Assembly: GCF_000812665.2 (NCBI RefSeq)
Contig: NZ_CP014327.1
Coordinates: 2,633,501 to 2,697,500, forward strand
DNA: 64,000 nt
Origin: Falsihalocynthiibacter arcticus
GTDB lineage: Bacteria > Pseudomonadota > Alphaproteobacteria > Rhodobacterales > Rhodobacteraceae
Reading direction: 5' to 3'
In this document: positions 1-64,000 of the stretch, piece by piece
Numbering within the stretch: the first letter of the stretch is position 1
Layout of the letters: the number at the start of each line of letters is the position of its first letter
Program-made: the position numbers and the translations under genes
The notes under the pieces: generated by a model
Seen by the model: only the letters and a program-made list of their open reading frames with translations
Database searches by the model: none
What the model was told of the DNA's origin: nothing

Positions 1-670
1 CGGGGCGAATAATCGGCAAGATCACCCGTCGAAGAATTTGCAGACGCGAAGCATAGAGATCGTAACCCGCTTCAATCAGTCGAAAATCAAACCGGTCGAT
101 CGCTGCAAACAGCGGCAACACCATCAACGGAAGATAGACATAGGCCATCCCGATTAGTACGGCGGTGTCGGTATACAAAATCTGGATCGGCTCTGAAATC
201 AGCCCGTAGTGGATGAGGAATGTGTTCAAAAGACCCTGGTTGCGGATTACTTCCATGATCGCGAAGGTGCGGATCAACAGGTTTGTCCAGAAGGGGATTG
301 TGATCAGAAACAGCCAAAATGCGCGGTATTTCGGCGGACGCGTCGCGATAAACCACGCAGTCGGCAGGCCGAGCACAAAGGCGATCACGGTCGTCGACAG
401 CGAGAGTTTTACCGAACGCCAGATGATGGAAAGGTTAGCATCGGCTAGGCTTACTGTGCCGTCAAAGATGTCCTTTTGAAACAGCACCCGAAACCAAGCA
501 TCCCCTGAGAAAATCCAGCGCACACCAGAGTAGTCGCCCTTTTCCAGAAACGAATAGGTCACGACAATCAGCAATGGCCCACTTGCTGCGACGAGCAGTA
601 ACAACAGCGCTGGCATAGACAAAAGCCAGCCATTGCTCCCCTTACTACGCCCTTTGCCAAGGGCGCTCAT
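1..670 (-). CDS. ABC transporter permease, polyamine type (PotB-like), cut by the window edge
   Basis: Inner-membrane permease of a spermidine/putrescine-type ABC importer. About 223 residues are visible from the ATG at 670; the 3' end lies outside the window. A hydrophobic N-terminal helix is followed by a periplasmic stretch, then further helices. The cytoplasmic EAA loop that docks on the ATPase is visible near the cut end (residues around [10 protein letters not shown], then RRVILP). The start overlaps the stop of the upstream ATPase gene by 4 bases (ATGA), so translation is probably coupled. Order in the operon is amidase, ATPase, permease. A second permease and a binding protein are expected beyond position 1. 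The substrate is not determined; polyamine or a related amine/amide is the family expectation, and the adjacent amidase suggests an amide-bearing compound (inference). Confidence 0.88.
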
Positions 671-1722
671 GCTTCTAAAACCTGCACCGTTTCGGCGTCG
701 ATATTGACCCCTACGGCATTGCCGATTTTTAGGGGTGCACCCGCGTTGCTTTGCACCCGCGCCACAAGGCGACCCTCATCGCTCAACGCCAATGTGTAAT
801 GGGTGTCGGTTCCTAGATAGGTCGCGTCGACAACCTTGGCGGGAATGCCCGTAGCGGCGTCCCCAATCCCGATTTGCTCAGGCCGGATCGCGAGGGTCAC
901 CGCGCCAGTTTGCCCCGTCAGCGGCACAGCAAGGATTTCCCCCGATCCAATCCGAACACCACCGGCCTCAACATTGCCGGGGAGGAAATTCGTCTCGCCG
1001 ATGAAGTCCGCGACAAAGCGGTTTACGGGACGGTTGTAGATATCATGCGGTGTGCCGACCTGCAAAAGCTGTCCCGCCGACATGACCGCGATCCGGTTCG
1101 ACATCGTAAGCGCTTCCTCCTGATCGTGGGTCACAAATACGAAGGTGATCCCAGTCTCTGTTTGAAGGCGTTTTAACTCGCTTTGCATTTCTTTGCGTAG
1201 CTTTAGGTCAAGGGCCGAGAGCGGCTCGTCGAGCAAGAGCACCTCCGGTTCAGGAGCAAGCGCGCGCGCCAAAGCAACGCGCTGTTGCTGGCCGCCCGAT
1301 AATTGTTGGGGCATCCGGTCGGCGAAGGCTTCAAGCTTGACCAAGGCCAATACCCGTGCGGTAGCCTTGGCCACCTCATCGCGCGACTTGCCCAACATTT
1401 TGAGTCCGAAACCCACGTTGTCCGCGACAGAAAGATGCGGAAACAGGGCGTAGGATTGAAACACGGTATTCACGGGGCGCGCATTTGGCGGGGTGAAGGT
1501 GATGTCGCGACCCGAAAGCAGGATGGCGCCAGACGTCGGCGTCTCAAACCCTGCGATGCAGCGCAATAACGTCGTTTTCCCGCAACCAGAGGGACCAAGT
1601 AGCGTGAAAAACTCGCCCTTTTCGATACTGATTGACACGTCGCCAAGGGCTGTTACCGCCGCAGAACCAGAGCCGTATATTTTCCCAACATTCCGTGCGA
1701 CGACGGCAAATTCTTCATTCAA
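667..1722 (-). CDS. ABC transporter ATP-binding protein, PotA-like
   Basis: Cytoplasmic ATPase that powers the adjacent permease; 351 residues, usual for PotA/UgpC-type importers. All catalytic motifs are canonical: Walker [10 protein letters not shown] near residue 43, signature LSGGQQQR near 141, Walker [12 protein letters not shown] near 160, switch His in FVTHDQEEA near 197. A C-terminal TOBE-like regulatory domain follows from about residue 270, where 'IRPEQI' is typical. Only one ATPase gene is seen, so a homodimer is expected, unlike the glycerol importer further along. The start at 1722 gives the normal N-terminus. The gene lies 45 bases downstream of the amidase gene on the same strand and overlaps the permease gene by 4 bases. 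Confidence 0.93.
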
Positions 1723-1767
1723 GATACAATCCCCCTAGGGTAAATGTGCGACGTGTTCTAAATTTAG

Positions 1768-3195
1768 TCAAGGTTTTCCGCACCATACGGGTGGTTTGCG
1801 CAGGGCCCAAGGTTGCGCCTGCTCGCATTCCGCACAGAGCGCGATCAATGTGGCATCCTCGCCAAAGGGGGCCGCAAGGTGGATGCCGATTGGCAAACCC
1901 TCATCGTTCCAATGCAAAGGGACAGATGCCGCCGGTTGTCCGCTGGCGTTGAACGCGGCGCAAAACGGCGAATAGGAAAACACCCCCCCTTCGCCGATGC
2001 GATAGGCCTCATAATCGTCGCGCTCATGAGTGAACCGTCCGACCTTTGCGGGGGGCTCGGCAAGGGTCGCCGACAACAGGATGTCGTAATCTGCAAATGC
2101 GGCGGCCATCTGTCGGCCATAGCTGTGGATATCCCCCACGGCCTTCAGATAATCAGCGCCGCTGATGTCTTGCGCGTAGCGGATGGCGCTTTTGGAGACC
2201 CCTTGCAAGTCTTTCTGACGTTCCCGCAAGCCCCGTGCCGAAAGGGCTGTTCCACAGGCCACAATTTTGGTCCAAGCCCGCATCATCCCGTTATGGTCGG
2301 CCTTTGGGCACGCAGGCACCACGGTATGTCCAAGCGATTCCAAAAGTTTGGCCGCAGCCGCCACCGCTGCCTTGCAGTCGGGATGGATTGCTGCGCCTGT
2401 AAATGTTGTGTCACAGATACCAATACGCAGGCGGCGCGGTGGACGGGCGATTGCTGCGGAATAGCTTATCTCCATCGCGGGCGCAGCATAGGGCGCCCCC
2501 GCGTCAGGGCCAGCACAGGCATCCATCATCGTGGCGTTGTCGCGCACGGAACGTGACAAAAACCCATCGATTGCCATGCCTGCCCAGCCTTCACCAGCAG
2601 CAGGTCCATCGGGAAACCGAGCGCGGGTTGCCTTGAAGCCAAATAATCCAGAACTTGAGGCCGGAATACGCACTGAGCCTCCCCCGTCAGACCCATGCGC
2701 CAAGGGGACGATGCCCGCAGCAACCGCCGCCCCAGCACCACCCGAAGATCCTCCCGAGGTGCGCGAAACATCCCAGGGGTTTCGCGTTGGGCCATCATAA
2801 ACGGCGGCTTCGGTGACGGGGCCAATGCCTCCTTCTGGCGACGTGGTTCGCCCAAAGGTCACGACCCCAGTGGCGCGCATACGCCGATAGATTTCGGAGT
2901 CATACGTATAACGCGTATCGCTCAGCGGGATTGACCCGTTGTGGGACGGAAAATCAACCGACTCTGCGCCCAAGTCTTTGATTAGAAACGGCACGCCTTT
3001 GAAAGGGCCGTCAGGAAGCCCATCGCGAATTGAACGTCGAGCGACGTCTTCTTGCAGGAGCACCACAGCATTCAGCGCCGGATTTACAGCCTTTACCCGC
3101 GCGAGAGCGTCGTCCAAAAGTTCACTTGGTGATGCCGCACCAGACGCGATTAATTGCGCCAAGGAGGTTGCGTCGTCTGGGTTGTTTGTTGTCAT
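1768..3195 (-). CDS. Amidase (amidase-signature family)
   Basis: Hydrolyses a carboxamide to acid and ammonia; cytoplasmic (no signal peptide). 475 residues, usual for the family. The Ser-cisSer-Lys triad is visible: Lys in FLIKDLGA (about residue 73), and the Gly/Ser-rich signature SGGSSGGAGAAVAAG (about 148-162) holding both serines. The family contains aliphatic, aryl and peptide amidases and GatA relatives; the lack of a gatCAB context and the position directly upstream of a polyamine-type ABC importer argue for a catabolic amidase acting on the imported compound (inference). The ATG at 3195 has only a weak purine-rich leader. The 224-base gap upstream (3196-3419) should hold the promoter of this operon; no clear operator was recognised there. 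Confidence 0.9.
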   Translation of the reverse strand: MTTNNPDDATSLAQLIASGAASPSELLDDALARVKAVNPALNAVVLLQEDVARRSIRDGLPDGPFKGVPFLIKDLGAESVDFPSHNGSIPLSDTRYTYDSEIYRRMRATGVVTFGRTTSPEGGIGPVTEAAVYDGPTRNPWDVSRTSGGSSGGAGAAVAAGIVPLAHGSDGGGSVRIPASSSGLFGFKATRARFPDGPAAGEGWAGMAIDGFLSRSVRDNATMMDACAGPDAGAPYAAPAMEISYSAAIARPPRRLRIGICDTTFTGAAIHPDCKAAVAAAAKLLESLGHTVVPACPKADHNGMMRAWTKIVACGTALSARGLRERQKDLQGVSKSAIRYAQDISGADYLKAVGDIHSYGRQMAAAFADYDILLSATLAEPPAKVGRFTHERDDYEAYRIGEGGVFSYSPFCAAFNASGQPAASVPLHWNDEGLPIGIHLAAPFGEDATLIALCAECEQAQPWALRKPPVWCGKP

Positions 3196-3419
3196 GAAAA
3201 AAAGGCTTTCAGCTGCGTTTGAAAAGTATTCTTTAGGAGTAAATTACCCCCTGTCAATGCCAAACCATCCAATCTGCATGGGCGTGATTATATTTAGGGC
3301 GGGTTGGGAATTAGGGCTATGTATTTAGGCTGTTTTTTGATCCCAGGTCTCCACTTTTGTTAGGGAATTCCGAGGGTATACTTTACGCCTGAGGTAGGGA
3401 TGAAAAGGCGATTTCGAAT

Positions 3420-4322
3420 TTACCTACCGCCATCGTTAAGGCCACTCGGCCAATGGTCGAAAGTGGCCTGCATGCGCGTCGGGTTTGCTGGCAGATTGGT
3501 GAAAAGCTCAAACGCCCGAACCGCCTGAAAAAGCGCCATCCCCGCACCAGAAAGAACACGACATCCTTTGGCGCGGGCCGCCGCGAGCAGTTCGGTTTCC
3601 AACGGAAAATAAACAACATCCGCGACCCAGTGATGCGCTTGAATGCATTCTGTCGGCAACGGCAGTCCGGGGAGTTTTTCCATCCCGATGGGCGTTGAGT
3701 TCACAATCCCGTTCGCATGATGCGCGGCATCTGGCAGGTCAGTTACTGCGCAGGCTCGATCTGCTCCGAAACTGTGGTTGAGTGCGTGTGCCAGCCGCTC
3801 TGCTGCATCGATATTCGTGTCGCAAATAAGAAGTTGCCCGATGTTTTCCATGACCAATGCGTTCGCCACCGCGCTCCCTGCGCCGCCTGCACCAATGAGG
3901 AGGACTTTGTCGCGAATTGTGTTGGCCATGCCGCGACGAAAACTTTCGCCAAACCCCCACGAGTCCGTGTTGTGTCCGTGCCGTTCACCATCGCGAAAAA
4001 CGATGGTGTTGGTAGCGCCAATTGCCCGCACACTTTCGGACAAAACATCCAGATGAGGAAGCACGCTTTGTTTGTAAGGGAAGGTGACGTTTATCCCGTT
4101 AAAACCGGCCGCTTGGATTTTGTCGAGGACCTCATTCAGGGGTGGTTCGTCGGTGCGACCCGCAAAATCCAACAAACGGTAGTCAATATCTATACCCTGC
4201 GCTTGCCCCTCGTTTATGTGCATGCGAGGCGTGCGGGAGGATGAAATCCCATGCCCGAGCAAGCCCAGAAGCACCGCTCCCTCGGTCGCTTTCTTTTCGA
4301 TATTTGGTATCCATTTACTCAC
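3420..4322 (-). CDS. Shikimate/quinate 5-dehydrogenase family protein (AroE-like)
   Basis: NAD(P)-dependent oxidoreductase of the shikimate dehydrogenase family, about 300 residues. The substrate region starts with GISSSRTPRMH (the usual S-x-S-P motif is altered to SSSRTP, as in catabolic quinate/shikimate-type paralogues). The catalytic Lys lies in NVTFPYKQS and the Rossmann motif in GAGGAGSAVANAL. A longer reading from 4439 would run into the dctM gene. The GTG at 4322 is preferred: a strong AAAGGAGG sits 8-9 bases upstream, and the protein then begins with the expected leader. It lies directly downstream of dctPQM on the same strand, 17 bases from dctM, which suggests a catabolic role on the imported acid rather than aromatic amino-acid synthesis (inference). 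Confidence 0.88.
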   Translation of the reverse strand: MSKWIPNIEKKATEGAVLLGLLGHGISSSRTPRMHINEGQAQGIDIDYRLLDFAGRTDEPPLNEVLDKIQAAGFNGINVTFPYKQSVLPHLDVLSESVRAIGATNTIVFRDGERHGHNTDSWGFGESFRRGMANTIRDKVLLIGAGGAGSAVANALVMENIGQLLICDTNIDAAERLAHALNHSFGADRACAVTDLPDAAHHANGIVNSTPIGMEKLPGLPLPTECIQAHHWVADVVYFPLETELLAAARAKGCRVLSGAGMALFQAVRAFELFTNLPANPTRMQATFDHWPSGLNDGGR

Positions 4323-4339
4323 CGCAATTACGCCTCCTT

Positions 4340-5635
4340 TCAACCAGCATAGCCCATCATGCGGGGCAGGGTTAGGACCAAGCCCGGCCACAAAACCATG
4401 CAGAGTAAAGCCAGCAGAAGCACGCCCAAAAACGGCCAAACCTCGCTGATGATTTCCGAAAGGGGGATTTGAGTGACGGCGGTTATGACAAAAAGCAGGA
4501 TGCCGTAGGGCGGGGTGATTAAACCGATCATGCAGTTTACCACTGCGACCACGCCAAAATGCACGAGATCAATCCCCAACTCGCGGCAGGTCGGAATGAA
4601 CAGCGGGATAATCACCAAGATGATTGTGGTGGCGTCGAGCAAACAGCCCAGCAGGAGCAACAAAAGGTTGACGCTTAGCAGGAACACGAGGGGGTCGACA
4701 TCGAGGCCAACCAGATGTTGGGCGAGGACGCTCGGGATATTTTCCGAGGCAACGACATAGTTGAGAATAAGCGCGCCGCCGATCACCAGCCCCACGGCCG
4801 CAGACGAGCGCGCGCTTTCGACGAGGATGTGATAGAGCGCCCTGAAGCTTAGCGCCCGATAGAACAGAGCGGCCAGCAACAGCGCATAAAACGCGGCAAC
4901 GGCTGCGGCTTCTGTTGGGGTCGTGACACCGCCATATATTCCATAAAGCAGGATGGCGGGCATCAATAACGCGGGGAACGCATTCGCCGTGCGGCGTGGC
5001 AATTCACGAAAAGGGACGGGTTCCTCCAAGGCAAATCCGCGTCGTTTGGAAAGCCACCAATTCATCGCCATCAATACGCCGCCCATGAACAATCCGGGCA
5101 CAATGCCACCTAGAAATAGGTAGCCAATGGATGTGTTTGAGACGAGCGCATAGAGGACCATCGGGATTGACGGTGGAATGATAGGCCCAATCGTGGCAGA
5201 TGCGGCGGTGATTGCTGCTGCGTAGCCACGCGTATAATGGCCGCTTTTGGTCATCATTTCGATGATGATTTTGCCGATCCCCGCCGCATCTGCGATGGCG
5301 GATCCGGACATTCCCGAAAAGATCAGGGAGGCAACGACATTAACATGCCCCAAACCACCGCGAAAACGCCCAACAAGTGCCACACAGAAGCTCAACAACC
5401 GGTCGCTGATGGTGCCTGCATTCATGATGTTGGCCGCGACAATGAAGAGGGGGACCGCCAGTAAGATAAAACTTTGATAAAGCCCATCCATAAGCACCTT
5501 GCCCGCAATCCCAACGCCAGCACCGCTCGCGAAAAGGTAAACGAAAACTGCGAGGAGAATGGCATAGGCAATCGGTGCGCCGATGCCTGCCAAAACCATC
5601 AGCGTTGTGATGCACAGAAAGAATTCAAACGTCAT
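4340..5635 (-). CDS. dctM: TRAP transporter large permease (DctM)
   Basis: Inner-membrane subunit of a tripartite ATP-independent periplasmic transporter, which uses a sodium gradient to import a solute handed over by the DctP binding protein. 431 residues with about 12 hydrophobic segments, the normal size. The motif GMSGSAIADAAGIG (about residue 108) and the second repeat LITPPYGILLF near residue 375 are typical of DctM. The ATG overlaps the dctQ stop by 4 bases. Order on the minus strand is dctP, hairpin, dctQ, dctM, aroE-like gene. Substrate unknown: organic or aromatic acid by context. Confidence 0.94.
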   Translation of the reverse strand: MTFEFFLCITTLMVLAGIGAPIAYAILLAVFVYLFASGAGVGIAGKVLMDGLYQSFILLAVPLFIVAANIMNAGTISDRLLSFCVALVGRFRGGLGHVNVVASLIFSGMSGSAIADAAGIGKIIIEMMTKSGHYTRGYAAAITAASATIGPIIPPSIPMVLYALVSNTSIGYLFLGGIVPGLFMGGVLMAMNWWLSKRRGFALEEPVPFRELPRRTANAFPALLMPAILLYGIYGGVTTPTEAAAVAAFYALLLAALFYRALSFRALYHILVESARSSAAVGLVIGGALILNYVVASENIPSVLAQHLVGLDVDPLVFLLSVNLLLLLLGCLLDATTIILVIIPLFIPTCRELGIDLVHFGVVAVVNCMIGLITPPYGILLFVITAVTQIPLSEIISEVWPFLGVLLLALLCMVLWPGLVLTLPRMMGYAG

Positions 5636-6213
5636 GCGTCTTTTTGCTCCGTGTTGGAATTTTCCGGCTCTTCAACGCCAAACCTGATGGCGCGATATGC
5701 AGCCCAGCCATAACGGAGGGAGACAACAACAAGGAAGATTATGTAAATCGAATAGAGATCGCGCATACGGACCCAATCGCCCAAAAGGCTACTGAGAGTG
5801 GCCGTTTTCTTGAGCCTAAGAATGTAGAATTTTGCCCATGTCGGCTCAATCGCGAGGAACAACCCCACACAGATTGCACAGCTGGTGATGATGATGAATT
5901 TTCGCCGCAAAGAGGGGCGCACGTAGTTTAGGAGGATATCAAAAACGACGTGATCGCGCGGACGAACTACAAATGCATTGCCCCAGAAGACAAGCCACAC
6001 CCACAGCAGGAGGCAGAATTCGAGCGTCCAGCCAAAGTTGGACGGCTCAAAGATCGGATGAATATCAGGCAACCAGGCCAGCCGCGCCGAATACCGCACA
6101 GCGATCTGTAAAATGAACGTTAGAAACATGGTCGCCATCATGATTGCGGCAACAGCTTCTGCAAAACGTGTGAATTTAGACAGGATTTTAGTCATCGGAG
6201 TGCGTTCAGACAC
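5632..6213 (-). CDS. dctQ: TRAP transporter small permease (DctQ)
   Basis: Small membrane subunit that pairs with DctM, 193 residues, four predicted helices (about residues 17-40, 68-85, 106-125 and 155-180). The LLLWVWLVFWGNAFVVRPRDH region (about 87-107, where the conserved W and the loop Arg/Asp occur) is characteristic of DctQ. The start is a GTG at 6213; an internal ATG at 6195 is possible but neither has a strong ribosome site. Downstream overlap with dctM by 4 bases indicates coupling. The 88-base gap to dctP contains a hairpin. Confidence 0.88.
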   Translation of the reverse strand: MSERTPMTKILSKFTRFAEAVAAIMMATMFLTFILQIAVRYSARLAWLPDIHPIFEPSNFGWTLEFCLLLWVWLVFWGNAFVVRPRDHVVFDILLNYVRPSLRRKFIIITSCAICVGLFLAIEPTWAKFYILRLKKTATLSSLLGDWVRMRDLYSIYIIFLVVVSLRYGWAAYRAIRFGVEEPENSNTEQKDA

Positions 6214-6255
6214 ATCGGGTGCCTATTCCTGTTTTGGGTGTATTTAAGGGCCGTA

Positions 6256-6280
6256 AGAGAGGCGCATTGCACGCCTCTCT
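6256..6280 (-). terminator. Intercistronic hairpin between dctP and dctQ
   Basis: A perfect 9-bp stem (AGAGAGGCG paired with CGCCTCTCT) with a 7-base loop, placed 22 bases after the dctP stop. There is no T-run on the minus strand, so it is more likely an attenuator or mRNA-stabilising structure that keeps binding-protein mRNA in excess over the permeases than a full terminator. Confidence 0.6.
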
Positions 6281-6301
6281 CTTGTTTGGAAAAGCCTAAG
6301 C

Positions 6302-7294
6302 CTAGTTTCCGAGTGCGTTGATCTGTTCAAGCACGCCTTCTGGCCAAGATGCCGCGAATTCAGACCCAACATATTGCTGCTGAACATGGGTGCGGAAGGC
6401 TGCAAGATCAGGCTCATAGATTTCTAGGCCTTTTTCTTCGAGGAAAGACACAAGATCAATTTCTTTTTGCAATTGGTTCTCGCGACCACTCAACGCTGCG
6501 GCATCCGCGGCGGCTTGCACAGTGACTTGCTGCTCTGGCGTTAATGCGTCCCATGTCGCCTTAGAAAGCGCGATGTAGTTCAAATCGACCAAGTGAGATG
6601 TTAGAACAATCTGGTTTGTTACCTCATAAAACTTGGCATCAACCACGGTAGGAAGGGGGTTGTCTTGACCATCAACCGAGCCTGTTTGCAGGGCGGTATA
6701 AACTTCGGTGAAGGACATTGGAGTGGGGTTTGCACCCAGAGCTTTGCCAAGGAACTGCCATGCATCCGTGCCTGGCATCCGCAGATTGATACCCGCAAGA
6801 TCGGCAGGCGTCATAACCGTCAACTCGTCTTTTGTCTGTCTTAGGTTCACGTGCCGACGTCCAAGATACATGACGGCCAGCAATTTCACGCCCAACTCTT
6901 CTTCAACTTTAGCTTTGAACGGATCCATCAGTGGATCGTTGAACACGCGCACTTGGTGCTCGGCGTCTTGATGGACATACCCGGTGGCAAAAATCGAAAA
7001 CTCAGGGAAGAATTGCGCCAACTCTTGTGCCGATGCAATCGACATTTCTAGATCGCCAGAGGCAATCGCTTCCAACTCTGAACCCTGCGCAATCAAGGAC
7101 GCGTTGTAGTGCGGCTCGTAAGTTGCGAACTCTGCGATCGCAGGCGCAAAAACTTCGGCAAGGGCAACCGACCTCTGATCGGTATCAGACGCAGGCGAGG
7201 ACATCCGCAAAGTTATTGTGTCGGCAGCAAAAGTGGGGCCAGCAATTGCGGCCATTGTAATCGCAATAACTGCGCGGCGGGTAAAGTTCATCAT
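6302..7294 (-). CDS. dctP: TRAP transporter substrate-binding protein (DctP)
   Basis: Periplasmic solute-binding protein, 330 residues with an N-terminal signal peptide (MMNFTRRAV... cut after about residue 23, TFA-AD). The hinge/ligand region GINLRMPGTDA (about 168) contains the conserved ligand-binding Arg of the DctP family, followed by PTPMSFTEVYTALQTGSVDG. These features fit binding of a carboxylate. A GGAGGAGA ribosome site precedes the tandem ATGs at 7294/7291. First gene of the dctPQM-aroE operon, divergent from the DHDPS-family gene, with a 494-base regulatory region between them that holds two copies of a TAACATGTTA palindrome. Confidence 0.93.
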   Translation of the reverse strand: MMNFTRRAVIAITMAAIAGPTFAADTITLRMSSPASDTDQRSVALAEVFAPAIAEFATYEPHYNASLIAQGSELEAIASGDLEMSIASAQELAQFFPEFSIFATGYVHQDAEHQVRVFNDPLMDPFKAKVEEELGVKLLAVMYLGRRHVNLRQTKDELTVMTPADLAGINLRMPGTDAWQFLGKALGANPTPMSFTEVYTALQTGSVDGQDNPLPTVVDAKFYEVTNQIVLTSHLVDLNYIALSKATWDALTPEQQVTVQAAADAAALSGRENQLQKEIDLVSFLEEKGLEIYEPDLAAFRTHVQQQYVGSEFAASWPEGVLEQINALGN

Positions 7295-7566
7295 TTTTGG
7301 TCTCCTCCAAAATTAGTGACGCGGCGCATGTCCGCGATTCGATCCCCAGCCCGTCGGGTTGGGAATTTGGCCAAGGGGTCTAAACTGACGTCGTTAAACT
7401 TAGCTTGGTTTCAGTTTTAATGCTAAAAAGTGTTTTCCTCCAAACACTTAATTCAATCGCGCAACGCAAACCTTTCGGGTGTCTTGTTGCGACTACTCCC
7501 TTGCTCCCCTCCGGTCGTAACGCGATTTCACCCAAACTGTGGCAACTCATCCGTTCGGTGTCAAGG

Positions 7567-7576
7567 TAACATGTTA
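7567..7576. promoter_or_regulatory. Candidate GntR operator, copy 1 (TAACATGTTA)
   Basis: Perfect 10-base palindrome TAACATGTTA, extended to GTAACATGTTAC (7566-7577). It sits in the divergent region between dctP (start 7294) and the DHDPS-family gene (start 7789). The same motif recurs at 7757 and, with one mismatch, at 8895. The arrangement suggests a shared operator for the GntR protein encoded at 8966. The rest of 7295-7788 shows no convincing ORF. Confidence 0.5.
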
Positions 7577-7756
7577 CACGGCGTTTAACTTTTTGCACTG
7601 GATGGAAACCGTAGGGCAGGAGGTAAGCCTTATGCCCGTAACTATTCACTGAGAGATGGGGACGTATGGTGCGCGTTTCTTCAACGAGCCTCCTATTTCA
7701 TTTCGAGGTTTTAGCTCGGCGGCGAATGCACGTTGACATCCGCAAATAAAGCAAAT

Positions 7757-7766
7757 TAACATGTTA
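7757..7766. promoter_or_regulatory. Candidate GntR operator, copy 2 (TAACATGTTA)
   Basis: Second perfect TAACATGTTA palindrome, 22 bases upstream of the ATG of the DHDPS-family gene and close to its ribosome site (CAGGAG, 7775-7780). Binding here would block transcription start or early elongation. Confidence 0.5.
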
Positions 7767-7788
7767 GTCGAAAACAGGAGAGAAACGC

Positions 7789-8673
7789 ATGAAAAAAACT
7801 AGGATCTTTGGCCTTTCGGCAGCATTGGTAACGCCATTCGGGCCAACGGGCGATCCTGATTTGACCCGTGTGGTCAGTCACGCAAAATTCGTCATCTCCG
7901 GCGGGTGTGACAGCGTTACTCTCTTCGGTACGACGGGCGAGGGGTTTGGCCTTAGTTCGCACGAGCGGCGGGATATTTTAGAAGCGGTTTCAGGCGCTCT
8001 ATCCAAAGATACACCGATTGGCGTGGGCATTCTGACCTGCGATATCGCGACCGCAGCCGAACAAGCGCTTTCTGCCTATGCAGGCGGTGCGTCGCGGTTG
8101 TTGATGGCGCCGCCGTTTTTCATGAAGAACATGGGGGACGATGGGCTTTTTGCGTGGTACAGCGCTGTTTTTGATCGGATCGGCGATGCCCTCAAAAACG
8201 TAATCCTTTATCACATCCCAAGCCAAACAGCGGTGCCGATTTCCGTTGAGTTGGTTTCTAGATTGCGCGCCGCATATCCTGGTGTGATCACAGGCATTAA
8301 GGATAGTTCCGGCGATTGGGACACCACCAAAAAATACCTTGCGGCACATGGCGATATATCCATCTTGGTGGGCGACGAACGCCAATTGCCAAAAGCGATG
8401 GCAAATGGCGCAGAAGGCTCGATTTGCGGGGTTTCAAATTTCCTTCCCGGATTATTGCGCAGTATTATCCACGAGGGGGCTGATGCGCGGCTTTTGTCAG
8501 GAATCGTTGATATGGTGGTTGCGGGCCCTGTAACGCCTTCGGTCAAGGTTCTGACGGCGCATGTCTCCAATGATCCGGAATTCATCCGCGTCCGACCGCC
8601 CCTGTCGCAATTGTCCGAAGCGGCCCAGAAGGCACTCATCCAAGGGTATGAGGCGGCCATGGCAAAGGGATGA
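7789..8673 (+). CDS. Dihydrodipicolinate synthase family protein (class I aldolase/lyase)
   Basis: TIM-barrel Schiff-base enzyme of the DapA/NanA/KDG-aldolase superfamily; 294 residues, usual length. Seen: the pyruvate-binding FGTTGEG motif (about residue 44-50), the active-site Tyr in ILYHIP (about 140) and the Schiff-base Lys in GIKDSSGDW (about 168). The gene is not in a lysine context; it is divergent from a TRAP operon and upstream of a GntR regulator, so a catabolic aldolase, hydro-lyase or keto-acid dehydratase is more likely than true DapA (inference). CAGGAG lies about 8 bases before the ATG. Substrate cannot be read from sequence. Confidence 0.87.
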   Translation: MKKTRIFGLSAALVTPFGPTGDPDLTRVVSHAKFVISGGCDSVTLFGTTGEGFGLSSHERRDILEAVSGALSKDTPIGVGILTCDIATAAEQALSAYAGGASRLLMAPPFFMKNMGDDGLFAWYSAVFDRIGDALKNVILYHIPSQTAVPISVELVSRLRAAYPGVITGIKDSSGDWDTTKKYLAAHGDISILVGDERQLPKAMANGAEGSICGVSNFLPGLLRSIIHEGADARLLSGIVDMVVAGPVTPSVKVLTAHVSNDPEFIRVRPPLSQLSEAAQKALIQGYEAAMAKG

Positions 8674-8894
8674 CGCGCCACTTACCTTAAACGCTCTCCA
8701 TGCTAATCAGGTTTTCGCTAGACGTGCGGCCACATGAACTAAAGTGCTTGTGGAAAAACCTTGATGGGTGGGGGCGCCTCCTTTTGCGGACGATGATTGG
8801 GCCTCCCGCGTGCGTCATTTTAAAACGCTGGTTTCGAATGGGGACGCCGAAGGTCACTTGAGGGGAAAATTGGCTTTCCGACGGATGATCCGTG

Positions 8895-8904
8895 TGACAT
8901 GTTA
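8895..8904. promoter_or_regulatory. Candidate GntR operator, copy 3 (TGACATGTTA)
   Basis: TGACATGTTA differs by one base from the two perfect TAACATGTTA sites at 7567 and 7757. It lies 62 bases upstream of the gntR start at 8966, which fits autoregulation. Confidence 0.42.
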
Positions 8905-8965
8905 ATCTGAAGTTAGGACGCAAGGGCGTCAAAAGTCACTTAATCGTTCTTACTGGAGGTGCCAA

Positions 8966-9667
8966 ATGAAAACTTCGAAACCGATCCCAAAGCCCGACGA
9001 AGGTAAAACCAACAGTTTGCGCGAGCAAGCCTATGGCAGTTTCACAGAGCATCTTTTGGCGCGCTCCCTTCGGCCGGGTCAATTCGTATCACAACGAGAG
9101 TTGGTCGAGTTGACGGGGCTTGGTCTTGGTGCCATTCGCGAATTGGTCCCGAGGCTTGAATCGGAAGGATTGATCAAGACTGTTCCCAAACGCGGGATGC
9201 AGATAGCGCACGTCGATCTCAACCTGATCCGCGACGCGTTCGAGTTTAGGCTTTTCATCGAGGTAGAATCCGCATCCCTATTCACTCAAAATGCGTCGAA
9301 TGCCGATGTCGCGCGTCTCCATGAAGTACATGTTGCAATTGTTCAGGAATGTGAGGAAGCCGCGGCGGCAGGAGGCATTCAACCCGAACTCGTTGCGCGG
9401 GCGCAATCCATTGATTGGGGCTTCCACGCGACGATTGTTGATGCGCTTGGCAATCGGATAATCAACGATGCTTATCGCGTAAATATGATTAAAATCCGAT
9501 TGATTAAGCAAGAACAGACCCAATTAAACCTCGCGGTGATCGTTCCGACAATGCTTGAACACATCAAAATCATTGAGGCTTTCAAGGTGCGCGACGCTGC
9601 CAAGGCCAGCCAAGCAATGCGGGAACACATAATAAGCGCGAGAAACCGCGCCTTGGAACAACGCTAA
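8966..9667 (+). CDS. GntR-family transcriptional regulator (FCD/FadR type)
   Basis: DNA-binding repressor or activator, 233 residues. The N-terminal winged helix-turn-helix covers about 15-80, with SQRELVELTGLGLGAIRELV as the HTH helices. The C-terminal all-helical FCD effector domain follows, with family residues such as FEFRLFIEVESA and the ligand-binding His in WGFHATIVDALGN and MREHI. It probably controls the adjacent DHDPS-family gene and the divergent TRAP operon, given three copies of the same palindrome in their control regions. Likely effector: an acid imported or produced by these enzymes (inference). GGAGGTG ribosome site directly upstream. Confidence 0.9.
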   Translation: MKTSKPIPKPDEGKTNSLREQAYGSFTEHLLARSLRPGQFVSQRELVELTGLGLGAIRELVPRLESEGLIKTVPKRGMQIAHVDLNLIRDAFEFRLFIEVESASLFTQNASNADVARLHEVHVAIVQECEEAAAAGGIQPELVARAQSIDWGFHATIVDALGNRIINDAYRVNMIKIRLIKQEQTQLNLAVIVPTMLEHIKIIEAFKVRDAAKASQAMREHIISARNRALEQR

Positions 9668-9776
9668 CGGCCAAGTCATATTGGATGGCATTACAGACAA
9701 AAAAATTGTTAGGGGCAGGGTGGTTTCGTCTCACTCCTACTTTAATGCCGGTCCCCTAGTTACTTGATTGGCGCAA

Positions 9777-9809
9777 CCGGAGAAACTCGCCAGACGCGAT
9801 TTTCTCCGG
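9777..9809. repeat. Inverted repeat, 9-bp perfect arms
   Basis: CCGGAGAAA (9777-9785) is mirrored by TTTCTCCGG (9801-9809) with a 15-base loop. It lies in a 288-base gap (9668-9955) without a credible gene, between the GntR gene and the convergent SH3-domain gene. No T-run follows, so it is not a textbook terminator; it could be a bidirectional terminator or a recombination relic near the rearranged segment. Confidence 0.45.
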
Positions 9810-9955
9810 GCAATATCACGATGCGTCGTGACAAAAGCTTCTGGGGTCTTGCAGAGACGGGTTCGAATGGGACTGACAGCGGCAAACAACAGCCGATTAA
9901 TTCGACACCCAATTTCGAGGTGCTTGACGATTGGGTCTCTTCAATCGAAATAATA

Positions 9956-10717
9956 TCAGCAGGCGTTTAAGTAAGTTGCAATTGGCCATTCATCTTTTCG
10001 CAACATCGTTTTCTTGATCCAGCCTGCAGCCTCGCCGAAACGCGCGCGGCACCAAATTCCGTCAGAGGCTGTTGTGCAATAGTTGACCTTTAAGCAGGTG
10101 CCTTTTGGCAACGTCCCTACCGAGAGCGAATTTCCTCGTGGTTGTTCGCGGACGTTTAGGTTCACAAGCAATTCAACCGAGGAAATAACGCCGCCGCCCT
10201 CTGTGAAAATGGGCAGGGCCAATTCCTCTTTTGTTGCGCATTCAGCCGTGTAGCCTTTGTAAATACACCGGTGTTCTCGAAGGGCTTGGCTGAACTTGGC
10301 GTTCTCTGGGGCGCCATTCGCTCGCTCTAAAATAACGCTGCGAAATGTGTCCCCGACGTCACCAGTTACTCGATTTTGGTTGCCTCCGAGGCGGGCAATC
10401 AAAGCGTCATTCTCAGCATAGAGGGCAAGTTGGTTGTCTTCGATATCCCATGCTTTGACGCTGTCAAAAGGGGCCACACAATTTTCGGAGGTACCGGAGG
10501 GGCGCAATTGAGATTCTTCAACCACGCCACGCAGTTCAATCACATTCGTAAGCTCAAAGGAGCATGGAGCGGGGCTCGTTGAAAACGACGAGTCAAAAAT
10601 CAACCATTGACCAGAAAAAGCCTCTAAAAACATATCTTTAGATTGTGCTGTTGCCTGTATCGAAAAACAAAGAACAAGTGAATTGATAAGCCCAAATAGA
10701 CATAATTTCGATTTCAT
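9956..10717 (-). CDS. Secreted protein with C-terminal bacterial SH3 domain
   Basis: About 253 residues from the ATG at 10717 (a TTG at 10729 adds four residues). The N-terminus is a signal peptide (LCLFGLINSLVLCFSIQATA then QS), so it is exported. The middle part is unrecognised and Cys-containing (CSFEL, ENCVAPF, EHRCIYKGYTAEC). The C-terminus is an SH3b fold: VELLVNLNVREQPRGNS... LPKGTCLKVNYC... GIWCRARF... AAGWIKK, the pattern used to bind cell-wall peptides or other proteins. It starts 13 bases after the csgH-like gene on the same strand, so the two are probably one operon; a role in curli-type fibre assembly or surface attachment is only a guess from that neighbourhood. Confidence 0.7.
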   Translation of the reverse strand: MKSKLCLFGLINSLVLCFSIQATAQSKDMFLEAFSGQWLIFDSSFSTSPAPCSFELTNVIELRGVVEESQLRPSGTSENCVAPFDSVKAWDIEDNQLALYAENDALIARLGGNQNRVTGDVGDTFRSVILERANGAPENAKFSQALREHRCIYKGYTAECATKEELALPIFTEGGGVISSVELLVNLNVREQPRGNSLSVGTLPKGTCLKVNYCTTASDGIWCRARFGEAAGWIKKTMLRKDEWPIATYLNAC

Positions 10718-10730
10718 TTTCTTACCCAAT

Positions 10731-11096
10731 TTAATTTTTTACTGGTTCTATATCTGAAGTCGCGCGCGCGATCTCCAAACCTTCGGATTTTACAATAAGG
10801 ACCACTTTCAATGTGGTGTTGCCATTTAGGTTAATGCCGCTTGAGCCAATGGTGTCGATGCTGCCAGCGCGGATCTGAAATTCACCAGACTGTCGCAGGT
10901 TCGCGGTGCCCGATGCGTCTTCCTTGGAAACGATCATTTCCGCCTCGACAACACCATCGGACAAGCCAAGTACACGGCCCGTTATGACAACTTTGGACTC
11001 TTGAGGGACGACAGAAAGTTCAGCGATGGCAATATCGCCACTTGCAGGCGCACTTAGGAACATACTGGCCAATACAACTGCAGAAAATCTGCGCAT
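10731..11096 (-). CDS. CsgH-like curli assembly chaperone (probable)
   Basis: 121 residues beginning at an ATG that lies inside a longer open frame fused to a GMC oxidoreductase fragment. Starting at 11096 gives a clean signal peptide (MRRFSAVVLASMFLSAPASG). The mature part has the beta-sandwich pattern I associate with alphaproteobacterial CsgH, including SGTANLRQSGEF and a final VLIVKSEG..I. CsgH is a periplasmic chaperone that keeps curlin monomers from aggregating. It begins 9 bases downstream of the stop of a curlin-like C-terminal remnant, which supports the assignment. I recognise the family from pattern memory only; a profile search would settle it. Confidence 0.62.
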   Translation of the reverse strand: MRRFSAVVLASMFLSAPASGDIAIAELSVVPQESKVVITGRVLGLSDGVVEAEMIVSKEDASGTANLRQSGEFQIRAGSIDTIGSSGINLNGNTTLKVVLIVKSEGLEIARATSDIEPVKN

Positions 11097-11104
11097 ATTT
11101 GACA

Positions 11105-11217
11105 CTATTGACTTAAAGTGGTTTGCGTAATCACAACTGTGCCAGCATTTGAAAACACAGCGGGGGAACCTGTCGCCGTCGTGTTGTTTCCAACCTGATT
11201 GAACGTTACGTTTGTGG
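11105..11217 (-). pseudogene. C-terminal remnant of a curlin-like (CsgA/CsgB-type) subunit gene
   Basis: In the frame ending at the TAG at 11107-11105 the minus strand encodes about 37 residues rich in Asn, Thr, Gln and Val, including NVTFNQVGNNTT and GTVVITQTTLSQ. This is the texture of the last curlin repeats (alternating polar/hydrophobic with Gln/Asn ladders). It is out of frame with the GMC oxidoreductase fragment that precedes it; the coding signal switches frame at about 11217. The gene therefore lost its 5' part, including signal peptide and most repeats, when the GMC gene was joined here. Confidence 0.58.
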
Positions 11218-11762
11218 TTGCCCTCGTTGAAATCGGTGGTCGACGGGATGCCCATTTGCGTGGCGGCATTTTGGAAATCATCAAGAATGTCCCACTTCAA
11301 ACGCTGGCGCGCGACCTTCCATTCGCCGCCTTGGCCGTGGGTTATTCCGTCTGCATCTGGGCGATCTTGGGAGCGGACAAAATAGGGGAGGACGTCGCTC
11401 CAACCCCAACCCGTATTGCCCATTTGCGCCCAGCCGTCATAATCCGCAGCTTGGCCGCGCATGTAAATCATACCGTTGATTGAGCTGCATCCGCCTAAGA
11501 CCTTGCCGCGCGGATAACCCAAAGCACGTCCGTTTAGCCCTTTTTCCGGGGTGGTCGACATCATCCAATCGGTGCGCGGATTCCCAATACAGCGGAGGTA
11601 TCCGACTGGAATGTGAATCCATGGGTAGGTATCCCGCCCACCTGCCTCAAGGAACAAGACCCTTGTGCGGGGATTGGCCGAGAGGCGGTTTGCCAGCACG
11701 CATCCCGCCGTGCCGCCCCCCACGATAATATAGTCGTAATCGCCGTCTAAACTGCGTGCCAT
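11217..11762 (-). pseudogene. GMC-family FAD oxidoreductase, N-terminal third only
   Basis: From the ATG at 11762 about 182 residues match the N-terminus of choline dehydrogenase/GMC oxidoreductases: FAD-binding DYIIVGGGTAGCVLANRLS, then FLEAGG, and PRGKVLGGCSSINGMIYMRG (GMC signature 1). Similarity stops after PSTTDFNEGN at about 11217, where intact members continue for some 350 more residues. Beyond the break the frame reads through out-of-frame curlin DNA into csgH. The substrate-binding and catalytic His/Asn region is absent, so the product cannot be active. Confidence 0.85.
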
Positions 11763-11801
11763 AGTCAATTCCAATTGTTCGAGATGTAACGGCGTTTGCA
11801 G

Positions 11802-12355
11802 TTAATGGATGGCGAGCGCTGGAAAGATAATCAGCAAGCCAACCGCGATCACTTGGAGGCAAATAAATGGTACAAGTGATCTGAAAATCTCACCCAGTGA
11901 GATGTCCGGTGGTGCCACGCTTTTGAGGTAGAACGCGGCCGGACCAAAGGGCGGTGTGAGGAATGACACCTGCATATTCATCGCGAATAATACGCCAAAC
12001 CAGACAGGATCATATCCGAGGTCTTTGATGATCGGCACGAAAATCGGCATGGTCAAAAGCGCGATCCCGACCCAATCAAGGAACATGCCAAGGATGAAGA
12101 GAATGAGCATCATAAACAGGATAATGACGGTGGGGGAGTCTGACACTCCTGTGATGAGGGTGGAGATAAAGCGGATACCTCCCATGAGGTTATAAACGCC
12201 AACCAAGGCGCTCGCGCCGATGCCAATCCACATAATCATTCCGACTGTGGCCAGTGTGTGTAGCGCGGAATCTAAGAGCATACGGAATGAAAATTCGCGC
12301 CGTAAAATCGTTGATGCAATGACGCCGGCAACCCCGATGGCGGAGGCTACGGTTG
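11802..12355 (-). pseudogene. TRAP large permease (DctM), C-terminal part only
   Basis: About 185 residues of the C-terminal half of a DctM protein: TLATVGMIMWIGIGASALVG, FLDWVGIALLTMPIFVPIIK and QVSFLTPPFGPAAFYLKS are typical. The N-terminal 240 or so residues are missing. Upstream, at about 12355, the sequence turns into the N-terminus of a D-2-hydroxyacid dehydrogenase in another frame. Half a DctM cannot form the transport pathway. The GMC fragment follows 39 bases downstream on the same strand, so both look like survivors of one catabolic operon. Confidence 0.82.
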
Positions 12356-12633
12356 CCCGCTTCTGCGGCAGCATCCAAATCGATATGATCAAAGCCTACC
12401 CCGGCCCGTACAATGATTTTGCAACGCTCCAATTGAGCGATCATCGAACGGGTAACGGGCATCTCGTGCCAAACCACCATCGCATCACAGGAGTTCAGAA
12501 CCGTTTGCGGAAGACGGTGAATTTCGCGTTCGCGGAATATATCCCAATCGATATTATTTCCGGCTGTCGCCCGTTCGATCAGAGCGTCGTCTGGATATTG
12601 TGCGTCGGGTGTCAGGAGACGAAAGCGGGGCAT
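12355..12633 (-). pseudogene. D-2-hydroxyacid dehydrogenase, N-terminal fragment
   Basis: From the ATG at 12633 (AAGAGGA leader) about 93 residues match the N-terminal catalytic domain of phosphoglycerate-dehydrogenase/CtBP-type enzymes, ending in VRAGVGFDHIDLDAAAEAG, a well known family motif. The next residues expected, leading into the Rossmann fold, are missing; instead the DNA continues as TRAP permease in a different frame. Residues needed for NAD binding and catalysis (Arg-Glu-His) are lost. Confidence 0.82.
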
Positions 12634-12668
12634 GTGAGTCCTCTTGGGTGTGGATATCACTATTTGTT

Positions 12669-12686
12669 ATTCTAGAAATCTAGAAT
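12669..12686. promoter_or_regulatory. Candidate operator, perfect 8-bp inverted repeat
   Basis: ATTCTAGA and TCTAGAAT flank a 2-base spacer (AA). The site lies between the divergent D-2-hydroxyacid dehydrogenase fragment (start 12633) and the GntR gene (12799), where the operator of that regulator would be expected. The surrounding bases are AT-rich, as in a promoter. Confidence 0.5.
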
Positions 12687-12798
12687 TTTAATAACTTGTC
12701 AATCCTGTTTTTTTCATGCTTGGTAAAGGAGTAAAATTAGTGGGTAGCGCGCTTAGCCGTCCATGCTGTAACTAGGAATGACCTATGAGGAGAGTGCT

Positions 12799-13521
12799 GT
12801 GTCGTTGACCCAAGATGCATGTGAGCGGATTCGCGAGGCAATTGTCTCTGGCAAACTAGAGTTCGGCGAGCGGCTGTCCGAGGAGCAAATCGCGCGGGCG
12901 CTTGGGATGAGCAAAGCCCCAGTGCGGGCGGCCTTTATGGATTTGCGCGACATGGGTCTTGTGACGGTTGTGCCGCAAGCGGGAACCTATGTGTTTGCGC
13001 CCTCCAAGCAGGACGTCGAGGAAATGAGCCACTTTCGCGCCATGTTGGAAAACAAGGCATTGAACGATGCCCTTGCGCGTGATCCCGAAGCGGTTGTACA
13101 GGGGCTTTCTGCGGCAATTTACCAAATGGAACAGGCGATCGCGTCGGGGGAATGGGCGCTCTATAGCAAAGCCGACAGCGCCTATCATCGGGTATTGTTG
13201 CAGCTTGCGGGCAATCGCTACCTTGAAAAAGCCTATGATTTGACCGCGACTGCTCTGGAGGCCTTGCGTGCTCGTTTGCAATCGGGGGAAGGGAACTTTT
13301 GGCAACGCTCTTTTGCCGAGCACATTCAAATGCGCGACCTTATCGTTAAGGGCAAATTCGACGCGGCACACGCGATACTGCAGGAACATATTTTGATCAT
13401 TAATCGCTCGCTACCCGAGCCAGATACAAATCCGTATAAGCGCACAAAAGTTCAGCGGCGTTCAGACGAAGAATGCACCGCGCTGATGCAGCAATACGGT
13501 CCAACTTCTCGCCGAGTTTAA
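12799..13521 (+). CDS. GntR-family transcriptional regulator (FCD type) of the decayed operon
   Basis: About 240 residues. N-terminal winged HTH (ERIREAIVSGKLEFGERL... EEQIARALGMSKAPVRAAF), wing QAGTYVFAP, then an FCD effector domain (HFRAMLENKALNDAL, SAYHRVLLQLAGNRYLEKAY, FAEHIQMRDLI). The GTG at 12799 is preferred because AGGAG lies 6 bases upstream (12788-12792); the ATG at 12778 has almost no spacer from its purine tract. It is divergent from the broken hydroxyacid dehydrogenase/TRAP/GMC genes, so it looks like a regulator that has outlived most of its regulon, though the TolB-like gene just downstream may still depend on it. Confidence 0.88.
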   Translation: MSLTQDACERIREAIVSGKLEFGERLSEEQIARALGMSKAPVRAAFMDLRDMGLVTVVPQAGTYVFAPSKQDVEEMSHFRAMLENKALNDALARDPEAVVQGLSAAIYQMEQAIASGEWALYSKADSAYHRVLLQLAGNRYLEKAYDLTATALEALRARLQSGEGNFWQRSFAEHIQMRDLIVKGKFDAAHAILQEHILIINRSLPEPDTNPYKRTKVQRRSDEECTALMQQYGPTSRRV

Positions 13522-13545
13522 CGGGCCGTTTTGCAGGAGAATATT

Positions 13546-14367
13546 TTGAAAAGTGAGATTGTGATTTATAACCTGGCCACGGGGTCCGAGGAGGTTATTT
13601 TGCTTTTGGATCAACATCTTGAGGCTCCAAATTGGACGCCGGATAACGCGGCCCTCATCGTAAATGGGGAAGGGCGGCTGTATCGCGTTGACCTAAGCGC
13701 ACCGGCTCTGGCAACCATCGAAACGGGGTTTGCAACGCAGATCAACAACGACCACGGGGTCTCGCCGGATGGGACCACATTGGTCATGAGCGATTCAACC
13801 GAGGAGGGGCGTAGTGTGATTTACACGTTGCCGACAAAGGGGGGCACGCCGACGCGCATAACGCCTTTGGCTCCCTCCTATTGGCACGGGTGGTCACCTG
13901 ATGGCGCAACTTTGGCCTATACCGCGAAGCGTGGCGATACCTTCGAAATCTACACCTGTCCGGTTCACGGCGGAGAAGAACGGCAAGTCACCTTTGGTTT
14001 TGATCACTGTGACGGTCCAGATTATTCGGCTGACGGCGCGTGGATTTGGTTCAATGGCGAACGCGATGCCAGTGTTTCTTTATGGCGCGTGCGTCCCGAT
14101 GGACGTGATTTGGAATGCATGGTGGCAGATGATCGGGTGAATTGGTTTCCCCATCCCTCGCCAGACGGAAAATATGTGCTCTACTTGGCCTATGAAAGCG
14201 GGACGCAAGGGCATCCATCTGAGCGCCGAGTTGAGCTGCGCCTTGTGTCCGCAGAGGGCGGCAGACCGCAAGTGCTCTTGGAGCTATATGGCGGGCAAGG
14301 CACGATAAATGTGCCGTGTTGGGCACCCGATAGCCAACGTTTCGCATTCGTGCGCTATCACGCCTAA
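13546..14367 (+). CDS. TolB-like beta-propeller protein
   Basis: About 273 residues from a TTG start at 13546 with GCAGGAG ideally spaced upstream; a TTG at 13531 would overlap that ribosome site. The protein is built of WD40-like/PD40 beta-propeller blades marked by repeated 'SPDG' turns: NWTPDNAAL, GVSPDGTTLVMS, GWSPDGATLAY, DYSADGAWIWF, HPSPDGKYVLYL, CWAPDSQRFAF. There is no signal peptide, so unlike TolB of the Tol-Pal system it is probably cytoplasmic. Related stand-alone propellers sit next to sugar or oligomer catabolic genes. It follows the GntR gene by 24 bases in the same direction. Function unknown. Confidence 0.8.
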   Translation: MKSEIVIYNLATGSEEVILLLDQHLEAPNWTPDNAALIVNGEGRLYRVDLSAPALATIETGFATQINNDHGVSPDGTTLVMSDSTEEGRSVIYTLPTKGGTPTRITPLAPSYWHGWSPDGATLAYTAKRGDTFEIYTCPVHGGEERQVTFGFDHCDGPDYSADGAWIWFNGERDASVSLWRVRPDGRDLECMVADDRVNWFPHPSPDGKYVLYLAYESGTQGHPSERRVELRLVSAEGGRPQVLLELYGGQGTINVPCWAPDSQRFAFVRYHA

Positions 14368-14435
14368 GCGGCGTTTTGGATTCCGGAGAGTGCGCTTCTG
14401 CCAAATGGTCTGTCAGCGTCATTGAGGTGGATTTT

Positions 14436-15239
14436 TTAGACGCGCCCGATTTTGAACCCCCGCGAAAGATGATTTCGCATCGAAAAAAGTAACACCACAC
14501 CGGGCAGCATGGAGGCGAGGGTGACGGCCATGACCAGTCCAATATCGGTTTGAAACCCAAAGAGTGCGTTGATCGCCATGCTGATCGGTTTCCCGTTGGT
14601 TGTGGTCAGGATGCGCGCGAAAACCACCTCGACCCACGAGAACATGAAGCAGAAAAATGCTGTTACGGCGACGCCCGAAGCAATTTGGGGCAAAAGGAAT
14701 TTCCAAATAAACATAGGCCGCGAATAGCCGTCGATAAAGGCGGTTTCATCCATTTCCTTGGGAACGGCCGAGATAAACCCTTGGAGAATCCAGATCGAGA
14801 TTGGGACGTTGAACAGGCAATGTGCCAAGGCGATGCCGAAGGTTGAGTTCACGATTCCGAGTGCGGAGAAAAGTTGAAATATCGGTAGGGTTAGCACCAC
14901 GGGCGGGGTGATACGAAAGGCGATGAAGGCAAGGAACAGGTGTTTGTCGCCTAAGAAGGAAATGCGCGAGAAGGCGTAGGCCGCAGGGATGGCAACGGGT
15001 ATGGTGATGCAGATATTGATCAGCACGTAAGCGATGGAATTCAGGAACGCCGAGCGTAGGTTTGGGTCGGTCCAGATGCCCCGATAATTGCCTAGCGTGA
15101 GGCTTCCGACGTCCATATTTGGGGTTGCCAAAGTCGCGGTGAAGCTGAGGAGGGTCAGTTGCACCAGCGGCAGACAGGTGAACACCATGAAGGCCAGCAG
15201 GGCCGTTGTTTTGAGGAAAGGGAGCGCGCGGATAAGCAT
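14436..15239 (-). CDS. ABC transporter permease, GlpQ paralogue (MalG type)
   Basis: Inner-membrane permease, 267 residues, six helices. It is a clear paralogue of the GlpQ-type permease at 21899-22747: long shared strings include AYAFSR..FLGDKHLF, ALAHCLFNVP, VPKE.DETA.IDGYS and FMFSWVE. The EAA loop (DETAFIDGYSRPMFIWKFLLP) is preserved, so it should still contact an ATPase. The gene follows its partner permease by 2 bases. No ATPase or binding-protein gene accompanies this pair; it probably works with the GlpS/GlpT ATPases encoded divergently (inference), or is a relic of a duplicated operon. It converges with the TolB-like gene. Confidence 0.85.
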   Translation of the reverse strand: MLIRALPFLKTTALLAFMVFTCLPLVQLTLLSFTATLATPNMDVGSLTLGNYRGIWTDPNLRSAFLNSIAYVLINICITIPVAIPAAYAFSRISFLGDKHLFLAFIAFRITPPVVLTLPIFQLFSALGIVNSTFGIALAHCLFNVPISIWILQGFISAVPKEMDETAFIDGYSRPMFIWKFLLPQIASGVAVTAFFCFMFSWVEVVFARILTTTNGKPISMAINALFGFQTDIGLVMAVTLASMLPGVVLLFSMRNHLSRGFKIGRV

Positions 15240-15241
15240 GA

Positions 15242-16117
15242 TTAGGCGGCCTTTTCTGTGGGCACGTCATCAAGCTTGCCTTGGGCTTTGCTAAACATCC
15301 ACGCGACGGTCAACACGATCATGAAATAGAGCACAGAGCGCGCGGCGGAAGGGCCGTAGTTGAAGGCTTTAATTTCTTCGCCGAGGTCAACCGCGAGGAA
15401 CATTGTCGCGCCGTTTGGGCCGCCCGCATTGATGGGGAAGGCCTCCGTGTAAATCATGAAAGAATCCATGAACCGCAATAGGATCGCCATAAGGAGGACG
15501 TTGTATAGCTTGGGCAATTGGATGAACCGAAACACCTGCCACGGGCCTGCGCCGTCGATTGCGGCCGCTTGGTAGTGGGCTGCCGGAACGGTTGTCAGGG
15601 CACTATAACAGAGGATCACAACCAAGCTTGTCCAATGCCAAACGTCCATCACAATGATGACCAGCCATGTAGGAACCACCGAGAATTTCCAATCTGAGGG
15701 CCAGCCGAAAGCAGGTAGAATGCGCCCCAAAAGACCCGTGTCTGGGTTGAGGAGACTGAGCCAAAGTGATGGGATCATGTTCCACGGCACCAGAAGCGGC
15801 AAGGCCACCACACAGAGCGAGACGCCGACCCAGAATTTTCGTTGGGGGATGCAAAGGGCAATCGCAATGCCAAGGGGAATTTGGATGGTTAAGATCAGCG
15901 CCGAAAACAATGTACTGCGGCCAAAACTTGCCCAGAAACGGCCTGAACTTATGATCTCGGAGTACCATTCCGTCCCGACCCAGAAGCGCGAGTCTAGGAT
16001 GAAGATTTCGAAGAAGGAGTAATTAACGACGGTTATCAGAGGGATCAGCCCCACGAGGCCAAGCACGAGTAGGGCTGGCAAGACAAAGGTCCATCCGACG
16101 TTACTGCGCGTTTTCAA
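15242..16117 (-). CDS. ABC transporter permease, GlpP paralogue (MalF type)
   Basis: Inner-membrane permease, 291 residues, six helices, with a TTG start at 16117 behind GGGGGAG. Strongly paralogous to the GlpP-type permease at 21027-21899: IPL.TVVNYS, IPLGI..AL, VIVMDVWHWTSLV, YQAA.ID.A..W.VFRFI.LPK and ILLRFMDSFMIYTE.F are shared. It lies 34 bases downstream of glpR on the same strand, so regulator and both permeases form one minus-strand unit opposite the main glp operon. Its likely role is a second glycerol or polyol translocation pore sharing ATPases with GlpSTPQV. Confidence 0.85.
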   Translation of the reverse strand: MKTRSNVGWTFVLPALLVLGLVGLIPLITVVNYSFFEIFILDSRFWVGTEWYSEIISSGRFWASFGRSTLFSALILTIQIPLGIAIALCIPQRKFWVGVSLCVVALPLLVPWNMIPSLWLSLLNPDTGLLGRILPAFGWPSDWKFSVVPTWLVIIVMDVWHWTSLVVILCYSALTTVPAAHYQAAAIDGAGPWQVFRFIQLPKLYNVLLMAILLRFMDSFMIYTEAFPINAGGPNGATMFLAVDLGEEIKAFNYGPSAARSVLYFMIVLTVAWMFSKAQGKLDDVPTEKAA

Positions 16118-16151
16118 ATGAAAAGCTCCCCCGAGCGTGACCGAAGCCCGT

Positions 16152-16910
16152 TTAAACCGTGACCACTTCGGTGCCCCAACTGCTACAATTCGCCAGCAGA
16201 TCTTTGGACAATGTACCGTCGGTAAAAAGAGCGCTCACATCCGCGAGAGAGCAGATTGTGAGCGGTGCTTTGCGTTGAAATTTAAGATGATCTGCAACGA
16301 CCATCACTTTACGCGAGCGTTTTATGGCGGTGCTGCTGACCATAATCTCCTGCCCGTCGAAATCAAGCAGGTCGCCGTCCTCATCAATGGCGGAACAGCC
16401 TAAAACCGAATAGTCAAACTTGAATTGTTTTACCATTTCAACGGTTAAGCCACCGACAATGCCACCATCGGCACGGCGCAAAACGCCACCGGCCAAAATG
16501 ATTTCGCAACTATGGTTGGCCGCAAGAATATTCGCGATGTTAATGTTGTTTGTCACCACCAATAGGTTTTCGTGGTCGAGCAGTTCGCGCGCCACGGCCT
16601 CGGTACTTGTCCCAATGTTCATAAAGACCGACGCGCCATTTGGGATTGCTTCGGCGCATTTCACGGCAATCGCCTTCTTGCCCGTATCGTTCAGGCGGCG
16701 GCGTTCCTCATATTGAATATTCACAACGCCAGACGACACCACCGCGCCGCCATGCACCCGTTGAAGACGGCCGCGATCGGCCAAATCAGAGAGGTCGCGC
16801 CGGATAGTTTGCACCGTGACATCATAAAGTTCGGCAAGGCCATCCACGGTAACTTTGCCCTCTTTGCGCGCAAGTTCGAGGATATCTTTCTGTCTAAAGT
16901 TTGAGACCAT
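16152..16910 (-). CDS. glpR: DeoR-family regulator of glycerol metabolism (GlpR-like)
   Basis: 252 residues from the ATG at 16910, with GGGAGAAAG upstream; the longer reading from 16952 adds an unlikely leader. N-terminal DeoR HTH: RQKDILELARKEGKVTVDGL followed by LYDVTVQTIRRDLSDLADRG, then RVHGGAV. The C-terminal DeoRC sugar-phosphate sensor domain has FMNIGTSTEAVARELL and the ILAGGVLRRADGGIVGG stretch. Its position, divergent from glpD and all glycerol genes, identifies it as the glp repressor; glycerol-3-phosphate is the inducer in characterised GlpR proteins. Confidence 0.88.
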   Translation of the reverse strand: MVSNFRQKDILELARKEGKVTVDGLAELYDVTVQTIRRDLSDLADRGRLQRVHGGAVVSSGVVNIQYEERRRLNDTGKKAIAVKCAEAIPNGASVFMNIGTSTEAVARELLDHENLLVVTNNINIANILAANHSCEIILAGGVLRRADGGIVGGLTVEMVKQFKFDYSVLGCSAIDEDGDLLDFDGQEIMVSSTAIKRSRKVMVVADHLKFQRKAPLTICSLADVSALFTDGTLSKDLLANCSSWGTEVVTV

Positions 16911-17070
16911 GGCTTTCTCCCTGACGTCGCGTAATAGAATCCTAACAATCAACAGTCCGAGCGGAGCGTCAAGGGTTCGAATCGATTTGCGTAGATAAAA
17001 TTCGCCAAAAGGGAGGGAATAGGAAAATTAAATGCATGGATTTCAACATTTTACCCAAAAAGGAAAAGAA

Positions 17071-17079
17071 ACGAACATT
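17071..17079. promoter_or_regulatory. Possible GlpR half-site upstream of glpD
   Basis: ACGAACATT matches one half of the enterobacterial GlpR operator (W-C-G-A-A-C-A-T-W). The mirror half is not evident, so this is a weak call. It lies about 92 bases before the glpD start, in the 260-base glpR-glpD divergent region. Confidence 0.25.
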
Positions 17080-17170
17080 CGCTATTGATTTGCGGAGTGG
17101 CTTAGTGTTGTCTTAATGAATGTTGAGCGCTGGGAGGCGGCGACAGAAAATCGACGCTTGGGAGGCTTCA

Positions 17171-18769
17171 TTGAATCAACGTAATCTTCACGACATCGTG
17201 GACCTTTTCGTCATTGGCGGCGGCATCAATGGATGCGGTATTGCGCGTGACGCGGTTGGCCGTGGTTTGAGTGTTGAGTTGGCGGAAATGAACGATCTGG
17301 CCTCTGCAACGTCCTCTGCCTCCACCAAGCTTTTTCACGGCGGATTGCGCTATCTTGAGTATTTTGAGGTCCGCCTTGTTCGCGAGGCGCTGATCGAGCG
17401 CGAGACCCTTCTCAAAGCGATGCCGCATATCTCATGGCCGATGCGATTTGTGTTGCCTTACCACAAGGATATGAGGTTCGACACCGACACTCCGACTTCA
17501 AAATTGCTCAGTATTGTGATGCCTTGGATGAAGGGGCGCCGCCCTGCGTGGCTCATTCGGTTCGGGCTTTTCCTCTATGATAATCTGGGTGGTCGCCAAA
17601 TTCTGAAGGGGACAACCTCTTTGAGTTTGGCTGGAACGCCAGAAGGCGCGCCGCTGCAGGAGCGCTTTGAAAAAGCCTACGAATACTCCGATTGCTGGAT
17701 CGAAGACAGCCGCTTGGTGGTTCTGAATGCGCGGGATGCTCAGGCGCGTGGCGCAAAAATCAATGTGCGCACCAAGGTTGTGTCCGCCGAGCAAGTTGAT
17801 GGCCTTTGGGAAATTACGCTGGAGCCAAAAGGTTTGCCGCGACGTGTGGTTCGGGCCCGTATGCTGGTAAATGCGGGCGGCCCTTGGGTTGAGGATATTA
17901 TCCGCAACACGGTGCGGATCAATGCCACAGAAGGCGTGCGACTGGTGCGGGGCAGTCATATCGTGACGCCCAAATTATACGATCACGACAAATGTTATTT
18001 CTTCCAAGGCGAAGATGGTCGGATTATTTTCACAATCCCCTACGAGACTGATTTTACGTTGATCGGAACCACGGATGCCGAGCATACTGACGTGTCACAG
18101 AAGCCCGTTTGTACCCCAGAAGAGCAAGCCTATCTTGTTGAATTTGCGTCGAAGTATTTGAAAACGCCTGTCACCACGGATGATATCGTCTGGACCTATT
18201 CCGGCGTGCGCCCTTTGTATGATGACGGCGCGACCTCTGCGACGGCGGCAACCCGTGACTATGTGTTGAAAGTTGATGAATCCGCGGGAGCGCCAATCCT
18301 GAACATCTTTGGCGGTAAGATCACCACCTATCGCCGGTTGGCCGAGAACGCGTTTAAAAAGATAGCGCCATTTTTTCCAAATGCAGGCGAACCCTGGACC
18401 GCAGGAGTTCCAATGCCGGGAGGGGATTTTCCCGTTGATGGGGTCGCGGATTTGCAAGCGCGGCTTACGGCGCAATACCCGTTTTTAACTGAACGCTGGG
18501 CAGTGCGGCTGATCAAAGCCTATGGCTTGGATGCCTTTGAGGTTCTTGGGGATGCGAAAACAGAATCCGATCTGGGGCAGCCTTTTGGTGCTACACTGAC
18601 TGAACGGGAAGTTATCTGGCTGGTGCAAAAGGAGTTTGCACGTTCCGCAGAAGACATCGTTTGGCGTCGTTCAAAATTAGGCCTACGCTTGTCCAAAGAC
18701 GAAATCGAAATGCTTGACGCATGGCTGGCCAAAGCGCCCGTAATGTCATTGCAGCAAGGCGCAGTGTAA
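17171..18769 (+). CDS. glpD: Aerobic glycerol-3-phosphate dehydrogenase
   Basis: FAD-linked membrane-associated enzyme that oxidises glycerol-3-phosphate to dihydroxyacetone phosphate and feeds electrons to quinone. About 532 residues from the TTG at 17171, chosen because GGAGG sits 5 bases upstream; reading from 17120 would bury that site. FAD-binding DLFVIGGGINGCGIARDAVG near the N-terminus; STKLFHGGLRYLEYFE motif at about 50; IIFTIPYETDFTLIGTTD and GGKITTYRRLAENA are standard GlpD signatures; a C-terminal helical domain follows. First gene of the plus-strand glycerol operon. Confidence 0.95.
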   Translation: MNQRNLHDIVDLFVIGGGINGCGIARDAVGRGLSVELAEMNDLASATSSASTKLFHGGLRYLEYFEVRLVREALIERETLLKAMPHISWPMRFVLPYHKDMRFDTDTPTSKLLSIVMPWMKGRRPAWLIRFGLFLYDNLGGRQILKGTTSLSLAGTPEGAPLQERFEKAYEYSDCWIEDSRLVVLNARDAQARGAKINVRTKVVSAEQVDGLWEITLEPKGLPRRVVRARMLVNAGGPWVEDIIRNTVRINATEGVRLVRGSHIVTPKLYDHDKCYFFQGEDGRIIFTIPYETDFTLIGTTDAEHTDVSQKPVCTPEEQAYLVEFASKYLKTPVTTDDIVWTYSGVRPLYDDGATSATAATRDYVLKVDESAGAPILNIFGGKITTYRRLAENAFKKIAPFFPNAGEPWTAGVPMPGGDFPVDGVADLQARLTAQYPFLTERWAVRLIKAYGLDAFEVLGDAKTESDLGQPFGATLTEREVIWLVQKEFARSAEDIVWRRSKLGLRLSKDEIEMLDAWLAKAPVMSLQQGAV

Positions 18770-18790
18770 GCTGCGGATAGGGAGAGAGAA

Positions 18791-19882
18791 ATGTCACTTG
18801 TTCTAGAGGGCGTGTCGAAGGTTGCGAATGGCCAGACACATATTTACCCCACCGACTTAGAGCTGCAGTCCGGCACTATGAATGTTTTGCTTGGGCCAAC
18901 CTCATCGGGCAAGACATCCTTGATGCGTTTGATGGCTGGACTCGATGTGCCTAATACGGGCAAAGTTATCTGGAACGGTCAGGATGTGACAGGCATGCGT
19001 GTGCAGGAGCGCGGGATTGCCATGGTCTATCAACAGTTCATTAATTACCCGTCGATGAGTGTTTACGACAATATCGCCAGCCCGATGCGCCTTTTGGGGC
19101 AATCGGCGGACCAGATCGACAAGGCCGTTAAGAAGGCCGCCGACCTGATGAAACTAGCACCGTTTCTTGAGCGCAAGCCGCTTGAGCTTTCGGGTGGTCA
19201 GCAACAGCGGTGTGCGTTGGCGCGGGCGCTGGTGAAGGATGCGGGCCTTGTTTTGCTGGATGAGCCATTGGCAAACCTCGACTATAAGCTGCGCGAAGAA
19301 TTGCGCGCCGAGATCCCGAAAATCTTTGAGGAAGCTGGCTCGATCTTTGTCTATGCGACCACGGAACCCGAAGAAGCACTATTGTTGGGTGGCAACACCG
19401 CGACCCTCTGGGAAGGCAAAATCACCCAATTTGGGTTGACGCCTTTCGTTTACAGACAGCCCGTGGATGCGACCACCGCCCGCGTATTTTCCGATCCGCC
19501 GATGAATTTCCTCCCTGTTCAAAAGGTCGGAAACCGCTTGAAGTTTGGCAATGACCAAACAGATAGCGCGGCTTCGGGGGCCTTTGCTGATCTTAAGGAT
19601 GGCCGTTACGTCGCGGGGTTCCGACCCAACCATCTGAAGCTTGAAAAGCACACGCAAGGCGCTCTGGAATTCACGGGTAAGCTGAACGTAACCGAGATAA
19701 CGGGGTCGGAAACATTCATCCACCTCGACCACCACGGCGAAAACTGGGTTGGTTTGGTGCATGGCGTGAAGATACTGGAAATTGGCGCTTCGTTGAAGGT
19801 CTATCTGGATCAAAGCCATGTTTACATCTTTGCAGAAGATGGCACTTCGGTCGCCCCAGCAACTTATGCAACCGCAGCCTGA
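18791..19882 (+). CDS. glpS: Glycerol ABC importer ATPase GlpS; switch His missing
   Basis: One of two different ATPases of the GlpSTPQV-type glycerol importer known from Rhizobium leguminosarum. 363 residues. Walker A GPTSSGKTS (about 35), Q-loop YQQF, canonical signature LSGGQQQR (about 135) and Walker B LLDEPLANLD (about 155) are present. The H-loop reads FVYATTEPEEA where importers have V-T-H-D-Q, so the switch His is replaced by Thr. A TOBE-like C-terminal domain follows. GGGAGAGAG ribosome site; 21 bases after glpD. Confidence 0.92.
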   Translation: MSLVLEGVSKVANGQTHIYPTDLELQSGTMNVLLGPTSSGKTSLMRLMAGLDVPNTGKVIWNGQDVTGMRVQERGIAMVYQQFINYPSMSVYDNIASPMRLLGQSADQIDKAVKKAADLMKLAPFLERKPLELSGGQQQRCALARALVKDAGLVLLDEPLANLDYKLREELRAEIPKIFEEAGSIFVYATTEPEEALLLGGNTATLWEGKITQFGLTPFVYRQPVDATTARVFSDPPMNFLPVQKVGNRLKFGNDQTDSAASGAFADLKDGRYVAGFRPNHLKLEKHTQGALEFTGKLNVTEITGSETFIHLDHHGENWVGLVHGVKILEIGASLKVYLDQSHVYIFAEDGTSVAPATYATAA

Positions 19883-19893
19883 GGGACATTCAA

Positions 19894-20973
19894 ATGGCAA
19901 AAATCACCCTCGAAAATCTGGCACATTCGTACCTGCCCAATCCGAAAAGCGACGACGACTACGCGCTGAAAGAATTGAACCACGACTGGGTGGATGGCGA
20001 AGCTTACGCCCTGCTTGGGTCGTCAGGTTGTGGCAAGTCCACGCTGCTCAACATCATTTCGGGTCTACTACATCCTAGCCAGGGTCGTATCCTGTTTAAT
20101 GACCGTGACGTGACAATGGAGCCGACGACGCAGCGCAATATCGCGCAGGTTTTCCAGTTTCCCGTTGTTTATGATACAATGACCGTGCACGACAATCTGG
20201 CGTTTCCGCTGCGCAACCGTGGGGCTGATCCCGCCTATATCAAAGAACGCGTTCAGCAAATAGCGGCGATGATTGGCATGGAGGCCACCCTTGGTCACAA
20301 GGCGCGCGGGCTGACTGCGGACGCAAAACAGAAGATTTCGTTGGGACGTGGCATGGTGCGCGAAGACGTGAATGCGCTTTTGTTTGATGAGCCGCTGACC
20401 GTGATTGACCCACATATGAAATGGGAATTGCGCACACAGCTTAAATCGCTGCACCACGAATTCGGCCACACGATGATCTATGTGACCCACGACCAGACCG
20501 AGGCCCTGACTTTTGCGGATAAAGTGGTGGTTATGTATGACGGGCGGGTTGTGCAAATGGGTACACCGCAAGAACTTTTTGAAACGCCAGCGCATACGTT
20601 TGTTGGCTATTTCATCGGCTCTCCGGGGATGAATGTTCTGTCTGCCGAAGTGACGGGAAATACCGCCCTGATTGGTGGCACAGAGATCGCGCTTGGCAAA
20701 GGCTATGGCAGTCCAAAAGGCAAAGTCGAACTTGGCGTTCGGCCCGAATTTACCGCGCTCGTTGCGGGTAACGAAGGTCTGCCCGTGACCATTAAGCGGG
20801 TCGAGGATGTTGGCCGCCACAAAATCGTGCGCGCCGATTTCCAAGGGACCGAGATCAATATCCTCGCCGAAGAAGGTGCTAACATTTCACCCGACATGAA
20901 CCGAGTCGTGTTCGATACGGCTGGAGTGAACGTCTATTCCGATAGTTGGCGGGTTCCCCCGCAAGGAGCGTGA
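19894..20973 (+). CDS. glpT: Glycerol ABC importer ATPase GlpT; degenerate signature motif
   Basis: Second ATPase of the glycerol importer, 359 residues. Walker A LGSSGCGKST (about 49), Q-loop QVFQFPVVYDT, Walker B LLFDEPLTVIDP and the switch His in IYVTHDQTEA are intact. The ABC signature is not: LSGGQ is replaced by LTADAKQKISLGRGM (about 140). With GlpS this predicts a heterodimer with one canonical ATP site (GlpT Walker/His with GlpS signature) and one degenerate site (GlpS Walker without His, facing the GlpT pseudo-signature). Not to be confused with the enterobacterial glycerol-3-phosphate antiporter of the same name. Confidence 0.92.
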   Translation: MAKITLENLAHSYLPNPKSDDDYALKELNHDWVDGEAYALLGSSGCGKSTLLNIISGLLHPSQGRILFNDRDVTMEPTTQRNIAQVFQFPVVYDTMTVHDNLAFPLRNRGADPAYIKERVQQIAAMIGMEATLGHKARGLTADAKQKISLGRGMVREDVNALLFDEPLTVIDPHMKWELRTQLKSLHHEFGHTMIYVTHDQTEALTFADKVVVMYDGRVVQMGTPQELFETPAHTFVGYFIGSPGMNVLSAEVTGNTALIGGTEIALGKGYGSPKGKVELGVRPEFTALVAGNEGLPVTIKRVEDVGRHKIVRADFQGTEINILAEEGANISPDMNRVVFDTAGVNVYSDSWRVPPQGA

Positions 20974-21026
20974 CATGATGATGAAATCGAAAACCCCGCC
21001 CTTCACATCTTTGCAAGGAATGAGCC

Positions 21027-21899
21027 ATGAATAAGACAGTCAACCAAAAGGCCTGGTTCCTCGTTTTACCAGTGCTGCTCCTTGTCGCGTTTTCTGCGGT
21101 TATTCCTTTGATGACCGTTGTGAATTATTCGGTTCAAGACACCTTCGGAAAAAACGTATTTTTCTGGGCTGGCCTCGATTGGTTCCGTGATATGATGGCC
21201 TCAGAACGCATGTGGAATGCGCTGGGTCGCCAGATCGCGTTTTCCTGTATCATCCTTGCCATTGAAATTCCGCTGGGGATTTTCGTGGCGCTGAACATGC
21301 CGAAAAAAGGGTTCTGGGCCTCGTTTTGCCTGATCCTGATGTCGTTGCCCTTACTTATTCCGTGGAACGTTGTGGGCACCATTTGGCAGATTTTCGGGCG
21401 CGTTGATATTGGTCTTTTGGGCTATACACTGGCCGCCTTGGGGATTGATTATAACTACACCCAAGACTTCTATGCTGCATGGGTGACCGTCATTGTGATG
21501 GATGTTTGGCACTGGACTTCGTTAGTTGCGCTTTTGGCTTATGCGGGGCTTCAGTCGATCCCCGATGCCTATTACCAAGCAGCGAAAATCGACCAAGCCA
21601 GCCGTTGGAAAGTATTCCGCTTTATTGAGCTGCCCAAGATCATGGGCGTCCTTATGATCGCGATCCTGTTGCGCTTTATGGACAGCTTTATGATCTACAC
21701 CGAGCCTTTCGTGGTGACGGGTGGTGGACCGGGAAATTCGACGACGTTCTTGTCGATTGACTTGGTCAAGATGGCGCTAGGACAGTTTGATCTTGGCCCC
21801 GCAGCCGCCTTCTCGATCATGTATTACCTCGTGATCCTGTTGATTTCATACGTCTTCTACACTGTGATGACGAACCTTGATAAAAGGGATGGCCACTGA
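21027..21899 (+). CDS. glpP: Glycerol ABC importer permease GlpP
   Basis: MalF-type inner-membrane permease, 290 residues, six helices. The EAA loop is YYQAAKIDQASRWKVFRFIE, preceded by VIVMDVWHWTSLV. The stop codon overlaps the glpQ start by one base (TGATG), so the two are translated together. The 53-base gap before the gene carries a short ATG-rich stretch with no convincing gene. Paralogous to the permease at 15242-16117. Confidence 0.92.
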   Translation: MNKTVNQKAWFLVLPVLLLVAFSAVIPLMTVVNYSVQDTFGKNVFFWAGLDWFRDMMASERMWNALGRQIAFSCIILAIEIPLGIFVALNMPKKGFWASFCLILMSLPLLIPWNVVGTIWQIFGRVDIGLLGYTLAALGIDYNYTQDFYAAWVTVIVMDVWHWTSLVALLAYAGLQSIPDAYYQAAKIDQASRWKVFRFIELPKIMGVLMIAILLRFMDSFMIYTEPFVVTGGGPGNSTTFLSIDLVKMALGQFDLGPAAAFSIMYYLVILLISYVFYTVMTNLDKRDGH

Positions 21900-22747
21900 T
21901 GTCTGATTTTACCAACACAGCGCAAAAGCGTGGCTTTGCTTTACCCAAGATCAGAGGCAACGCCATTGTTATGGGCCTTTACTTGCTGTTCTTGCTTTTG
22001 CCGATCTATTGGCTTTTGAACATGAGCCTCAAGACCAACTCGGAGATTTTGAACAACTTCACCCTTTGGCCACAGGATTTGACCTTCGACAACTACCTGA
22101 CGATCCTGACGGATCCGTCGTGGTACACGGGCTATCTGAATTCGATGACTTATGTGGTCATGAATATGGTGATCTCCCTCGCGGTTGCGCTGCCAGCGGC
22201 TTACGCTTTCAGTCGTTATACTTTCCTTGGGGATAAGCATTTGTTCTTTTGGTTGCTCACCAATCGGATGGCGCCCCCCGCCGTTTTCGCGCTGCCGTTT
22301 TTTCAGCTCTATAGCTCGGTCGGGTTGTTCGACACGCATATTGCCGTCGCTCTCGCGCACTGCCTGTTTAACGTGCCGTTGGCGGTTTGGATCTTGGAAG
22401 GGTTTATGCGGGGTGTGCCGAAAGAAATCGACGAGACCGCCTATATCGACGGCTATTCTTTCCCACGGTTCTTTATTCGGATTTTCACGCCCTTGGTTGC
22501 CTCTGGTATTGGGGTCACCGCGTTCTTCTTGTTCATGTTCAGCTGGGTTGAATTGCTTCTAAGCCGGACGTTGACCAGTGTGAATGCGAAACCGATTGCC
22601 GCCACAATGACACGGACCGTCGGTGCCGCAGGGATCGACTGGGGTGTGCTCGCAGCAGCGGGCGTCCTGACGATCGTTCCCGGTGCATTGGTGATCTATT
22701 TTGTCCGTAACTACATCGCCAAAGGCTTTGCCTTGGGTCGCGTGTAA
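21899..22747 (+). CDS. glpQ: Glycerol ABC importer permease GlpQ
   Basis: MalG-type permease, 282 residues, six helices, partner of GlpP. EAA loop DETAYIDGYSFPRFFIRIF; further markers AYAFSRYTFLGDKHLF and ALAHCLFNVP. It starts on the last base of the glpP stop and is followed 23 bases later by glpU. Paralogous to the permease at 14436-15239. Confidence 0.92.
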   Translation: MSDFTNTAQKRGFALPKIRGNAIVMGLYLLFLLLPIYWLLNMSLKTNSEILNNFTLWPQDLTFDNYLTILTDPSWYTGYLNSMTYVVMNMVISLAVALPAAYAFSRYTFLGDKHLFFWLLTNRMAPPAVFALPFFQLYSSVGLFDTHIAVALAHCLFNVPLAVWILEGFMRGVPKEIDETAYIDGYSFPRFFIRIFTPLVASGIGVTAFFLFMFSWVELLLSRTLTSVNAKPIAATMTRTVGAAGIDWGVLAAAGVLTIVPGALVIYFVRNYIAKGFALGRV

Positions 22748-22770
22748 GAAAAGAAAGAGGAGAAACAAGT

Positions 22771-23043
22771 ATGGAATGGATGGCATGGACTTGGCCGACC
22801 GCCGCTTTCTTTGGGGTTATCGCGGCAACGCTGATTACTTTTACGACCCTTGCGATTAAATTCCCCGAGGTGCCGCGCAATGGCGTCCTTGGGATTGAAA
22901 CAACGCGCGGTGACCGACTGTTCATCACGCTACTTGGCTCGGCCTTTATTAATCTGGCTTGGCTTGGAATGCTCAGTGCCCCCCAATGGGGAGCCCTGAT
23001 CGTATGTCTCTTTTATGCCATCGCGGTTTTCCGCTGGGTATAA
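22771..23043 (+). CDS. glpU: Small membrane protein GlpU (DUF2160-type)
   Basis: 90 residues with three hydrophobic segments (about 1-25, 45-65 and 70-88). Small proteins of this kind sit between glpQ and glpV in rhizobial glycerol operons; the sequence start MEWMAWTWPTAAFF and the middle KFPEVPRNGVLGIETTRGDR fit that family. AGAGGAGAAACA ribosome site. Its function is not established; a stabilising or assembly subunit of the importer is plausible. The stop is followed by a hairpin before glpV. Confidence 0.82.
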   Translation: MEWMAWTWPTAAFFGVIAATLITFTTLAIKFPEVPRNGVLGIETTRGDRLFITLLGSAFINLAWLGMLSAPQWGALIVCLFYAIAVFRWV

Positions 23044-23058
23044 GGGACGGCATTATGG

Positions 23059-23087
23059 GGCGGTCCCAATTATAAAAAATGACCGCC
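23059..23087 (+). repeat. Stem-loop between glpU and glpV
   Basis: GGCGGTC and GACCGCC form a 7-bp stem around a 15-base AT-rich loop, 16 bases after glpU and 30 bases before the glpV start. It may act in mRNA processing that separates the binding-protein message from the membrane-protein message. Confidence 0.4.
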
Positions 23088-23116
23088 TTACTTGTTCTAT
23101 TTTTGGGAGGACTAAA

Positions 23117-24841
23117 ATGAACTTACGACTACTTAAAGGGACGACTGCGCTCGGACTTGCAGCTTGCATGCTCACCGCGCCGGCGTTCGCAGACATGGAG
23201 GCCGGCAAGGCTTTCCTCGACAGCGAGATCGGCGATCTTTCGACGCTGTCGCGTGCCGATCAAGAAGCTGAACTTCAGTTTTTTGTCGATGCGGCACAGC
23301 CGTACCAAGGCATGTCGATCAACGTTGTCTCCGAAACAATCGGAACGCACGAGTATGAGGCCAATGTTTTGGCTCCAGCGTTCGAAGCCATCACCGGCAT
23401 CAAGGTCACACATGACCTGATCGGCGAGGGCGATGTTGTTGAAAAGCTGCAAACACAAATGCAGTCGGGCGAAAATATCTATGACGCCTATATCAACGAC
23501 TCCGATTTGATCGGGACGCACTGGCGTTACCAACAGGCGCGTAACTTGACCGACTGGATGGCGGGTGAGGGTGCTTCTGTTACCAACCCCAACCTTGATC
23601 TGGAAGATTTTATTGGTCTTTCATTCACCACGGGTCCGGATGGCAAAATTTATCAGTTGCCAGACCAACAATTCGCGAACCTTTACTGGTTCCGGTATGA
23701 TTGGTTCAACGACGAGCAAAACAAAGCGGACTTCAAAGAGAAGTACGGCTACGATCTCGGCGTTCCTGTAAACTGGTCCGCCTATGAGGACATCGCTGAA
23801 TTCTTCACGGGTCGTGACTTGTCGCGTCTTGGCGTAGAAGGCGAAGTCTTTGGCAACATGGACTATGGCAAAAAAGACCCATCCTTGGGTTGGCGCTATA
23901 CTGATGCGTGGTTGTCCATGGCTGGCGCTGGGGACGAAGGCGTGCCAAACGGTCTGCCAGTTGACGAATGGGGTATCCGCGTTAACGAAAACTCACAGCC
24001 TGTTGGCTCGTGCGTTGCGCGTGGCGGTGCCACAAACGGCCCAGCAGCAGTTTACGCTGTGACCAAAGCAATCGAATGGTTGGAAAAATATTCTCCACCC
24101 GCGGCTGCTGGTATGACATTCTCCGAAGCGGGCCCAATTCCTGCACAGGGTAATGTTGCTCAACAAATGTTCTGGTACACGGCCTTTACTGCGGCCTCGG
24201 TTGAGCCTGATCTGCCTGTGATGAACGAAGATGGTACGCCAAAATGGCGTATGGCCCCTTCGCCACACGGCGCATATTGGACTGAAGGAACAAAAATCGG
24301 CTACCAAGATGCCGGTTCTTGGACTTTGATGAAATCCACTCCTGTGGATCGTGCTCAAGCGGCTTGGCTCTATGCCCAATTCGTTACGTCCAAAACTGTT
24401 GACGTGAAGAAAAGCCATGTTGGCCTCACATTCATCCGTGAATCCACAATCCAGCATGATAGCTTTACCGAACGTGCACCAAAACTTGGTGGTCTCGTTG
24501 AATTCTACCGTTCGCCAGCGCGCGTTCAGTGGTCGCCAACAGGTACAAACGTACCTGACTATCCAAAATTGGCACAGTTGTGGTGGCAGAACATCGGCGA
24601 CGCAATGTCCGGTGCGAAGACTCCACAAGAGGCCCTCGACACGCTTTGCGCAGACCAAGAAAAGGTTATGATCCGTCTTGAGCGTGCAGGTGTCCAAGGT
24701 GATATCGGTCCGAAAATGAACGAAGAGAGCGATCCTTCTTTCTGGCTCGATCAGCCTGGTTCGCCAAAAGCGAAACTGGCCAACGAAGACGAAGATCCCG
24801 TCACGATTTCCTATGACGAGCTGATCAAGTCTTGGCAGTAA
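23117..24841 (+). CDS. glpV: Glycerol ABC importer substrate-binding protein GlpV
   Basis: Periplasmic binding protein, about 574 residues, unusually long for a binding protein but normal for this glycerol-specific family. The start is the ATG at 23117 with GGGAGG upstream; the reading from 23015 overlaps glpU and lacks a signal. Signal peptide MNLRLLKGTTALGLAACMLT then APAFA-DM. The mature protein carries Trp-rich regions typical of sugar/polyol binding (YQLPDQQFANLYWFRYDWF, LGWRYTDAWLSMAG). Flanked by hairpins on both sides, in line with high, separately tuned expression. Confidence 0.93.
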   Translation: MNLRLLKGTTALGLAACMLTAPAFADMEAGKAFLDSEIGDLSTLSRADQEAELQFFVDAAQPYQGMSINVVSETIGTHEYEANVLAPAFEAITGIKVTHDLIGEGDVVEKLQTQMQSGENIYDAYINDSDLIGTHWRYQQARNLTDWMAGEGASVTNPNLDLEDFIGLSFTTGPDGKIYQLPDQQFANLYWFRYDWFNDEQNKADFKEKYGYDLGVPVNWSAYEDIAEFFTGRDLSRLGVEGEVFGNMDYGKKDPSLGWRYTDAWLSMAGAGDEGVPNGLPVDEWGIRVNENSQPVGSCVARGGATNGPAAVYAVTKAIEWLEKYSPPAAAGMTFSEAGPIPAQGNVAQQMFWYTAFTAASVEPDLPVMNEDGTPKWRMAPSPHGAYWTEGTKIGYQDAGSWTLMKSTPVDRAQAAWLYAQFVTSKTVDVKKSHVGLTFIRESTIQHDSFTERAPKLGGLVEFYRSPARVQWSPTGTNVPDYPKLAQLWWQNIGDAMSGAKTPQEALDTLCADQEKVMIRLERAGVQGDIGPKMNEESDPSFWLDQPGSPKAKLANEDEDPVTISYDELIKSWQ

Positions 24842-24851
24842 AAACCTGATT

Positions 24852-24875
24852 TTGGGGCCATTCAGGTGGCCCCAA
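24852..24875 (+). terminator. Hairpin terminator/attenuator between glpV and glpK
   Basis: Perfect 9-bp stem TTGGGGCCA/TGGCCCCAA with a 6-base loop followed by TTTAAT, 10 bases after the glpV stop. Strong enough to reduce read-through into glpK, leaving binding protein in excess over kinase. Confidence 0.68.
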
Positions 24876-24989
24876 TTTAATACTCAATCGACATTTCTTT
24901 GGACGAACGGTGGGCCAACCGGCCAAAGAAACGGGCGGTCGCTTTTATCGGTGGCCGCCTACCTACATTAAAAGCATGGTGGAAATAGC

Positions 24990-26477
24990 ATGACCTACAT
25001 CCTCGCGATTGACCAAGGCACGACCTCAACACGTGCGATTGTGTTTGATAGAACGATGGCCGTCGTTACCAGCGAACAACAAGAGTTCGCCCAACATTTC
25101 CCCCACTCCGGCTGGGTTGAACACGCGCCCGCCGACCTGTGGAATACCACGCTTGCCGCCTGTCATGGGGCGATCAAACATGCCGAAATCTCACCCACAG
25201 ATATTGCCGCCATCGGGATCACCAACCAACGCGAAACCACAATTGTTTGGGACAAGATCACGGGCGAACCCCTTTATAACGCTATTGTTTGGCAAGACCG
25301 GCGCACGGCCAATCAATGCCGTACCCTGCGCGAGGCTGGCCATGAAGAGATGATCACCGCGCGTACAGGTCTTTTACTGGACCCTTATTTTTCGGGTACA
25401 AAACTCAAATGGGTTTTGGACCATGTTGAGGGCGCACGCGAACGTGCCGCCAAGGGTGAATTGCTCTTTGGTACCGTCGATAGTTTCCTGATTTGGAAGC
25501 TGACGGGGGGCGCAGTTCATGCCACAGATGCAACAAATGCCGCGCGCACAATGCTTTACGACATTCGCAAAGGCCGTTGGAGCAAAACGATTTGCGACCT
25601 GCTTGAAATCCCGATGGAGATGTTACCAGAGGTCAAGGATTGCGCCGCTGATTTCGGTAAAACGGACGCGGATTTGTTTGGCCGCGCGATCCCGATTTGT
25701 GGCGTTGCTGGCGATCAACAAGCCGCGACCATCGGGCAGGCGTGTTTTCAGCCGGGTATGATGAAATCGACCTACGGCACGGGGTGTTTTGCGCTTTTGA
25801 ATACGGGCGAAACTCCTGTTGTGTCGCAAAATCGCTTGCTGACCACGATCGCCTATCAACTGGACGGAAAACCTACCTACGCGCTTGAGGGGTCTATTTT
25901 TGTTGCCGGAGCCGTTGTGCAATGGCTGCGTGATGGGTTGCAAATCATCCAAGACGCCTCGGAGACGCAAGCGCTGGCTGAACAGGCGGACCCGCATCAA
26001 AATATTGTTTTGGTCCCCGCCTTTGTGGGCCTCGGTGCACCCTATTGGAATGCGGAATGTCGAGGGGCTGTTTTTGGGCTAACCCGTGGATCTGGACCCG
26101 CGGAAATGGCCAAGGCCGCACTGGAAAGTGTTGGTTATCAGACCCGTGATTTATTGGATGCCATGTCCGCTGATTGGCAAGCGACAGGTGTTCAACCAAC
26201 CCTGCGGGTTGATGGTGGCATGTCGCAAAACGATTGGGCGATGCAGTTCCTTTCGGATATTATCGCCGCCCCTGTGGACCGCCCAATGAACCTCGAAACC
26301 ACGGCCCTTGGTGTGGCATGGCTCGCGGGAATGCATGTTGGTGTTTACCCTGATCAGGCAGAATTTGCAGAACAATGGGCCCGTGAAACCCAATTTGTAC
26401 CGCATATGGACGAGGCCCAACGCCAAGAAAAATATACAACTTGGAAAAAAGCCGTCGACGCGACACTTAGCTTTTAG
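24990..26477 (+). CDS. glpK: Glycerol kinase
   Basis: Phosphorylates glycerol to glycerol-3-phosphate with ATP, trapping it in the cytoplasm for GlpD. 495 residues, the usual length. FGGY-family markers: [13 protein letters not shown] (phosphate loop), [14 protein letters not shown] with the glycerol-binding Arg-Glu pair, [29 protein letters not shown] and a C-terminal ALGVAWLAG. Last gene of the plus-strand glp operon, separated from glpV by 148 bases with a hairpin; converges with a GntR gene 84 bases further on. Confidence 0.96.
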
Positions 26478-26561
26478 GCGGTATCGGTTCTTCGCGCATA
26501 CCGTACCAATGCGAAAAACCTTTCTCAAACAGCAGGGTAAACATCCGATCCGCCCGTTGCT

Positions 26562-27263
26562 CTAGGAGTCTGGAGTAAAGGCCGATGCGCGCAAAAGGAC
26601 GCGGCGCACGTCAATCAAATGCGCTTGCATCCGTCGACGACACAATTCCGCATCCCGTGCGGCGAGCGCATCTAGAATGAGGCGGTGATGTTTTAGCGCC
26701 GTGTCCTGAGAATCGCCAAACAATCCCGTAAGCGCGCCCATGCGTTCAAAAATTGGCGAAAACATTTGGGACCAAAGCCCGTCAACGATCCGCACCAGCG
26801 GTTCGATGCGGGTGGCCTCCGCGAGGGTGATATGAAAGGCGCGATCCGCGTCACGATGCGTTTCTTTGCCGTGGGCGCTTGCCATGGCACTGATGCTCGC
26901 CTCGATTGCCATCAAATGGTTTGCGTCGATGGAGGTCGCAGCCCTTGCTGCGATCTCGCCTTCGATGAGTTCCCGCGCATCCAATAGTTCCAACGGGCCC
27001 GCCCCAAGGTCATCTCCAGTTAAGGCCCCCGCCTTGGTCACATAGATACCAGATCCCGTGCGGATATTCACTTGTCCTGCAATTTCCAGCGCAATCATCG
27101 CTTCTCGCAGGGTAGAGCGAGCGACGTTAAGGCGCGTGGCGAGCTCTCTTTCCGGTGGCAATCGGGTTCCAGGTTTTAGACCCTCATCAATGATGATTTT
27201 GGTGATTTGGTCGGCCACTTGGCGATAAAGCCGAAATCCGGGTTCGTGAAAACGCTGGGTCAA
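26562..27263 (-). CDS. GntR-family transcriptional regulator (FadR/FCD type)
   Basis: 233 residues. Winged HTH: YRQVADQITKIIIDEGLKPG, PPERELATRLNVARSTLREA, wing IRTGSGIYV. FCD domain with ELIEGEIAARAA, DRAFHITLAEAT and a final His-containing helix (KHHRLILDALAARD). Divergent from a TRAP operon starting at 27555, with a perfect inverted repeat in between. The likely ligand is a hexuronate or its breakdown product, as for GntR proteins beside uronate TRAP genes (inference). Confidence 0.9.
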   Translation of the reverse strand: MTQRFHEPGFRLYRQVADQITKIIIDEGLKPGTRLPPERELATRLNVARSTLREAMIALEIAGQVNIRTGSGIYVTKAGALTGDDLGAGPLELLDARELIEGEIAARAATSIDANHLMAIEASISAMASAHGKETHRDADRAFHITLAEATRIEPLVRIVDGLWSQMFSPIFERMGALTGLFGDSQDTALKHHRLILDALAARDAELCRRRMQAHLIDVRRVLLRASAFTPDS

Positions 27264-27374
27264 AAGGGCCTCCTAGCCGAGTTGTCTGGGTATATTATGC
27301 CAGTGCGCGGGGAAACAAAAGGCAATTATTCAGAATTGGTCTTGCCGAAAGAGCAAAAATCGGGTCAAGTTCGT

Positions 27375-27393
27375 TAATTGGACGGGCCAATTA
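27375..27393. promoter_or_regulatory. Candidate GntR operator, TAATTGG-N5-CCAATTA
   Basis: Perfect 7-bp inverted repeat with a 5-base spacer, midway between the divergent GntR gene (start 27263) and dctP (27555). A second, shorter palindrome GGTCGGACC lies at 27462-27470. Either could be the operator; FadR-type sites often have a short GT-N3-AC core, which the second site resembles. Confidence 0.5.
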
Positions 27394-27554
27394 GGGGGAA
27401 TCAAATATATTTTGACTAGATGACGCTGTTTCGCTTGCAACAGGTGCCGAATGTTTTGATCGGTCGGACCAGTCGCAACCGTTACGCATTGTCATTCGTC
27501 ACCCCAATTGGGAAGGACCCAGTAAGCCAAAAACCACTCTAGGGAGGAGTTACT

Positions 27555-28517
27555 ATGAATAAGATACTTAGACTTAGCCTTGCCGCAGCATTGCTGGCAG
27601 GAACCGCTCAGGCACAAGAATTACGTGGCTGGAATACACACGTGCCAGATTACCCAGTCTCTATCGCGCTTGATCGTTTTGTTGAATTGGTTGAGGAGCG
27701 CACCGAGGGCCGCGTTCAAATGCAGAACTACCATGGCGCAACGCTGGGCGAGGGCGAATTTGCAACCGAGCAATTGCAATTTGGCGCGCTTGACTATGGT
27801 GCATTTTCGACGGCTCCAATGGTTAACACAGTCAAAGAGCTTGGCGTCACGTCACTGCCATACGTTTTCAAAGACCCAGAGCATCAGTACCGCGTGCTTG
27901 AAGGTCCAATCGGCGACGATATCGCAGCGGCCATGGCGGAAGCCAACATGGTGCCCCTGTCTTGGTTCGCCTCTGGTTCGCGCAGCTTCTATGCAAATGA
28001 GCCACTGAACTCGGTTGAGGATATCGCGGGCAAGAAATTCCGCGTGCAAAACAGCGACATCAATGTTGCCATGGTTGAAGCACTAGGCGCGAACGCGACG
28101 CCGTTGCCGTTTGGTGAAGTCTATACATCGATCCAGTCCGGAGTTGTGGATGGGGCCGAAAACAACTGGCCGAGCTATGAATCCACTGGGCATTTTGAAG
28201 TTGCGCCTTACTATATCATCGACAATCACACGATTGTTCCTGAAGGCATCATCTTTGCCAAAACGACTTGGGACAAGTTCTCGGAAGCCGATCAGGCCAT
28301 CATCGCCGAAGCTGCGCAAGAAGCTGCGATTTACCAGCGCGAGCTTTGGGCGGCCCGTGAAGCAAAATCGCGTGAAATCGTCGAAGCTGGCGGAGCGACC
28401 ATTGTTGAAGGCATTGATACTACGACCTTCTCCGCCAAAATGGGACCAGTATATGAGCAGTTCGCGAGTGATCCAATCGTAGCCGATTTGCTACTGCGCA
28501 TCCAGAACACAGAGTAA
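27555..28517 (+). CDS. dctP: TRAP transporter substrate-binding protein (DctP), uronate-like
   Basis: Periplasmic binding protein, 320 residues; signal peptide MNKILRLSLAAALLAGTAQA-QE. The DctP-specific region GKKFRVQNSDINVAMVEALG has the conserved ligand Arg, followed by TPLPFGEVYTSIQSGVVDG and AENNWPSYESTGHFEVA, a pattern common in TRAP binding proteins for sugar acids such as hexuronates. GGGAGGAG ribosome site. First gene of dctPQM, followed by a strong hairpin. Confidence 0.93.
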   Translation: MNKILRLSLAAALLAGTAQAQELRGWNTHVPDYPVSIALDRFVELVEERTEGRVQMQNYHGATLGEGEFATEQLQFGALDYGAFSTAPMVNTVKELGVTSLPYVFKDPEHQYRVLEGPIGDDIAAAMAEANMVPLSWFASGSRSFYANEPLNSVEDIAGKKFRVQNSDINVAMVEALGANATPLPFGEVYTSIQSGVVDGAENNWPSYESTGHFEVAPYYIIDNHTIVPEGIIFAKTTWDKFSEADQAIIAEAAQEAAIYQRELWAAREAKSREIVEAGGATIVEGIDTTTFSAKMGPVYEQFASDPIVADLLLRIQNTE

Positions 28518-28526
28518 CTCAAATAT

Positions 28527-28550
28527 GGGGCGCTGCATAAGTAGCGCCCC
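28527..28550 (+). terminator. Hairpin with T-run between dctP and dctQ
   Basis: GGGGCGCT/AGCGCCCC, a perfect 8-bp GC-rich stem with an 8-base loop, followed by TTTTAATT. It has the form of an intrinsic terminator 9 bases after the dctP stop; as dctQ follows at once, partial read-through (attenuation) is the likely function. Confidence 0.72.
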
Positions 28551-28577
28551 TTTTAATTGAACGTAGGAAATTGCTTC

Positions 28578-29087
28578 ATGTATTGGAAAGCCGTTGACCA
28601 TATTGCCCGTGCCGTGGTTGGCATCAGTTCGGTAGCGCTGGTGTTGCTCGTGGTGTTCACGGGCTGGCAAGTCTGGGGGCGATATGTCCTGAACGACACG
28701 CCGACGTGGACCGAAAAGGCGGCCTTGTTGCTGGTCTTGATTGTGTGTCTGCCGATGGCCGCTGTGGGGCTTCGCGAGAACTTCCATCTGGGCATTGACT
28801 ACCTTACCGATTATTTAGGACCAAAAGCGCGCCGTATTTTAAAGACAGCGAACACCGTCGTCCTCGGCTTTTTTGGCGTTGCGATGATGGTTGAATCTTG
28901 GCCGCTGGTCGTTGGCACTTGGGGGCGTGATATTCCGCTTTTGGGTCTGCCGCAGGGGTTGCAATATGCGCCTTTGATCCTCACGGGGGGCTTGATTGTC
29001 CTGTTCATGGTTGAGCGCGTTTGGTTCCTATGGATGGGCGACGAGATGGATCCGCCGCTGGATGTTTCGCGATTGGGAGATATCTAG
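28578..29087 (+). CDS. dctQ: TRAP transporter small permease (DctQ)
   Basis: 169 residues from the ATG at 28578 with TAGGA upstream; the TTG at 28557 lies in the hairpin T-run. Four helices; family residues include WTEKAALLLVLIVCLPMAAV with Glu in helix 2 and FHLGIDYL. Ends one base before dctM. Confidence 0.87.
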   Translation: MYWKAVDHIARAVVGISSVALVLLVVFTGWQVWGRYVLNDTPTWTEKAALLLVLIVCLPMAAVGLRENFHLGIDYLTDYLGPKARRILKTANTVVLGFFGVAMMVESWPLVVGTWGRDIPLLGLPQGLQYAPLILTGGLIVLFMVERVWFLWMGDEMDPPLDVSRLGDI

Positions 29088-29088
29088 G

Positions 29089-30372
29089 ATGGGTCTTACA
29101 ATTCTTCTTATGGTCTTTGTCATCACAGTGATCGCAGGGATTCCCATTGCTTTTGCTTTGGGTATCGCCGCGCTGGCAACCGCAACTTATCAGGGTATTC
29201 CCGAGTTGATCGTCTTTCAGCGCATCGTCGCAGGGATCAACGTCTTTTCCCTGCTCGCAATTCCTTTCTTTATTTTCGCAGGCGAGATCATGATGCGCGG
29301 CGGGATCGCAATCCGACTGGTCCGCGCGGCAGAGACTGTCGTAGGGCAGGTGCGCGGCGGCCTCGGTGTTGTCAACGTGCTCACGTCGATGCTTTTCGGC
29401 GGTATTTCTGGCTCGGCTGTGGCCGACACCTCGGCGCTTGGATCGGTCATGATACCGATGATGCGCGAACGGGGCTATGACGATGACTATACGGTCAACG
29501 TTACAGTCACTTCGTCGATCGCAGGCGTTCTGATCCCGCCAAGCCATAATATGATCCTCTATGCGCTGGCCGCGGGTGGCGGTATTTCGATCACCTCTCT
29601 GTTCATTGCTGGCGTTATCCCTGGCATCATTTTGTGTCTTTGCTTGTCCGTCGCGGCCTATGTGATCGCGGTTCGTCGGGGTTATCCAACGGGCGTCTTC
29701 CCCGGCTGGCGCGCCGTTGTGTTTGCGATGGGAGCGGCGCTTCCCGGATTTATGACGGCCGTTATTATCATCGGTGGCGTGGTTTCCGGCATTTTCACCG
29801 TGACGGAAAGCGCGGCAATTGGCGTGATCTATGCGCTTTTTGTTACCGTGTTTTTCTATCGTTCCCTGTCCTGGCAGGACTTTCGCGACAGCGTAACGCA
29901 GGCCATTCGCACAACGGCAATGGTGATGATCCTTGTCGGTACGGCCCAATCGTTCAGTTATTTCATCACGCTGTATCAGGTGCCATCCGCCATTCTTGCG
30001 GGTATGCAGACGCTGTCGGAAAACAAGATCGTTCTACTGTTGTTGATAAACTTGTCGCTGCTTGTACTGGGTATGTTCATGGATATGGGCGCGCTGATCT
30101 TGATTTGCACGCCGATCTTTTTACCCGTCGCCAAGGCGCTTGGGGTTGATCCGGTACAATTCGGGATGATCTTGATGATGAACCTTGGCCTTGGACTTAC
30201 GACACCACCGGTGGGGCCTTGCCTGTTTGTCGGCTGCTCGATTGCGAAGGTGAAGATCGAAAGTGTCATCGGAACAATCTGGCCGTTCTATCTAGCGATT
30301 TTCGCAGCACTCATGCTCACCACGTTTGTGCCAATCATCAGCCTCGGCCTGCCACGCTTAATGGGCTACTGA
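29089..30372 (+). CDS. dctM: TRAP transporter large permease (DctM)
   Basis: 427 residues from the ATG at 29089, directly after the dctQ stop; reading from 28996 would overlap dctQ heavily. About 12 helices; DctM markers GGISGSAVADTSALGSVMIP near residue 100 and LGLTTPPVGPCLFV near 370. Sodium-coupled translocation of the DctP ligand. Ends in front of a strong terminator. Confidence 0.94.
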   Translation: MGLTILLMVFVITVIAGIPIAFALGIAALATATYQGIPELIVFQRIVAGINVFSLLAIPFFIFAGEIMMRGGIAIRLVRAAETVVGQVRGGLGVVNVLTSMLFGGISGSAVADTSALGSVMIPMMRERGYDDDYTVNVTVTSSIAGVLIPPSHNMILYALAAGGGISITSLFIAGVIPGIILCLCLSVAAYVIAVRRGYPTGVFPGWRAVVFAMGAALPGFMTAVIIIGGVVSGIFTVTESAAIGVIYALFVTVFFYRSLSWQDFRDSVTQAIRTTAMVMILVGTAQSFSYFITLYQVPSAILAGMQTLSENKIVLLLLINLSLLVLGMFMDMGALILICTPIFLPVAKALGVDPVQFGMILMMNLGLGLTTPPVGPCLFVGCSIAKVKIESVIGTIWPFYLAIFAALMLTTFVPIISLGLPRLMGY

Positions 30373-30378
30373 CCAAGT

Positions 30379-30416
30379 TTGGCGAGATAAGGCACGCTTG
30401 TTCCTTACCTCGCCAA
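30379..30416 (+). terminator. Intrinsic terminator after the second TRAP operon
   Basis: Outer stem TTGGCGAG/CTCGCCAA (8 bp, perfect) continues, after one mismatch, into TAAGG/CCTTA around a 10-base loop, followed by a CTTTT tract at 30421. Placed 6 bases after dctM. Confidence 0.75.
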
Positions 30417-30507
30417 CGATCTTTTCGCGCGCATGTGAAACTTTAGCTCAGACTTAGTCTGCTCGTTGCCCTTGCAAGAATCTTTCAACTCAGACACAGT
30501 GTATTCA

Positions 30508-30515
30508 TGTATACA
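30508..30515. promoter_or_regulatory. Possible operator TGTATACA upstream of the Gfo/Idh-tct operon
   Basis: 8-base palindrome TGTATACA inside CATGTATACAAC, with a partial copy (GTGTATTC) just before it, 120 bases upstream of the first dehydrogenase gene. GntR/LacI-type sites often have this core. No regulator gene is adjacent, so the call is weak. Confidence 0.3.
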
Positions 30516-30635
30516 ACAGAGTGACTAAGTAGAGGCGGTTGAAGATAGTGCAGTATTCCGACCCATCTTATCCTGCCCGCCAAGGCGCTCGCACCAATGT
30601 GCGCCTGCACAAAACCGTCAAGGAGACGCTACAAA

Positions 30636-31673
30636 ATGGCTAACCAACCCATTCGACTGGCCGTCATCGGCCTTGGTATGGCTTCAAAGCCGCATCTGGC
30701 CGCCCTGCGCCAACTTGCGCCAAACGTCGAAGTGGCTGGCGTGTTTGCCCGCGACGAAGAACGGAGAAACGCGGTCGCAGAACAAGGCGGTTGGCGGGCG
30801 TATGATAGTTTGCAAGCCATTTGTGAGGACGCGACTGTCGACGGAGCAATCGTGATAACTCCTCCAAATGCACGGGCGGATATCGTGGCGGCTCTGGCCA
30901 AGGCTGGCAAACATGTCTTGATGGAAAAGCCTGTTGAGCGGGATTTGTCGCGCGCCGTTTCTCTTGTTGAAACCTGCGAAGCGGCGGGGGTGCAGCTTGG
31001 GATTGTTTTGCAGCATCGGTTTCGTGCGGGGGCGGAGGCGCTTCGCGGCCTTGTTGACGGCGGCACTCTTGGCAAAATCAATATGGTGCGCGTGACGGTG
31101 CCTTGGTGGCGCGACCAATCTTATTACGATCAGGCTGGGCGGGGAACCTATGCGACGGATGGCGGCGGAGTTTTAATTACCCAAGCCATTCATATGCTGG
31201 ATTTAATGTTAAGCCTTACAGGGCCAGTGTCCAAAGTCTCCGCGCTTATTGGCACAACATCTCTCCATGACATGGAAGGCGAGGATTTCGCAAACGCGGG
31301 GTTGGTTTTTGCGAATGGTGCGATTGGTTCTGTCATGGCCACAACAGCGAGCTATCCTGGAGGGGCGGAAACCTTGGAATTGGATGCGGACAAGGCAGGC
31401 CTGCGCTTAGCTGCGGGCGAGTTGGTGATTAACTGGCGCGATGGCCGCACCGAAACCATCGGCGAAATTACCGGAACGGGCGGCGGTAGCGACCCGATGG
31501 ATTTCCCCTGCGACTGGCACCGTGACTTGATCGCAGATTTTGCCATGAGCCTGCGAGATGGGCGTGCGCCGCGCATAACCGGACGGGCCGCTTTAGAGGT
31601 TCACAGATTAATCGACGCGATTGAACGGTCGGCGCGATCAGGTCAACTCACCGCTGTGCAGGTGGCGTCATGA
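30636..31673 (+). CDS. Gfo/Idh/MocA-family oxidoreductase
   Basis: NAD(P)-dependent sugar or polyol dehydrogenase-like protein, about 345 residues from the ATG at 30636 (AAGGAG upstream; 30597 is too early). Rossmann start IRLAVIGLGMASKPHLAAL, catalytic Lys in MEKPVERD (about residue 98), and the C-terminal substrate domain with LITQAIHMLDLMLSLTG holding the conserved Asp/His-type residues. First gene of an operon with another family member and a tripartite tricarboxylate-type transporter; overlaps the next gene by 4 bases. Confidence 0.88.
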   Translation: MANQPIRLAVIGLGMASKPHLAALRQLAPNVEVAGVFARDEERRNAVAEQGGWRAYDSLQAICEDATVDGAIVITPPNARADIVAALAKAGKHVLMEKPVERDLSRAVSLVETCEAAGVQLGIVLQHRFRAGAEALRGLVDGGTLGKINMVRVTVPWWRDQSYYDQAGRGTYATDGGGVLITQAIHMLDLMLSLTGPVSKVSALIGTTSLHDMEGEDFANAGLVFANGAIGSVMATTASYPGGAETLELDADKAGLRLAAGELVINWRDGRTETIGEITGTGGGSDPMDFPCDWHRDLIADFAMSLRDGRAPRITGRAALEVHRLIDAIERSARSGQLTAVQVAS

Positions 31674-32695
31674 CGTTAAAATTTGCAGCATTTGGTTTGG
31701 ATCACCGGCACATTTACGGGATGTCGCAGGGCATGATCGATGCGGGTTGTACATTTGCCGCCTACTGGACCGAAGGCGAGCCGCAACCCTTGGCCGGATT
31801 TACCAAACGGTTCCCCGATGTTGCGCGTGTGACGAATATTGATGAAATCCTGAACGATGAAACCATTCAACTGGTCTTGATTGCAGCGGCACCCAAAGAT
31901 CGCGCCCGCCTGTCAATTGAAGCCATGCGGCATGGCAAGGACGTGATGTTGGACAAGCCAGGGTGCCTCACGCCAAAGGAATTGGTCGCCATTGAAGCGA
32001 CAATCAAAGCGACGGGGCGTATTTGGTCGATCAACTTTTCGGAGCGGTTTGAGGTGCCTGCGGTCACGCTTTGCGATCAATTACTGGCCGAAAGGCGGAT
32101 TGGCGAGGTTGTGCATATCATGGCCGTCGGCCCGCACCGATTGAATGCCCAGATGCGGCCAGACTGGTTTTGGGTACCATCAGAATATGGCGGCATTCTG
32201 GGCGATATCGGCGCGCATCAGATTGACCAGTTCCTCCATTTCTCGGGTGCGGAAACGGCGGAAATTACCCGTTCAACCGTCGGAAATATGAACACACCCG
32301 CGCATCCAAAATTTCAGGATTTTGGCGAAATGAACCTGAGTGCTGGTCGGGTGCAAGGCTATGTCCGGCTTGACTGGTTTACCCCTGATGCGGCCCCCAA
32401 TTGGGGCGACGGTCGTGTAACGATCGTTGGCACTGAGGGCTACATTGAACTGCGGAAATATATGGATATCGGCGGACAAGCGGGAGGAGATCATGTGTTT
32501 TTGGTCAACGGGACGGAATGCACACGGTTTGATGCGTCAAACGCAGGAACGCCGTATTTTGCGCATCTGCGCCACGATATCGAAAATCGAACCGAAACGG
32601 CCTGCCCACAGAGGCACACACTAACCGTAATGAGGCTGGCAATGGAGGCCCAGAACCAAGCCATTCGGCTCGGCACACTGGCAGACAGGCATTGA
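31670..32695 (+). CDS. Gfo/Idh/MocA-family oxidoreductase, second copy
   Basis: 341 residues. The nucleotide-binding start is atypical (FAAFGLDHRHIYGMSQGMID rather than a Gly-x-Gly loop), the EKP motif is LDKPGCL, and the substrate domain has ILGDIGAHQIDQFLHFSG. It is only distantly similar to the preceding dehydrogenase, so the two probably catalyse different steps, or form a pair as in inositol/deoxysugar pathways. The altered glycine loop leaves cofactor binding less certain. Its ATG overlaps the previous stop (ATGA). Confidence 0.85.
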   Translation: MTLKFAAFGLDHRHIYGMSQGMIDAGCTFAAYWTEGEPQPLAGFTKRFPDVARVTNIDEILNDETIQLVLIAAAPKDRARLSIEAMRHGKDVMLDKPGCLTPKELVAIEATIKATGRIWSINFSERFEVPAVTLCDQLLAERRIGEVVHIMAVGPHRLNAQMRPDWFWVPSEYGGILGDIGAHQIDQFLHFSGAETAEITRSTVGNMNTPAHPKFQDFGEMNLSAGRVQGYVRLDWFTPDAAPNWGDGRVTIVGTEGYIELRKYMDIGGQAGGDHVFLVNGTECTRFDASNAGTPYFAHLRHDIENRTETACPQRHTLTVMRLAMEAQNQAIRLGTLADRH

Positions 32696-32724
32696 ACCTA
32701 AAAACGAACCAACTGGAGGAAACT

Positions 32725-33720
32725 ATGAGATTTAAACATTATTTAGCAGCCGGAGCGACAGTTGTAGCGACGGCAATTGCGGCCCCTGCGATGGCAGAAT
32801 GGCCTGAAAAACCGATCCAACTTATCGTGCCATGGGGTGCGGGTGGTGCCACCGATCAGGTGACCCGCATCGTGGCGGCGGAACTCGAAGATGCGCTTGG
32901 GCAAAACGTCGTGGTTGTCAATCAAGAAGGCGCGTCTGGCTCAATCGGCTCAAAAGCGGCATGGGATGCGCCACACGACGGGTACACATGGACCGCAGGC
33001 GCGGCAAAAGACCTCGGGACTTATGCGGTGACAGGGAAAATGGATACCTCGATCAAAGATTGGGACCTTTACCTAAACTCAGCATTGGCAAGCGTGATTT
33101 CGGTGCCTGCTAACTCCGAGATCAATGATCTTGCGGGCTTTCTGGCGGCTTTGAAGGCTGGCGGTCTTAAGGTTGGCACCTCGGGTGTGAATTCCGCTGG
33201 GCACTCGTCGATTGAAGCCCTGTCCAACGCGGTTGGTGGGGCCTACATCCACGCGATCTATGATGGTGGCGCGACGGCAGTTCAGTCCACAGTCGCGGGT
33301 GAAACCGACGTCACAACCCAACTTATCTCCGAGCAAATCGACATGCTGCGGGCGGGTGTGCTCAAACCCATTGCGATTATCTCCGACAGCGACGTTGAAG
33401 TCACAGGGGCGGGCGTGATCCCATCGGTTTTGTCCGAATTGCCCGACCTCGCCGTTGCTCCGATTTACTTCGGTATTTTCATCCCTGGTGATGTTCCTGA
33501 CGAAGTGACCGCCAAAATGGAAGCTGCTTGGAGCGATGTTATGGCAAACTCCTCGGCCCTTGCGGAATACACCGATGGGCGTGGATCAATCATGACCGTG
33601 TTCTCGGGCGATGAGGCCCAAGCCAAGGTTTGGCCTTCGATCCAGTCCAATGCTTGGCTGCTGCATGACGGGGGGCAATCGACTATCAGCCCTGACGAAC
33701 TTGACATCCCGCGCCCCTAA
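32725..33720 (+). CDS. tctC: Tripartite tricarboxylate transporter binding protein (TctC family)
   Basis: Periplasmic binding protein, 331 residues from the ATG at 32725 (GGAGGAAACT upstream). Signal peptide with cut at AAPAMA-EW. TctC/Bug-fold markers: WPEKPIQLIVPWGAGGATDQ and ANSEINDLAGFLAALKA (ligand-domain hinge). In this organism type the system imports various carboxylates; neighbouring sugar-type dehydrogenases suggest a sugar acid (inference). Followed by a hairpin and then the small and large permease genes. Confidence 0.9.
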   Translation: MRFKHYLAAGATVVATAIAAPAMAEWPEKPIQLIVPWGAGGATDQVTRIVAAELEDALGQNVVVVNQEGASGSIGSKAAWDAPHDGYTWTAGAAKDLGTYAVTGKMDTSIKDWDLYLNSALASVISVPANSEINDLAGFLAALKAGGLKVGTSGVNSAGHSSIEALSNAVGGAYIHAIYDGGATAVQSTVAGETDVTTQLISEQIDMLRAGVLKPIAIISDSDVEVTGAGVIPSVLSELPDLAVAPIYFGIFIPGDVPDEVTAKMEAAWSDVMANSSALAEYTDGRGSIMTVFSGDEAQAKVWPSIQSNAWLLHDGGQSTISPDELDIPRP

Positions 33721-33737
33721 TCCCGCGCGTAAACTCT

Positions 33738-33764
33738 GCCGGACCGTCCTATTTTCGGTCCGGC
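33738..33764 (+). terminator. Hairpin between tctC and tctB
   Basis: Perfect 9-bp stem GCCGGACCG/CGGTCCGGC with a 9-base loop, 18 bases after tctC. No T-run; probably an attenuator or 3'-end protector of the binding-protein message. Confidence 0.62.
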
Positions 33765-33783
33765 ACTTAAGGAAGGTCATGAC

Positions 33784-34292
33784 ATGAACAATAGCAGTCT
33801 GGATCGGATTTCCGGCGTCTTTTTTACCCTGCTTGGTGCGTTGGTTTTCGCAGGCGCTTGGGCAATGCCTCGGTTTGAGGCACAGGGCGCTCCAATTTAT
33901 CAAGCCCCGGTTTCACCCCCGCTCTCTTGGGAATTGGCTTAAGTATCTGTGGCTTGTTCCTTGTATTTAGGCCAGCAGGAAAGGCCGCAGAGGACTTCGG
34001 ATTTTGGAGCGATGTTTTCGGGAATTCCGCCAATCGCAAGCGCGCCCTCGCGGCGTTTGTCCTGACGCTTGGCTACGGCGCGGTGTTGTTTGGAAATATG
34101 CCCTATGTGCCCGCGACTTTCTTGTTCATATTTGCCTTCGTTGCGGTGTTTGAAACATGGCTAAAACCCGAAGACGCGACCAAGAAAACGCCGATATGGC
34201 GCGTCCTCACGATCGCGGCCGTCCTTGGTCTGATCGTGAGTTTTGGCACCCACATAATATTCCAGAAGCTCTTTCTCGTGCAGCTTCCTTGA
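33784..34292 (+). pseudogene. tctB: Tripartite tricarboxylate transporter small permease TctB, frameshifted
   Basis: From the ATG at 33784 the frame gives MNNSSLDRISGVFFTLLGAL and reaches IYQAP before running out of frame to a stop at 33942. The next frame resumes as GFTPALLGIGLSICGLFLVF and continues with three more helices to 34292. Joining the frames yields a normal TctB of about 168 residues with four helices. The break is at 33903-33911, where one base is missing from a C/G run (CCCCGG). It could be a real loss, which would disable the transporter, or a sequencing error; tctC and tctA are intact, which favours error or a very recent mutation. Confidence 0.8.
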
Positions 34293-34299
34293 GGTCATA

Positions 34300-35793
34300 A
34301 TGCCAGATTTTATGCAGATACTTGCCGCGTTTCAGTTGGCACTTGGACCCAGCCTCTTGTTGACCACCCTCTGGGCGACCCTTCTTGGCGTTGTCATCGG
34401 TATGATGCCCGGACTTACCGCCACGATGGGACTTGCTCTTCTGACGACGTTGACTTTCCAGATGGACAGCGCGGAGGCAATCACCGCGCTCTTGGGTATG
34501 TATGTCGGGTCGATTTATGGCGGCAGCCGCACCGCGATCATCCTGAACATGCCGGGTACGCCAGCGAGTGCCGCCACCACCCTCGATGGCTACCCTTTGG
34601 CCCGTCAATCCAAGGCGCGCGAAGCCTTGGGGCTTGCGACAATCGGCTCGCTCCTTGGCACATTGGTCGGAGTAGCTTTGTTGTTGCTTACGGCCCCGAT
34701 TTTGGCCAGTTATGCCCTGAAATTCGGCTCGTATGAGTTCTTCTGGCTTGCCTTGTTTGGCATCGTTATTTCGGGCCGATTGACCGCGAGTTCCGATCCC
34801 CTGAAGGGCTTTATCGCAGGCTTTTTGGGGTTGATCCTCGCAATGGTCGGACAGGAACAAGTTTTCGCCTACGCCAGATATTCCTATGGAATTCATGACT
34901 TTACGGGCGGCATTAGTTTGATCCCAGCTATGGTTGGTGCTTTTGGATTTGTTGAAATTATTTCCAGTATCTCCAATAGCAAAACACCAGAGATGGCGGA
35001 AAATAAGGGGCGGCTTTTGCCCCGCATGCGAGAGATCGTTAGCTTTTCTCCCACGGTCTTGCGCTCGGGGGTCGCGGGAACAGTGATGGGGTTGATTCCA
35101 GGTGTCGGCGAGGATATCGGCGCGTGGGTTTCCTATGCAATCGCCAAGCGTTTCAGCAAAGAAAAAGAGTTGTTTGGTAAAGGCTCCAAAGAGGGGTTGA
35201 TCGCTGCTGAAACTGGAAATTCGGCCGCAGTTCCGGGCGCGATTATTCCGGTTCTAACATTGGGTATTCCCGGGTCGGCCCCCTCGGCGGTGCTCCTTGC
35301 GGCTTTGATCATTCATGGCGTTCAACCCGGACCCCTGATCATGATTCAAAACGCCGACATGGTGTATGGTATCGTGGCCGCGACGGTCCTCGCGGCGATT
35401 GCGATGACCATTTACGGGGTCCTATTGACGACCCCGTTGCTGCTAGTGTTGCGCATCCCGCGCGAACGTTTGCTGCCGATCATCTTTGTTTTATGCGTGG
35501 TTGGTTCCTACGCGATCGCGGCGCGCCCGTTTGACGTTTGGGTTATGCTGGCGTTTGGTACTGTCGGTTTCGTTTTGAGGCAAATGAACTATCCCATGGC
35601 TCCGCTGGTTTTGGGCCTCGTGCTTGGTGACATCCTCGATAAAAGCCTGCGTCGCGGTTTGATCCTGTCCGAAGGATCGCTTGAACCGTTCTTTTCGCGT
35701 CCAGTCAGTTTGGTGTTAGCAATCGCAACATTACTGAGCGTCGGATTGCTGATAGTTTCGGGGATCAAGTGGAAAAAACGCGTCCGGGATTAG
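34300..35793 (+). CDS. tctA: Tripartite tricarboxylate transporter large permease TctA
   Basis: Inner-membrane permease, 497 residues, about 12 helices. The first signature is MMPGLTATMGLALL, the second YGGSRTAIILNMPGTPASAA and a third GVGEDIGAWVSYAIAKRFSK, all typical of TctA. Secondary, ion-coupled transport of the TctC ligand. It begins 7 bases after tctB. Confidence 0.94.
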   Translation: MPDFMQILAAFQLALGPSLLLTTLWATLLGVVIGMMPGLTATMGLALLTTLTFQMDSAEAITALLGMYVGSIYGGSRTAIILNMPGTPASAATTLDGYPLARQSKAREALGLATIGSLLGTLVGVALLLLTAPILASYALKFGSYEFFWLALFGIVISGRLTASSDPLKGFIAGFLGLILAMVGQEQVFAYARYSYGIHDFTGGISLIPAMVGAFGFVEIISSISNSKTPEMAENKGRLLPRMREIVSFSPTVLRSGVAGTVMGLIPGVGEDIGAWVSYAIAKRFSKEKELFGKGSKEGLIAAETGNSAAVPGAIIPVLTLGIPGSAPSAVLLAALIIHGVQPGPLIMIQNADMVYGIVAATVLAAIAMTIYGVLLTTPLLLVLRIPRERLLPIIFVLCVVGSYAIAARPFDVWVMLAFGTVGFVLRQMNYPMAPLVLGLVLGDILDKSLRRGLILSEGSLEPFFSRPVSLVLAIATLLSVGLLIVSGIKWKKRVRD

Positions 35794-35898
35794 GTGCGGT
35801 GAAATTGAGGGTGAGTTCTTCTACGTCTAGACGAGACAGGGACAATTATTTAAGGAGAAGCGCGGTTAAACAACTCCTTACATCGTCAGGCGGCAAAG

Positions 35899-36876
35899 AT
35901 GGATGACTCAATAGAAACGTGCAAAGACAATGCGAAGTGGACGCTGTCTTCGGCGATTTGCACAGCGGAAGTTCGCTCCTTAGGGGGTATGTTGCAAAAC
36001 GTTCATTTCTTATTTGCAAATGGCGATACTTTCGCACCATTGGCGCAAGCAGATTGGGCGGATGACGCCCCCAAGGAAGACCGCGAAATTGCACCGCATT
36101 TGCAGAGGTTGGGAGGGGAGTGGCCCTGCGTTCCCTTTGGCACAAGCCCTAGCGACCCACAGCATCATGGCTATGCAAGCAACGCGCATTGGCGATGTAC
36201 ACACCAGTCACAGCGTCGGATAGAGCTCGTTATCGACTTTCCAAAATCCCATGTTGTCAGCCAGTTGCGCAGAACAATTGAAGTGTCTGAGGAAGCGCAT
36301 CGCGTCGATTGCAGCTTGTCGATTATTGTGCGCAACGCATGTGAACTACCGATTGGGTTGCATCCGATTTTTCGACTGCCGACTGATGCGCCGGTCCATA
36401 TTGTTTTGGAAAACAGCACCTTGCTCGAACCAATGCCCGCAGAAATTCGCCCACCAAATTTTCAGCTTGTGGCCGCCGAAGGTCGTATGCTGTTTGGGGC
36501 TGACGGGCAGGAAATTGACTTTTTGCAAGGCTACACGGGCCTTTCTACAGAGCTTGTGCAGGGGTATGACGCGGGCGGAAAAGTCGCGGTGGAGTACCCG
36601 CAAGAGGGCAAAAAAGCGGTTCTTCAATGGGATGAAAATGCCCTGCCGCACTGCCTTTTCTGGTTGGCGAACCCGCACCAATTTGAGCACCTAGGGGCGT
36701 TCCGCGGATTGGGGGTCGAGCCGATATCGAGCTGGTTTGATCGCGGTACGAAACCTCTTTTTGGGGCTGCAAAGGGCTCTCCGCGTCCTTTCGGCGTTAA
36801 GCTGAAACCGAGCGAGCCATGGTCAATGGATTATTCAATAAGCGCGGAGACAATTTTGATGCAGGGGGCTGAATAA
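35899..36876 (+). CDS. Aldose 1-epimerase-like protein (galactose mutarotase fold)
   Basis: 325 residues, cytoplasmic. The beta-sandwich mutarotase superfamily is indicated by DPQHHGYASNAHW (active-site His region, about residue 90-103), LPIGLHPIFRLP (second His) and the C-terminal FRGLGVEPISSWFD carrying the catalytic-type Glu. It follows the tct operon by 105 bases in the same direction; with the Gfo/Idh enzymes it points to a carbohydrate or sugar-acid substrate. It converges with the nqr region after 18 bases. No close subfamily recognised. Confidence 0.8.
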   Translation: MDDSIETCKDNAKWTLSSAICTAEVRSLGGMLQNVHFLFANGDTFAPLAQADWADDAPKEDREIAPHLQRLGGEWPCVPFGTSPSDPQHHGYASNAHWRCTHQSQRRIELVIDFPKSHVVSQLRRTIEVSEEAHRVDCSLSIIVRNACELPIGLHPIFRLPTDAPVHIVLENSTLLEPMPAEIRPPNFQLVAAEGRMLFGADGQEIDFLQGYTGLSTELVQGYDAGGKVAVEYPQEGKKAVLQWDENALPHCLFWLANPHQFEHLGAFRGLGVEPISSWFDRGTKPLFGAAKGSPRPFGVKLKPSEPWSMDYSISAETILMQGAE

Positions 36877-36894
36877 TGGCCACGTCCCTTGGCC

Positions 36895-37293
36895 TCACTG
36901 CCTGTTTTCCAGAAGCGCTTTTAGGATATCCGCGCGGCTGACTTGTCCGACCAAACGCCCGTCTTGCACAACCGGAAAACGACGAAAATTACTGGCAAGG
37001 AAGTGCTCCGCAGCGGTGACGAGATCGGTGTCGGCCTCCATTGTCTCAACTTTGGCGCTCATGTAGCCCGAGACTGCGCTGCCCCATTCTTGATAATACG
37101 CGGCATTGAGAGCGGCGCGCAGGCAATCTTTTTTGGATAGAATCCCGACCAGAGCACCGTCCGTATCGACAACCGGCGCTCCCGAAATCCGCTTGTCCAG
37201 CAACACTTTCATGGCCTCCAGAATGCGCATTTCTGGGCGCAGGAGGGTCAGGTCGATCGTCATATAATCGCTTACGCGCGGCTGAGGATTCAT
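36895..37293 (-). CDS. CBS-domain pair protein
   Basis: 132 residues: two CBS domains (about 6-62 and 72-130; ISGAPVVDTDGALVGILSKK and FRRFPVVQDGRLVGQVSRAD), which bind adenosyl ligands such as AMP or ATP. No catalytic domain. Its ATG overlaps the nqrM stop by 4 bases, so it is the last gene of the nqr transcription unit and may sense energy state for that complex (inference). Confidence 0.88.
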   Translation of the reverse strand: MNPQPRVSDYMTIDLTLLRPEMRILEAMKVLLDKRISGAPVVDTDGALVGILSKKDCLRAALNAAYYQEWGSAVSGYMSAKVETMEADTDLVTAAEHFLASNFRRFPVVQDGRLVGQVSRADILKALLENRQ

Positions 37294-37463
37294 GTCGAGT
37301 TCCCTTTGCTAGATCGCTTAGGGCAGACCGCACATTCCGCGCTGGGAATGCAAGCCAACCCGCCGCAAGATTCCTTGATCGGAGCACGTCCAAAGATCGC
37401 TCCCAATGACAGGCCGATGATTGCCAATAGGATGAGGCCGAGTGTTATAGCAAAAGTGATCAT
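37290..37463 (-). CDS. nqrM: Na+-NQR maturation protein NqrM
   Basis: Small gene of 57 residues. One N-terminal membrane helix (MITFAITLGLILLAIIGLSL) is followed by FGRAPIKESCGGLACI and a CAVC pair. The FGR-PIK-SCGGL segment and four cysteines are the NqrM hallmark; NqrM delivers iron to the Cys4 site between NqrD and NqrE. It appears intact even though its client subunits here have lost the necessary cysteines. Starts at 37463, 10 bases after apbE, and overlaps the CBS gene. Confidence 0.88.
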   Translation of the reverse strand: MITFAITLGLILLAIIGLSLGAIFGRAPIKESCGGLACIPSAECAVCPKRSSKGNST

Positions 37464-37472
37464 CCGCGTTCC

Positions 37473-38420
37473 CTATCCAATAATCCGCGTTGAGAAGTTG
37501 GCCGTCATGACCTCCCGCAGACCGCTTGCATCCCGTACCACGAACAATGCGGGGATATGCTCACGGTTGGCAAACGAAATGCCTTGCTCGGGGCCCATTG
37601 CGAAAAGGGCCGTGGCCAAGGCATCTGCGGTGATTGCCTGTGGTGCAAAAACACTTACGCAGGCAAGGGGGGTATCGGCTGGTCGCTTCAGCTTTGGATC
37701 AATAATATGGCCGTAGCTTCGACCGTTGAAATCAAAACGGTTAACGCGATCCCCAGACGTGGCCAAGGCCTCGCCGTCAACCGCCACAACACGTTGAAGC
37801 GCGGCGGATTGTGGCTCTGGGCGCTCGATACCAGCATACCAAGGGCGACCCGCAGGGTGATGCCCCAGCGCATAAACCTCTCCGCCGAGTTCAATGAAAA
37901 AGCTGGCGTGGCCAAGGGTCTTTAGCGCCGTGGCGATCCGGTCCAATGCGTGGCCCTTGGCAATGCCACAGAGGTCGAGCGTTTGGGAAATATGGGCTTT
38001 TTTCGCGCTTTGTGCGCCGAGTTCCAGATCGCCAAATGTGCCCGCGGGTTGCTGGGTCATGGGACCAAATCCATAGCGTCCGGCCACGCCACCGAGTGTG
38101 GGATCAAATGCGCCGCGTGTGAGGGTCGCCACGCGTTTGGCCTCGCGGATTGTAGTGTGGGTTTGCGCAGAAAGGGGCACCCATTCCAGCGTTTCCATTC
38201 GGTTGAAACGCGAGATTTCGGACATTGGCAGGAAGGGCGACATGGCGCCGTCCACCGAGGTGACAATGCCGTTGACAGCAGACACAATCGCACCCGCATC
38301 GGCTCCGGCGGCAATCCGGATCCGCCAACTTGCGCCAAAGGCTGGTCCTTCGATTTGCAGGACATCACGGGTTTGCGCCCTAAGTGCCGTTGCCCAAAAT
38401 ATCGCACCTGTGCCTACCAA
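37473..38420 (-). CDS. apbE: FAD:protein FMN transferase ApbE
   Basis: Periplasmic enzyme that attaches FMN covalently to a Thr in NqrB and NqrC. 315 residues from the TTG at 38420. Markers: DGAMSPFLP, AFDPTLGGVAGRYGFGP, LCGIAKGHALDRIA, FFIELGGEVYALG, ALATSGDRVNRF and HIIDP. Codons upstream of 38420 would add TRRNFL and complete a twin-arginine-like leader, but no ATG/GTG/TTG exists between there and the nqrF stop; an ATA at 38444 behind GGAGGG is the only candidate, so the start is unresolved. Directly follows nqrF. Confidence 0.87.
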   Translation of the reverse strand: MVGTGAIFWATALRAQTRDVLQIEGPAFGASWRIRIAAGADAGAIVSAVNGIVTSVDGAMSPFLPMSEISRFNRMETLEWVPLSAQTHTTIREAKRVATLTRGAFDPTLGGVAGRYGFGPMTQQPAGTFGDLELGAQSAKKAHISQTLDLCGIAKGHALDRIATALKTLGHASFFIELGGEVYALGHHPAGRPWYAGIERPEPQSAALQRVVAVDGEALATSGDRVNRFDFNGRSYGHIIDPKLKRPADTPLACVSVFAPQAITADALATALFAMGPEQGISFANREHIPALFVVRDASGLREVMTANFSTRIIG

Positions 38421-38447
38421 GAAATTGCGTCGCGTGTATGTTATGGG

Positions 38448-39432
38448 CTACCCTCCAAAATCATTATTGAAAATCCGCTCAGGATCGACCCCAAGATCGT
38501 CCAGCATCGTCAGTACGGCGCGGATCATTAGGGGCGGTCCGCAGAGGTAGTATTCGCAATCATGCGGTGCTGGATGTGCGGCAAGATGGCCGCGTAAAGC
38601 AACCTCATGAATAAAGCCCGTTTCGCCTTGCCAGTTGTCGTCGGGGTCCGAGAGTGCTGCGGTCCAATGAAAATTAGTGTGTTTTTCCTGTAAAAGTTCA
38701 AATTCCTGTTCGTAAAATAAACCCATACGACTGCGCGCGCCATACCAAAAGCTGATTTTGCGCGTGGTACCTTGTCGCTCCAATTGGTCCGAGATGATCG
38801 CCCGCAGGGGGCCATGCCGACTCCGCCGCCGATGAAAACCATTTCGCGTTTACTGTCCTGTGCGGCGAAGGTGCCGAAGGGGCCCGACATGTTCACCTTA
38901 TCCCCTTCAGCGCAGCCAAACAGCCACGACGATACAATCCCAGGTGGCAGTTCTGCGCGATTTGGCGGAGGCAGGTCCAACACAATTTCGCGGATAAGTG
39001 GCGCAACGGAGCGGCTCGAAACCACCTGACAAACCCACGACTTGGCTTGCAACATGCTTTCGGGCAGGGTGATCGATATGTTGTCCCGTAGCGTGGTTTG
39101 ACAGGCCAACCGCACACCCTTGGCAATATCTTGGCGCGACAGCAACGCCGTTTCGGTTTGGAGGGCTGGTGTGCGGCCTTGCATCACCTGAGCGCGACAC
39201 TGGCCGCAGGTTCCCGCGCCCCCACAGGCCGATGGAATGACCACCCCACCGTCCGAGAGGATCGTGAGGAGTTTGTTGCCCGTTTTGGCCGTGATTTCCT
39301 GACGTCCGTTTACTTGAATCGTCACGTTTTTTGCGGGCATCAGAAAGGCGCGCGCCGCCAGTACAACTGTGACCAGCAACAAGACAATACAAACAAAAAC
39401 CACGCTTCCTAGCAGGACCTCAATCAAAAGGC
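38448..39432 (-). pseudogene. nqrF: Na+-NQR subunit F (NADH dehydrogenase subunit), frameshifted and fused to nqrE
   Basis: Encodes the membrane-anchored NADH-oxidising subunit: N-terminal helix, 2Fe-2S ferredoxin domain ([16 protein letters not shown] ... RLACQ, all four Cys present), then FAD/NADH domain ([10 protein letters not shown], later YYLCGPPLM and the C-terminal NDFGG). The frame breaks after [10 protein letters not shown]: a run of five C (38807-38811 on the plus strand as G) lacks one base, and the rest ([11 protein letters not shown] to the end) is in another frame. Upstream it has no own start; it is joined in frame to the first 58 residues of NqrE. Sequencing error could explain the frameshift but not the fusion. 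Confidence 0.85.
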
Positions 39433-39607
39433 CCTGAAATATCAAGTGGTTCACCGGTACGGTGATGGATTGAACCACGATCATCGCAATCCCAAGCCAA
39501 AAGGCTATTTCCACCCGTTTGGACACAGCAAGGAAGGTGCAGATCCCGAGGAAGAAGGTGAGCGCAAGGTTTTCCCGAAGGACGGATTGAACGAAAAGTT
39601 CGATCAT
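39433..39607 (-). pseudogene. nqrE: Na+-NQR subunit E, N-terminal 58 residues, fused to nqrF
   Basis: From the ATG at 39607: [20 protein letters not shown] then [16 protein letters not shown] and VPVNHLIFQ, the standard NqrE N-terminus including the first cluster-ligand Cys. Intact NqrE has about 200 residues and six helices; here only about one and a half helices remain. The second ligand Cys and the rest are deleted, and the frame runs directly into NqrF. The junction is at about 39433. The start overlaps the nqrD stop by 4 bases as in intact operons. Confidence 0.85.
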
Positions 39608-40266
39608 GGCTGATCCCCCACGCGTGCGGGCAAGATCGGAAATTCATCGTCTTCGATTTGTGCAGGGCGGCGCGAGCGGATGCCCCAGATCATCAGGCCG
39701 ATGATGAAGAAGGCGCTTGGTGCAAGGAGCATGAAGCCAAGCGGTTGGAACCAGCCACCTGTCGCAACCAAGGGCAGAACTTGTTGACCGAACAGGGAAC
39801 CAGACCCCATCAACTCGCGGATTGTCGCCACGATCATGAGGATCATTCCATAACCAAGCCCGTTGCCCAAACCGTCCATCAAGCTCGGCCAAACCGGATT
39901 GCGCATCGCAAAGGATTCCGCACGGCCCAGCACGATGCAGTTGGTCACGATCAGCCCCACAAACACCGACAACCGCTGGCTAATTTCAAACGCAAAGGCA
40001 CGCAGCACCTGATCGGCGACGATCACCAGCGAGGCAATGATAGTGATTTGAACCACGAGGCGGATCGACGAAGGCAGGTGATTTCGGATCATACTGATCG
40101 CCGTGCTGGCGGCGGCTAGAACCGCCATCAAGGCAAGGCTCATGGTCAAGGCGGTGTCCAGCGCGGTGGTCACAGCCAACGCCGAGTAGATACCCAGCAT
40201 TTGCAAAGTAATGGGGTTATTGTCAATCAGTGGCGCCGTCAGATAGTGCATGTTTGATCTGGTCAT
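39604..40266 (-). CDS. nqrD: Na+-NQR subunit D, full length but lacking a cluster-ligand Cys
   Basis: Integral membrane subunit, 220 residues, six helices, open throughout. [51 protein letters not shown] and [11 protein letters not shown] are NqrD hallmarks. In characterised NqrD the first segment reads G-V-C-S-A-L-A-V-T; here the Cys (Cys29 in Vibrio numbering) is Tyr. The second Cys (TNC) is kept. That Cys pair, with two from NqrE, holds the intramembrane iron centre needed for electron transfer, so even an assembled complex should not work. Confidence 0.86.
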
Positions 40267-40717
40267 TTTACATGTCCCCCGACTTAAGGCGCTTCAGCAA
40301 ACGGGCCATATCCATCCGTGCCCAACCAGAAACGCACGAGATTTGAAAGCCCCGTCGTCGAGCGCGTTGCCCCCGCAATGCCGTCCACTTCGAACGGGGT
40401 TGCGCCCGTGCCGCGCACCACCGATATGGTGATTTCACCGGCCGTGTTGGCCGTCTGTTTGCCCGACCATTGCGCCAACCATGCCGGATCGGTGACACGT
40501 GATCCCAGTCCGGGAGTCTCGCCTTGCTCATAGATGCTCAGGCCCGCAACAGTGTTCAAATCACCTTCAAGGGCAAGGTCCGCGCGGAGGGTTGATTGAT
40601 ATCCCGCACCATAAATCGGCAGGACAACAAGCGACAAGCCTTTGTTTCCACGTATAAAATACACGGGGGCATGATTTGGCCGTACTTTAATTGCGGCGAG
40701 GTCAACCTCGGGACGGA

Positions 40718-40724
40718 GGGGGGG
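40718..40724. other. Homopolymer frameshift site in nqrC
   Basis: Seven consecutive G on the plus strand (C on the coding strand). Six would restore the frame between AAQTDSSQ and LRPEVDLAAIK. Comparable one-base errors in C/G runs occur in tctB (33903-33911) and nqrF (38807-38811). Confidence 0.7.
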
Positions 40725-40879
40725 TGCTTTGGCTTGAATCGGTCTGCGCCGCGAGGAAATCATAGCTGGCGGCGTCGATGGTTTCGTCTATTTTTCCAGC
40801 CGCTAGATCGACAATCACGGTGTCCAATGTTTCCGCGCCTGTCTCGCGCAAAATATCCGCTAATCCGGGGAGGAAACAC

Positions 40880-40904
40880 TGGAGTGCCCCCATCGGGTGG
40901 TCCA
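40880..40904. repeat. IS3-family terminal inverted repeat, distal end
   Basis: TGGAGTGCCCCCATCGG then GTGGTCCA; matches the opposite end (42119-42144) with a few mismatches and a one-base length difference. Confidence 0.75.
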
Positions 40905-40913
40905 GTTTGAATG

Positions 40914-41780
40914 TTAGTGCATGGTCGGCCTCTGGTCTATCGGCATTATGCTTTCTGGCGCGGGCGGACGGTAGCGCAGCGCGCTATGAGGTCTGACTGT
41001 GTTGAAGCGGTGCCGCCAACGCTCGATCAGGATCTGAGCTTCGCGTAACGTATAGAATACCTCGCCGTTAAGCAGCTCGTCGCGGAAGCGGGAATTGAAA
41101 CTCTCACAGTAGCCGTTTTCCCATGGTGATCCTGGAGCGATGAACGCGGTTTTGGCACCAACGGCCCCAATCCAAGCACGCACCTTCTTGGCGATAAATT
41201 CCGCGCCATTGTCCGATCTTATGAACTCGGGCGGGCCTCGAAGGATGAAGAGATCGGTCAAAGCATCGACCACATCCGTTGAATTGAGCCTGCGTTTAAC
41301 CCTAATCACCAGCGCCTCTCTCGTGAACTCATCAATGATATTCAGCGTGCGAAAGACACGCCCGTCATGAGTGCGATCCTGAACGAAGTCGTAGGACCAA
41401 ACATGGTTTGGTCGCTCGGCCCGCAATCGCACGCAGGAGCCGTCGTTCAGCCAAAGCCGACCCTTCTTGGGCTGTTTTTGTGGGACTTTAAGCCCCTCCC
41501 GTCGCCAAATTCGTTCTACGCGCTTATGATTTACGTGCCAGCCGCTGTTATTCAGCATACCCGTCGTCATTGTCGCTCGGACCAATGGCGCAACAATGAC
41601 GACCATACGATAGCCGTATCGTCCGAACTCTTTCGTCAGCGCGATAATATCCTCGGTCAATCGCTCTTCATCAGGCAAGCCACATGGCACCTTGCGCTGC
41701 GTAGAACGATGTTGGCCGAGTGTGCGGCAGACCCTGCGCTCAGATACGCAGAGGGTTTGCCGCACATGATCAATGCACAA
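40914..41780 (-). CDS. IS3-family transposase OrfB (DDE integrase domain)
   Basis: 288 residues in the open frame; normally expressed as an OrfAB fusion through a -1 frameshift. HTH_21-type region (GYR ... NSGWHVNHKRVERIWRREGL), then the rve core. DDE triad visible: Asp in WSYDFVQDRT, Asp in FIRSDNGAEF, Glu in SPWENGYCESFN. Between YGYRMV and TGMLNNSGW there is an extra stretch (VIVAPLVRATMT) encoded by a near-perfect DNA palindrome; it keeps the frame but breaks a conserved helix. Confidence 0.88.
   Translation of the reverse strand: MCIDHVRQTLCVSERRVCRTLGQHRSTQRKVPCGLPDEERLTEDIIALTKEFGRYGYRMVVIVAPLVRATMTTGMLNNSGWHVNHKRVERIWRREGLKVPQKQPKKGRLWLNDGSCVRLRAERPNHVWSYDFVQDRTHDGRVFRTLNIIDEFTREALVIRVKRRLNSTDVVDALTDLFILRGPPEFIRSDNGAEFIAKKVRAWIGAVGAKTAFIAPGSPWENGYCESFNSRFRDELLNGEVFYTLREAQILIERWRHRFNTVRPHSALRYRPPAPESIMPIDQRPTMH
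41563..41603. repeat. Palindromic 36-bp insert inside transposase OrfB
   Basis: Arms GTCGTCATTGTCGC (41563-41576) and GCAACAATGACGAC (41590-41603) pair with one mismatch around a 13-base centre. Compared with the remembered IS3 pattern (YGYRMVTGML), about 36 bases, i.e. 12 codons, are extra, and the frame is kept. It may be a miniature palindromic element; no second copy was noticed in this window. Confidence 0.55.
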
Positions 41781-41797
41781 ACGGCGACGGGAAGGGC

Positions 41798-42076
41798 TTA
41801 GAGGTTTCCCCGTGCGGCCTCGGTGAGGATCATCTTGTCCAAGGACAGATCTGCCACGACGCGCTTGAGACGTTGGTTTTCAGTCTCAAGCTCCTTCAGC
41901 CGTTTGAGTTGATCACGGCTCATGCCCCCATATTCCTTGCGCCAGCGATAGTAAGTCTGAATGGTAACGCCGATTTATCGAACGGCCTCGGAAACTGACT
42001 TTCCCTGCCCTTGTAAAACTTCAACCTGCCGAAGCTTCAGCACAATATCTTCCGGCTTTTCTCGTTTTCCAGCCAT
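41798..42076 (-). pseudogene. IS3-family transposase OrfA, interrupted by a stop
   Basis: From the ATG at 42076 (AGGAGGACTAAACG leader): GKREKPEDIVLKLRQVEVLQ, HTH helix, GVTIQTYYRWRKEYGGMSRD and a leucine-zipper region LKRLKELETENQRLKRVVAD. Codon 34 is TAA (41977-41975), between SVSEAVR and IGVT; a Gln codon is expected there. Full length would be 92 residues. Without OrfA the frameshifted transposase cannot be made. Confidence 0.85.
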
Positions 42077-42118
42077 CGTTTAGTCCTCCTAAAAACGGGA
42101 TAATCATATCCCAATTGG

Positions 42119-42144
42119 TGGACCACTTCGCTGGGGGCATTCCA
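42119..42144. repeat. IS3-family terminal inverted repeat, proximal end
   Basis: TGGACCACTTCGCTGGGGGC then ATTCCA; complement of the repeat at 40880-40904 with mismatches in the middle. It lies 43 bases upstream of orfA. Confidence 0.75.
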
Positions 42145-42338
42145 TGGCCACCATCGCGGCAAATTTGGCTTCACGGGCGGCATCAATAAGCGCCTGTTGA
42201 CGCGGTTGAAGCAACACAGATGTGAGGGACACGGTGAGGGCGGAAATCAGTGCGACCAAAAAGGCGACTCCCAAAGTTTTGACTCGATTATCATTGGGAA
42301 GGGCCAGAAAACGACGCCACCAAGTGAGGGGGGAGAAT

Positions 42339-43100
42339 TCAGTCATGGGCCTGCCTTTTTGCCCTTCGCTTAACATTGGCGGTTATAACGATTTGATCGA
42401 TCAATGGGGCAAAGATGCTCGCCAGAAGGGCGGTAAAGACCACCGCGTTCAGGGATATACTGCCACCACCAGATTGACCATGGATCAGGAGAAGCCCGCC
42501 TGAAAAACCACCGTAAAGCCAGCGTCCAACATTTGTACTGGCCGCGGCGACCGGATCACCGATGAGGAACACAAGGCCAAGGATAAGGGGCGCACTTTGT
42601 AGGGCCATCCAGTCTGGGGAGGTGCCTAGAAGCGTTGTTATTACCAAAAGTCTGATGCAAAATCCGACAACAATGCGCCATGACAAAAGACCGAACACCA
42701 GTAATAACGCGCCACTTATCCCTGCTGCGATCGCCGCTGAAGGGCCGTCTGTCCCGCTTGTGATGCCCGGGAACGAAACCAGAAGGAATGCAAGGGCGAC
42801 AACACTCGCATTCAAAAAACCACGCCCGCGTTCACCAAAAATCAGGTCGCCCAGCACAAGGCCAAAAGTCAGCGCGAGGCCCTGTTGCCACAGCGGAACC
42901 GTACTTGGTGCCAGAAGAATAAAAACCAAAGCGGTCACGATACCGTGCCAATCTAAGGGCTTGTGTCGCAAGCGTGAAAACGCGAACGCCCAGCCCCCTG
43001 CCAATGTGAGCGCCAAGGGCGGGAAAAGGGCAAAGCAAGTCGCCGCCGTTACCCGATAGGAGTTCCAAAGAGGGGGTAGATAAGCGTTTTGCCGTCTCAT
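42339..43100 (-). CDS. nqrB: Na+-NQR subunit B, shortened and without the flavin-acceptor Thr
   Basis: Membrane subunit related to NqrB/RnfD: FILLAPSTVPLWQQGLALTF, FGLVLGDLIFGERGRGFLNA, FLIGDPVAAASTNVGRWLYG and the C-terminal FAPLIDQIVITANVKRRAKR. The start is the ATG at 43100, overlapping the nqrA stop. It has 253 residues; functional NqrB has about 400. The N-terminal part and an internal stretch are missing. Where NqrB has D-G-F-S-G-A-T with FMN on the Thr, this protein has DGPSAAI: the Thr is Ile. An open frame is kept, but the product should not carry FMN. A divergent short homologue is the alternative reading. Confidence 0.75.
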   Translation of the reverse strand: MRRQNAYLPPLWNSYRVTAATCFALFPPLALTLAGGWAFAFSRLRHKPLDWHGIVTALVFILLAPSTVPLWQQGLALTFGLVLGDLIFGERGRGFLNASVVALAFLLVSFPGITSGTDGPSAAIAAGISGALLLVFGLLSWRIVVGFCIRLLVITTLLGTSPDWMALQSAPLILGLVFLIGDPVAAASTNVGRWLYGGFSGGLLLIHGQSGGGSISLNAVVFTALLASIFAPLIDQIVITANVKRRAKRQAHD

Positions 43101-44279
43101 TCGACGTGCTCCTTGGCAAGCGTATTCAGTGAGTGGCGCAAAAGTGTGCCGTAGTCGTTGACCGAGGGGCAGAGCCACGTCAGGAGGGCAAGATCTTCTT
43201 CTAAAAGCTCAAGGCAACCTAGGCGCTCGGCGGTTTCCACATCCCCCACGGCCAAGGCGCGCATCAAAGGGACAGGCAATAAATCAAAGGGAAATACGTG
43301 CTCAAAGGCTTCCAACGGCAGGGTCGCGCTGTTTGGGGGGGGCGGGAGGTGATCCATTAGTTTGTGCCAAAACGGTCGTAAAGGAAGGGCGTGGGCGTCG
43401 TTATCATTGCAAGTCACTTGCTAATCAAAACGCCCCAGAAAGGCGGCCTCACGGCCAAAAAAAATGGCGCCAGATTGCAAGGTTAGGGTGGGGTCCGCCA
43501 CCAGAACCGGTGCGCGACGACATGATGCGACCGGTTTCCAGCAAATGGCCAATCGCGAGGACGTCCTGATAGCCGATTTGCCAAACGGTTCGTTGCCGCG
43601 AAACGGGCAAGAGGGCGTGGATGTGAGTACCGGCCAGTCCTGCGGGATGGGGGCCGGAAAAAGGTGCGATTTAGAGACGTGCGCGCTCGGGAGCTAAGGG
43701 GGATCCGGGCTTTTTACTGAGGTACACCTGTCCGTCTGTTAACCGCGAAAGTGCCTCGATACCGCGTAGGAAATTTTGTGGTTGGGATGCCAAAGCCTTG
43801 GCAGGGTCGGCGGACAAGGGGTGGGTATCTATAGCAGTGACAAAAATTGCCGAAGGTTTGGTTTCTGGGTCGGGTAGAAAGCCAAAAGGGCGGGTTTGAA
43901 AGCTGGTCCATGCACCACTTTTTAACAATAGCTGACGCAATGCTGCGTCATCATTCTGGGCTTGGGCGATGTCAAAAACATGTTCGGCGTCACCTTGGCC
44001 CGTGATTTCCAACGTGTCCAAACTGCGCCGTCGTCCCCGTTTTATTTGGCTCACACGGCCTGCCACTGGGGCGACAAAACAAATTTCCGTATGGCGACGG
44101 TCGGTACAGAGGGTCTGCCCTGCGCCGACCTGATCATTTTCGGCGACGCAAAGATCAAACGACACACCAGGATAGTCCCGCCCCATGAGCGCAACTGTGC
44201 GCACGGCACGCGTTTCGGGGAGGGGAAATTAGGCCCCAAGCCCATGTTTACCTCTAGGCCTTTTTGTAAATTAAACAGA
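43097..44279 (-). pseudogene. nqrA: Na+-NQR subunit A, multiply frameshifted
   Basis: Peripheral quinone-site subunit in at least four frame fragments. N-terminus near 44279 (LFNLQKGLEV), then after a break in a C/T run VRTVALMGRDYPGVSFDLCV, the lipoyl-like VAPVAGRVSQIKRGRRRSLD, WTSFQTRPFGFLPDPETKPS and ALSRLTDGQVYLSKKPGS. The middle part is in another frame ([40 protein letters not shown]), then a third ([13 protein letters not shown]), and the C-terminal end is FEHVFPFDLLPVPLMRALAV to CPSVNDYGTLLRHSL. Internal deletions are evident too, so this is not explained by a single sequencing error. No proper start codon is seen. Confidence 0.88.
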
Positions 44280-44284
44280 ACTAA

Positions 44285-44311
44285 GCTCCCTCATTCGGAT
44301 CGGAAGGGAGC
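44285..44311 (-). terminator. Hairpin between the cytochrome c pseudogene and nqrA
   Basis: GCTCCCT/AGGGAGC, a 7-bp stem with a 13-base loop, 24 bases downstream of the cytochrome c stop; T-rich bases follow on the minus strand. Probable terminator of the cytochrome gene. Confidence 0.5.
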
Positions 44312-44334
44312 AATAAAAGCCTCCCGACGCGTGC

Positions 44335-45075
44335 TCATGGCCGTGTGAACCCTGTTGCGTCTACGGCGGCAACTTCGGATAGGCTTTCGATGCTATCAAT
44401 CATCAACTGGATCACGTAATGCGCATTATGGGCGAATGCGCCTTTATCCTTGCTCACGAATTGATAGTTATAGGCGGCCTTCAGGAGACGCGGAGTCCAG
44501 CTTTTATAGGCGTTGGGAAAGGCGATTTCTGTTGGGTCTGCGATGCCGTCGGCATCGAGATCATTGAAAAAATACGGATAGGCCACATCGGAGTACACAA
44601 TCGCTCCGCCGCCGATTTCTTGGGAATAGGTCATGATCGCAGCGTTCAATTGATCATGCAATTGGGAGATCACAACCCCGATGCCTGCTGTCGTATTGCC
44701 GTCGCCCAGAATATCCAGTGGCGTGGTACGGATGGCGCGGAAGTCGGCGGCACCGTCATTGTGGCACGCGCTACACTCCACGGTCGTTCCGATAGGAACG
44801 GGGTGATCAATGAGGCCGGGCATTGTTTGTGGTGCCGCCAAGTAGTCGCTTACGCCCGTTGAGGAATGGCAAACCGTGCAAGTGCCGGGAATTTCGCCCT
44901 CAGTATTTCAATGACGGAAAGCCTCGCGCGTTGAGTCTGCGTGTGGCGATGATAGCCATGCCTCGAGTATTTCCTCATTTGTTGGCGCGTTCTGAGCCGA
45001 GGCAGAGATCGACAAACTTACCCCCAGTGCCAGCCCAAGGCACAGTGAAACTTTCCAAAAAACGCGAAATACCAT
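44335..45075 (-). pseudogene. Secreted dihaem cytochrome c gene with a nonsense codon
   Basis: From the ATG at 45075: signal peptide (VSLCLGLALGVSLSISASA then Q), then EILEAWLSSPHADSTREAFRH, a TGA at 44910-44908 (codon 56), and after it the same frame goes on to 44335. Two haem-binding CXXCH motifs lie behind the stop: CTVCH (about residue 66) and CSACH (about 106). Read through, the protein would have 246 residues. The TGA most simply replaces a TGG Trp codon (F-R-H-W). Selenocysteine is unlikely at this non-catalytic site. A perfect FNR box lies upstream. Specific function unknown. Confidence 0.8.
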
Positions 45076-45142
45076 TGGGAACTACCTCGAAAATTGAAGT
45101 GAAATAATTCTCAATAGACTACCCAGTGACGGTGGAAATTCC

Positions 45143-45156
45143 TTGATCTCGATCAA
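45143..45156. promoter_or_regulatory. FNR/ANR-type box (TTGAT-N4-ATCAA)
   Basis: TTGATCTCGATCAA is a perfect match to the FNR-family consensus, 68 bases upstream of the cytochrome c pseudogene start. It indicates that this gene, possibly together with the nqr genes downstream, was oxygen-regulated by an FnrL-type protein. The gap 45076-45336 holds no gene. Confidence 0.7.
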
Positions 45157-45336
45157 TATTGCCCGCAACGACTATATACTGAAAACGGCAATAGCTCTTA
45201 AAACGCTCAGACCAGACCTCATGTTATGAATTAACACCTGTGTCGTTTTAAAGAGATAAGATTGAGCCAAAAGGGGCTGTCGAATGGCCTCAGCCGACGC
45301 CGGCGCGTTCCGGACCAACCCGTTTTACATTTGTGC

Positions 45337-46539
45337 TCAAGAATCTTGATTGGCGGGTTTGGTAACCTTGCGGATGGCGAGCAGGGTAGCAATCGGGCCT
45401 ATTATTTCAAACAGGATCGTCGTGCCAATTGTTATCGCCATGATTTGCGACCCCCACTCAGGAAACCTCTGTGCGGCCACAAGGGCCATTCCAATCGCAA
45501 CCCCAGCCTGTGCGAGCAGAGAGGTGCCGACAAGCGGGCGTTGTGCACGGGGCAAACCGCCAAGGGACGCCCCAATCCACCCGCCAATTATGCGCGCGAT
45601 CAGACGTAAAATAACGTAAGTCGCCCCCAGAAAACCCAGTGCCCATAAGGCGTCAACTTCCAGAGAAGCCCCCGCGAGGACGAAAAACAGGATCATAAAA
45701 GGCCACTGAAGGTGCTCGATTTCATGAAACGCTTTGGTGTGATGTTTTGCGAGATTTACGATGAGCGCACCGGCGGTCATGCCCGCAATTAGAAATGAAA
45801 CTTCAAGCCACAAAGCAAGACCCGCCGCCATAAAGACCAAGCCCAAGGCCTCGGTCTCTAAAGGGTCCCCGTCGCTGATACGACCCGTCATGAACGCACC
45901 CGGAAGGCCGATGACAATGCCCAATCCAACGGCGCCCCCGATCTCCCAGACGATTTTTCCAAGCTCGCCCTCTGTGGACGCCCCGTTTAATTGCGACGCG
46001 ATAACAAGGACAACGCTGAAAACAATCAATCCCCACGCATCATCTATGGCGACGACCCCTTTGGGGGTATTGGTGAAGCGGTTTGTGATGCCGGATTGAG
46101 CGATGACGTCATTGGTCGCGGCGGGATCGGTGGCGGTTGCGATGGCGGCAAGGATCAGCGCTAGCCCGAGTACGAAGCCCAGCCCCCACAAGCCCAAACT
46201 TACCAACAGCAGAGTCGCTATGACAATCGACACTGAGATCGTGAGAATTGCCACACCGCTGGCGCGGATTGTGTCGGCTTTCAGAGTCCCTCCGAGCAAG
46301 AAGGCTACCATTGTCAGGGCGGTGACGGACAAGAATTCGGACCAATCAGTAATGGCCTGAGGTATTATTCCGACACCCGCGTCACCAAACGCAAGACCAC
46401 ACAACAGAAGGAGGGTTACGCGCGGCAGCCACGTCCGGCGTCCAATGTGATCGGCCGCTAAGCCTAACAGAAAAAGGCCACCGAGGGCGAGAAAGGACTC
46501 AAACGGGGCCATGATCGCAACGTCCATATTGGCGAGCAC
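45337..46539 (-). CDS. Cation:proton antiporter (CPA/Kef-NhaP type)
   Basis: Inner-membrane antiporter, 400 residues, about 12 helices, without the C-terminal nucleotide-binding domains of KefB/C. The transport-site region is ATATDPAATNDVIAQSGITN (about 135-155) and GVVAIDDAWGLIVFSVVLV (about 165-183) with the conserved acidic pair. Probably exchanges Na+ or K+ for H+. Alternative starts lie at the Met residues 5 and 10. It stands next to a failing Na+ pump operon, which may be meaningful for sodium balance (inference). Confidence 0.85.
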   Translation of the reverse strand: MLANMDVAIMAPFESFLALGGLFLLGLAADHIGRRTWLPRVTLLLLCGLAFGDAGVGIIPQAITDWSEFLSVTALTMVAFLLGGTLKADTIRASGVAILTISVSIVIATLLLVSLGLWGLGFVLGLALILAAIATATDPAATNDVIAQSGITNRFTNTPKGVVAIDDAWGLIVFSVVLVIASQLNGASTEGELGKIVWEIGGAVGLGIVIGLPGAFMTGRISDGDPLETEALGLVFMAAGLALWLEVSFLIAGMTAGALIVNLAKHHTKAFHEIEHLQWPFMILFFVLAGASLEVDALWALGFLGATYVILRLIARIIGGWIGASLGGLPRAQRPLVGTSLLAQAGVAIGMALVAAQRFPEWGSQIMAITIGTTILFEIIGPIATLLAIRKVTKPANQDS

Positions 46540-46788
46540 GCCCTAGATTTCGTGTGGTCGAATTCATTGGCGTCGAGCGACAACGGGAAAGGCGTTTTTG
46601 TACCACAAAAACTGGATGGGTGGGTCAAGGCGTGTCTCCAGAATTTGTGCCGGTGCCTTGATGGATACGGGCAGGCGGACGGATTGACCTTGATTGAAAT
46701 CAAACTGGAAAATAATTTCAATAGCCCCGTTTTCTTTAACGTAGAGGAACCTGAGCGCGGCTTTATTGTTTGGCCGAACTGAACCCGA

Positions 46789-47424
46789 TTAGGGACTCAA
46801 CGCACTAGGCAACCAGCCCGCAAATTCTGAAAACAAAACCGTCGAGGCCGCGTTAAAAGCTTCGACTAAGATTTGTGTTTCTGTCGAAGCTGATGGGGCA
46901 CTTGCCCTAAATGTTTTGCTGGCGACAATTTTGGCGTCGCTCTCTCGAATGACTCTTACAATCAGTTTTAGCTGTACTGTTGCCGTTTGTGTGTCGGCAT
47001 TAAGTTCAGCCTGAAAATCGACCAACTCGGTCACGACGGCAAAGTCACCATGGGACGCGAGTGGCTGCCGCCCGACATAGCGCACCGCGCCTGTTGCCTC
47101 AACTGACCGCAACATCAGCGTCTGCACCATCACCGGCGTGGCATCGCTCCAACGAACCTCGGGCAGATATTGCGCTTGAAGCGCGTTGGGGCGGATCATA
47201 ATTCGATCGGTGGCCAGCGCGCCGCTGGTTGAGGGCAGTTCAATGATCACGTCGCGCGGCAATTGTCGGCGCGTGGTTGCTTGAATATCGACGGGCGCGC
47301 GCAATTCATACACGTCAAGCGGTGTGCTGACATCATTGAGAGCCGTGAGCGCCGAGCACCCAGACACCACGGTTAGGAGGACAAGAGAGCGGATCATGAC
47401 GAATGGGTTTGATCGGTGGATCAT
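46789..47424 (-). CDS. Outer-membrane lipoprotein of an Mla/Pqi-type transport system
   Basis: 211 residues with a lipobox (SLVLLTVVSGC-SA), so lipid-anchored in the periplasm. The body fits the ABC-type transport auxiliary lipoprotein family (PqiC-like): PVDIQATTRRQLPRDVIIEL, RWSDATPVMVQTLM, and a final SASTETQILVEAFNAAS. It overlaps the mlaD stop by 4 bases. It probably links the MCE protein to the outer membrane. Confidence 0.82.
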   Translation of the reverse strand: MIHRSNPFVMIRSLVLLTVVSGCSALTALNDVSTPLDVYELRAPVDIQATTRRQLPRDVIIELPSTSGALATDRIMIRPNALQAQYLPEVRWSDATPVMVQTLMLRSVEATGAVRYVGRQPLASHGDFAVVTELVDFQAELNADTQTATVQLKLIVRVIRESDAKIVASKTFRASAPSASTETQILVEAFNAASTVLFSEFAGWLPSALSP

Positions 47425-49160
47425 CGTTTAAACTCCGGTGTTTCACGGTCAAGGAAGAAGCGTGTCGGGTCGCGTTGAATTTGGCTGGTCAAACGATCCA
47501 GATTGTCAATGAGCGTCCGGCTTTCCTGCGCCAGTCGCGTGTAAAGCGGCAGTCCGACCGTCGCAAAGTCGCGCACGGCAGGGCCCGAAGCGTCAGCAAC
47601 TTGACGCAACTGCTCGAAGGCGTCCGAGGCGGCGGCACTTGCGGCCCGCAGGTCATCAGAAATCTCGGGCAGGTCGCCGGACACTTTGCCGATTGCCGTG
47701 TTCATTCCGTCCAGTGTGGTTTTAAGTACGGCGATAATCCCCGCCAGATCGTCGTTGATTACGCGGTCCGCACCGTTGAACGCTTGTTCGGCGGAGGCCA
47801 GCGCGCGATCCCCTGTTTCCATGGCGTCGTTGATGGTCGACATGGTCACATTGGCATTGGCAAAGGAAACGCGGGCATCCTCCAGCGTGTCGCGGGCGCT
47901 GACCATCACCTCGTTTGCGGTGGTCCCTGCGGCTTTTAGGTCTTGGCCAAGCTCTGTGATGACCTTGCGGGAGCTTTCCGTCGCCGCCCGAATATCGGCA
48001 ATAATCGCGGGAAGGTCCTCGGTCGCTATGGTTACAACGGGTTGGATTGCTCGGTTGGCCTCAGCCACCATGGCGCGCGTTTCAGTGAGGAGCGGCGCGC
48101 CCTCATCGCGGATCAAAGTGTCGGTGCGGGTTGCCACATTTTCCACGGCCAAAGCCGCGTCGTCCAGTTGTTGGATGAGGGTGTTCGTGCTTTCCAACGT
48201 CGCCTGTGCCTCCTCCAAACGCTGCGTCGCGCGCTCACCTGTGGTGCTAAAGGTCGCCATCATATGGCGGGCGTCCTCGGCCACAAGGGTTAGTTGCGCC
48301 CGCAAATCGGTGTTTGTCGCGCGCAACTCGTCGGCCATTGCGGTGAGATCTTGGGCGATGAACTCTTTGGTTTCGATGATTGCACCCTGTGCGTCCGTTA
48401 GCGTCTTGGAGCTATCGGATAAAACGCCCTTTCCCTGCTCGGACAACTCCCGAATGGAGACAAGCGTCGTGTCCGCCGTGGCGAGCACTTCCGAGAGGTC
48501 TCCCGTCAAGGTATCCAGCGTCGCATTGAATTGGTTGATCTGGTCCGCAAAGTCCGCCACCGTATCTGCCACGCCTGAAAAGGAAGATAAGGTGCGTGAG
48601 AATTCACCCGATGCATCTTCAATATTCACCAGAATTTGTTCAACGCGGTTCTTGTTGTCGTCGCCAAGCATCTGACCAAGCTCGTCTACAATCTGCAAAG
48701 AGCGTTCCAACAATTGTGGCGCATCCTCAGAGAGCGATTGCAAAGCCGAGCGACCGGCGGTGATCTCCGGAATCTCGCCATCCGCGCCGCTCACCAGCAA
48801 GGCCGCAGACGGTGTGCCCGCATCGATTCCGACATAAGAAACGCCTGTAACTCCCTGTGATTCAACGGTTGCTACGCTGTCGATGCGCACCGGCGTTTCG
48901 GCATCCACTTCGATCCTGACTAGGATAGTGCCATCCCGTTCAGGCGTTAGACGCACATCAACAACCTGACCAACGGCAAGGCCGCTAAACCGCACATCAG
49001 ACGCGTTGTCCAAACCGGAAACCGAAGAAAACCGGATATCGTAATAGGCAAACTGGCGGTCGAGTTCCGCTTGTGCAAACCACAAGAAGAACGCCATGAT
49101 GCCCACCAGTCCAGCAAGGGTAAATGCGCCGATAAGCACGAAGTTTGCGCGAGTTTCCAA
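47421..49160 (-). CDS. MlaD/MCE-family lipid-transport protein with long helical tail
   Basis: 579 residues, much longer than MlaD of the core Mla system (about 180) and more like long MCE proteins. N-terminal membrane helix (NFVLIGAFTLAGLVGIMAFF), one MCE domain (about 38-120; YYDIRFSSVSGLDNASDVRF, GLAVGQVVDV), then about 400 residues of predicted coiled coil with repeated T/A-rich heptads and little Pro. This tail could form a hydrophobic tunnel across the periplasm. Lies 4 bases downstream of the ATPase gene and overlaps the lipoprotein gene. Confidence 0.88.
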   Translation of the reverse strand: METRANFVLIGAFTLAGLVGIMAFFLWFAQAELDRQFAYYDIRFSSVSGLDNASDVRFSGLAVGQVVDVRLTPERDGTILVRIEVDAETPVRIDSVATVESQGVTGVSYVGIDAGTPSAALLVSGADGEIPEITAGRSALQSLSEDAPQLLERSLQIVDELGQMLGDDNKNRVEQILVNIEDASGEFSRTLSSFSGVADTVADFADQINQFNATLDTLTGDLSEVLATADTTLVSIRELSEQGKGVLSDSSKTLTDAQGAIIETKEFIAQDLTAMADELRATNTDLRAQLTLVAEDARHMMATFSTTGERATQRLEEAQATLESTNTLIQQLDDAALAVENVATRTDTLIRDEGAPLLTETRAMVAEANRAIQPVVTIATEDLPAIIADIRAATESSRKVITELGQDLKAAGTTANEVMVSARDTLEDARVSFANANVTMSTINDAMETGDRALASAEQAFNGADRVINDDLAGIIAVLKTTLDGMNTAIGKVSGDLPEISDDLRAASAAASDAFEQLRQVADASGPAVRDFATVGLPLYTRLAQESRTLIDNLDRLTSQIQRDPTRFFLDRETPEFKR

Positions 49161-49164
49161 TATA

Positions 49165-49968
49165 TTACCCCTCCAAAGGTGTGCCGCTCTGTGCTCCAGA
49201 GGCGGCGGCGCGCGCGCGCGGACCGTGAAAATACTCGTGGACCCACGGGTGGTCGACGTCCAACATTTCCTGCATCGTTCCTGTCACCAATACCTTGCGC
49301 TCGGCAAGGACTGCAATCCGGTCACATGTCGCATGTAATGTATCCAAATCATGAGTTACAAGAAACACAGTCAAGCCAAGAGAGTGACTTAGGCCGCGAA
49401 TAAGTGTGTCAAAGGCTGCGGCACCAATCGGATCAAGCCCTGCCGTCGGTTCGTCTAGGAACACGATCTCTGGATCAAGCGCTAGGGCCCGCGCAAGCCC
49501 CGCCCGTTTGCGCATCCCCCCTGACAATTCAGAAGGGTACTTGTCGCCCGCATTGAACGGCAGGCCAACCATCGAAATCTTTAAATCGGCCAAACTACTG
49601 CGCGTTTTGGGGTCTAGTCCCGTGATGGCACGCATCGGGACTTCGACGTTTTCGCGCACTGTGAGCGATGAAAAAAGCGCGCCATCTTGGAACATAACGC
49701 CCCAACGCGCTTCAAGCGCCGCGCGGGTATCCTCATCAGCCGTCAACACATCAACGCCAAGGACGTTCACGCTGCCCGCGACTGGTTTTTGCAAGCCGAC
49801 GATCGAACGCAGCAATACCGATTTACCCGTCCCAGACCCACCCACAACGCCCAATATCTCGCCGCGACGCACATCAAGATCAAGGTCCTCGTGCACCACG
49901 TGGCGGCCAAACTGGTTACGCACGCCGCGCACGCTAATGTTCACATCGTATGCGGCCTGTGCGGTCAT
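49165..49968 (-). CDS. MlaF-like ABC ATPase
   Basis: 267 residues from the ATG at 49968, which overlaps the permease stop (ATGA); an upstream reading from 50103 lies inside the permease gene. Walker A VVGGSGTGKSVLL, signature LSGGMRKRAGLARALA (the MlaF-type SGGM variant), Walker B IVFLDEPTAGLDP, switch His in VFLVTHDLDTL. Drives phospholipid movement with the MlaE-type permease. Confidence 0.92.
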   Translation of the reverse strand: MTAQAAYDVNISVRGVRNQFGRHVVHEDLDLDVRRGEILGVVGGSGTGKSVLLRSIVGLQKPVAGSVNVLGVDVLTADEDTRAALEARWGVMFQDGALFSSLTVRENVEVPMRAITGLDPKTRSSLADLKISMVGLPFNAGDKYPSELSGGMRKRAGLARALALDPEIVFLDEPTAGLDPIGAAAFDTLIRGLSHSLGLTVFLVTHDLDTLHATCDRIAVLAERKVLVTGTMQEMLDVDHPWVHEYFHGPRARAAASGAQSGTPLEG

Positions 49969-51089
49969 ATGCCCATACTCGCAAAGAAGATCGAAAAGAC
50001 AGCGTCGGCCACGATCACGGCAAAAATCGCGGTGACAACGGCATTTGAGGTCATGCGACCGAGCGACTCCGCATTGCTCTCGACTTGCATGCCCGCATGA
50101 CAACCGACAACACCAATAATGAGCGCAAAAAAGGGCGCCTTCACAAGGCCGACCAGCACGTGATTAACACTCGTTCCCGAAATCAGCCGCGTCTTAAACA
50201 TCTCAGGCGAAATCCCAAGATCAATCCATGCCATCAACGCACCGCCGAACAACCCCGAAATGTCAGCGATCAGTCCAAGCACAGGAAGCATGAGAAACAG
50301 CGCCAGAATACGCGGTACAAAAAGCACCATCGCGGGGTCCAATCCCAACGTACGCATGGCATCGATTTCTTCGCGCATTTTCATCGAACCAATTGCGGCG
50401 GTGAAAGCAGAAGCCGTTCGGCCCGCCACGATGATCGAAGTCAATAGAATGCCCAATTCGCGCAAAATCGAAACCGCAATCAGATCGACAACGAACACTT
50501 CGGCCCCAAACTGTTTAAGTTGGGTGGAGCCTTGAAAGGCCAGCACCACCCCAATCAGAAACGCCATTAACGCGACAATTGGAACGGCTTTTAAACCGAC
50601 CTCCTCGCAGTGATGCACAAGCGCGGTCAGGCGAAACTCGCTTGGATGTCGTATTGCACGCCCAAGTCTGTGTAGGAATATTCCCAAATAACTCGTCAAA
50701 GCGAGCAAGAATTTCACTCCAAAGACGACGCGCTCCCCTATGCGCGCCAGTATTTCACGGAAAAAGGGGGGCTGCGCAATCGGGGGGTCCGGTTGCGGCA
50801 TTGCCGCTTCAACGCTCTTGAACAGACTTGCAGCTTCAGCACTTGCGCCGGAAATTTCAAGATTCTGCCCGCGGGCTGCTGCCTGAGTTTGCTGTGTCAG
50901 TAAAAACCACGCGCCGCCTGTATCAAGCCGCTCTAGTCCCGAAATATCGACTTTCAAAATCTCGGGTTGGCACTCAAAAACGGCTATCGCCTGTGGTAGA
51001 GTATAGATGGTGAGATGACCCGAAAGGTGAAACTCACCCGTGGCACCCCCGTCAGAAAAACTTAATATTTGCTGCTTGGCAGTATTCAT
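49965..51089 (-). CDS. STAS domain-MlaE permease fusion
   Basis: About 374 residues from the ATG at 51089; an earlier ATG at 51146 would add 19 residues of non-family sequence, and neither has a good ribosome site. N-terminal STAS-type domain (about 1-95; GHLTIYTLPQAIAVFECQPE, VDISGLERLDTGGAWFL) fused to the MlaE/YrbE permease domain (about 120-374; CEEVGLKAVPIVALMAFLIG, GRTASAFTAAIGSMKMREEI, DAMRTLGLDP). In enterobacteria the STAS protein MlaB is separate; here it is joined to the permease. First gene of the four-gene operon. Confidence 0.9.
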   Translation of the reverse strand: MNTAKQQILSFSDGGATGEFHLSGHLTIYTLPQAIAVFECQPEILKVDISGLERLDTGGAWFLLTQQTQAAARGQNLEISGASAEAASLFKSVEAAMPQPDPPIAQPPFFREILARIGERVVFGVKFLLALTSYLGIFLHRLGRAIRHPSEFRLTALVHHCEEVGLKAVPIVALMAFLIGVVLAFQGSTQLKQFGAEVFVVDLIAVSILRELGILLTSIIVAGRTASAFTAAIGSMKMREEIDAMRTLGLDPAMVLFVPRILALFLMLPVLGLIADISGLFGGALMAWIDLGISPEMFKTRLISGTSVNHVLVGLVKAPFFALIIGVVGCHAGMQVESNAESLGRMTSNAVVTAIFAVIVADAVFSIFFASMGI

Positions 51090-51324
51090 ATGTCTAGGCT
51101 CATGCCGCGTCCCTTCAGGGATTTCATCGCGGTATCTGATTTGCAATTTGTGTGAGCCTAATACCTATTTGCTCGCGATGAAAGGATTCTGCAAAATCCA
51201 GCCGTATCCCAGTTCTTGCCTACGGGGCTGACAGCGCGGGTTTTTTGCTGTCTTATAGTTTCAATAAAGCATCGAGTACCGTTTTGGCCGACTTAGGGGC
51301 CGTTTTTGTTTCAAAGGCAGGCGC

Positions 51325-52473
51325 ATGAAAATTACGGCATTAAAAACGTATTTGGTGGAGCCGAGATGGCTCTTTCTTAAGGTTGAAACGGATGCAGGCA
51401 TTAGTGGCTGGGGCGAACCCGTTTTGGAGGGGCACGCCGAAACGCTTGCTGCCAAAATCGGCGAGCTTGAGGATTTTCTGATCGGGCGGAATCCGTTGAT
51501 GATCGAAGATATTTGGCAGTCGATTTATCGCAACGGATGCTATCGCGGTGGCCCCGTTTTGATGAGTGCCATTGCCGGAATCGATATGGCGCTTTGGGAT
51601 ATTAAGGGACGTTATCACGACGCGCCCGTCCACGCGTTGCTAGGCGGAAAAGTGCGCGATTTCATTCGCTCCTATTGCTGGATTGGGGGCGATCGCCCGC
51701 AAAATCTTGAGGTTGAAGCCGCGGCCCTTATGGCGCGCGGTTTTGATTGCACCAAACTTAATGCGACCCGCGAATTACGGATGATTGATTGCTATCGAGA
51801 GGTGGATCGTATCGTTGCGCAAATGGGGGCGTTGCGCGATTTTGTCGGCGACAGAATGGATATTGCGCTTGATTTTCACGGGCGCGTGCATGTTCCCATG
51901 GCCAAAGTTCTCCTTAAAGAACTCGAACCTTTACGGCCCATTTTCGTCGAAGATGTGGTCGCTTCAAGCCAGATCGATGCGATGGCTGATTTGGCGAAAT
52001 TTACCTCAATTCCCTTGGCCGTCGGAGAGCGTTTGCACTCTCGTTATGATTTCAAACGGGTGTTTGAGACCCGTGCGGCAAGCTTAATCAACCCAGACAC
52101 GGCGCATGCGGGAGGGATTTCAGAGATGGTTCGCATCGGGCATATGGCCGAGGCCTATGACGTTGCTATTGCCCCGCATTGTCCGCTAGGCCCGATTGCG
52201 CTTGCGGCAAGCCTGCAAGTGGATGCCGTCTGTCAAAACGCAGTCCTTCAGGAGCAAAGCCTTGGCATGCACTATAATGGATCCGTGGACATGCAAGACT
52301 ATCTGGTGGAGGGCACGGGGTTTGATCTGAGGGATGGCTGTTTATACATTCCAGAGGGACCGGGTTTGGGGATTGAAATCAACGAAGAATTTGTGGTTAA
52401 ACAAGCGCTTAAAGGTCATAAGTGGCGCGCGCCGGAATGGCGGCATGCGGATGGGTCTGTTGCCGAGTGGTAG
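51325..52473 (+). CDS. D-galactonate dehydratase-like enolase-superfamily enzyme
   Basis: 382 residues. Mandelate-racemase/enolase superfamily, DgoD pattern: DFHGRVHVPMAKVLLKELEP (metal Asp and acid-base His), FVEDV (metal Glu), AVGERLHSRYDFK (metal Glu), DTAHAGGISEM, and APHCPLGPIALAASLQ (second His). These place it close to galactonate dehydratase, which converts D-galactonate to 2-keto-3-deoxygalactonate. In the FVEDV segment most relatives have E-E-P; the change is small. No other galactonate genes are adjacent, so the substrate may differ. Confidence 0.85.
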   Translation: MKITALKTYLVEPRWLFLKVETDAGISGWGEPVLEGHAETLAAKIGELEDFLIGRNPLMIEDIWQSIYRNGCYRGGPVLMSAIAGIDMALWDIKGRYHDAPVHALLGGKVRDFIRSYCWIGGDRPQNLEVEAAALMARGFDCTKLNATRELRMIDCYREVDRIVAQMGALRDFVGDRMDIALDFHGRVHVPMAKVLLKELEPLRPIFVEDVVASSQIDAMADLAKFTSIPLAVGERLHSRYDFKRVFETRAASLINPDTAHAGGISEMVRIGHMAEAYDVAIAPHCPLGPIALAASLQVDAVCQNAVLQEQSLGMHYNGSVDMQDYLVEGTGFDLRDGCLYIPEGPGLGIEINEEFVVKQALKGHKWRAPEWRHADGSVAEW

Positions 52474-52493
52474 ATAGTCTTGCGGGGGAATGC

Positions 52494-53582
52494 ATGGAAA
52501 ACGTGGCGCGGCTTGCCGGAGTATTGGGCGAGATTAAAGTGGATTGGGCCGTTCTAACGGGGGCGGATTCCGTTTGTTTTGCCACGGGGCATGTCGTGAG
52601 CATTGAGATCGGTTTGAACCCGTTTGCTGGTGGTCCAACGCTTGCATTTATTGGCCGCGATCAAAGCGTCGGAATTGTTTGTGCCAATATCGAAGGGGAG
52701 CAAATCAGGGGTGTGAATTATGAAACGTACCGCGGGTTTGAGTGTGCCGTGACGGATGTCGCGGCGAATTTTCACAGGGCTGTTCTGGCGATGGCCAAGC
52801 GGTTGGGTGTCTCTGGGAAATGTGGAATTGAGGCGCGATCCCACCCTGCGAGTCTGAACGAAATTCTAGGAGGGGCGAGTGTTTCAATAGACCACGATCT
52901 CGCACGGCTTCGGGCCATCAAGACACCCCATGAAATTGAAAAGATGCGCTTTGCCGCGCTTTGTGTCGCCGCTGGTCAGGATGAAGCGCGGAAGCGTTCA
53001 TCCGTCGGGGCGAGCGAACTTGATGTCCTAAATCGGATACGTGCTCGGATGGAAAATATGGCGGGCGAGCGCTGTGCGTTTGCGGGCGAATACCTCTCTG
53101 GTGTGACGCATACCGCGACGCTCGGCACACAGCCCAGCAGTCGCGTTTTACAAAAAGGCGATCCCATTATTTGCGATCTCGGCCCACGCGTTCACGGATA
53201 CTGGGGCGACAGTTGTGGGTCATTCATTGTGGATGCTACCCCAAGTGACGCGTATTTGCGCATGTTCCAAGCTTCCCGAGAGGCGCTTGATTTGGCGATC
53301 TCCGAAATTCGCCCAGGTTTGAAGGTCAGTGAACTTGATCGGATTTTGCGAGCCTTCATGCAAAAGCAAGGGTATGTATATCCCCATCATTCTGGGCATG
53401 AATTTCCACGGATCGTCCCAGATGAGGACGCCCGACTTGAAGCAGATATGTTCCTGATGATCGAACCCAGCGCATATGACCCTGAAGTTGGCGGCGTGCG
53501 CTGTGAATATATGCTCCGCGTCACCTCAACGGGCAGTGAAATCGTGGCGCCATTTGAGCTGAATCCCGTTTTGGGCGCTTAG
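52494..53582 (+). CDS. M24-family metallopeptidase (Xaa-Pro aminopeptidase/creatinase fold)
   Basis: 362 residues from the ATG at 52494, 20 bases after the dehydratase gene; the reading from 52422 overlaps that gene. N-terminal creatinase domain (about 1-130) and C-terminal pita-bread domain. Metal ligands visible: Asp in ICDLGPRVHGYWGDSCG (two Asp), His in HHSGHEFPRI, Glu in LMIEPSAYD, Glu in GVRCEYMLRVT. Could cleave X-Pro peptides or an amidine/imide such as creatine; context with a sugar-acid dehydratase does not decide. Confidence 0.82.
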   Translation: MENVARLAGVLGEIKVDWAVLTGADSVCFATGHVVSIEIGLNPFAGGPTLAFIGRDQSVGIVCANIEGEQIRGVNYETYRGFECAVTDVAANFHRAVLAMAKRLGVSGKCGIEARSHPASLNEILGGASVSIDHDLARLRAIKTPHEIEKMRFAALCVAAGQDEARKRSSVGASELDVLNRIRARMENMAGERCAFAGEYLSGVTHTATLGTQPSSRVLQKGDPIICDLGPRVHGYWGDSCGSFIVDATPSDAYLRMFQASREALDLAISEIRPGLKVSELDRILRAFMQKQGYVYPHHSGHEFPRIVPDEDARLEADMFLMIEPSAYDPEVGGVRCEYMLRVTSTGSEIVAPFELNPVLGA

Positions 53583-53618
53583 GTGCAGGGAGGTTTGAGA
53601 GCTGAATAACCCAAGGCA

Positions 53619-54371
53619 CTATAGGGCCAACCGACTCCACCCCCAGATCACCCCAATCAGGATGGGTTGGTGGACGAGATAAATCGTGAGACTATGTCGA
53701 CTGGCCCAGCGAATTTTTTTCAAAAAAGAATTAGGCATGGTTTCCGGTGGCGGACCTGCTGAAATGAGTCCGAATTGCCTCGCCAACCTTGCGGAAAATA
53801 TGCCCGCCAGAAAAGGGGCAAACCAAGGGAAAAAGGGCTCAAAATCCATTGACGGGCGCCACTGCGTGGAAAGGCCGATCCACGTCAAAATAGGTGTGTT
53901 TAACGCCTCGGTTCGGAAAAAGAAGGGGAGGACGAACACAAGGACCGCGGCCAAAAATACGAGCAGGACATTCATGCGCAAGAACAGTAATCCTGCTAAA
54001 CTTGAAACAGCAATGACGTGGAGAATTCCAAAATAAATGAACTGGTCAGGAACTGCGATGTAAGTCGACAAAGTAATCACGAACGCTGCGAGGCTTATGA
54101 TTTTAAGTCGACGTAGAAAATCTGGCCATCGAATAGTAGGAAAATGCGCAAGACTTAACCCAACTCCCGAGAGAAACAAGAATGATCCTGCGACAATCCT
54201 TGCGAAGGTCAACCATGTGCTTTGAGCCATTGTCCCCTGTGCGAGGTATCCAAACAATTCCAAATCATATGCAAAATGAAAAACAATCATGCCGAGCAAG
54301 GCTGTGGATTTCAAAACGTCCACAGTCGCAAGCCGTGCCGTCGGTTGGGATAGGTTTGGTTTAGGTGTCAT
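53619..54371 (-). CDS. DUF1624-type membrane protein (heparan acetyltransferase-like)
   Basis: About 250 residues from the ATG at 54371, whose A is the last base of the upstream stop codon; a longer reading from 54548 lies inside the neighbouring gene. About seven helices. The N-terminus RLATVDVLKSTALLGMIVFH, then FHFAYDLELFGYL and the C-terminal SLTIYLVHQPILIGVIWGWS, are the DUF1624/acyltransferase-3-like pattern. Probably modifies a cell-surface or membrane molecule; substrate unknown. Confidence 0.82.
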   Translation of the reverse strand: MTPKPNLSQPTARLATVDVLKSTALLGMIVFHFAYDLELFGYLAQGTMAQSTWLTFARIVAGSFLFLSGVGLSLAHFPTIRWPDFLRRLKIISLAAFVITLSTYIAVPDQFIYFGILHVIAVSSLAGLLFLRMNVLLVFLAAVLVFVLPFFFRTEALNTPILTWIGLSTQWRPSMDFEPFFPWFAPFLAGIFSARLARQFGLISAGPPPETMPNSFLKKIRWASRHSLTIYLVHQPILIGVIWGWSRLAL

Positions 54372-54625
54372 CACGCTATCCTGCTCCGCACTATATTTGG
54401 TGTTAGAAAAGGGGGGTAAGCCAATTCGAACCACATCATGATGCCAATTGCGAAAACCGCAAACGCCATCAACCATAGTATGACAAGGCCGGTTGTATCT
54501 AGCTGAAAATGTCGATCCAACCCACGAGAATGGCAGATGTAAGTCCACGTGCTAAAAGGTTCATCGGGCGCGTATAATAACTTTCTAGCGCGCGAACCGT
54601 ACGTGAGCCCCAGCTGCGCGTTCAA
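54371..54625 (-). CDS. Unrecognised 84-residue single-span membrane protein
   Basis: TTG start at 54625 behind GGTGAGAA; the start overlaps the DUF2254 stop by 4 bases and the stop overlaps the DUF1624 ATG by one base. Such tight coupling on both sides argues that it is translated. One membrane helix (about residues 46-66, GLVILWLMAFAVFAIGIMMW) follows a polar N-terminus (YAPDEPFSTWTYICHSRGLD); the tail is short. I do not recognise the family. Confidence 0.7.
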   Translation of the reverse strand: MNAQLGLTYGSRARKLLYAPDEPFSTWTYICHSRGLDRHFQLDTTGLVILWLMAFAVFAIGIMMWFELAYPPFLTPNIVRSRIA

Positions 54626-55854
54626 TTCTCACCAAGAAGCGCTCCGATTTCTCGATCAACGGAATCTCGGCGCGGTCCCTTCGGAAGGCTTGCCGCCAGT
54701 CCCCGCAACAGTTTCACCGCATGCGCGCAAACGAGGTTGTCGCTCAAAATGTATTCTCGACTATCTCCATGCGCAATTTCTAACAGGCTGGTGAAGGTCA
54801 GTGTCGGCGTATGTACCCGACTTGGAGAAAGGTCGATATCCTCTGCCTTGATCGCGGCCAATTCCTGAAGAGACGCATGTAACCAGTTTAGGCATGTACA
54901 GGCGGTGTAAGGGTCGTTGACGCCAGGCGATAAGGCGCGGGCGATGATCTCGACCAGTTGCTCCGCCAGAAAGAGTACATTTTGGGATTCCGACTTTCCG
55001 ACCCCCGTTGCAAAACACGCCCGAAGGTCCCCTATGAGTTTAGTCGATAGCGCCCCTTGGCCCCAAACCCGTAACGCGAGGTTCCGTGGGTGCGTGAATG
55101 TTCCGGGCATTGCCAAAACATCGATATAAAGATCGTTTTTGGACGCCAAGCGTTTGATTTGGTTTAAGTTTACGGTTTGAATATACCCCGTGCTTAATAG
55201 CGTTACCCCCTCGGATGCCTCCCTATTTGCCTCTTCAAACCAAGCGTTCTGAACAGACTCCTTGTCCGTCGTCGCAGTTGATGCTTTGCTCAGTCGGATC
55301 AATTCGTCCCGCAACCGGCATCCAAGACTATGGCAAAGGTTCTCAAGATTGATCATTTCGGGAACGTGGTGGATGAAAAAGATCATCGTTACCACCGAGG
55401 CAAGGGTCAGTCCCAACGCGACCAAAACAGAGAAAACAGGTACAAAGTTTGCACCGGAATCGTCAATATTGTGCACAGACCGCAGGATCATAAGTGCATA
55501 GACAAAGGTCGCAATCAAAATACCCAGACTAAACTGTGTGCCTTTATCCCGCATGAAATTCCCAATGAGCCTTGGCCCGAAATTTGCCGACGCAAAGGAG
55601 ACCGCAACGATTGTCATCGAGAACATCACGCCCGTTACAGCGATAACGGACTGTGCGATGACAGCCAGTAGCGACCGCACAGCATCAGCATTGGACGTGA
55701 CCACTCCATTGGGCAGCGAAAAGGGTAAATAGTTTGGGTGCCGATCTAAAGCCTCAGTCCCAATTGCCAATAACAAGGCGACAACCATCATCACGCTCGG
55801 TACGAACCAATAGCTTGCGCGCGTGTCCTGTAGCAGTTTGCGAATGAACGCCAT
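54622..55854 (-). CDS. DUF2254 family membrane protein
   Basis: 410 residues. N-terminal four helices (about 15-35, 60-85, 105-125, 140-160) with SYWFVPSVMMVVALLLAIGT and VIAVTGVMFSMTIVAVSFAS, then a soluble C-terminal half with LFLAEQLVEIIARALSPGVN and DPYTACTCLNWLHASLQELA. This is the DUF2254 pattern; function unknown in the family. First gene of a three-gene overlapping cassette with the 84-residue protein and the DUF1624 protein. Confidence 0.88.
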   Translation of the reverse strand: MAFIRKLLQDTRASYWFVPSVMMVVALLLAIGTEALDRHPNYLPFSLPNGVVTSNADAVRSLLAVIAQSVIAVTGVMFSMTIVAVSFASANFGPRLIGNFMRDKGTQFSLGILIATFVYALMILRSVHNIDDSGANFVPVFSVLVALGLTLASVVTMIFFIHHVPEMINLENLCHSLGCRLRDELIRLSKASTATTDKESVQNAWFEEANREASEGVTLLSTGYIQTVNLNQIKRLASKNDLYIDVLAMPGTFTHPRNLALRVWGQGALSTKLIGDLRACFATGVGKSESQNVLFLAEQLVEIIARALSPGVNDPYTACTCLNWLHASLQELAAIKAEDIDLSPSRVHTPTLTFTSLLEIAHGDSREYILSDNLVCAHAVKLLRGLAASLPKGPRRDSVDREIGALLGEN

Positions 55855-57021
55855 ATTTGTCGAATACCTTCCTCAAAAGCCTACGGATATCACAGAGTAA
55901 GGCTCGATAACATTAGGTGCTATGCACATTGTAAGTGAACGAGAAACTAGCAGGGTCTGGCATGAAAGGCGAATTCCAAAATAGCTTAATGTGTTGGTGT
56001 CGAACGAACCCGACGTGAAGCGAAGAGGGCGACCAACAGTGTTTAATCCCGAGAGTCGCCGCCCATCGTATCTGCCGCAGAGTATTCCGTATTACCAAGC
56101 TTTTTGCACGCGTCAAAATAGCCTTGCGCGCTTCGGGGATTAGGTTTGGATGGCCCAAGAGAGACCGAGAACCCGTCATAAGTTATGAATCGAGGTCTTG
56201 GGTTTATTCGTTGCCCCCTCGCATCGTAGCCGTTGCCAGTGCTGGGTCCTCAGCGGTAAAACAGAGCCTCCATGCCCGCGAAGTTTCGGGAAGCCGTGGC
56301 AACTGACTGGCGAGGTCGACGTGCACACGGCTTCATGGCCACAACGGGACAAACACGCTGACGAAGGTGTGTTCGGATGTGGAAAAGCCCCCGCTGAGGT
56401 GGATTTGAAAGGGGGAAGGCGTTTAACGCGGCGTGCAACACAATCGTTGGGGCGGGAAAAATCGGTACTGCCCACGGTGCGGCTGAATGGTCGGATACCA
56501 CCTCCTTTGGCGTTGTCGTTTACGGCTTGATGGTTAAGGCCACATGCCATGAAGCGTCCGCCCCATTTTCTACAGGAAATCTGCACCGCAGGCTTATCTG
56601 CAAAGCCAAGGAAGCCCCCAACAATCGCTTGTCGCGGCTATGTGGTAGATCGAACCGCCGTTTGAGCGTAAATCCAGCCATCCTGCTGGCGGCCAGCGTC
56701 ATCCCAAACTCTTCCTTTTAGACAACCCCCTGTCTAGATTGGAAGCAAAACTGCGGGTTGAAAAGCTTAGTGAGATCAAAAAAACCTGGATCAAAACGTG
56801 GGTAAAACGGCTGTCTCTGTAACTCCCCTGCCAATAAATTCATTGCAGGGTTTCTGAAGTCGCCAATGATCAATTTTCAATAAACAACCCATGATGACGC
56901 CGCAAGCGCGCTGGGCGCAAAGACTTCGTACCGTTTCTGTCCACTCCCCAAGGGAAACGGCATCCAAGCTAGGGAGTCGATATGATGGCGGCGCGGCGTT
57001 TTCTCTTGGGTACGCCGTAAG
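55855..57021. other. 1.17 kb region without a credible gene
   Basis: No open frame here has both a ribosome site and recognisable content. Most overlapping short frames have odd composition. A minus-strand stretch ending at 56043 (about 56247-56043) reads FITYDGFSVSLGPSKPNPRS and AQGYFDACKKLGNTEYSAAD and looks like the tail of a lost gene, but has no start. A perfect 6-bp inverted repeat TAGACA-N6-TGTCTA lies at about 56719-56736. The region separates the DUF2254 gene from the BKACE gene end. Confidence 0.5.
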
Positions 57022-57819
57022 TCACGAGGGGAAGGAACTTGAATGCGGGCCCAAGTTCTGGACAATTCTGTTCATTTCCGCGACCCGTTCGCTGTTTGAA
57101 TTCGCAATCGTTCCATTTGCATTCCAAAACGAGTTTTCAAAGCCAACGCGGATTTTTCCACCCAGTCGCAGTGCCTCAGTAAGGCATGCGGTTTCTTGTT
57201 TGCCAAACGCACAGACCGCCCAATCAGGCGCGGTTTCGAATGTGCCGAGCCACTGCGTAAAAATATCCAAGTCTTGGGGGGTGCTTTCTTGCTTTTCGGA
57301 ATATCGGCCCAAGACGAAAAGCAACTGCAGATCGGCCTTGGCCAATGCGCCACTCCCAAGAAGGTCGGACAAAGCGTGCAAATCGCGCGCGTCATAAAGG
57401 ATGTGTTGCACCGCGATATCTGCCTCAAAGTATTTTTCGTAGAAACGGGTTGCTTCGGAGACATCGCCATCGGAAAGCATCTCGGCCAAGGAGATGGAAA
57501 CACATTCCGGTTGGACCGAGTCAACGAGTTGGCGTTGTTGGGAGGCGGTATATTGGCCGACTGCTTCAGTGGTGATCTGGCTCATCATATTTGGCGCGGC
57601 GTGGTGCATTTCCGACAGGAGTTCGCGGTAGAGGCCCGCATCAAGAACGTGGCGACCGTGCGCGTCGCGGACGTGCAAATGCACCCCGTCTGCTCCTGCG
57701 GTATGGCAGGCAACCGCAGTGGCAACGATTTCCGCCAGAGTGATCGGCAGGGCAGGGTGATCGGTCTTGGTTTTGCGCGCTCCGTTTGGGGCGACCATCA
57801 GCGTTGGGAGCGGTCTCAT
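57022..57819 (-). CDS. BKACE family enzyme (beta-keto acid cleavage, DUF849)
   Basis: 265 residues, TIM-barrel zinc enzyme of the 3-keto-5-aminohexanoate cleavage family, which condenses a beta-keto acid with acetyl-CoA to yield acetoacetate and a new CoA ester. Metal-site motif GVHLHVRDAHGRHVLD (His-x-His, about 46-61) and MSQITTEAVGQYT are visible; the C-terminal GGKIRVGFENSFW is also typical. The ATG overlaps the aminotransferase stop by 4 bases, so transamination and cleavage are probably consecutive steps for an amino acid (inference). Confidence 0.86.
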   Translation of the reverse strand: MRPLPTLMVAPNGARKTKTDHPALPITLAEIVATAVACHTAGADGVHLHVRDAHGRHVLDAGLYRELLSEMHHAAPNMMSQITTEAVGQYTASQQRQLVDSVQPECVSISLAEMLSDGDVSEATRFYEKYFEADIAVQHILYDARDLHALSDLLGSGALAKADLQLLFVLGRYSEKQESTPQDLDIFTQWLGTFETAPDWAVCAFGKQETACLTEALRLGGKIRVGFENSFWNANGTIANSNSERVAEMNRIVQNLGPHSSSFPS

Positions 57820-59168
57820 AGGGATTTCACGAGGGCGATTTGAAGTTTGGTGACGATCTCGTCGATGTGATTATCATCGAGGATAAACGGCGGAGCGAGG
57901 AGAATATGATCGCCTTGTTTTCCGTCGATTGTACCGCCCATGGGATAACAGATGAGTCCCGCGTTGAAGGCTTCTTTCTTCAGGGTGGCGTGTAGGCGAC
58001 GCTCGGGGGAAAACGGCCTTTTGCTTTCGCGATCTTCGACCAACTCAATGCCACGAAACAGGCCACGGCCACGGATGTCGCCAACGTTTGGGTGTTGCGC
58101 GAAAGTGTTTTGCAGGGCCGCTTGCAGGAGGTCGCCCTTCGCGGCGCAGCGTTCGACCAAGCCGCCATCGGTAAGTTTCGTGAGAACGGCCAAGGCGGCG
58201 GCACAGGCGGTTGGGTGGCCGACATAGGTGTGGCCGTGTTGGAAAAATCCGCTGCCATCCTCAATTGCGGCATAGATTTTGGCGGAGCAGAGCATCGCGC
58301 CAATGGGTTGATAACCCGCACCAAGGCCCTTTGCTACGGCGACGATATCGGGGTGAATGCCTTCATGTTCGCTGGCGAATATTTTGCCAGTGCGCCCCAT
58401 GCCGCACATGACTTCGTCCAAGATTAGCAACACGCCGTATTGGTCGCAAATCTCGCGGATACGTTTGAAATATCCTTCGACGGCTGGCACCGCGCCAGCC
58501 GTTGCGCCAACGACGGGTTCGGCGACGAAAGCGATCACGGAATCTTCGCCCAAACGAAGGATCTCGGTTTCAAGTTCGTTGGCGACACGAAGGCCGTAAT
58601 CCAGCGTCGTTTCATCGTCGTGTTTGCCGCGATACTCAAAACAGGGGGAAATATGGGTGGTTTCAACCAAGAGGGGCGAGAAGGGCGCGCGCCGCCATTC
58701 GTTGCCGCCTGTGGCCAGCGCCCCAAGGGTGTTGCCGTGGTAGCTCTGGCGTCGTGCGATGATGTGGCAGCGTTGGGGTTGGCCGATTTCCACGAAATAT
58801 TGGCGCGCCAGTTTAAGCGCGGCTTCCATGGCTTCAGAGCCACCAGAAACGAGGTAAACGCGATCAATGCCATCAGGTGCGTGTTCAATGAGTTTGTCGG
58901 CCAATTGCTCGGCGGGATCTGAGGTAAAAAAGCTGGTGTGGGCAAAGGCCACGGCATCGAGCTGTTTTTTGATCGCATTGGTGACATCCGGGTCGCCATG
59001 CCCTAGGCAAGAAACGGCTGCGCCACCAGACCCGTCGAAATATTGCTTGCCCGTGGTGTCGTAGAGATAGACGCCTTCGCCTCGTGCAACAGTGGGAAGA
59101 TTTGATTTTGTATGCCGCGGAAATACGTGTGACACGCTGTGGTCCTTTGATGAATCATTTGTACGCAT
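57816..59168 (-). CDS. Class III PLP-dependent aminotransferase
   Basis: 450 residues, usual length. PLP-enzyme marks: VYLVSGGSEAMEAALKLARQ (phosphate-binding Gly-Ser), ARRQSYHGNTLGALA, LLILDEVMCGMGRTGKIFAS (Asp to the PLP nitrogen) and the Schiff-base Lys in VAVAKGLGAGYQPIGAML (about residue 278). The family uses omega-amino acids, diamines or taurine-like amines with pyruvate or 2-oxoglutarate. First gene of an operon with the BKACE enzyme, divergent from an RpiR regulator. No strong ribosome site at the ATG; a palindrome overlaps this position. Confidence 0.92.
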   Translation of the reverse strand: MRTNDSSKDHSVSHVFPRHTKSNLPTVARGEGVYLYDTTGKQYFDGSGGAAVSCLGHGDPDVTNAIKKQLDAVAFAHTSFFTSDPAEQLADKLIEHAPDGIDRVYLVSGGSEAMEAALKLARQYFVEIGQPQRCHIIARRQSYHGNTLGALATGGNEWRRAPFSPLLVETTHISPCFEYRGKHDDETTLDYGLRVANELETEILRLGEDSVIAFVAEPVVGATAGAVPAVEGYFKRIREICDQYGVLLILDEVMCGMGRTGKIFASEHEGIHPDIVAVAKGLGAGYQPIGAMLCSAKIYAAIEDGSGFFQHGHTYVGHPTACAAALAVLTKLTDGGLVERCAAKGDLLQAALQNTFAQHPNVGDIRGRGLFRGIELVEDRESKRPFSPERRLHATLKKEAFNAGLICYPMGGTIDGKQGDHILLAPPFILDDNHIDEIVTKLQIALVKSL

Positions 59169-59169
59169 T

Positions 59170-59183
59170 GAAACATATGTTTC
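59170..59183. promoter_or_regulatory. Candidate RpiR operator, perfect palindrome GAAACATATGTTTC
   Basis: A 14-base perfect palindrome one base upstream of the aminotransferase ATG and 74 bases before the rpiR gene. Two direct repeats of GAAAC follow nearby (about 59201-59215). GAAA/TTTC dyads are usual in RpiR-family sites. Binding would block both translation-initiation region and transcription of the aminotransferase operon. Confidence 0.48.
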
Positions 59184-59256
59184 TCCTCTTGACTAGATGT
59201 GAAACAAATGAAACGTTCGTGAAAATCATAATTTTGTCTCAAGGGGGGATTCATTC

Positions 59257-60120
59257 TTGCAGTCGTCGTTTGAGCAGCAGTTATCGGGGAAGTATGCGTC
59301 ACTGAGTGCCAAGTTGAAACTGGCGGCGGATTACGTTGTGACGAATCCGGTGGATGTTGCCACCCGAAGTTTGCGGGCGATTTCCAAGGAAACGGATCTA
59401 TCGCCAGCAACGTTTTCGCGTATGTCGGCGGCGCTGGGCTATGACAGTTATGAGGACCTGCGCGAAGTTTTGCGGCGGTCGTTTGAGCAGAAAGCAGACT
59501 CGTTTTCGCAACGGGTCGAAGTTATGCAGCAACGCCATGATGAGGGAGATCAGGGGTTTTTGACCCAGCACATCATGGACAGCACCTGCAATTTACAGCA
59601 GCTAGAAGCGGCGATTGACATGCCCACGATGGAGGCCTGTGTTGAGCGGTTGCATGATGCGCGCAGCGTTTTGGTGCTGGGAGCGTTGGGGTCGACGGGG
59701 GTTGCGGAATACCTGACGTATATGGCCAGTTTCATCGCTGAGAATTGGTCGATGGCCAGCCGAATGGGGGCGTCGCTGGGGAGTGGGCTAGTTGGCCTGT
59801 CGGAGCAGGATGTGTTGATTATCATCACAAAACCGCCCTTTGCCAGCAATTCAATCAAGGCCGCGCGGGTGGCAAGCGAGGATGGCGCCTTTGTGGTGGT
59901 GATCACCGATACGCACACTTGTCCTGCTCTTGCGTTTGCCTCGGCGAGTTTTATTGTCCCCACAAAAAGCCGCAATTTCTTCTCATCCTACGCCTCTACA
60001 CTGGTGCTGTGTGAGATTATGATCGGCCTTCTTGCGGGGCGTGCCGGAGCACCCGTGCGTGCGAGGATTACCGAAGTTGAAAACAAAATTCGTCGTCTCA
60101 ATGAAGTTTGGGGCGAATGA
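59257..60120 (+). CDS. MurR/RpiR-family transcriptional regulator
   Basis: 287 residues, TTG start with AAGGGGGGA upstream. N-terminal HTH_6 domain (about 1-77; KLKLAADYVVTNPVDVATRS, ISKETDLSPATFSRMSAALG), C-terminal SIS sugar-isomerase-like sensor domain (about 110-260; SVLVLGALGSTGVAEYLTYM, DVLIIITKPPFASNSIKAAR). Although SIS domains usually bind phosphosugars, RpiR proteins beside aminotransferase genes respond to other metabolites. Divergent from the aminotransferase-BKACE operon. Confidence 0.9.
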   Translation: MQSSFEQQLSGKYASLSAKLKLAADYVVTNPVDVATRSLRAISKETDLSPATFSRMSAALGYDSYEDLREVLRRSFEQKADSFSQRVEVMQQRHDEGDQGFLTQHIMDSTCNLQQLEAAIDMPTMEACVERLHDARSVLVLGALGSTGVAEYLTYMASFIAENWSMASRMGASLGSGLVGLSEQDVLIIITKPPFASNSIKAARVASEDGAFVVVITDTHTCPALAFASASFIVPTKSRNFFSSYASTLVLCEIMIGLLAGRAGAPVRARITEVENKIRRLNEVWGE

Positions 60121-60154
60121 AACCTACGAATACATCAATAGAGGGAGAAACCTG

Positions 60155-60223
60155 ATGCCCAGTGCTTTGAAAGTGTCATTTGCGGCGCTTGAGGTCGAAG
60201 CCCTGTTAGCACCAGTAGCGTAA
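60155..60223 (+). CDS. Possible 22-residue leader or truncated gene after rpiR
   Basis: ATG at 60155 behind a good GAGGGAGAAACCTG ribosome site, coding for 22 residues ([20 protein letters not shown] then VA) and a stop. A well-placed ribosome site 34 bases after rpiR suggests the 5' end of a former operon gene that was cut off, or a short peptide. The following bases to 60374 hold nothing recognisable. Confidence 0.3.
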
Positions 60224-60374
60224 CGGGCGTATATCACCCAACGGGCTGCGCGATTTGCCATTTGGTCAATAAGGGCCGCAAAGAACACGGTTTTCGATGC
60301 TCCGTCGAATCCACTGGCGTGTTGTTTGCTACATCAACACCTTGCGTGCTGTGTTTTCCGTTTTCCGGCGTTAG

Positions 60375-61265
60375 CTAATTGCGTTTCAACTCTTCGGCCA
60401 AAAAGTCATAGACCATTCGAATACGTCGGCTTGTTGCAAGTTCCCGATGTGCAACGAGCCACATGGGGAACGTCAGGGGTTCTAAATCCGCCAGAACCCG
60501 TCGTACTGTGGGGTCGGCATCGCCGATAAACGCATCCAGAATACCGATGGCTGCACCTTCTCGCACCAGTTCCCACATCACCAAGTAGCTTTCAGTCATC
60601 AGCGGGAAATTAGCCTCGGTCAGGCCCAGACCCAGTGTATTCAGACCTTTCATCATCATCCCAGAGTGGTCCAAATTGATAAAATCAGCATGGCGCAAGT
60701 CATAAGGCTTAGTTGGATAACCAAGTTTTTCGATATATGCGGGGGTCGCGTACAGACGGGCTTCGGCGTCACCGATTTTCTTGGCGATCAGGTCAGGCTC
60801 GGTAGGGCGAAACGAGCGGATTGCGATGTCTGCTTCGCGCCGCCGCAAATCGCTGGCTTGATTGGAAACGACGATCTCAACCCGAATGCCCGGTTCCAAC
60901 AGTCGCAGTTTGGCGATGATCGGGGGCAGCAGAACCGTGGCATAAGTCTCGCTGGCGGAAATGCAAATCGTGCCCGCTATCGCTTGTGATTGCCCAAGGG
61001 CAGTCAGCGACACGCGGCCCGCCGCTTGGCCCATCTCGCGGACGTGCTCCAGTAATTCAAGCCCGCTGGGCGTCAGGGTCAGGCCGCGCCCAACCCGTTG
61101 GAACAGGACTATTCCCAGTTCCTGTTCCAAGCCGTCAACTTGCCGCCCCAACGTCGGTTGCGACATGCCAAGCGCACGGGCGGCGGCAGAAAGCGAGCCT
61201 TCTTCGGCGGTAACGAGAAACGCCCGCGCCTTGTTCCAGTCAAATTTTACCGCCCGCCAATCCAT
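60375..61265 (-). CDS. LysR-family transcriptional regulator
   Basis: About 296 residues from the Met codon at 61265 ([20 protein letters not shown] is a common LysR N-terminus); an ATG at 61307 is in the divergent promoter and less likely. N-terminal winged HTH with [20 protein letters not shown] and [20 protein letters not shown], then a periplasmic-binding-protein-like effector domain ([40 protein letters not shown]). Divergent from a quinone-oxidoreductase-like gene, which it probably regulates. Confidence 0.9.
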
Positions 61266-61375
61266 ACATATATGCATATCAGTATTAGATAATTGGTCAA
61301 TACGCATTGGTTAGGGTGTGGGTTATCTAAAGGCAATCGACGCTCTATAATAATTCACTCAAAAAGGAACCTGAC

Positions 61376-62371
61376 ATGCGTGCCTATAGCTATACCCGTT
61401 ACGGCCCTCCGGACGTTCTCAACCTCATCAACTTGCCAACGCCAACACCCAAAGACACTGAAGTTTTGATCCGAACCTATGCAACGACGGTTAGTAGCGG
61501 CGATTGGCGGGCAAGAACGCTCACCGTACCCGCAGGCATGGGGTTGATCGCCCGCTTGGTGTTCGGAGTTTTTCGGCCAAGGCAGCCAACCCTTGGCACG
61601 GAATTGTCAGGTGTGATCACCGAAATTGGCGTCAAGGTGACGGAATTCAAAATTGGGGATGCTGTGATTGCTTTTCCGGGGGCAGCCTTTGGTGCCCATG
61701 CCGAATATTGCGTGATGCCACAGGATGGGAAAGTGGTGCTGAAACCGGAAAATATGAACTTTGAGGAAGCCGCCGCGCTCTCTTTTGGGGGCACCACGGC
61801 CTATGATTTCCTTGTCAATAAGGCGCGGCTTAAGGCAGGCGAAAGCATCTTGATCAATGGCGCTTCTGGGTCCACGGGCACAGCCTTTGTGCAATTAGCC
61901 AAGCATTTAGGCGCGGAGGTGGCCGCCGTTTGTAGCGGGGCAAACGCGGATTTGGTCCGAAGCCTTGGAGCGGATCATGTGATTGATTACACCAAAATCG
62001 ACTTTACCACCGCCGCGCGTAAATTTGACATGATCGTCGATACCGCAGGCACTGCCCCATGGTCGCGGGCGCGGCACGCGCTCAAGCGTGGAGGCCGGCT
62101 GGTCGTGGTCAACGGCAGCCTGTCGGACATGATCTTTGGCCCCCTACGCGCACGACTGCATGGCAAGCGTGTGGTTGGAGGGGTGGCATCGGAAAATGTG
62201 TCGTTGTTGCAGGCGTTGACCGCATTGGTTGTGGCGGGCCACTTTCGTCCCGTGATTGATCGATCTTATTCTTTTGATCAAATGATCGAGGCGCACCGAC
62301 ATGTGGATACTGGCCGTAAAAAGGGAAACGTGGTCGTTGTTTTGGTCTCGCAGGAGCCAGCCATGGGGTAA
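61376..62371 (+). CDS. Medium-chain dehydrogenase/reductase, quinone oxidoreductase type
   Basis: 331 residues, NAD(P)H-dependent, zinc-free (no catalytic or structural Cys set). N-terminal GroES-like domain (YGPPDVLNLINLPTPTPKDT, LGTELSGVITEIG) and Rossmann domain with ILINGASGSTGTAFVQLAKH and FDMIVDTAG. The family reduces quinones or unsaturated carbonyls. AAAAAGGAAC before the ATG. Divergent from the LysR gene. Confidence 0.88.
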   Translation: MRAYSYTRYGPPDVLNLINLPTPTPKDTEVLIRTYATTVSSGDWRARTLTVPAGMGLIARLVFGVFRPRQPTLGTELSGVITEIGVKVTEFKIGDAVIAFPGAAFGAHAEYCVMPQDGKVVLKPENMNFEEAAALSFGGTTAYDFLVNKARLKAGESILINGASGSTGTAFVQLAKHLGAEVAAVCSGANADLVRSLGADHVIDYTKIDFTTAARKFDMIVDTAGTAPWSRARHALKRGGRLVVVNGSLSDMIFGPLRARLHGKRVVGGVASENVSLLQALTALVVAGHFRPVIDRSYSFDQMIEAHRHVDTGRKKGNVVVVLVSQEPAMG

Positions 62372-62529
62372 AATAGGGGAAACCGGTTCTGTAGGAATTT
62401 TAGACTCGCGGGGAAATTTTTCGGAATGATCCTTGCACTTATGAGTTTTGAAATCATACAGTTTAAATGCCGGTAGTGGCTAGGACCGATGGCACACCCC
62501 GAGGCTGCACTCATCAAGAGGATTTCGCC

Positions 62530-63957
62530 ATGACCAGTCACGCAACCGATGCCGTCGCCCAAACTGAGGCAATTGCAAAAACGGAAACCGTGGAGGGCAT
62601 CATCAACGATGTCACCTCGGAAATGGGCCCTGTAATCAGCTATTTTACAGATATATCCACACGACTGGCCGCGCAGATATTCTCGCTAGAAGGGATATTT
62701 CAAGTCGCGCTCATTGGCTTCACGTTTCTCGCGGCCTTCCTTGCATCACGGTTTTCAAGACAATTGTTAGCGCGGATTTGGCCGATGGCCGATGACGAAA
62801 AAGTATTTATGAAACATGTTTTTTTGGTCATCAAAAGCCTTATCGTTCCAATTGTCTGGGCCATTCTTTTGTTGATTGGGCAGGCCTCATTACAGGCCAG
62901 CGGACATCCCAGCGATCTCGTTCGTATTCCGGCGACGCTCCTGCAGGCATGGATTTTGATCCGGCTTTTTTCAACCTTGGTCCGCGATCCATTTTGGTCG
63001 CGCACATTTGCAACGACCGCTTGGGTGATCGCTGCGCTCAACGTTTTGAAACTCCTGAATCCCCTCATCGGTTTTCTCGATAGCCTCGCTATTAACATGG
63101 GCGACGCGCGCCTTTCGCTCTTCACGGTGATCAAGGGCGCGACAATTCTTGTTTTGTTGATCTGGATCGCGTCTGTTTTCAGCAGGTTCGTTCAGTCCCG
63201 TCTCAATATGTCCAAAGATCTGACACCCTCTGTCAGGTCCCTGATTGCTCAAGCCGTCAAAATCGGTTTGTTTTTTACGGCGGTGATGGTTGCGATGAAC
63301 ATCGTTGGTATTGATTTGACGGCGCTTGCGGTGTTCTCGGGGGCGTTGGGTGTAGGTATAGGGTTTGGCTTGCAGGCCATCTTTAGCAACCTTGTGTCCG
63401 GTATCATTATGTTGGTCGAAGGGAGTATCAAGGTTGGCGATTTTGTTGAGCTTGAATCCGGACTGAGGGGGGAAGTGCGCGAAATCAACACCCGCGCAAC
63501 CCTTATCACCACCAATGACAACATCGATATTTTGGTTCCAAACTCGCAATTCATCAACAACCCCGTGGTGAACTGGACGTTGCGCGATAGCATCCGGCGC
63601 ATACGCGTTCCCTTTGGTGTCGCCTATGGAAGTGACAAGGACCTTGTGAAAAAGGCCGCCCTAGAAGCTGCCAACGCGACCCCTCATTTGCTCTCAGGGA
63701 AGGGTTCAAAGCCGCCGGAAGTTTGGCTGATGAAATTCGGGGAAAGCAGTCTGGATTTCGAATTGGTGGTCTGGCTTACACCACAGGCGGTCAAACGCCC
63801 AAGTACTGTGGTGGCTGCATTCAATTGGGAAATTGAAACGGCCCTTCGAAAATATGGAATCGAAATGCCCTTCCCTCAAAGAGATTTGCACATTCGTTCG
63901 GGGAGTTTGCCAATTAAATTAACGGCAGCAGATGCATCGCAAGATAGCGAAAATTGA
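62530..63957 (+). CDS. MscS-family mechanosensitive channel
   Basis: 475 residues from the ATG at 62530 with AGAGGA upstream; an ATG at 62467 is too far from a ribosome site. Several N-terminal helices (about 60-80, 95-120, 130-150, 165-185, 200-220), then the MscS core: pore helix FSGALGVGIGFGLQAIFSNL, followed by SGIIMLVEGSIKVGDFVELE (beta domain) and NIDILVPNSQFINNPVVNWT. The Gly/Ala-rich pore helix is intact. Opens on membrane tension and releases solutes during hypo-osmotic shock. Confidence 0.92.
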   Translation: MTSHATDAVAQTEAIAKTETVEGIINDVTSEMGPVISYFTDISTRLAAQIFSLEGIFQVALIGFTFLAAFLASRFSRQLLARIWPMADDEKVFMKHVFLVIKSLIVPIVWAILLLIGQASLQASGHPSDLVRIPATLLQAWILIRLFSTLVRDPFWSRTFATTAWVIAALNVLKLLNPLIGFLDSLAINMGDARLSLFTVIKGATILVLLIWIASVFSRFVQSRLNMSKDLTPSVRSLIAQAVKIGLFFTAVMVAMNIVGIDLTALAVFSGALGVGIGFGLQAIFSNLVSGIIMLVEGSIKVGDFVELESGLRGEVREINTRATLITTNDNIDILVPNSQFINNPVVNWTLRDSIRRIRVPFGVAYGSDKDLVKKAALEAANATPHLLSGKGSKPPEVWLMKFGESSLDFELVVWLTPQAVKRPSTVVAAFNWEIETALRKYGIEMPFPQRDLHIRSGSLPIKLTAADASQDSEN

Positions 63958-64000
63958 GGCCTAATGTGCTTCGACTGACGTGCCTTTTGCGGGTGGTTTC

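Follow-up and report, generated by a model that had tools for sequence, protein, structure and literature searches.

In an ABC transporter dimer, each ATP site joins the Walker A, Walker B, and switch His motifs of one chain with the signature of its partner. MalFGK2, the textbook type I importer, has one ATPase and two equivalent canonical ATP sites, and the CUT2 importers belong to a different permease family. Loss of the catalytic Glu has been called a hallmark of a degenerate site (PMC7544095). In the case of TAP, putting consensus residues into the degenerate site leads to less ATP hydrolysis, from which a review infers the need for a nonhydrolyzing site (PMC7756269), and among importers the CUT2 ATPases RbsA and NupO are described as having one degenerate composite site (PMC11466899). 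The closest described system is the Rhizobium leguminosarum glycerol importer GlpSTPQUV, whose genetics were done in a strain other than UPM791 (as cited in PMC7912956); in the accessible portions of the literature on this importer, we found no mention of ATP-site asymmetry.

The window, that is, the whole stretch of 64,000 nucleotides analyzed here, encodes this system itself, with a complete operon set on the forward strand. We observe glpD, encoding glycerol-3-phosphate dehydrogenase (17120..18769; NF008899, 739 bits, cutoff 360), followed by the ATPase genes glpS (18791..19882) and glpT (19894..20973), two BPD_transp_1 permease genes, glpP (21027..21899; assigned by profile match and operon order in homologous loci) and glpQ (21899..22747), and a small DUF2160 membrane protein (22771..23043; PF09928, 120.1 bits), which is probably GlpU, the name being taken from its place in the operon. 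A substrate-binding protein, probably GlpV (23015..24841; PF01547, 39.5 bits), has an uncertain start codon that may truly lie further downstream, and glycerol kinase, encoded by glpK (24990..26477; TIGR01311, 696.5 bits, cutoff 590.35), completes the set. Homology and gene neighbors suggest glycerol as the substrate. The pRlvE locus of R. leguminosarum UPM791 matches this content and shows ATPase lesions identical to those described below, whereas its glpR lies on the operon strand and the glpR-like DeoR regulator of the window, recognized by profile matches, is divergent (16152..16952, reverse strand). Behind the latter lies an orphan permease pair (14436-16117), 46 to 49% identical to GlpP/GlpQ and with no adjoining ATPase. 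A PHROGs scan added nothing.

Both ATPases are of the MalK type. GlpS (363 amino acids) matches PF00005 at 95.7 bits and GlpT (359 amino acids) at 85.5 bits, and their AlphaFold2 models (mean pLDDT, 89.6 and 89.2, respectively) both show a full-length MalK fold. The best PDB match of the GlpS model is MalK, 4khz_B (Z 38.3, 358 aligned residues, rmsd 3.2), and the GlpT model aligns with 2it1_B at Z 38.5 (351 residues, rmsd 2.4). The MalK-like C-terminal domain is recognized in GlpT by its OB_MalK profile (32.6 bits, cutoff 27); in GlpS the profile search gave no OB_MalK match, yet the model still aligns 358 residues with MalK. Together with the two BPD_transp_1 permeases and the SBP_bac_1 binding protein, this likens the system to MalK/UgpC-type (CUT1) importers such as MalFGK2.

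The two ATPases carry complementary lesions. GlpS has an intact signature, LSGGQQQR (amino acids 133 to 140; 19187..19210, forward strand, as are all motifs given here), and an intact D-loop and catalytic Glu158 in its Walker B/D-loop segment LLDEPLANLDYKLR (19253..19294). Its H-loop reads YATTEPEEAL (amino acids 188 to 197; 19352..19381), with Thr191 in the column of the switch His. The GlpS A-loop region, VSKVAN (18812..18829), has lost its aromatic residue, and the Walker A motif, GPTSSGKTS (18893..18919), keeps the Lys while the Ser-Gly of canonical GxSGxGK is gone. In GlpT, Walker A is intact (GSSGCGKST; 20017..20043), as is His199 of the H-loop YVTHDQTEAL (amino acids 196 to 205; 20479..20508). 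The Q-loop VFQFPVVYDTMTV (20149..20187) keeps its Gln and departs from canonical relatives in the residues that follow. The altered signature region LTADAKQKISLGRGM (20311..20355) reads LTADAKQK (amino acids 140 to 147) where relatives have LSGGQ, and the segment with Walker B and an altered D-loop, LFDEPLTVIDPHMKWELR (20380..20433), retains Glu166 and contains the motif LTVIDP. Both proteins thus still have the Lys of Walker A and the Asp-Glu of Walker B. The two open reading frames lie at the coordinates given originally, and the original prediction had read the His loss in GlpS and the signature loss in GlpT correctly; it had missed LTVIDP, the loss of the A-loop Tyr and the Walker A change in GlpS, and the retention of Lys and Asp-Glu.

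These lesions are constant across homologues. In each of the 154 readable pairs, counting that of the window, GlpS has SGG without the His and GlpT has the His without SGG; the proposal that the two losses always co-occur thus holds throughout, and a homologue carrying one lesion without the other, which would have spoken against it, is absent from this DUF2160- and GlpQ-anchored set. Canonical MalK-like controls have both the His and an SGG signature in 26/26 cases (25 LSGGQ and 1 LSGGE), 19 of these controls being other matches of GlpT in the genome of the window at an E value of 1e-30 or better. At 80% identity, the GlpS proteins of the 154 pairs form 102 clusters, whose representatives plus the window make up the 103 sequences referred to hereafter. 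Among them the altered motifs are strongly conserved: the GlpS H-loop replacement has Glu in 102 and Pro in 100 sequences, and Lys145 and Gln146 of the GlpT signature, as well as LTVIDP, are invariant (103/103). At the A-loop position, the Ala of the window is Val in 95 of the 103 sequences, and a tally of 156 GlpS sequences contains a single Tyr and one gap. That Tyr belongs to the most divergent pair (L219; GlpS 39% and GlpT 42% identical to the proteins of the window), which has both lesions, with Pro replacing the His, and points to a later loss of the A-loop aromatic. In the tree, GlpS and GlpT each form one clade (100/100 for both), and the tree neither favors nor excludes a sister grouping of the two, as a single local duplication would give (AU p 0.42). 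Since a single clade per protein stands for all 154 pairs, their agreement reflects strict maintenance and not repeated origin. A sequencing error, chance, or an oddity private to the genome of the window is ruled out by the occurrence of the pattern in every pair, and a relaxed, decaying site by how strongly the altered motifs are conserved.

The pairs were sought through anchors independent of the ATPases, namely, DUF2160 and the permease GlpQ. For DUF2160, 40 of 42 places outside the genome of the window were used (G288:C9 and G061, both weak, were left out). A further anchor search contributed 40 hand-picked places: 8 of them, four weak, come from 7 alphaproteobacterial genomes, and the others represent 32 of the 39 genomes from other classes that gave a match. 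All 8 places found besides the genome of L146 itself were included, and of 592 GlpQ relatives the best 80 were taken. Some genomes are represented twice among the loci (L036/L128 and L055/L140). Left out of the 154 pairs were loci whose GlpS is truncated (L085), masked (L215), or beyond the contig end (L218), as well as L089, in which both genes fall in one draft open reading frame with identical lesions by eye. L087, L093, L132, and L139 yielded no readable pair at contig ends, L139 also having a partial canonical ATPase on the opposite strand. The weak DUF2160 loci L068-L070, L183, and L185-L187 gave none either; we considered them as early branches and rejected this, as they represent another, sugar-type transport system, whose single ATPase is canonical and whose permeases are 26 to 37% identical to GlpP/GlpQ.

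We then ask where the departures fall, taking as reference the columns that 24 canonical relatives conserve. Of the 13 such columns in Walker A and the H-loop, 7 are altered in GlpS and none in GlpT; of the 13 in the signature and D-loop, none is altered in GlpS and 7 are in GlpT (Fisher p 6e-4, which is descriptive only because columns are not independent). Within these four motifs, all GlpS departures therefore affect the nucleotide motifs of GlpS itself, and all GlpT departures affect those that it lends to its partner. These counts exclude the Q-loop, where both proteins depart, each at three columns of its own, those of GlpT just after the conserved Gln. When the Q-loop and Walker B are counted too, GlpS departs at 10 and GlpT at 3 of 23 own-site columns, and under a laxer cut (<20% agreement) partner-site departures amount to 1/13 for GlpS and 9 for GlpT. 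The split supports the originally predicted placement of the H-loop and signature faults in one composite site (site 2), where the Walker A changes fall as well. The other site (site 1) had been described as fully canonical; its catalytic residues are indeed intact, but the GlpT Q-loop departures make it catalytically complete rather than wholly canonical.

Across 199 genomes, GlpS and GlpT both occur in the same 42, adjacent, and neither occurs alone; in these 42 genomes, glpS and glpT share one contig, with starts 1057 to 1152 bases apart, and a wide score gap separates both proteins from their paralogues. This bears on the idea that GlpS and GlpT are separate homodimers serving different permeases, for which the orphan GlpP/GlpQ-like pair behind glpR, having no ATPase beside it, might seem a candidate client. 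A GlpS homodimer would have both sites without the His and a GlpT homodimer both without SGG, and with the genes found only together we regard this idea as scarcely credible.

Instead, judging from the motifs and the strict co-occurrence, GlpS and GlpT quite probably pair as an obligate heterodimer beneath the GlpP/GlpQ permease, in which site 1 hydrolyzes ATP and site 2 is degenerate, probably a nucleotide-loaded clamp. Site 1 would combine the GlpT A-loop, Walker A and B, Q-loop, and H-loop with the GlpS LSGGQ, holding every catalytic residue. Site 2 would combine the GlpS nucleotide motifs with the GlpT LTADxKQK, would most likely still bind nucleotide via the Walker A Lys and Walker B, which are intact, and would clamp the closed dimer structurally, with hydrolysis slow or nil. 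About one ATP would then be spent per import cycle. Two ATPases may be kept because neither homodimer would have a complete site, which fits the 42/42 co-occurrence.

How much site 2 still does is the point on which other readings differ. The Walker A Lys and catalytic Glu158 of GlpS are invariant (103/103), and slow hydrolysis there is thus possible. Both composite sites might even hydrolyze, the altered H-loop, signature, and D-loop being lineage-specific substitutions around the kept Lys and Glu. A precedent is the importer DppABCDF, in which Glu-to-Gln replacement in either of two different ATPases leaves evident and similar ATPase activity, so that its authors conclude that both hydrolyze (PMC12136057). 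However, in GlpST one site loses the H-loop residue (MalK H192 is counted as catalytic, along with E159 [PMC8134467]), the aromatic of the A-loop, and the SGG supplied by the partner, and the other loses none of these, while the Opp/Dpp-like pairs in the genome of the window keep the His and SGG in both chains. We hold two active sites to be quite improbable. At the other extreme, the same heterodimer might leave site 2 essentially empty and work as a one-nucleotide machine, as the missing A-loop aromatic in nearly all GlpS and the missing Walker A Ser-Gly could indicate. This appears unlikely, since all 103 GlpS sequences have the Gly-Lys-Thr of Walker A, the Q-loop Gln, and the Asp-Glu of Walker B, a constancy not easily accounted for if no nucleotide were bound. 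Returning to the heterodimer with a loaded clamp, we tentatively propose a broader picture that could well prove wrong: GlpST may represent an ancient, strictly maintained one-engine branch of the MalK family, with site 2 rebuilt as a nonhydrolytic, nucleotide-loaded clamp through TTEP, LTADxKQK, and LTVIDP. Such a type I importer would spend roughly one ATP on each glycerol molecule, and orphan GlpP/GlpQ-like permease pairs might share its ATPases.

Compared with the asymmetric exporters TAP, TM287/288, BmrCD, and TmrAB, GlpST shares the loss of catalytic and binding residues from one composite site, the other keeping them, and the pairing of H-loop and signature changes. The exporter analogy drawn originally is thus apt as to one-site losses but not throughout: GlpST is an importer, and with its catalytic Glu (whose loss is a hallmark of degenerate exporter sites) and Walker A Lys kept, site 2 is not degenerate in the usual exporter manner. 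Nor is asymmetry in an importer as such without precedent. In the genome of the window, three fused ATPases (L228, L229, and L231) of the RbsA type lack the His and Walker A Lys in the C-terminal half and have an altered N-terminal signature. These CUT2 ATPases, such as RbsA and NupO, differ in having two domains in one chain and a lost second Walker A Lys, whereas GlpS and GlpT are encoded by two genes and GlpS keeps its Lys. LivF/LivG, a partial precedent from another family, resemble GlpST in being two separate ATPases. In three Liv-like pairs of the same genome, named from motifs and gene layout, the LivF-like chain has Gln for His, with the Lys of Walker A and the Glu of Walker B retained. 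Of the three LivG-like partners, two have altered signatures (LSRGD and LSHGQ) and the third still has LSGGQ, so that Liv pairs do not always carry the signature change.

What is new here is the MalK/CUT1 type with separate ATPase genes, for which our literature searches found no report of asymmetric ATP sites. If the broader picture is true, the CUT1, CUT2, and branched-chain amino acid importers each acquired asymmetric sites on their own. GlpST offers a natural MalK-type machine with one altered site kept across distant bacteria, in which site-specific mutants could show the number of hydrolysis events that import requires and the purpose of an idle site. Annotation should not treat GlpS and GlpT as equivalent ATPases but name and model the two together. 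Lopsided ATP sites, well known in export pumps, seem to be new for maltose-type importers: unlike MalFGK2 and its two equivalent sites, GlpST has two ATPases that probably make one complete and one degenerate site.

The two MalK-type ATPases of the putative glycerol importer are encoded by neighboring ORFs, GlpS at 18791-19882 (363 aa) and GlpT at 19894-20973 (359 aa), within the span originally given, and each carries the lesion attributed to it. GlpS contains the signature LSGGQQQR and an H-loop reading YATTEPEEAL, with Thr191 at the place of the switch His, and GlpT contains an H-loop reading YVTHDQTEAL, with His199, and LTADAKQK at the place of the signature. The gene order in the window is glpD-glpS-glpT-glpP-glpQ-DUF2160-binding protein-glpK, with glpR divergent, matching the layout in an excerpt on Rhizobium leguminosarum, where glpSTPQUV lies between glpD and glpK (PMC7912956). 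The binding-protein ORF (23015-24841) and the end of the DUF2160 gene overlap, and a Met inside the ORF, seen by eye ahead of a signal-peptide-like stretch, suggests that its true start is later.

To collect relatives without the ATPases exerting any selection on the loci, DUF2160 (PF09928) and the permease GlpQ were used as anchors. DUF2160 was matched in 41 of 289 genomes of the window's class, 106 of 397 of the window's phylum, and 9 of 198 in the phylum of a Desulfopila genome, a phylum distinct from Pseudomonadota. An alignment search with GlpQ yielded 80 named loci (the best 80 of 592 relatives), which together with 88 fetched stretches gave 168 loci. After setting aside seven loci of another system with one canonical ATPase and eight without a readable pair, the remaining 153 loci and the window made up 154 pairs. 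Every one of them combines a GlpS without the His but with SGG and a GlpT with the His but without SGG, so that the two losses co-occur throughout and no pair carries a single lesion. These GlpS sequences form 102 clusters at 80% identity, with a minimum pairwise identity of 37%; across 156 tallied sequences, the His column holds Thr (141), Ser (12), Pro (1), or a gap (2). Both His and the SGG signature are present in 26/26 canonical MalK-like controls, namely, 19 other GlpT matches in the window's genome (E value of 1e-30 or better) and seven from weak DUF2160 loci. The most divergent pair (L219; 39% and 42% identity), whose GlpS has Pro at the His place and retains the A-loop Tyr, may mark an early branch.

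Profile searches of 199 genomes gave 42 GlpT matches of at least 489 bits (next, 299.5) and 42 GlpS matches of at least 407 bits (next, 273). Both sets comprise the same 42 genomes, each time on a common contig with starts 1057 to 1152 bases apart, and at that score gap neither protein was found without the other among the 199 genomes. By motif content, a GlpS homodimer would lack the His at both sites and a GlpT homodimer would lack SGG at both, and one complete site would arise in the heterodimer only. AlphaFold2 models (mean pLDDT of 89.6 for GlpS and 89.2 for GlpT) align to MalK over 358 residues and to the MalK relative 2it1 over 351 residues, respectively. A tree built from 22 pairs plus 24 canonical ATPases places GlpS and GlpT in one clade each (100/100) on long stems (1.0 and 1.46 as drawn), their grouping as sisters being neither favored nor rejected (AU p of 0.42). 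The simplest history would be one origin per lesion, retained since.

Further departures accompany the two lesions. Among 103 sequences (102 cluster representatives and the window), the A-loop aromatic of GlpS is lost, being Val in 95 and Ala in the window, as is the Ser-Gly of its Walker A, and the GlpT D-loop LTVIDP is invariant (103/103). When departures were scored over all 62 columns conserved by 24 canonical relatives, Walker A and the H-loop departed at 7/13 columns in GlpS and 0/13 in GlpT, and the signature and D-loop, grouped together by our choice, at 0/13 and 7/13; a laxer cut added one partner-site column in GlpS. Own Q-loops depart in both proteins beside the conserved Gln, bringing own-site departures, Q-loop and Walker B included, to 10/23 in GlpS and 3/23 in GlpT, and each protein has a few departures outside the motifs. 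As excerpted from PMC7756269, a nucleotide site joins the Walker A/B and A-, Q-, and H-loops of one chain with the signature and X-loop of the other, D-loops sit centrally, and the Q-loop also touches the permease. On this construction, the departures in A-loop, Walker A, H-loop, and signature would all fall in the site formed by GlpS nucleotide and GlpT signature motifs, and docking to GlpP and GlpQ may account for the Q-loop changes. The placement of the lesions within one composite site is thus upheld; the other site, predicted to be fully canonical, is by its motifs intact in A-loop, Walker A, H-loop, and signature and can be called catalytically complete only, since the GlpT Q-loop is altered.

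GlpS retains the Walker A Lys, Q-loop Gln, and Walker B Asp-Glu in 103/103 sequences. According to partial text of the sources, a missing catalytic Glu is a hallmark of the degenerate exporter site (PMC7544095), and H192 and E159 are treated as the catalytic residues of MalK (PMC8134467), against which GlpS has Thr191 at the His column and Glu158 in Walker B. The altered motifs of both proteins are strongly conserved, so the state is a maintained one. The original observation and its central inference hold across many more genomes than the one first read, and it is likely that GlpS and GlpT form a heterodimer in which one site is complete and the other degenerate. The degenerate site would act as a clamp still loaded with nucleotide, which is more likely than an empty one, and one ATP per import cycle is plausible.

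A tblastn search of plasmids with GlpT matched 252 records, 121 of them from Rhizobium. On pRlvE of R. leguminosarum UPM791, glpD through glpK follow the same order as in the window and the same lesions recur (GlpS, LSGGQQQR and YATTEPS; GlpT, LTADQKQK, LTVIDP, and YVTHDQ). Glycerol in R. leguminosarum was reportedly studied by Ding in 2012. In an excerpt of a paper whose keywords include Ralstonia, glpS and glpT transcripts of a strain shift alongside the other glp genes on glycerol versus glucose (PMC11223650).

Behind glpR, an orphan permease pair (14436-15239 and 15242-16117, both on the minus strand; 49% and 46% identity to GlpQ and GlpP) has no adjoining ATPase or binding protein. Comparable pairs without adjacent GlpS/GlpT occur at L139 (directly behind glpK), L242, L243, and L244, with more GlpP/GlpQ-like pairs at L246 (behind glpK), L247, and L248; such pairs may share GlpST or another ATPase. 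Seven loci (L068, L069, L070, L183, and L185-L187) have a DUF2160 match that is short and weak and belongs to another kind of importer, sugar-type and with a single canonical ATPase; such importers may more widely have DUF2160-like proteins as an accessory. Elsewhere in the window, both on the minus strand, the ORF at 10731-11774 joins an N-terminal GMC oxidoreductase part (profile positions 1-126 of 218) to an apparently unrelated C-terminal stretch, suggesting truncation or fusion of the gene, and a cluster resembling Rnf-type electron transport genes (38528-43178; names by eye) contains a transposase-like ORF (40914-41780) and is possibly interrupted.

For the MalK family, no report of complementary lesions was found in searches of an open-access library with few subscription papers. 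Among importers such lesions have precedent: in RbsA and in NupO alike, one site is degenerate (PMC11466899, in excerpt), and the window's genome encodes Liv-like and RbsA-like ATPases, labels that, like Opp, we assigned by motifs and layout. Unlike GlpST, the Opp/Dpp-like ATPases of this genome (the pairs L220-L222 and, as a fusion, L227) have His and SGG in both halves. The LivF/LivG-like pairs (L223-L225) have Gln at the H-loop His place of the LivF-like chain and altered signatures in two of three LivG-like partners (LSRGD and LSHGQ), which by these motifs makes them a looser form of the GlpST asymmetry. The RbsA-like pattern is split over two ORFs at L226, and only the first half of L230 was read. 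The fused RbsA-like ATPases (L228, L229, and L231) follow the one-site logic of GlpST, with altered signatures in the first half and a second half without the His; that half also loses the Walker A Lys, whereas GlpS retains it.
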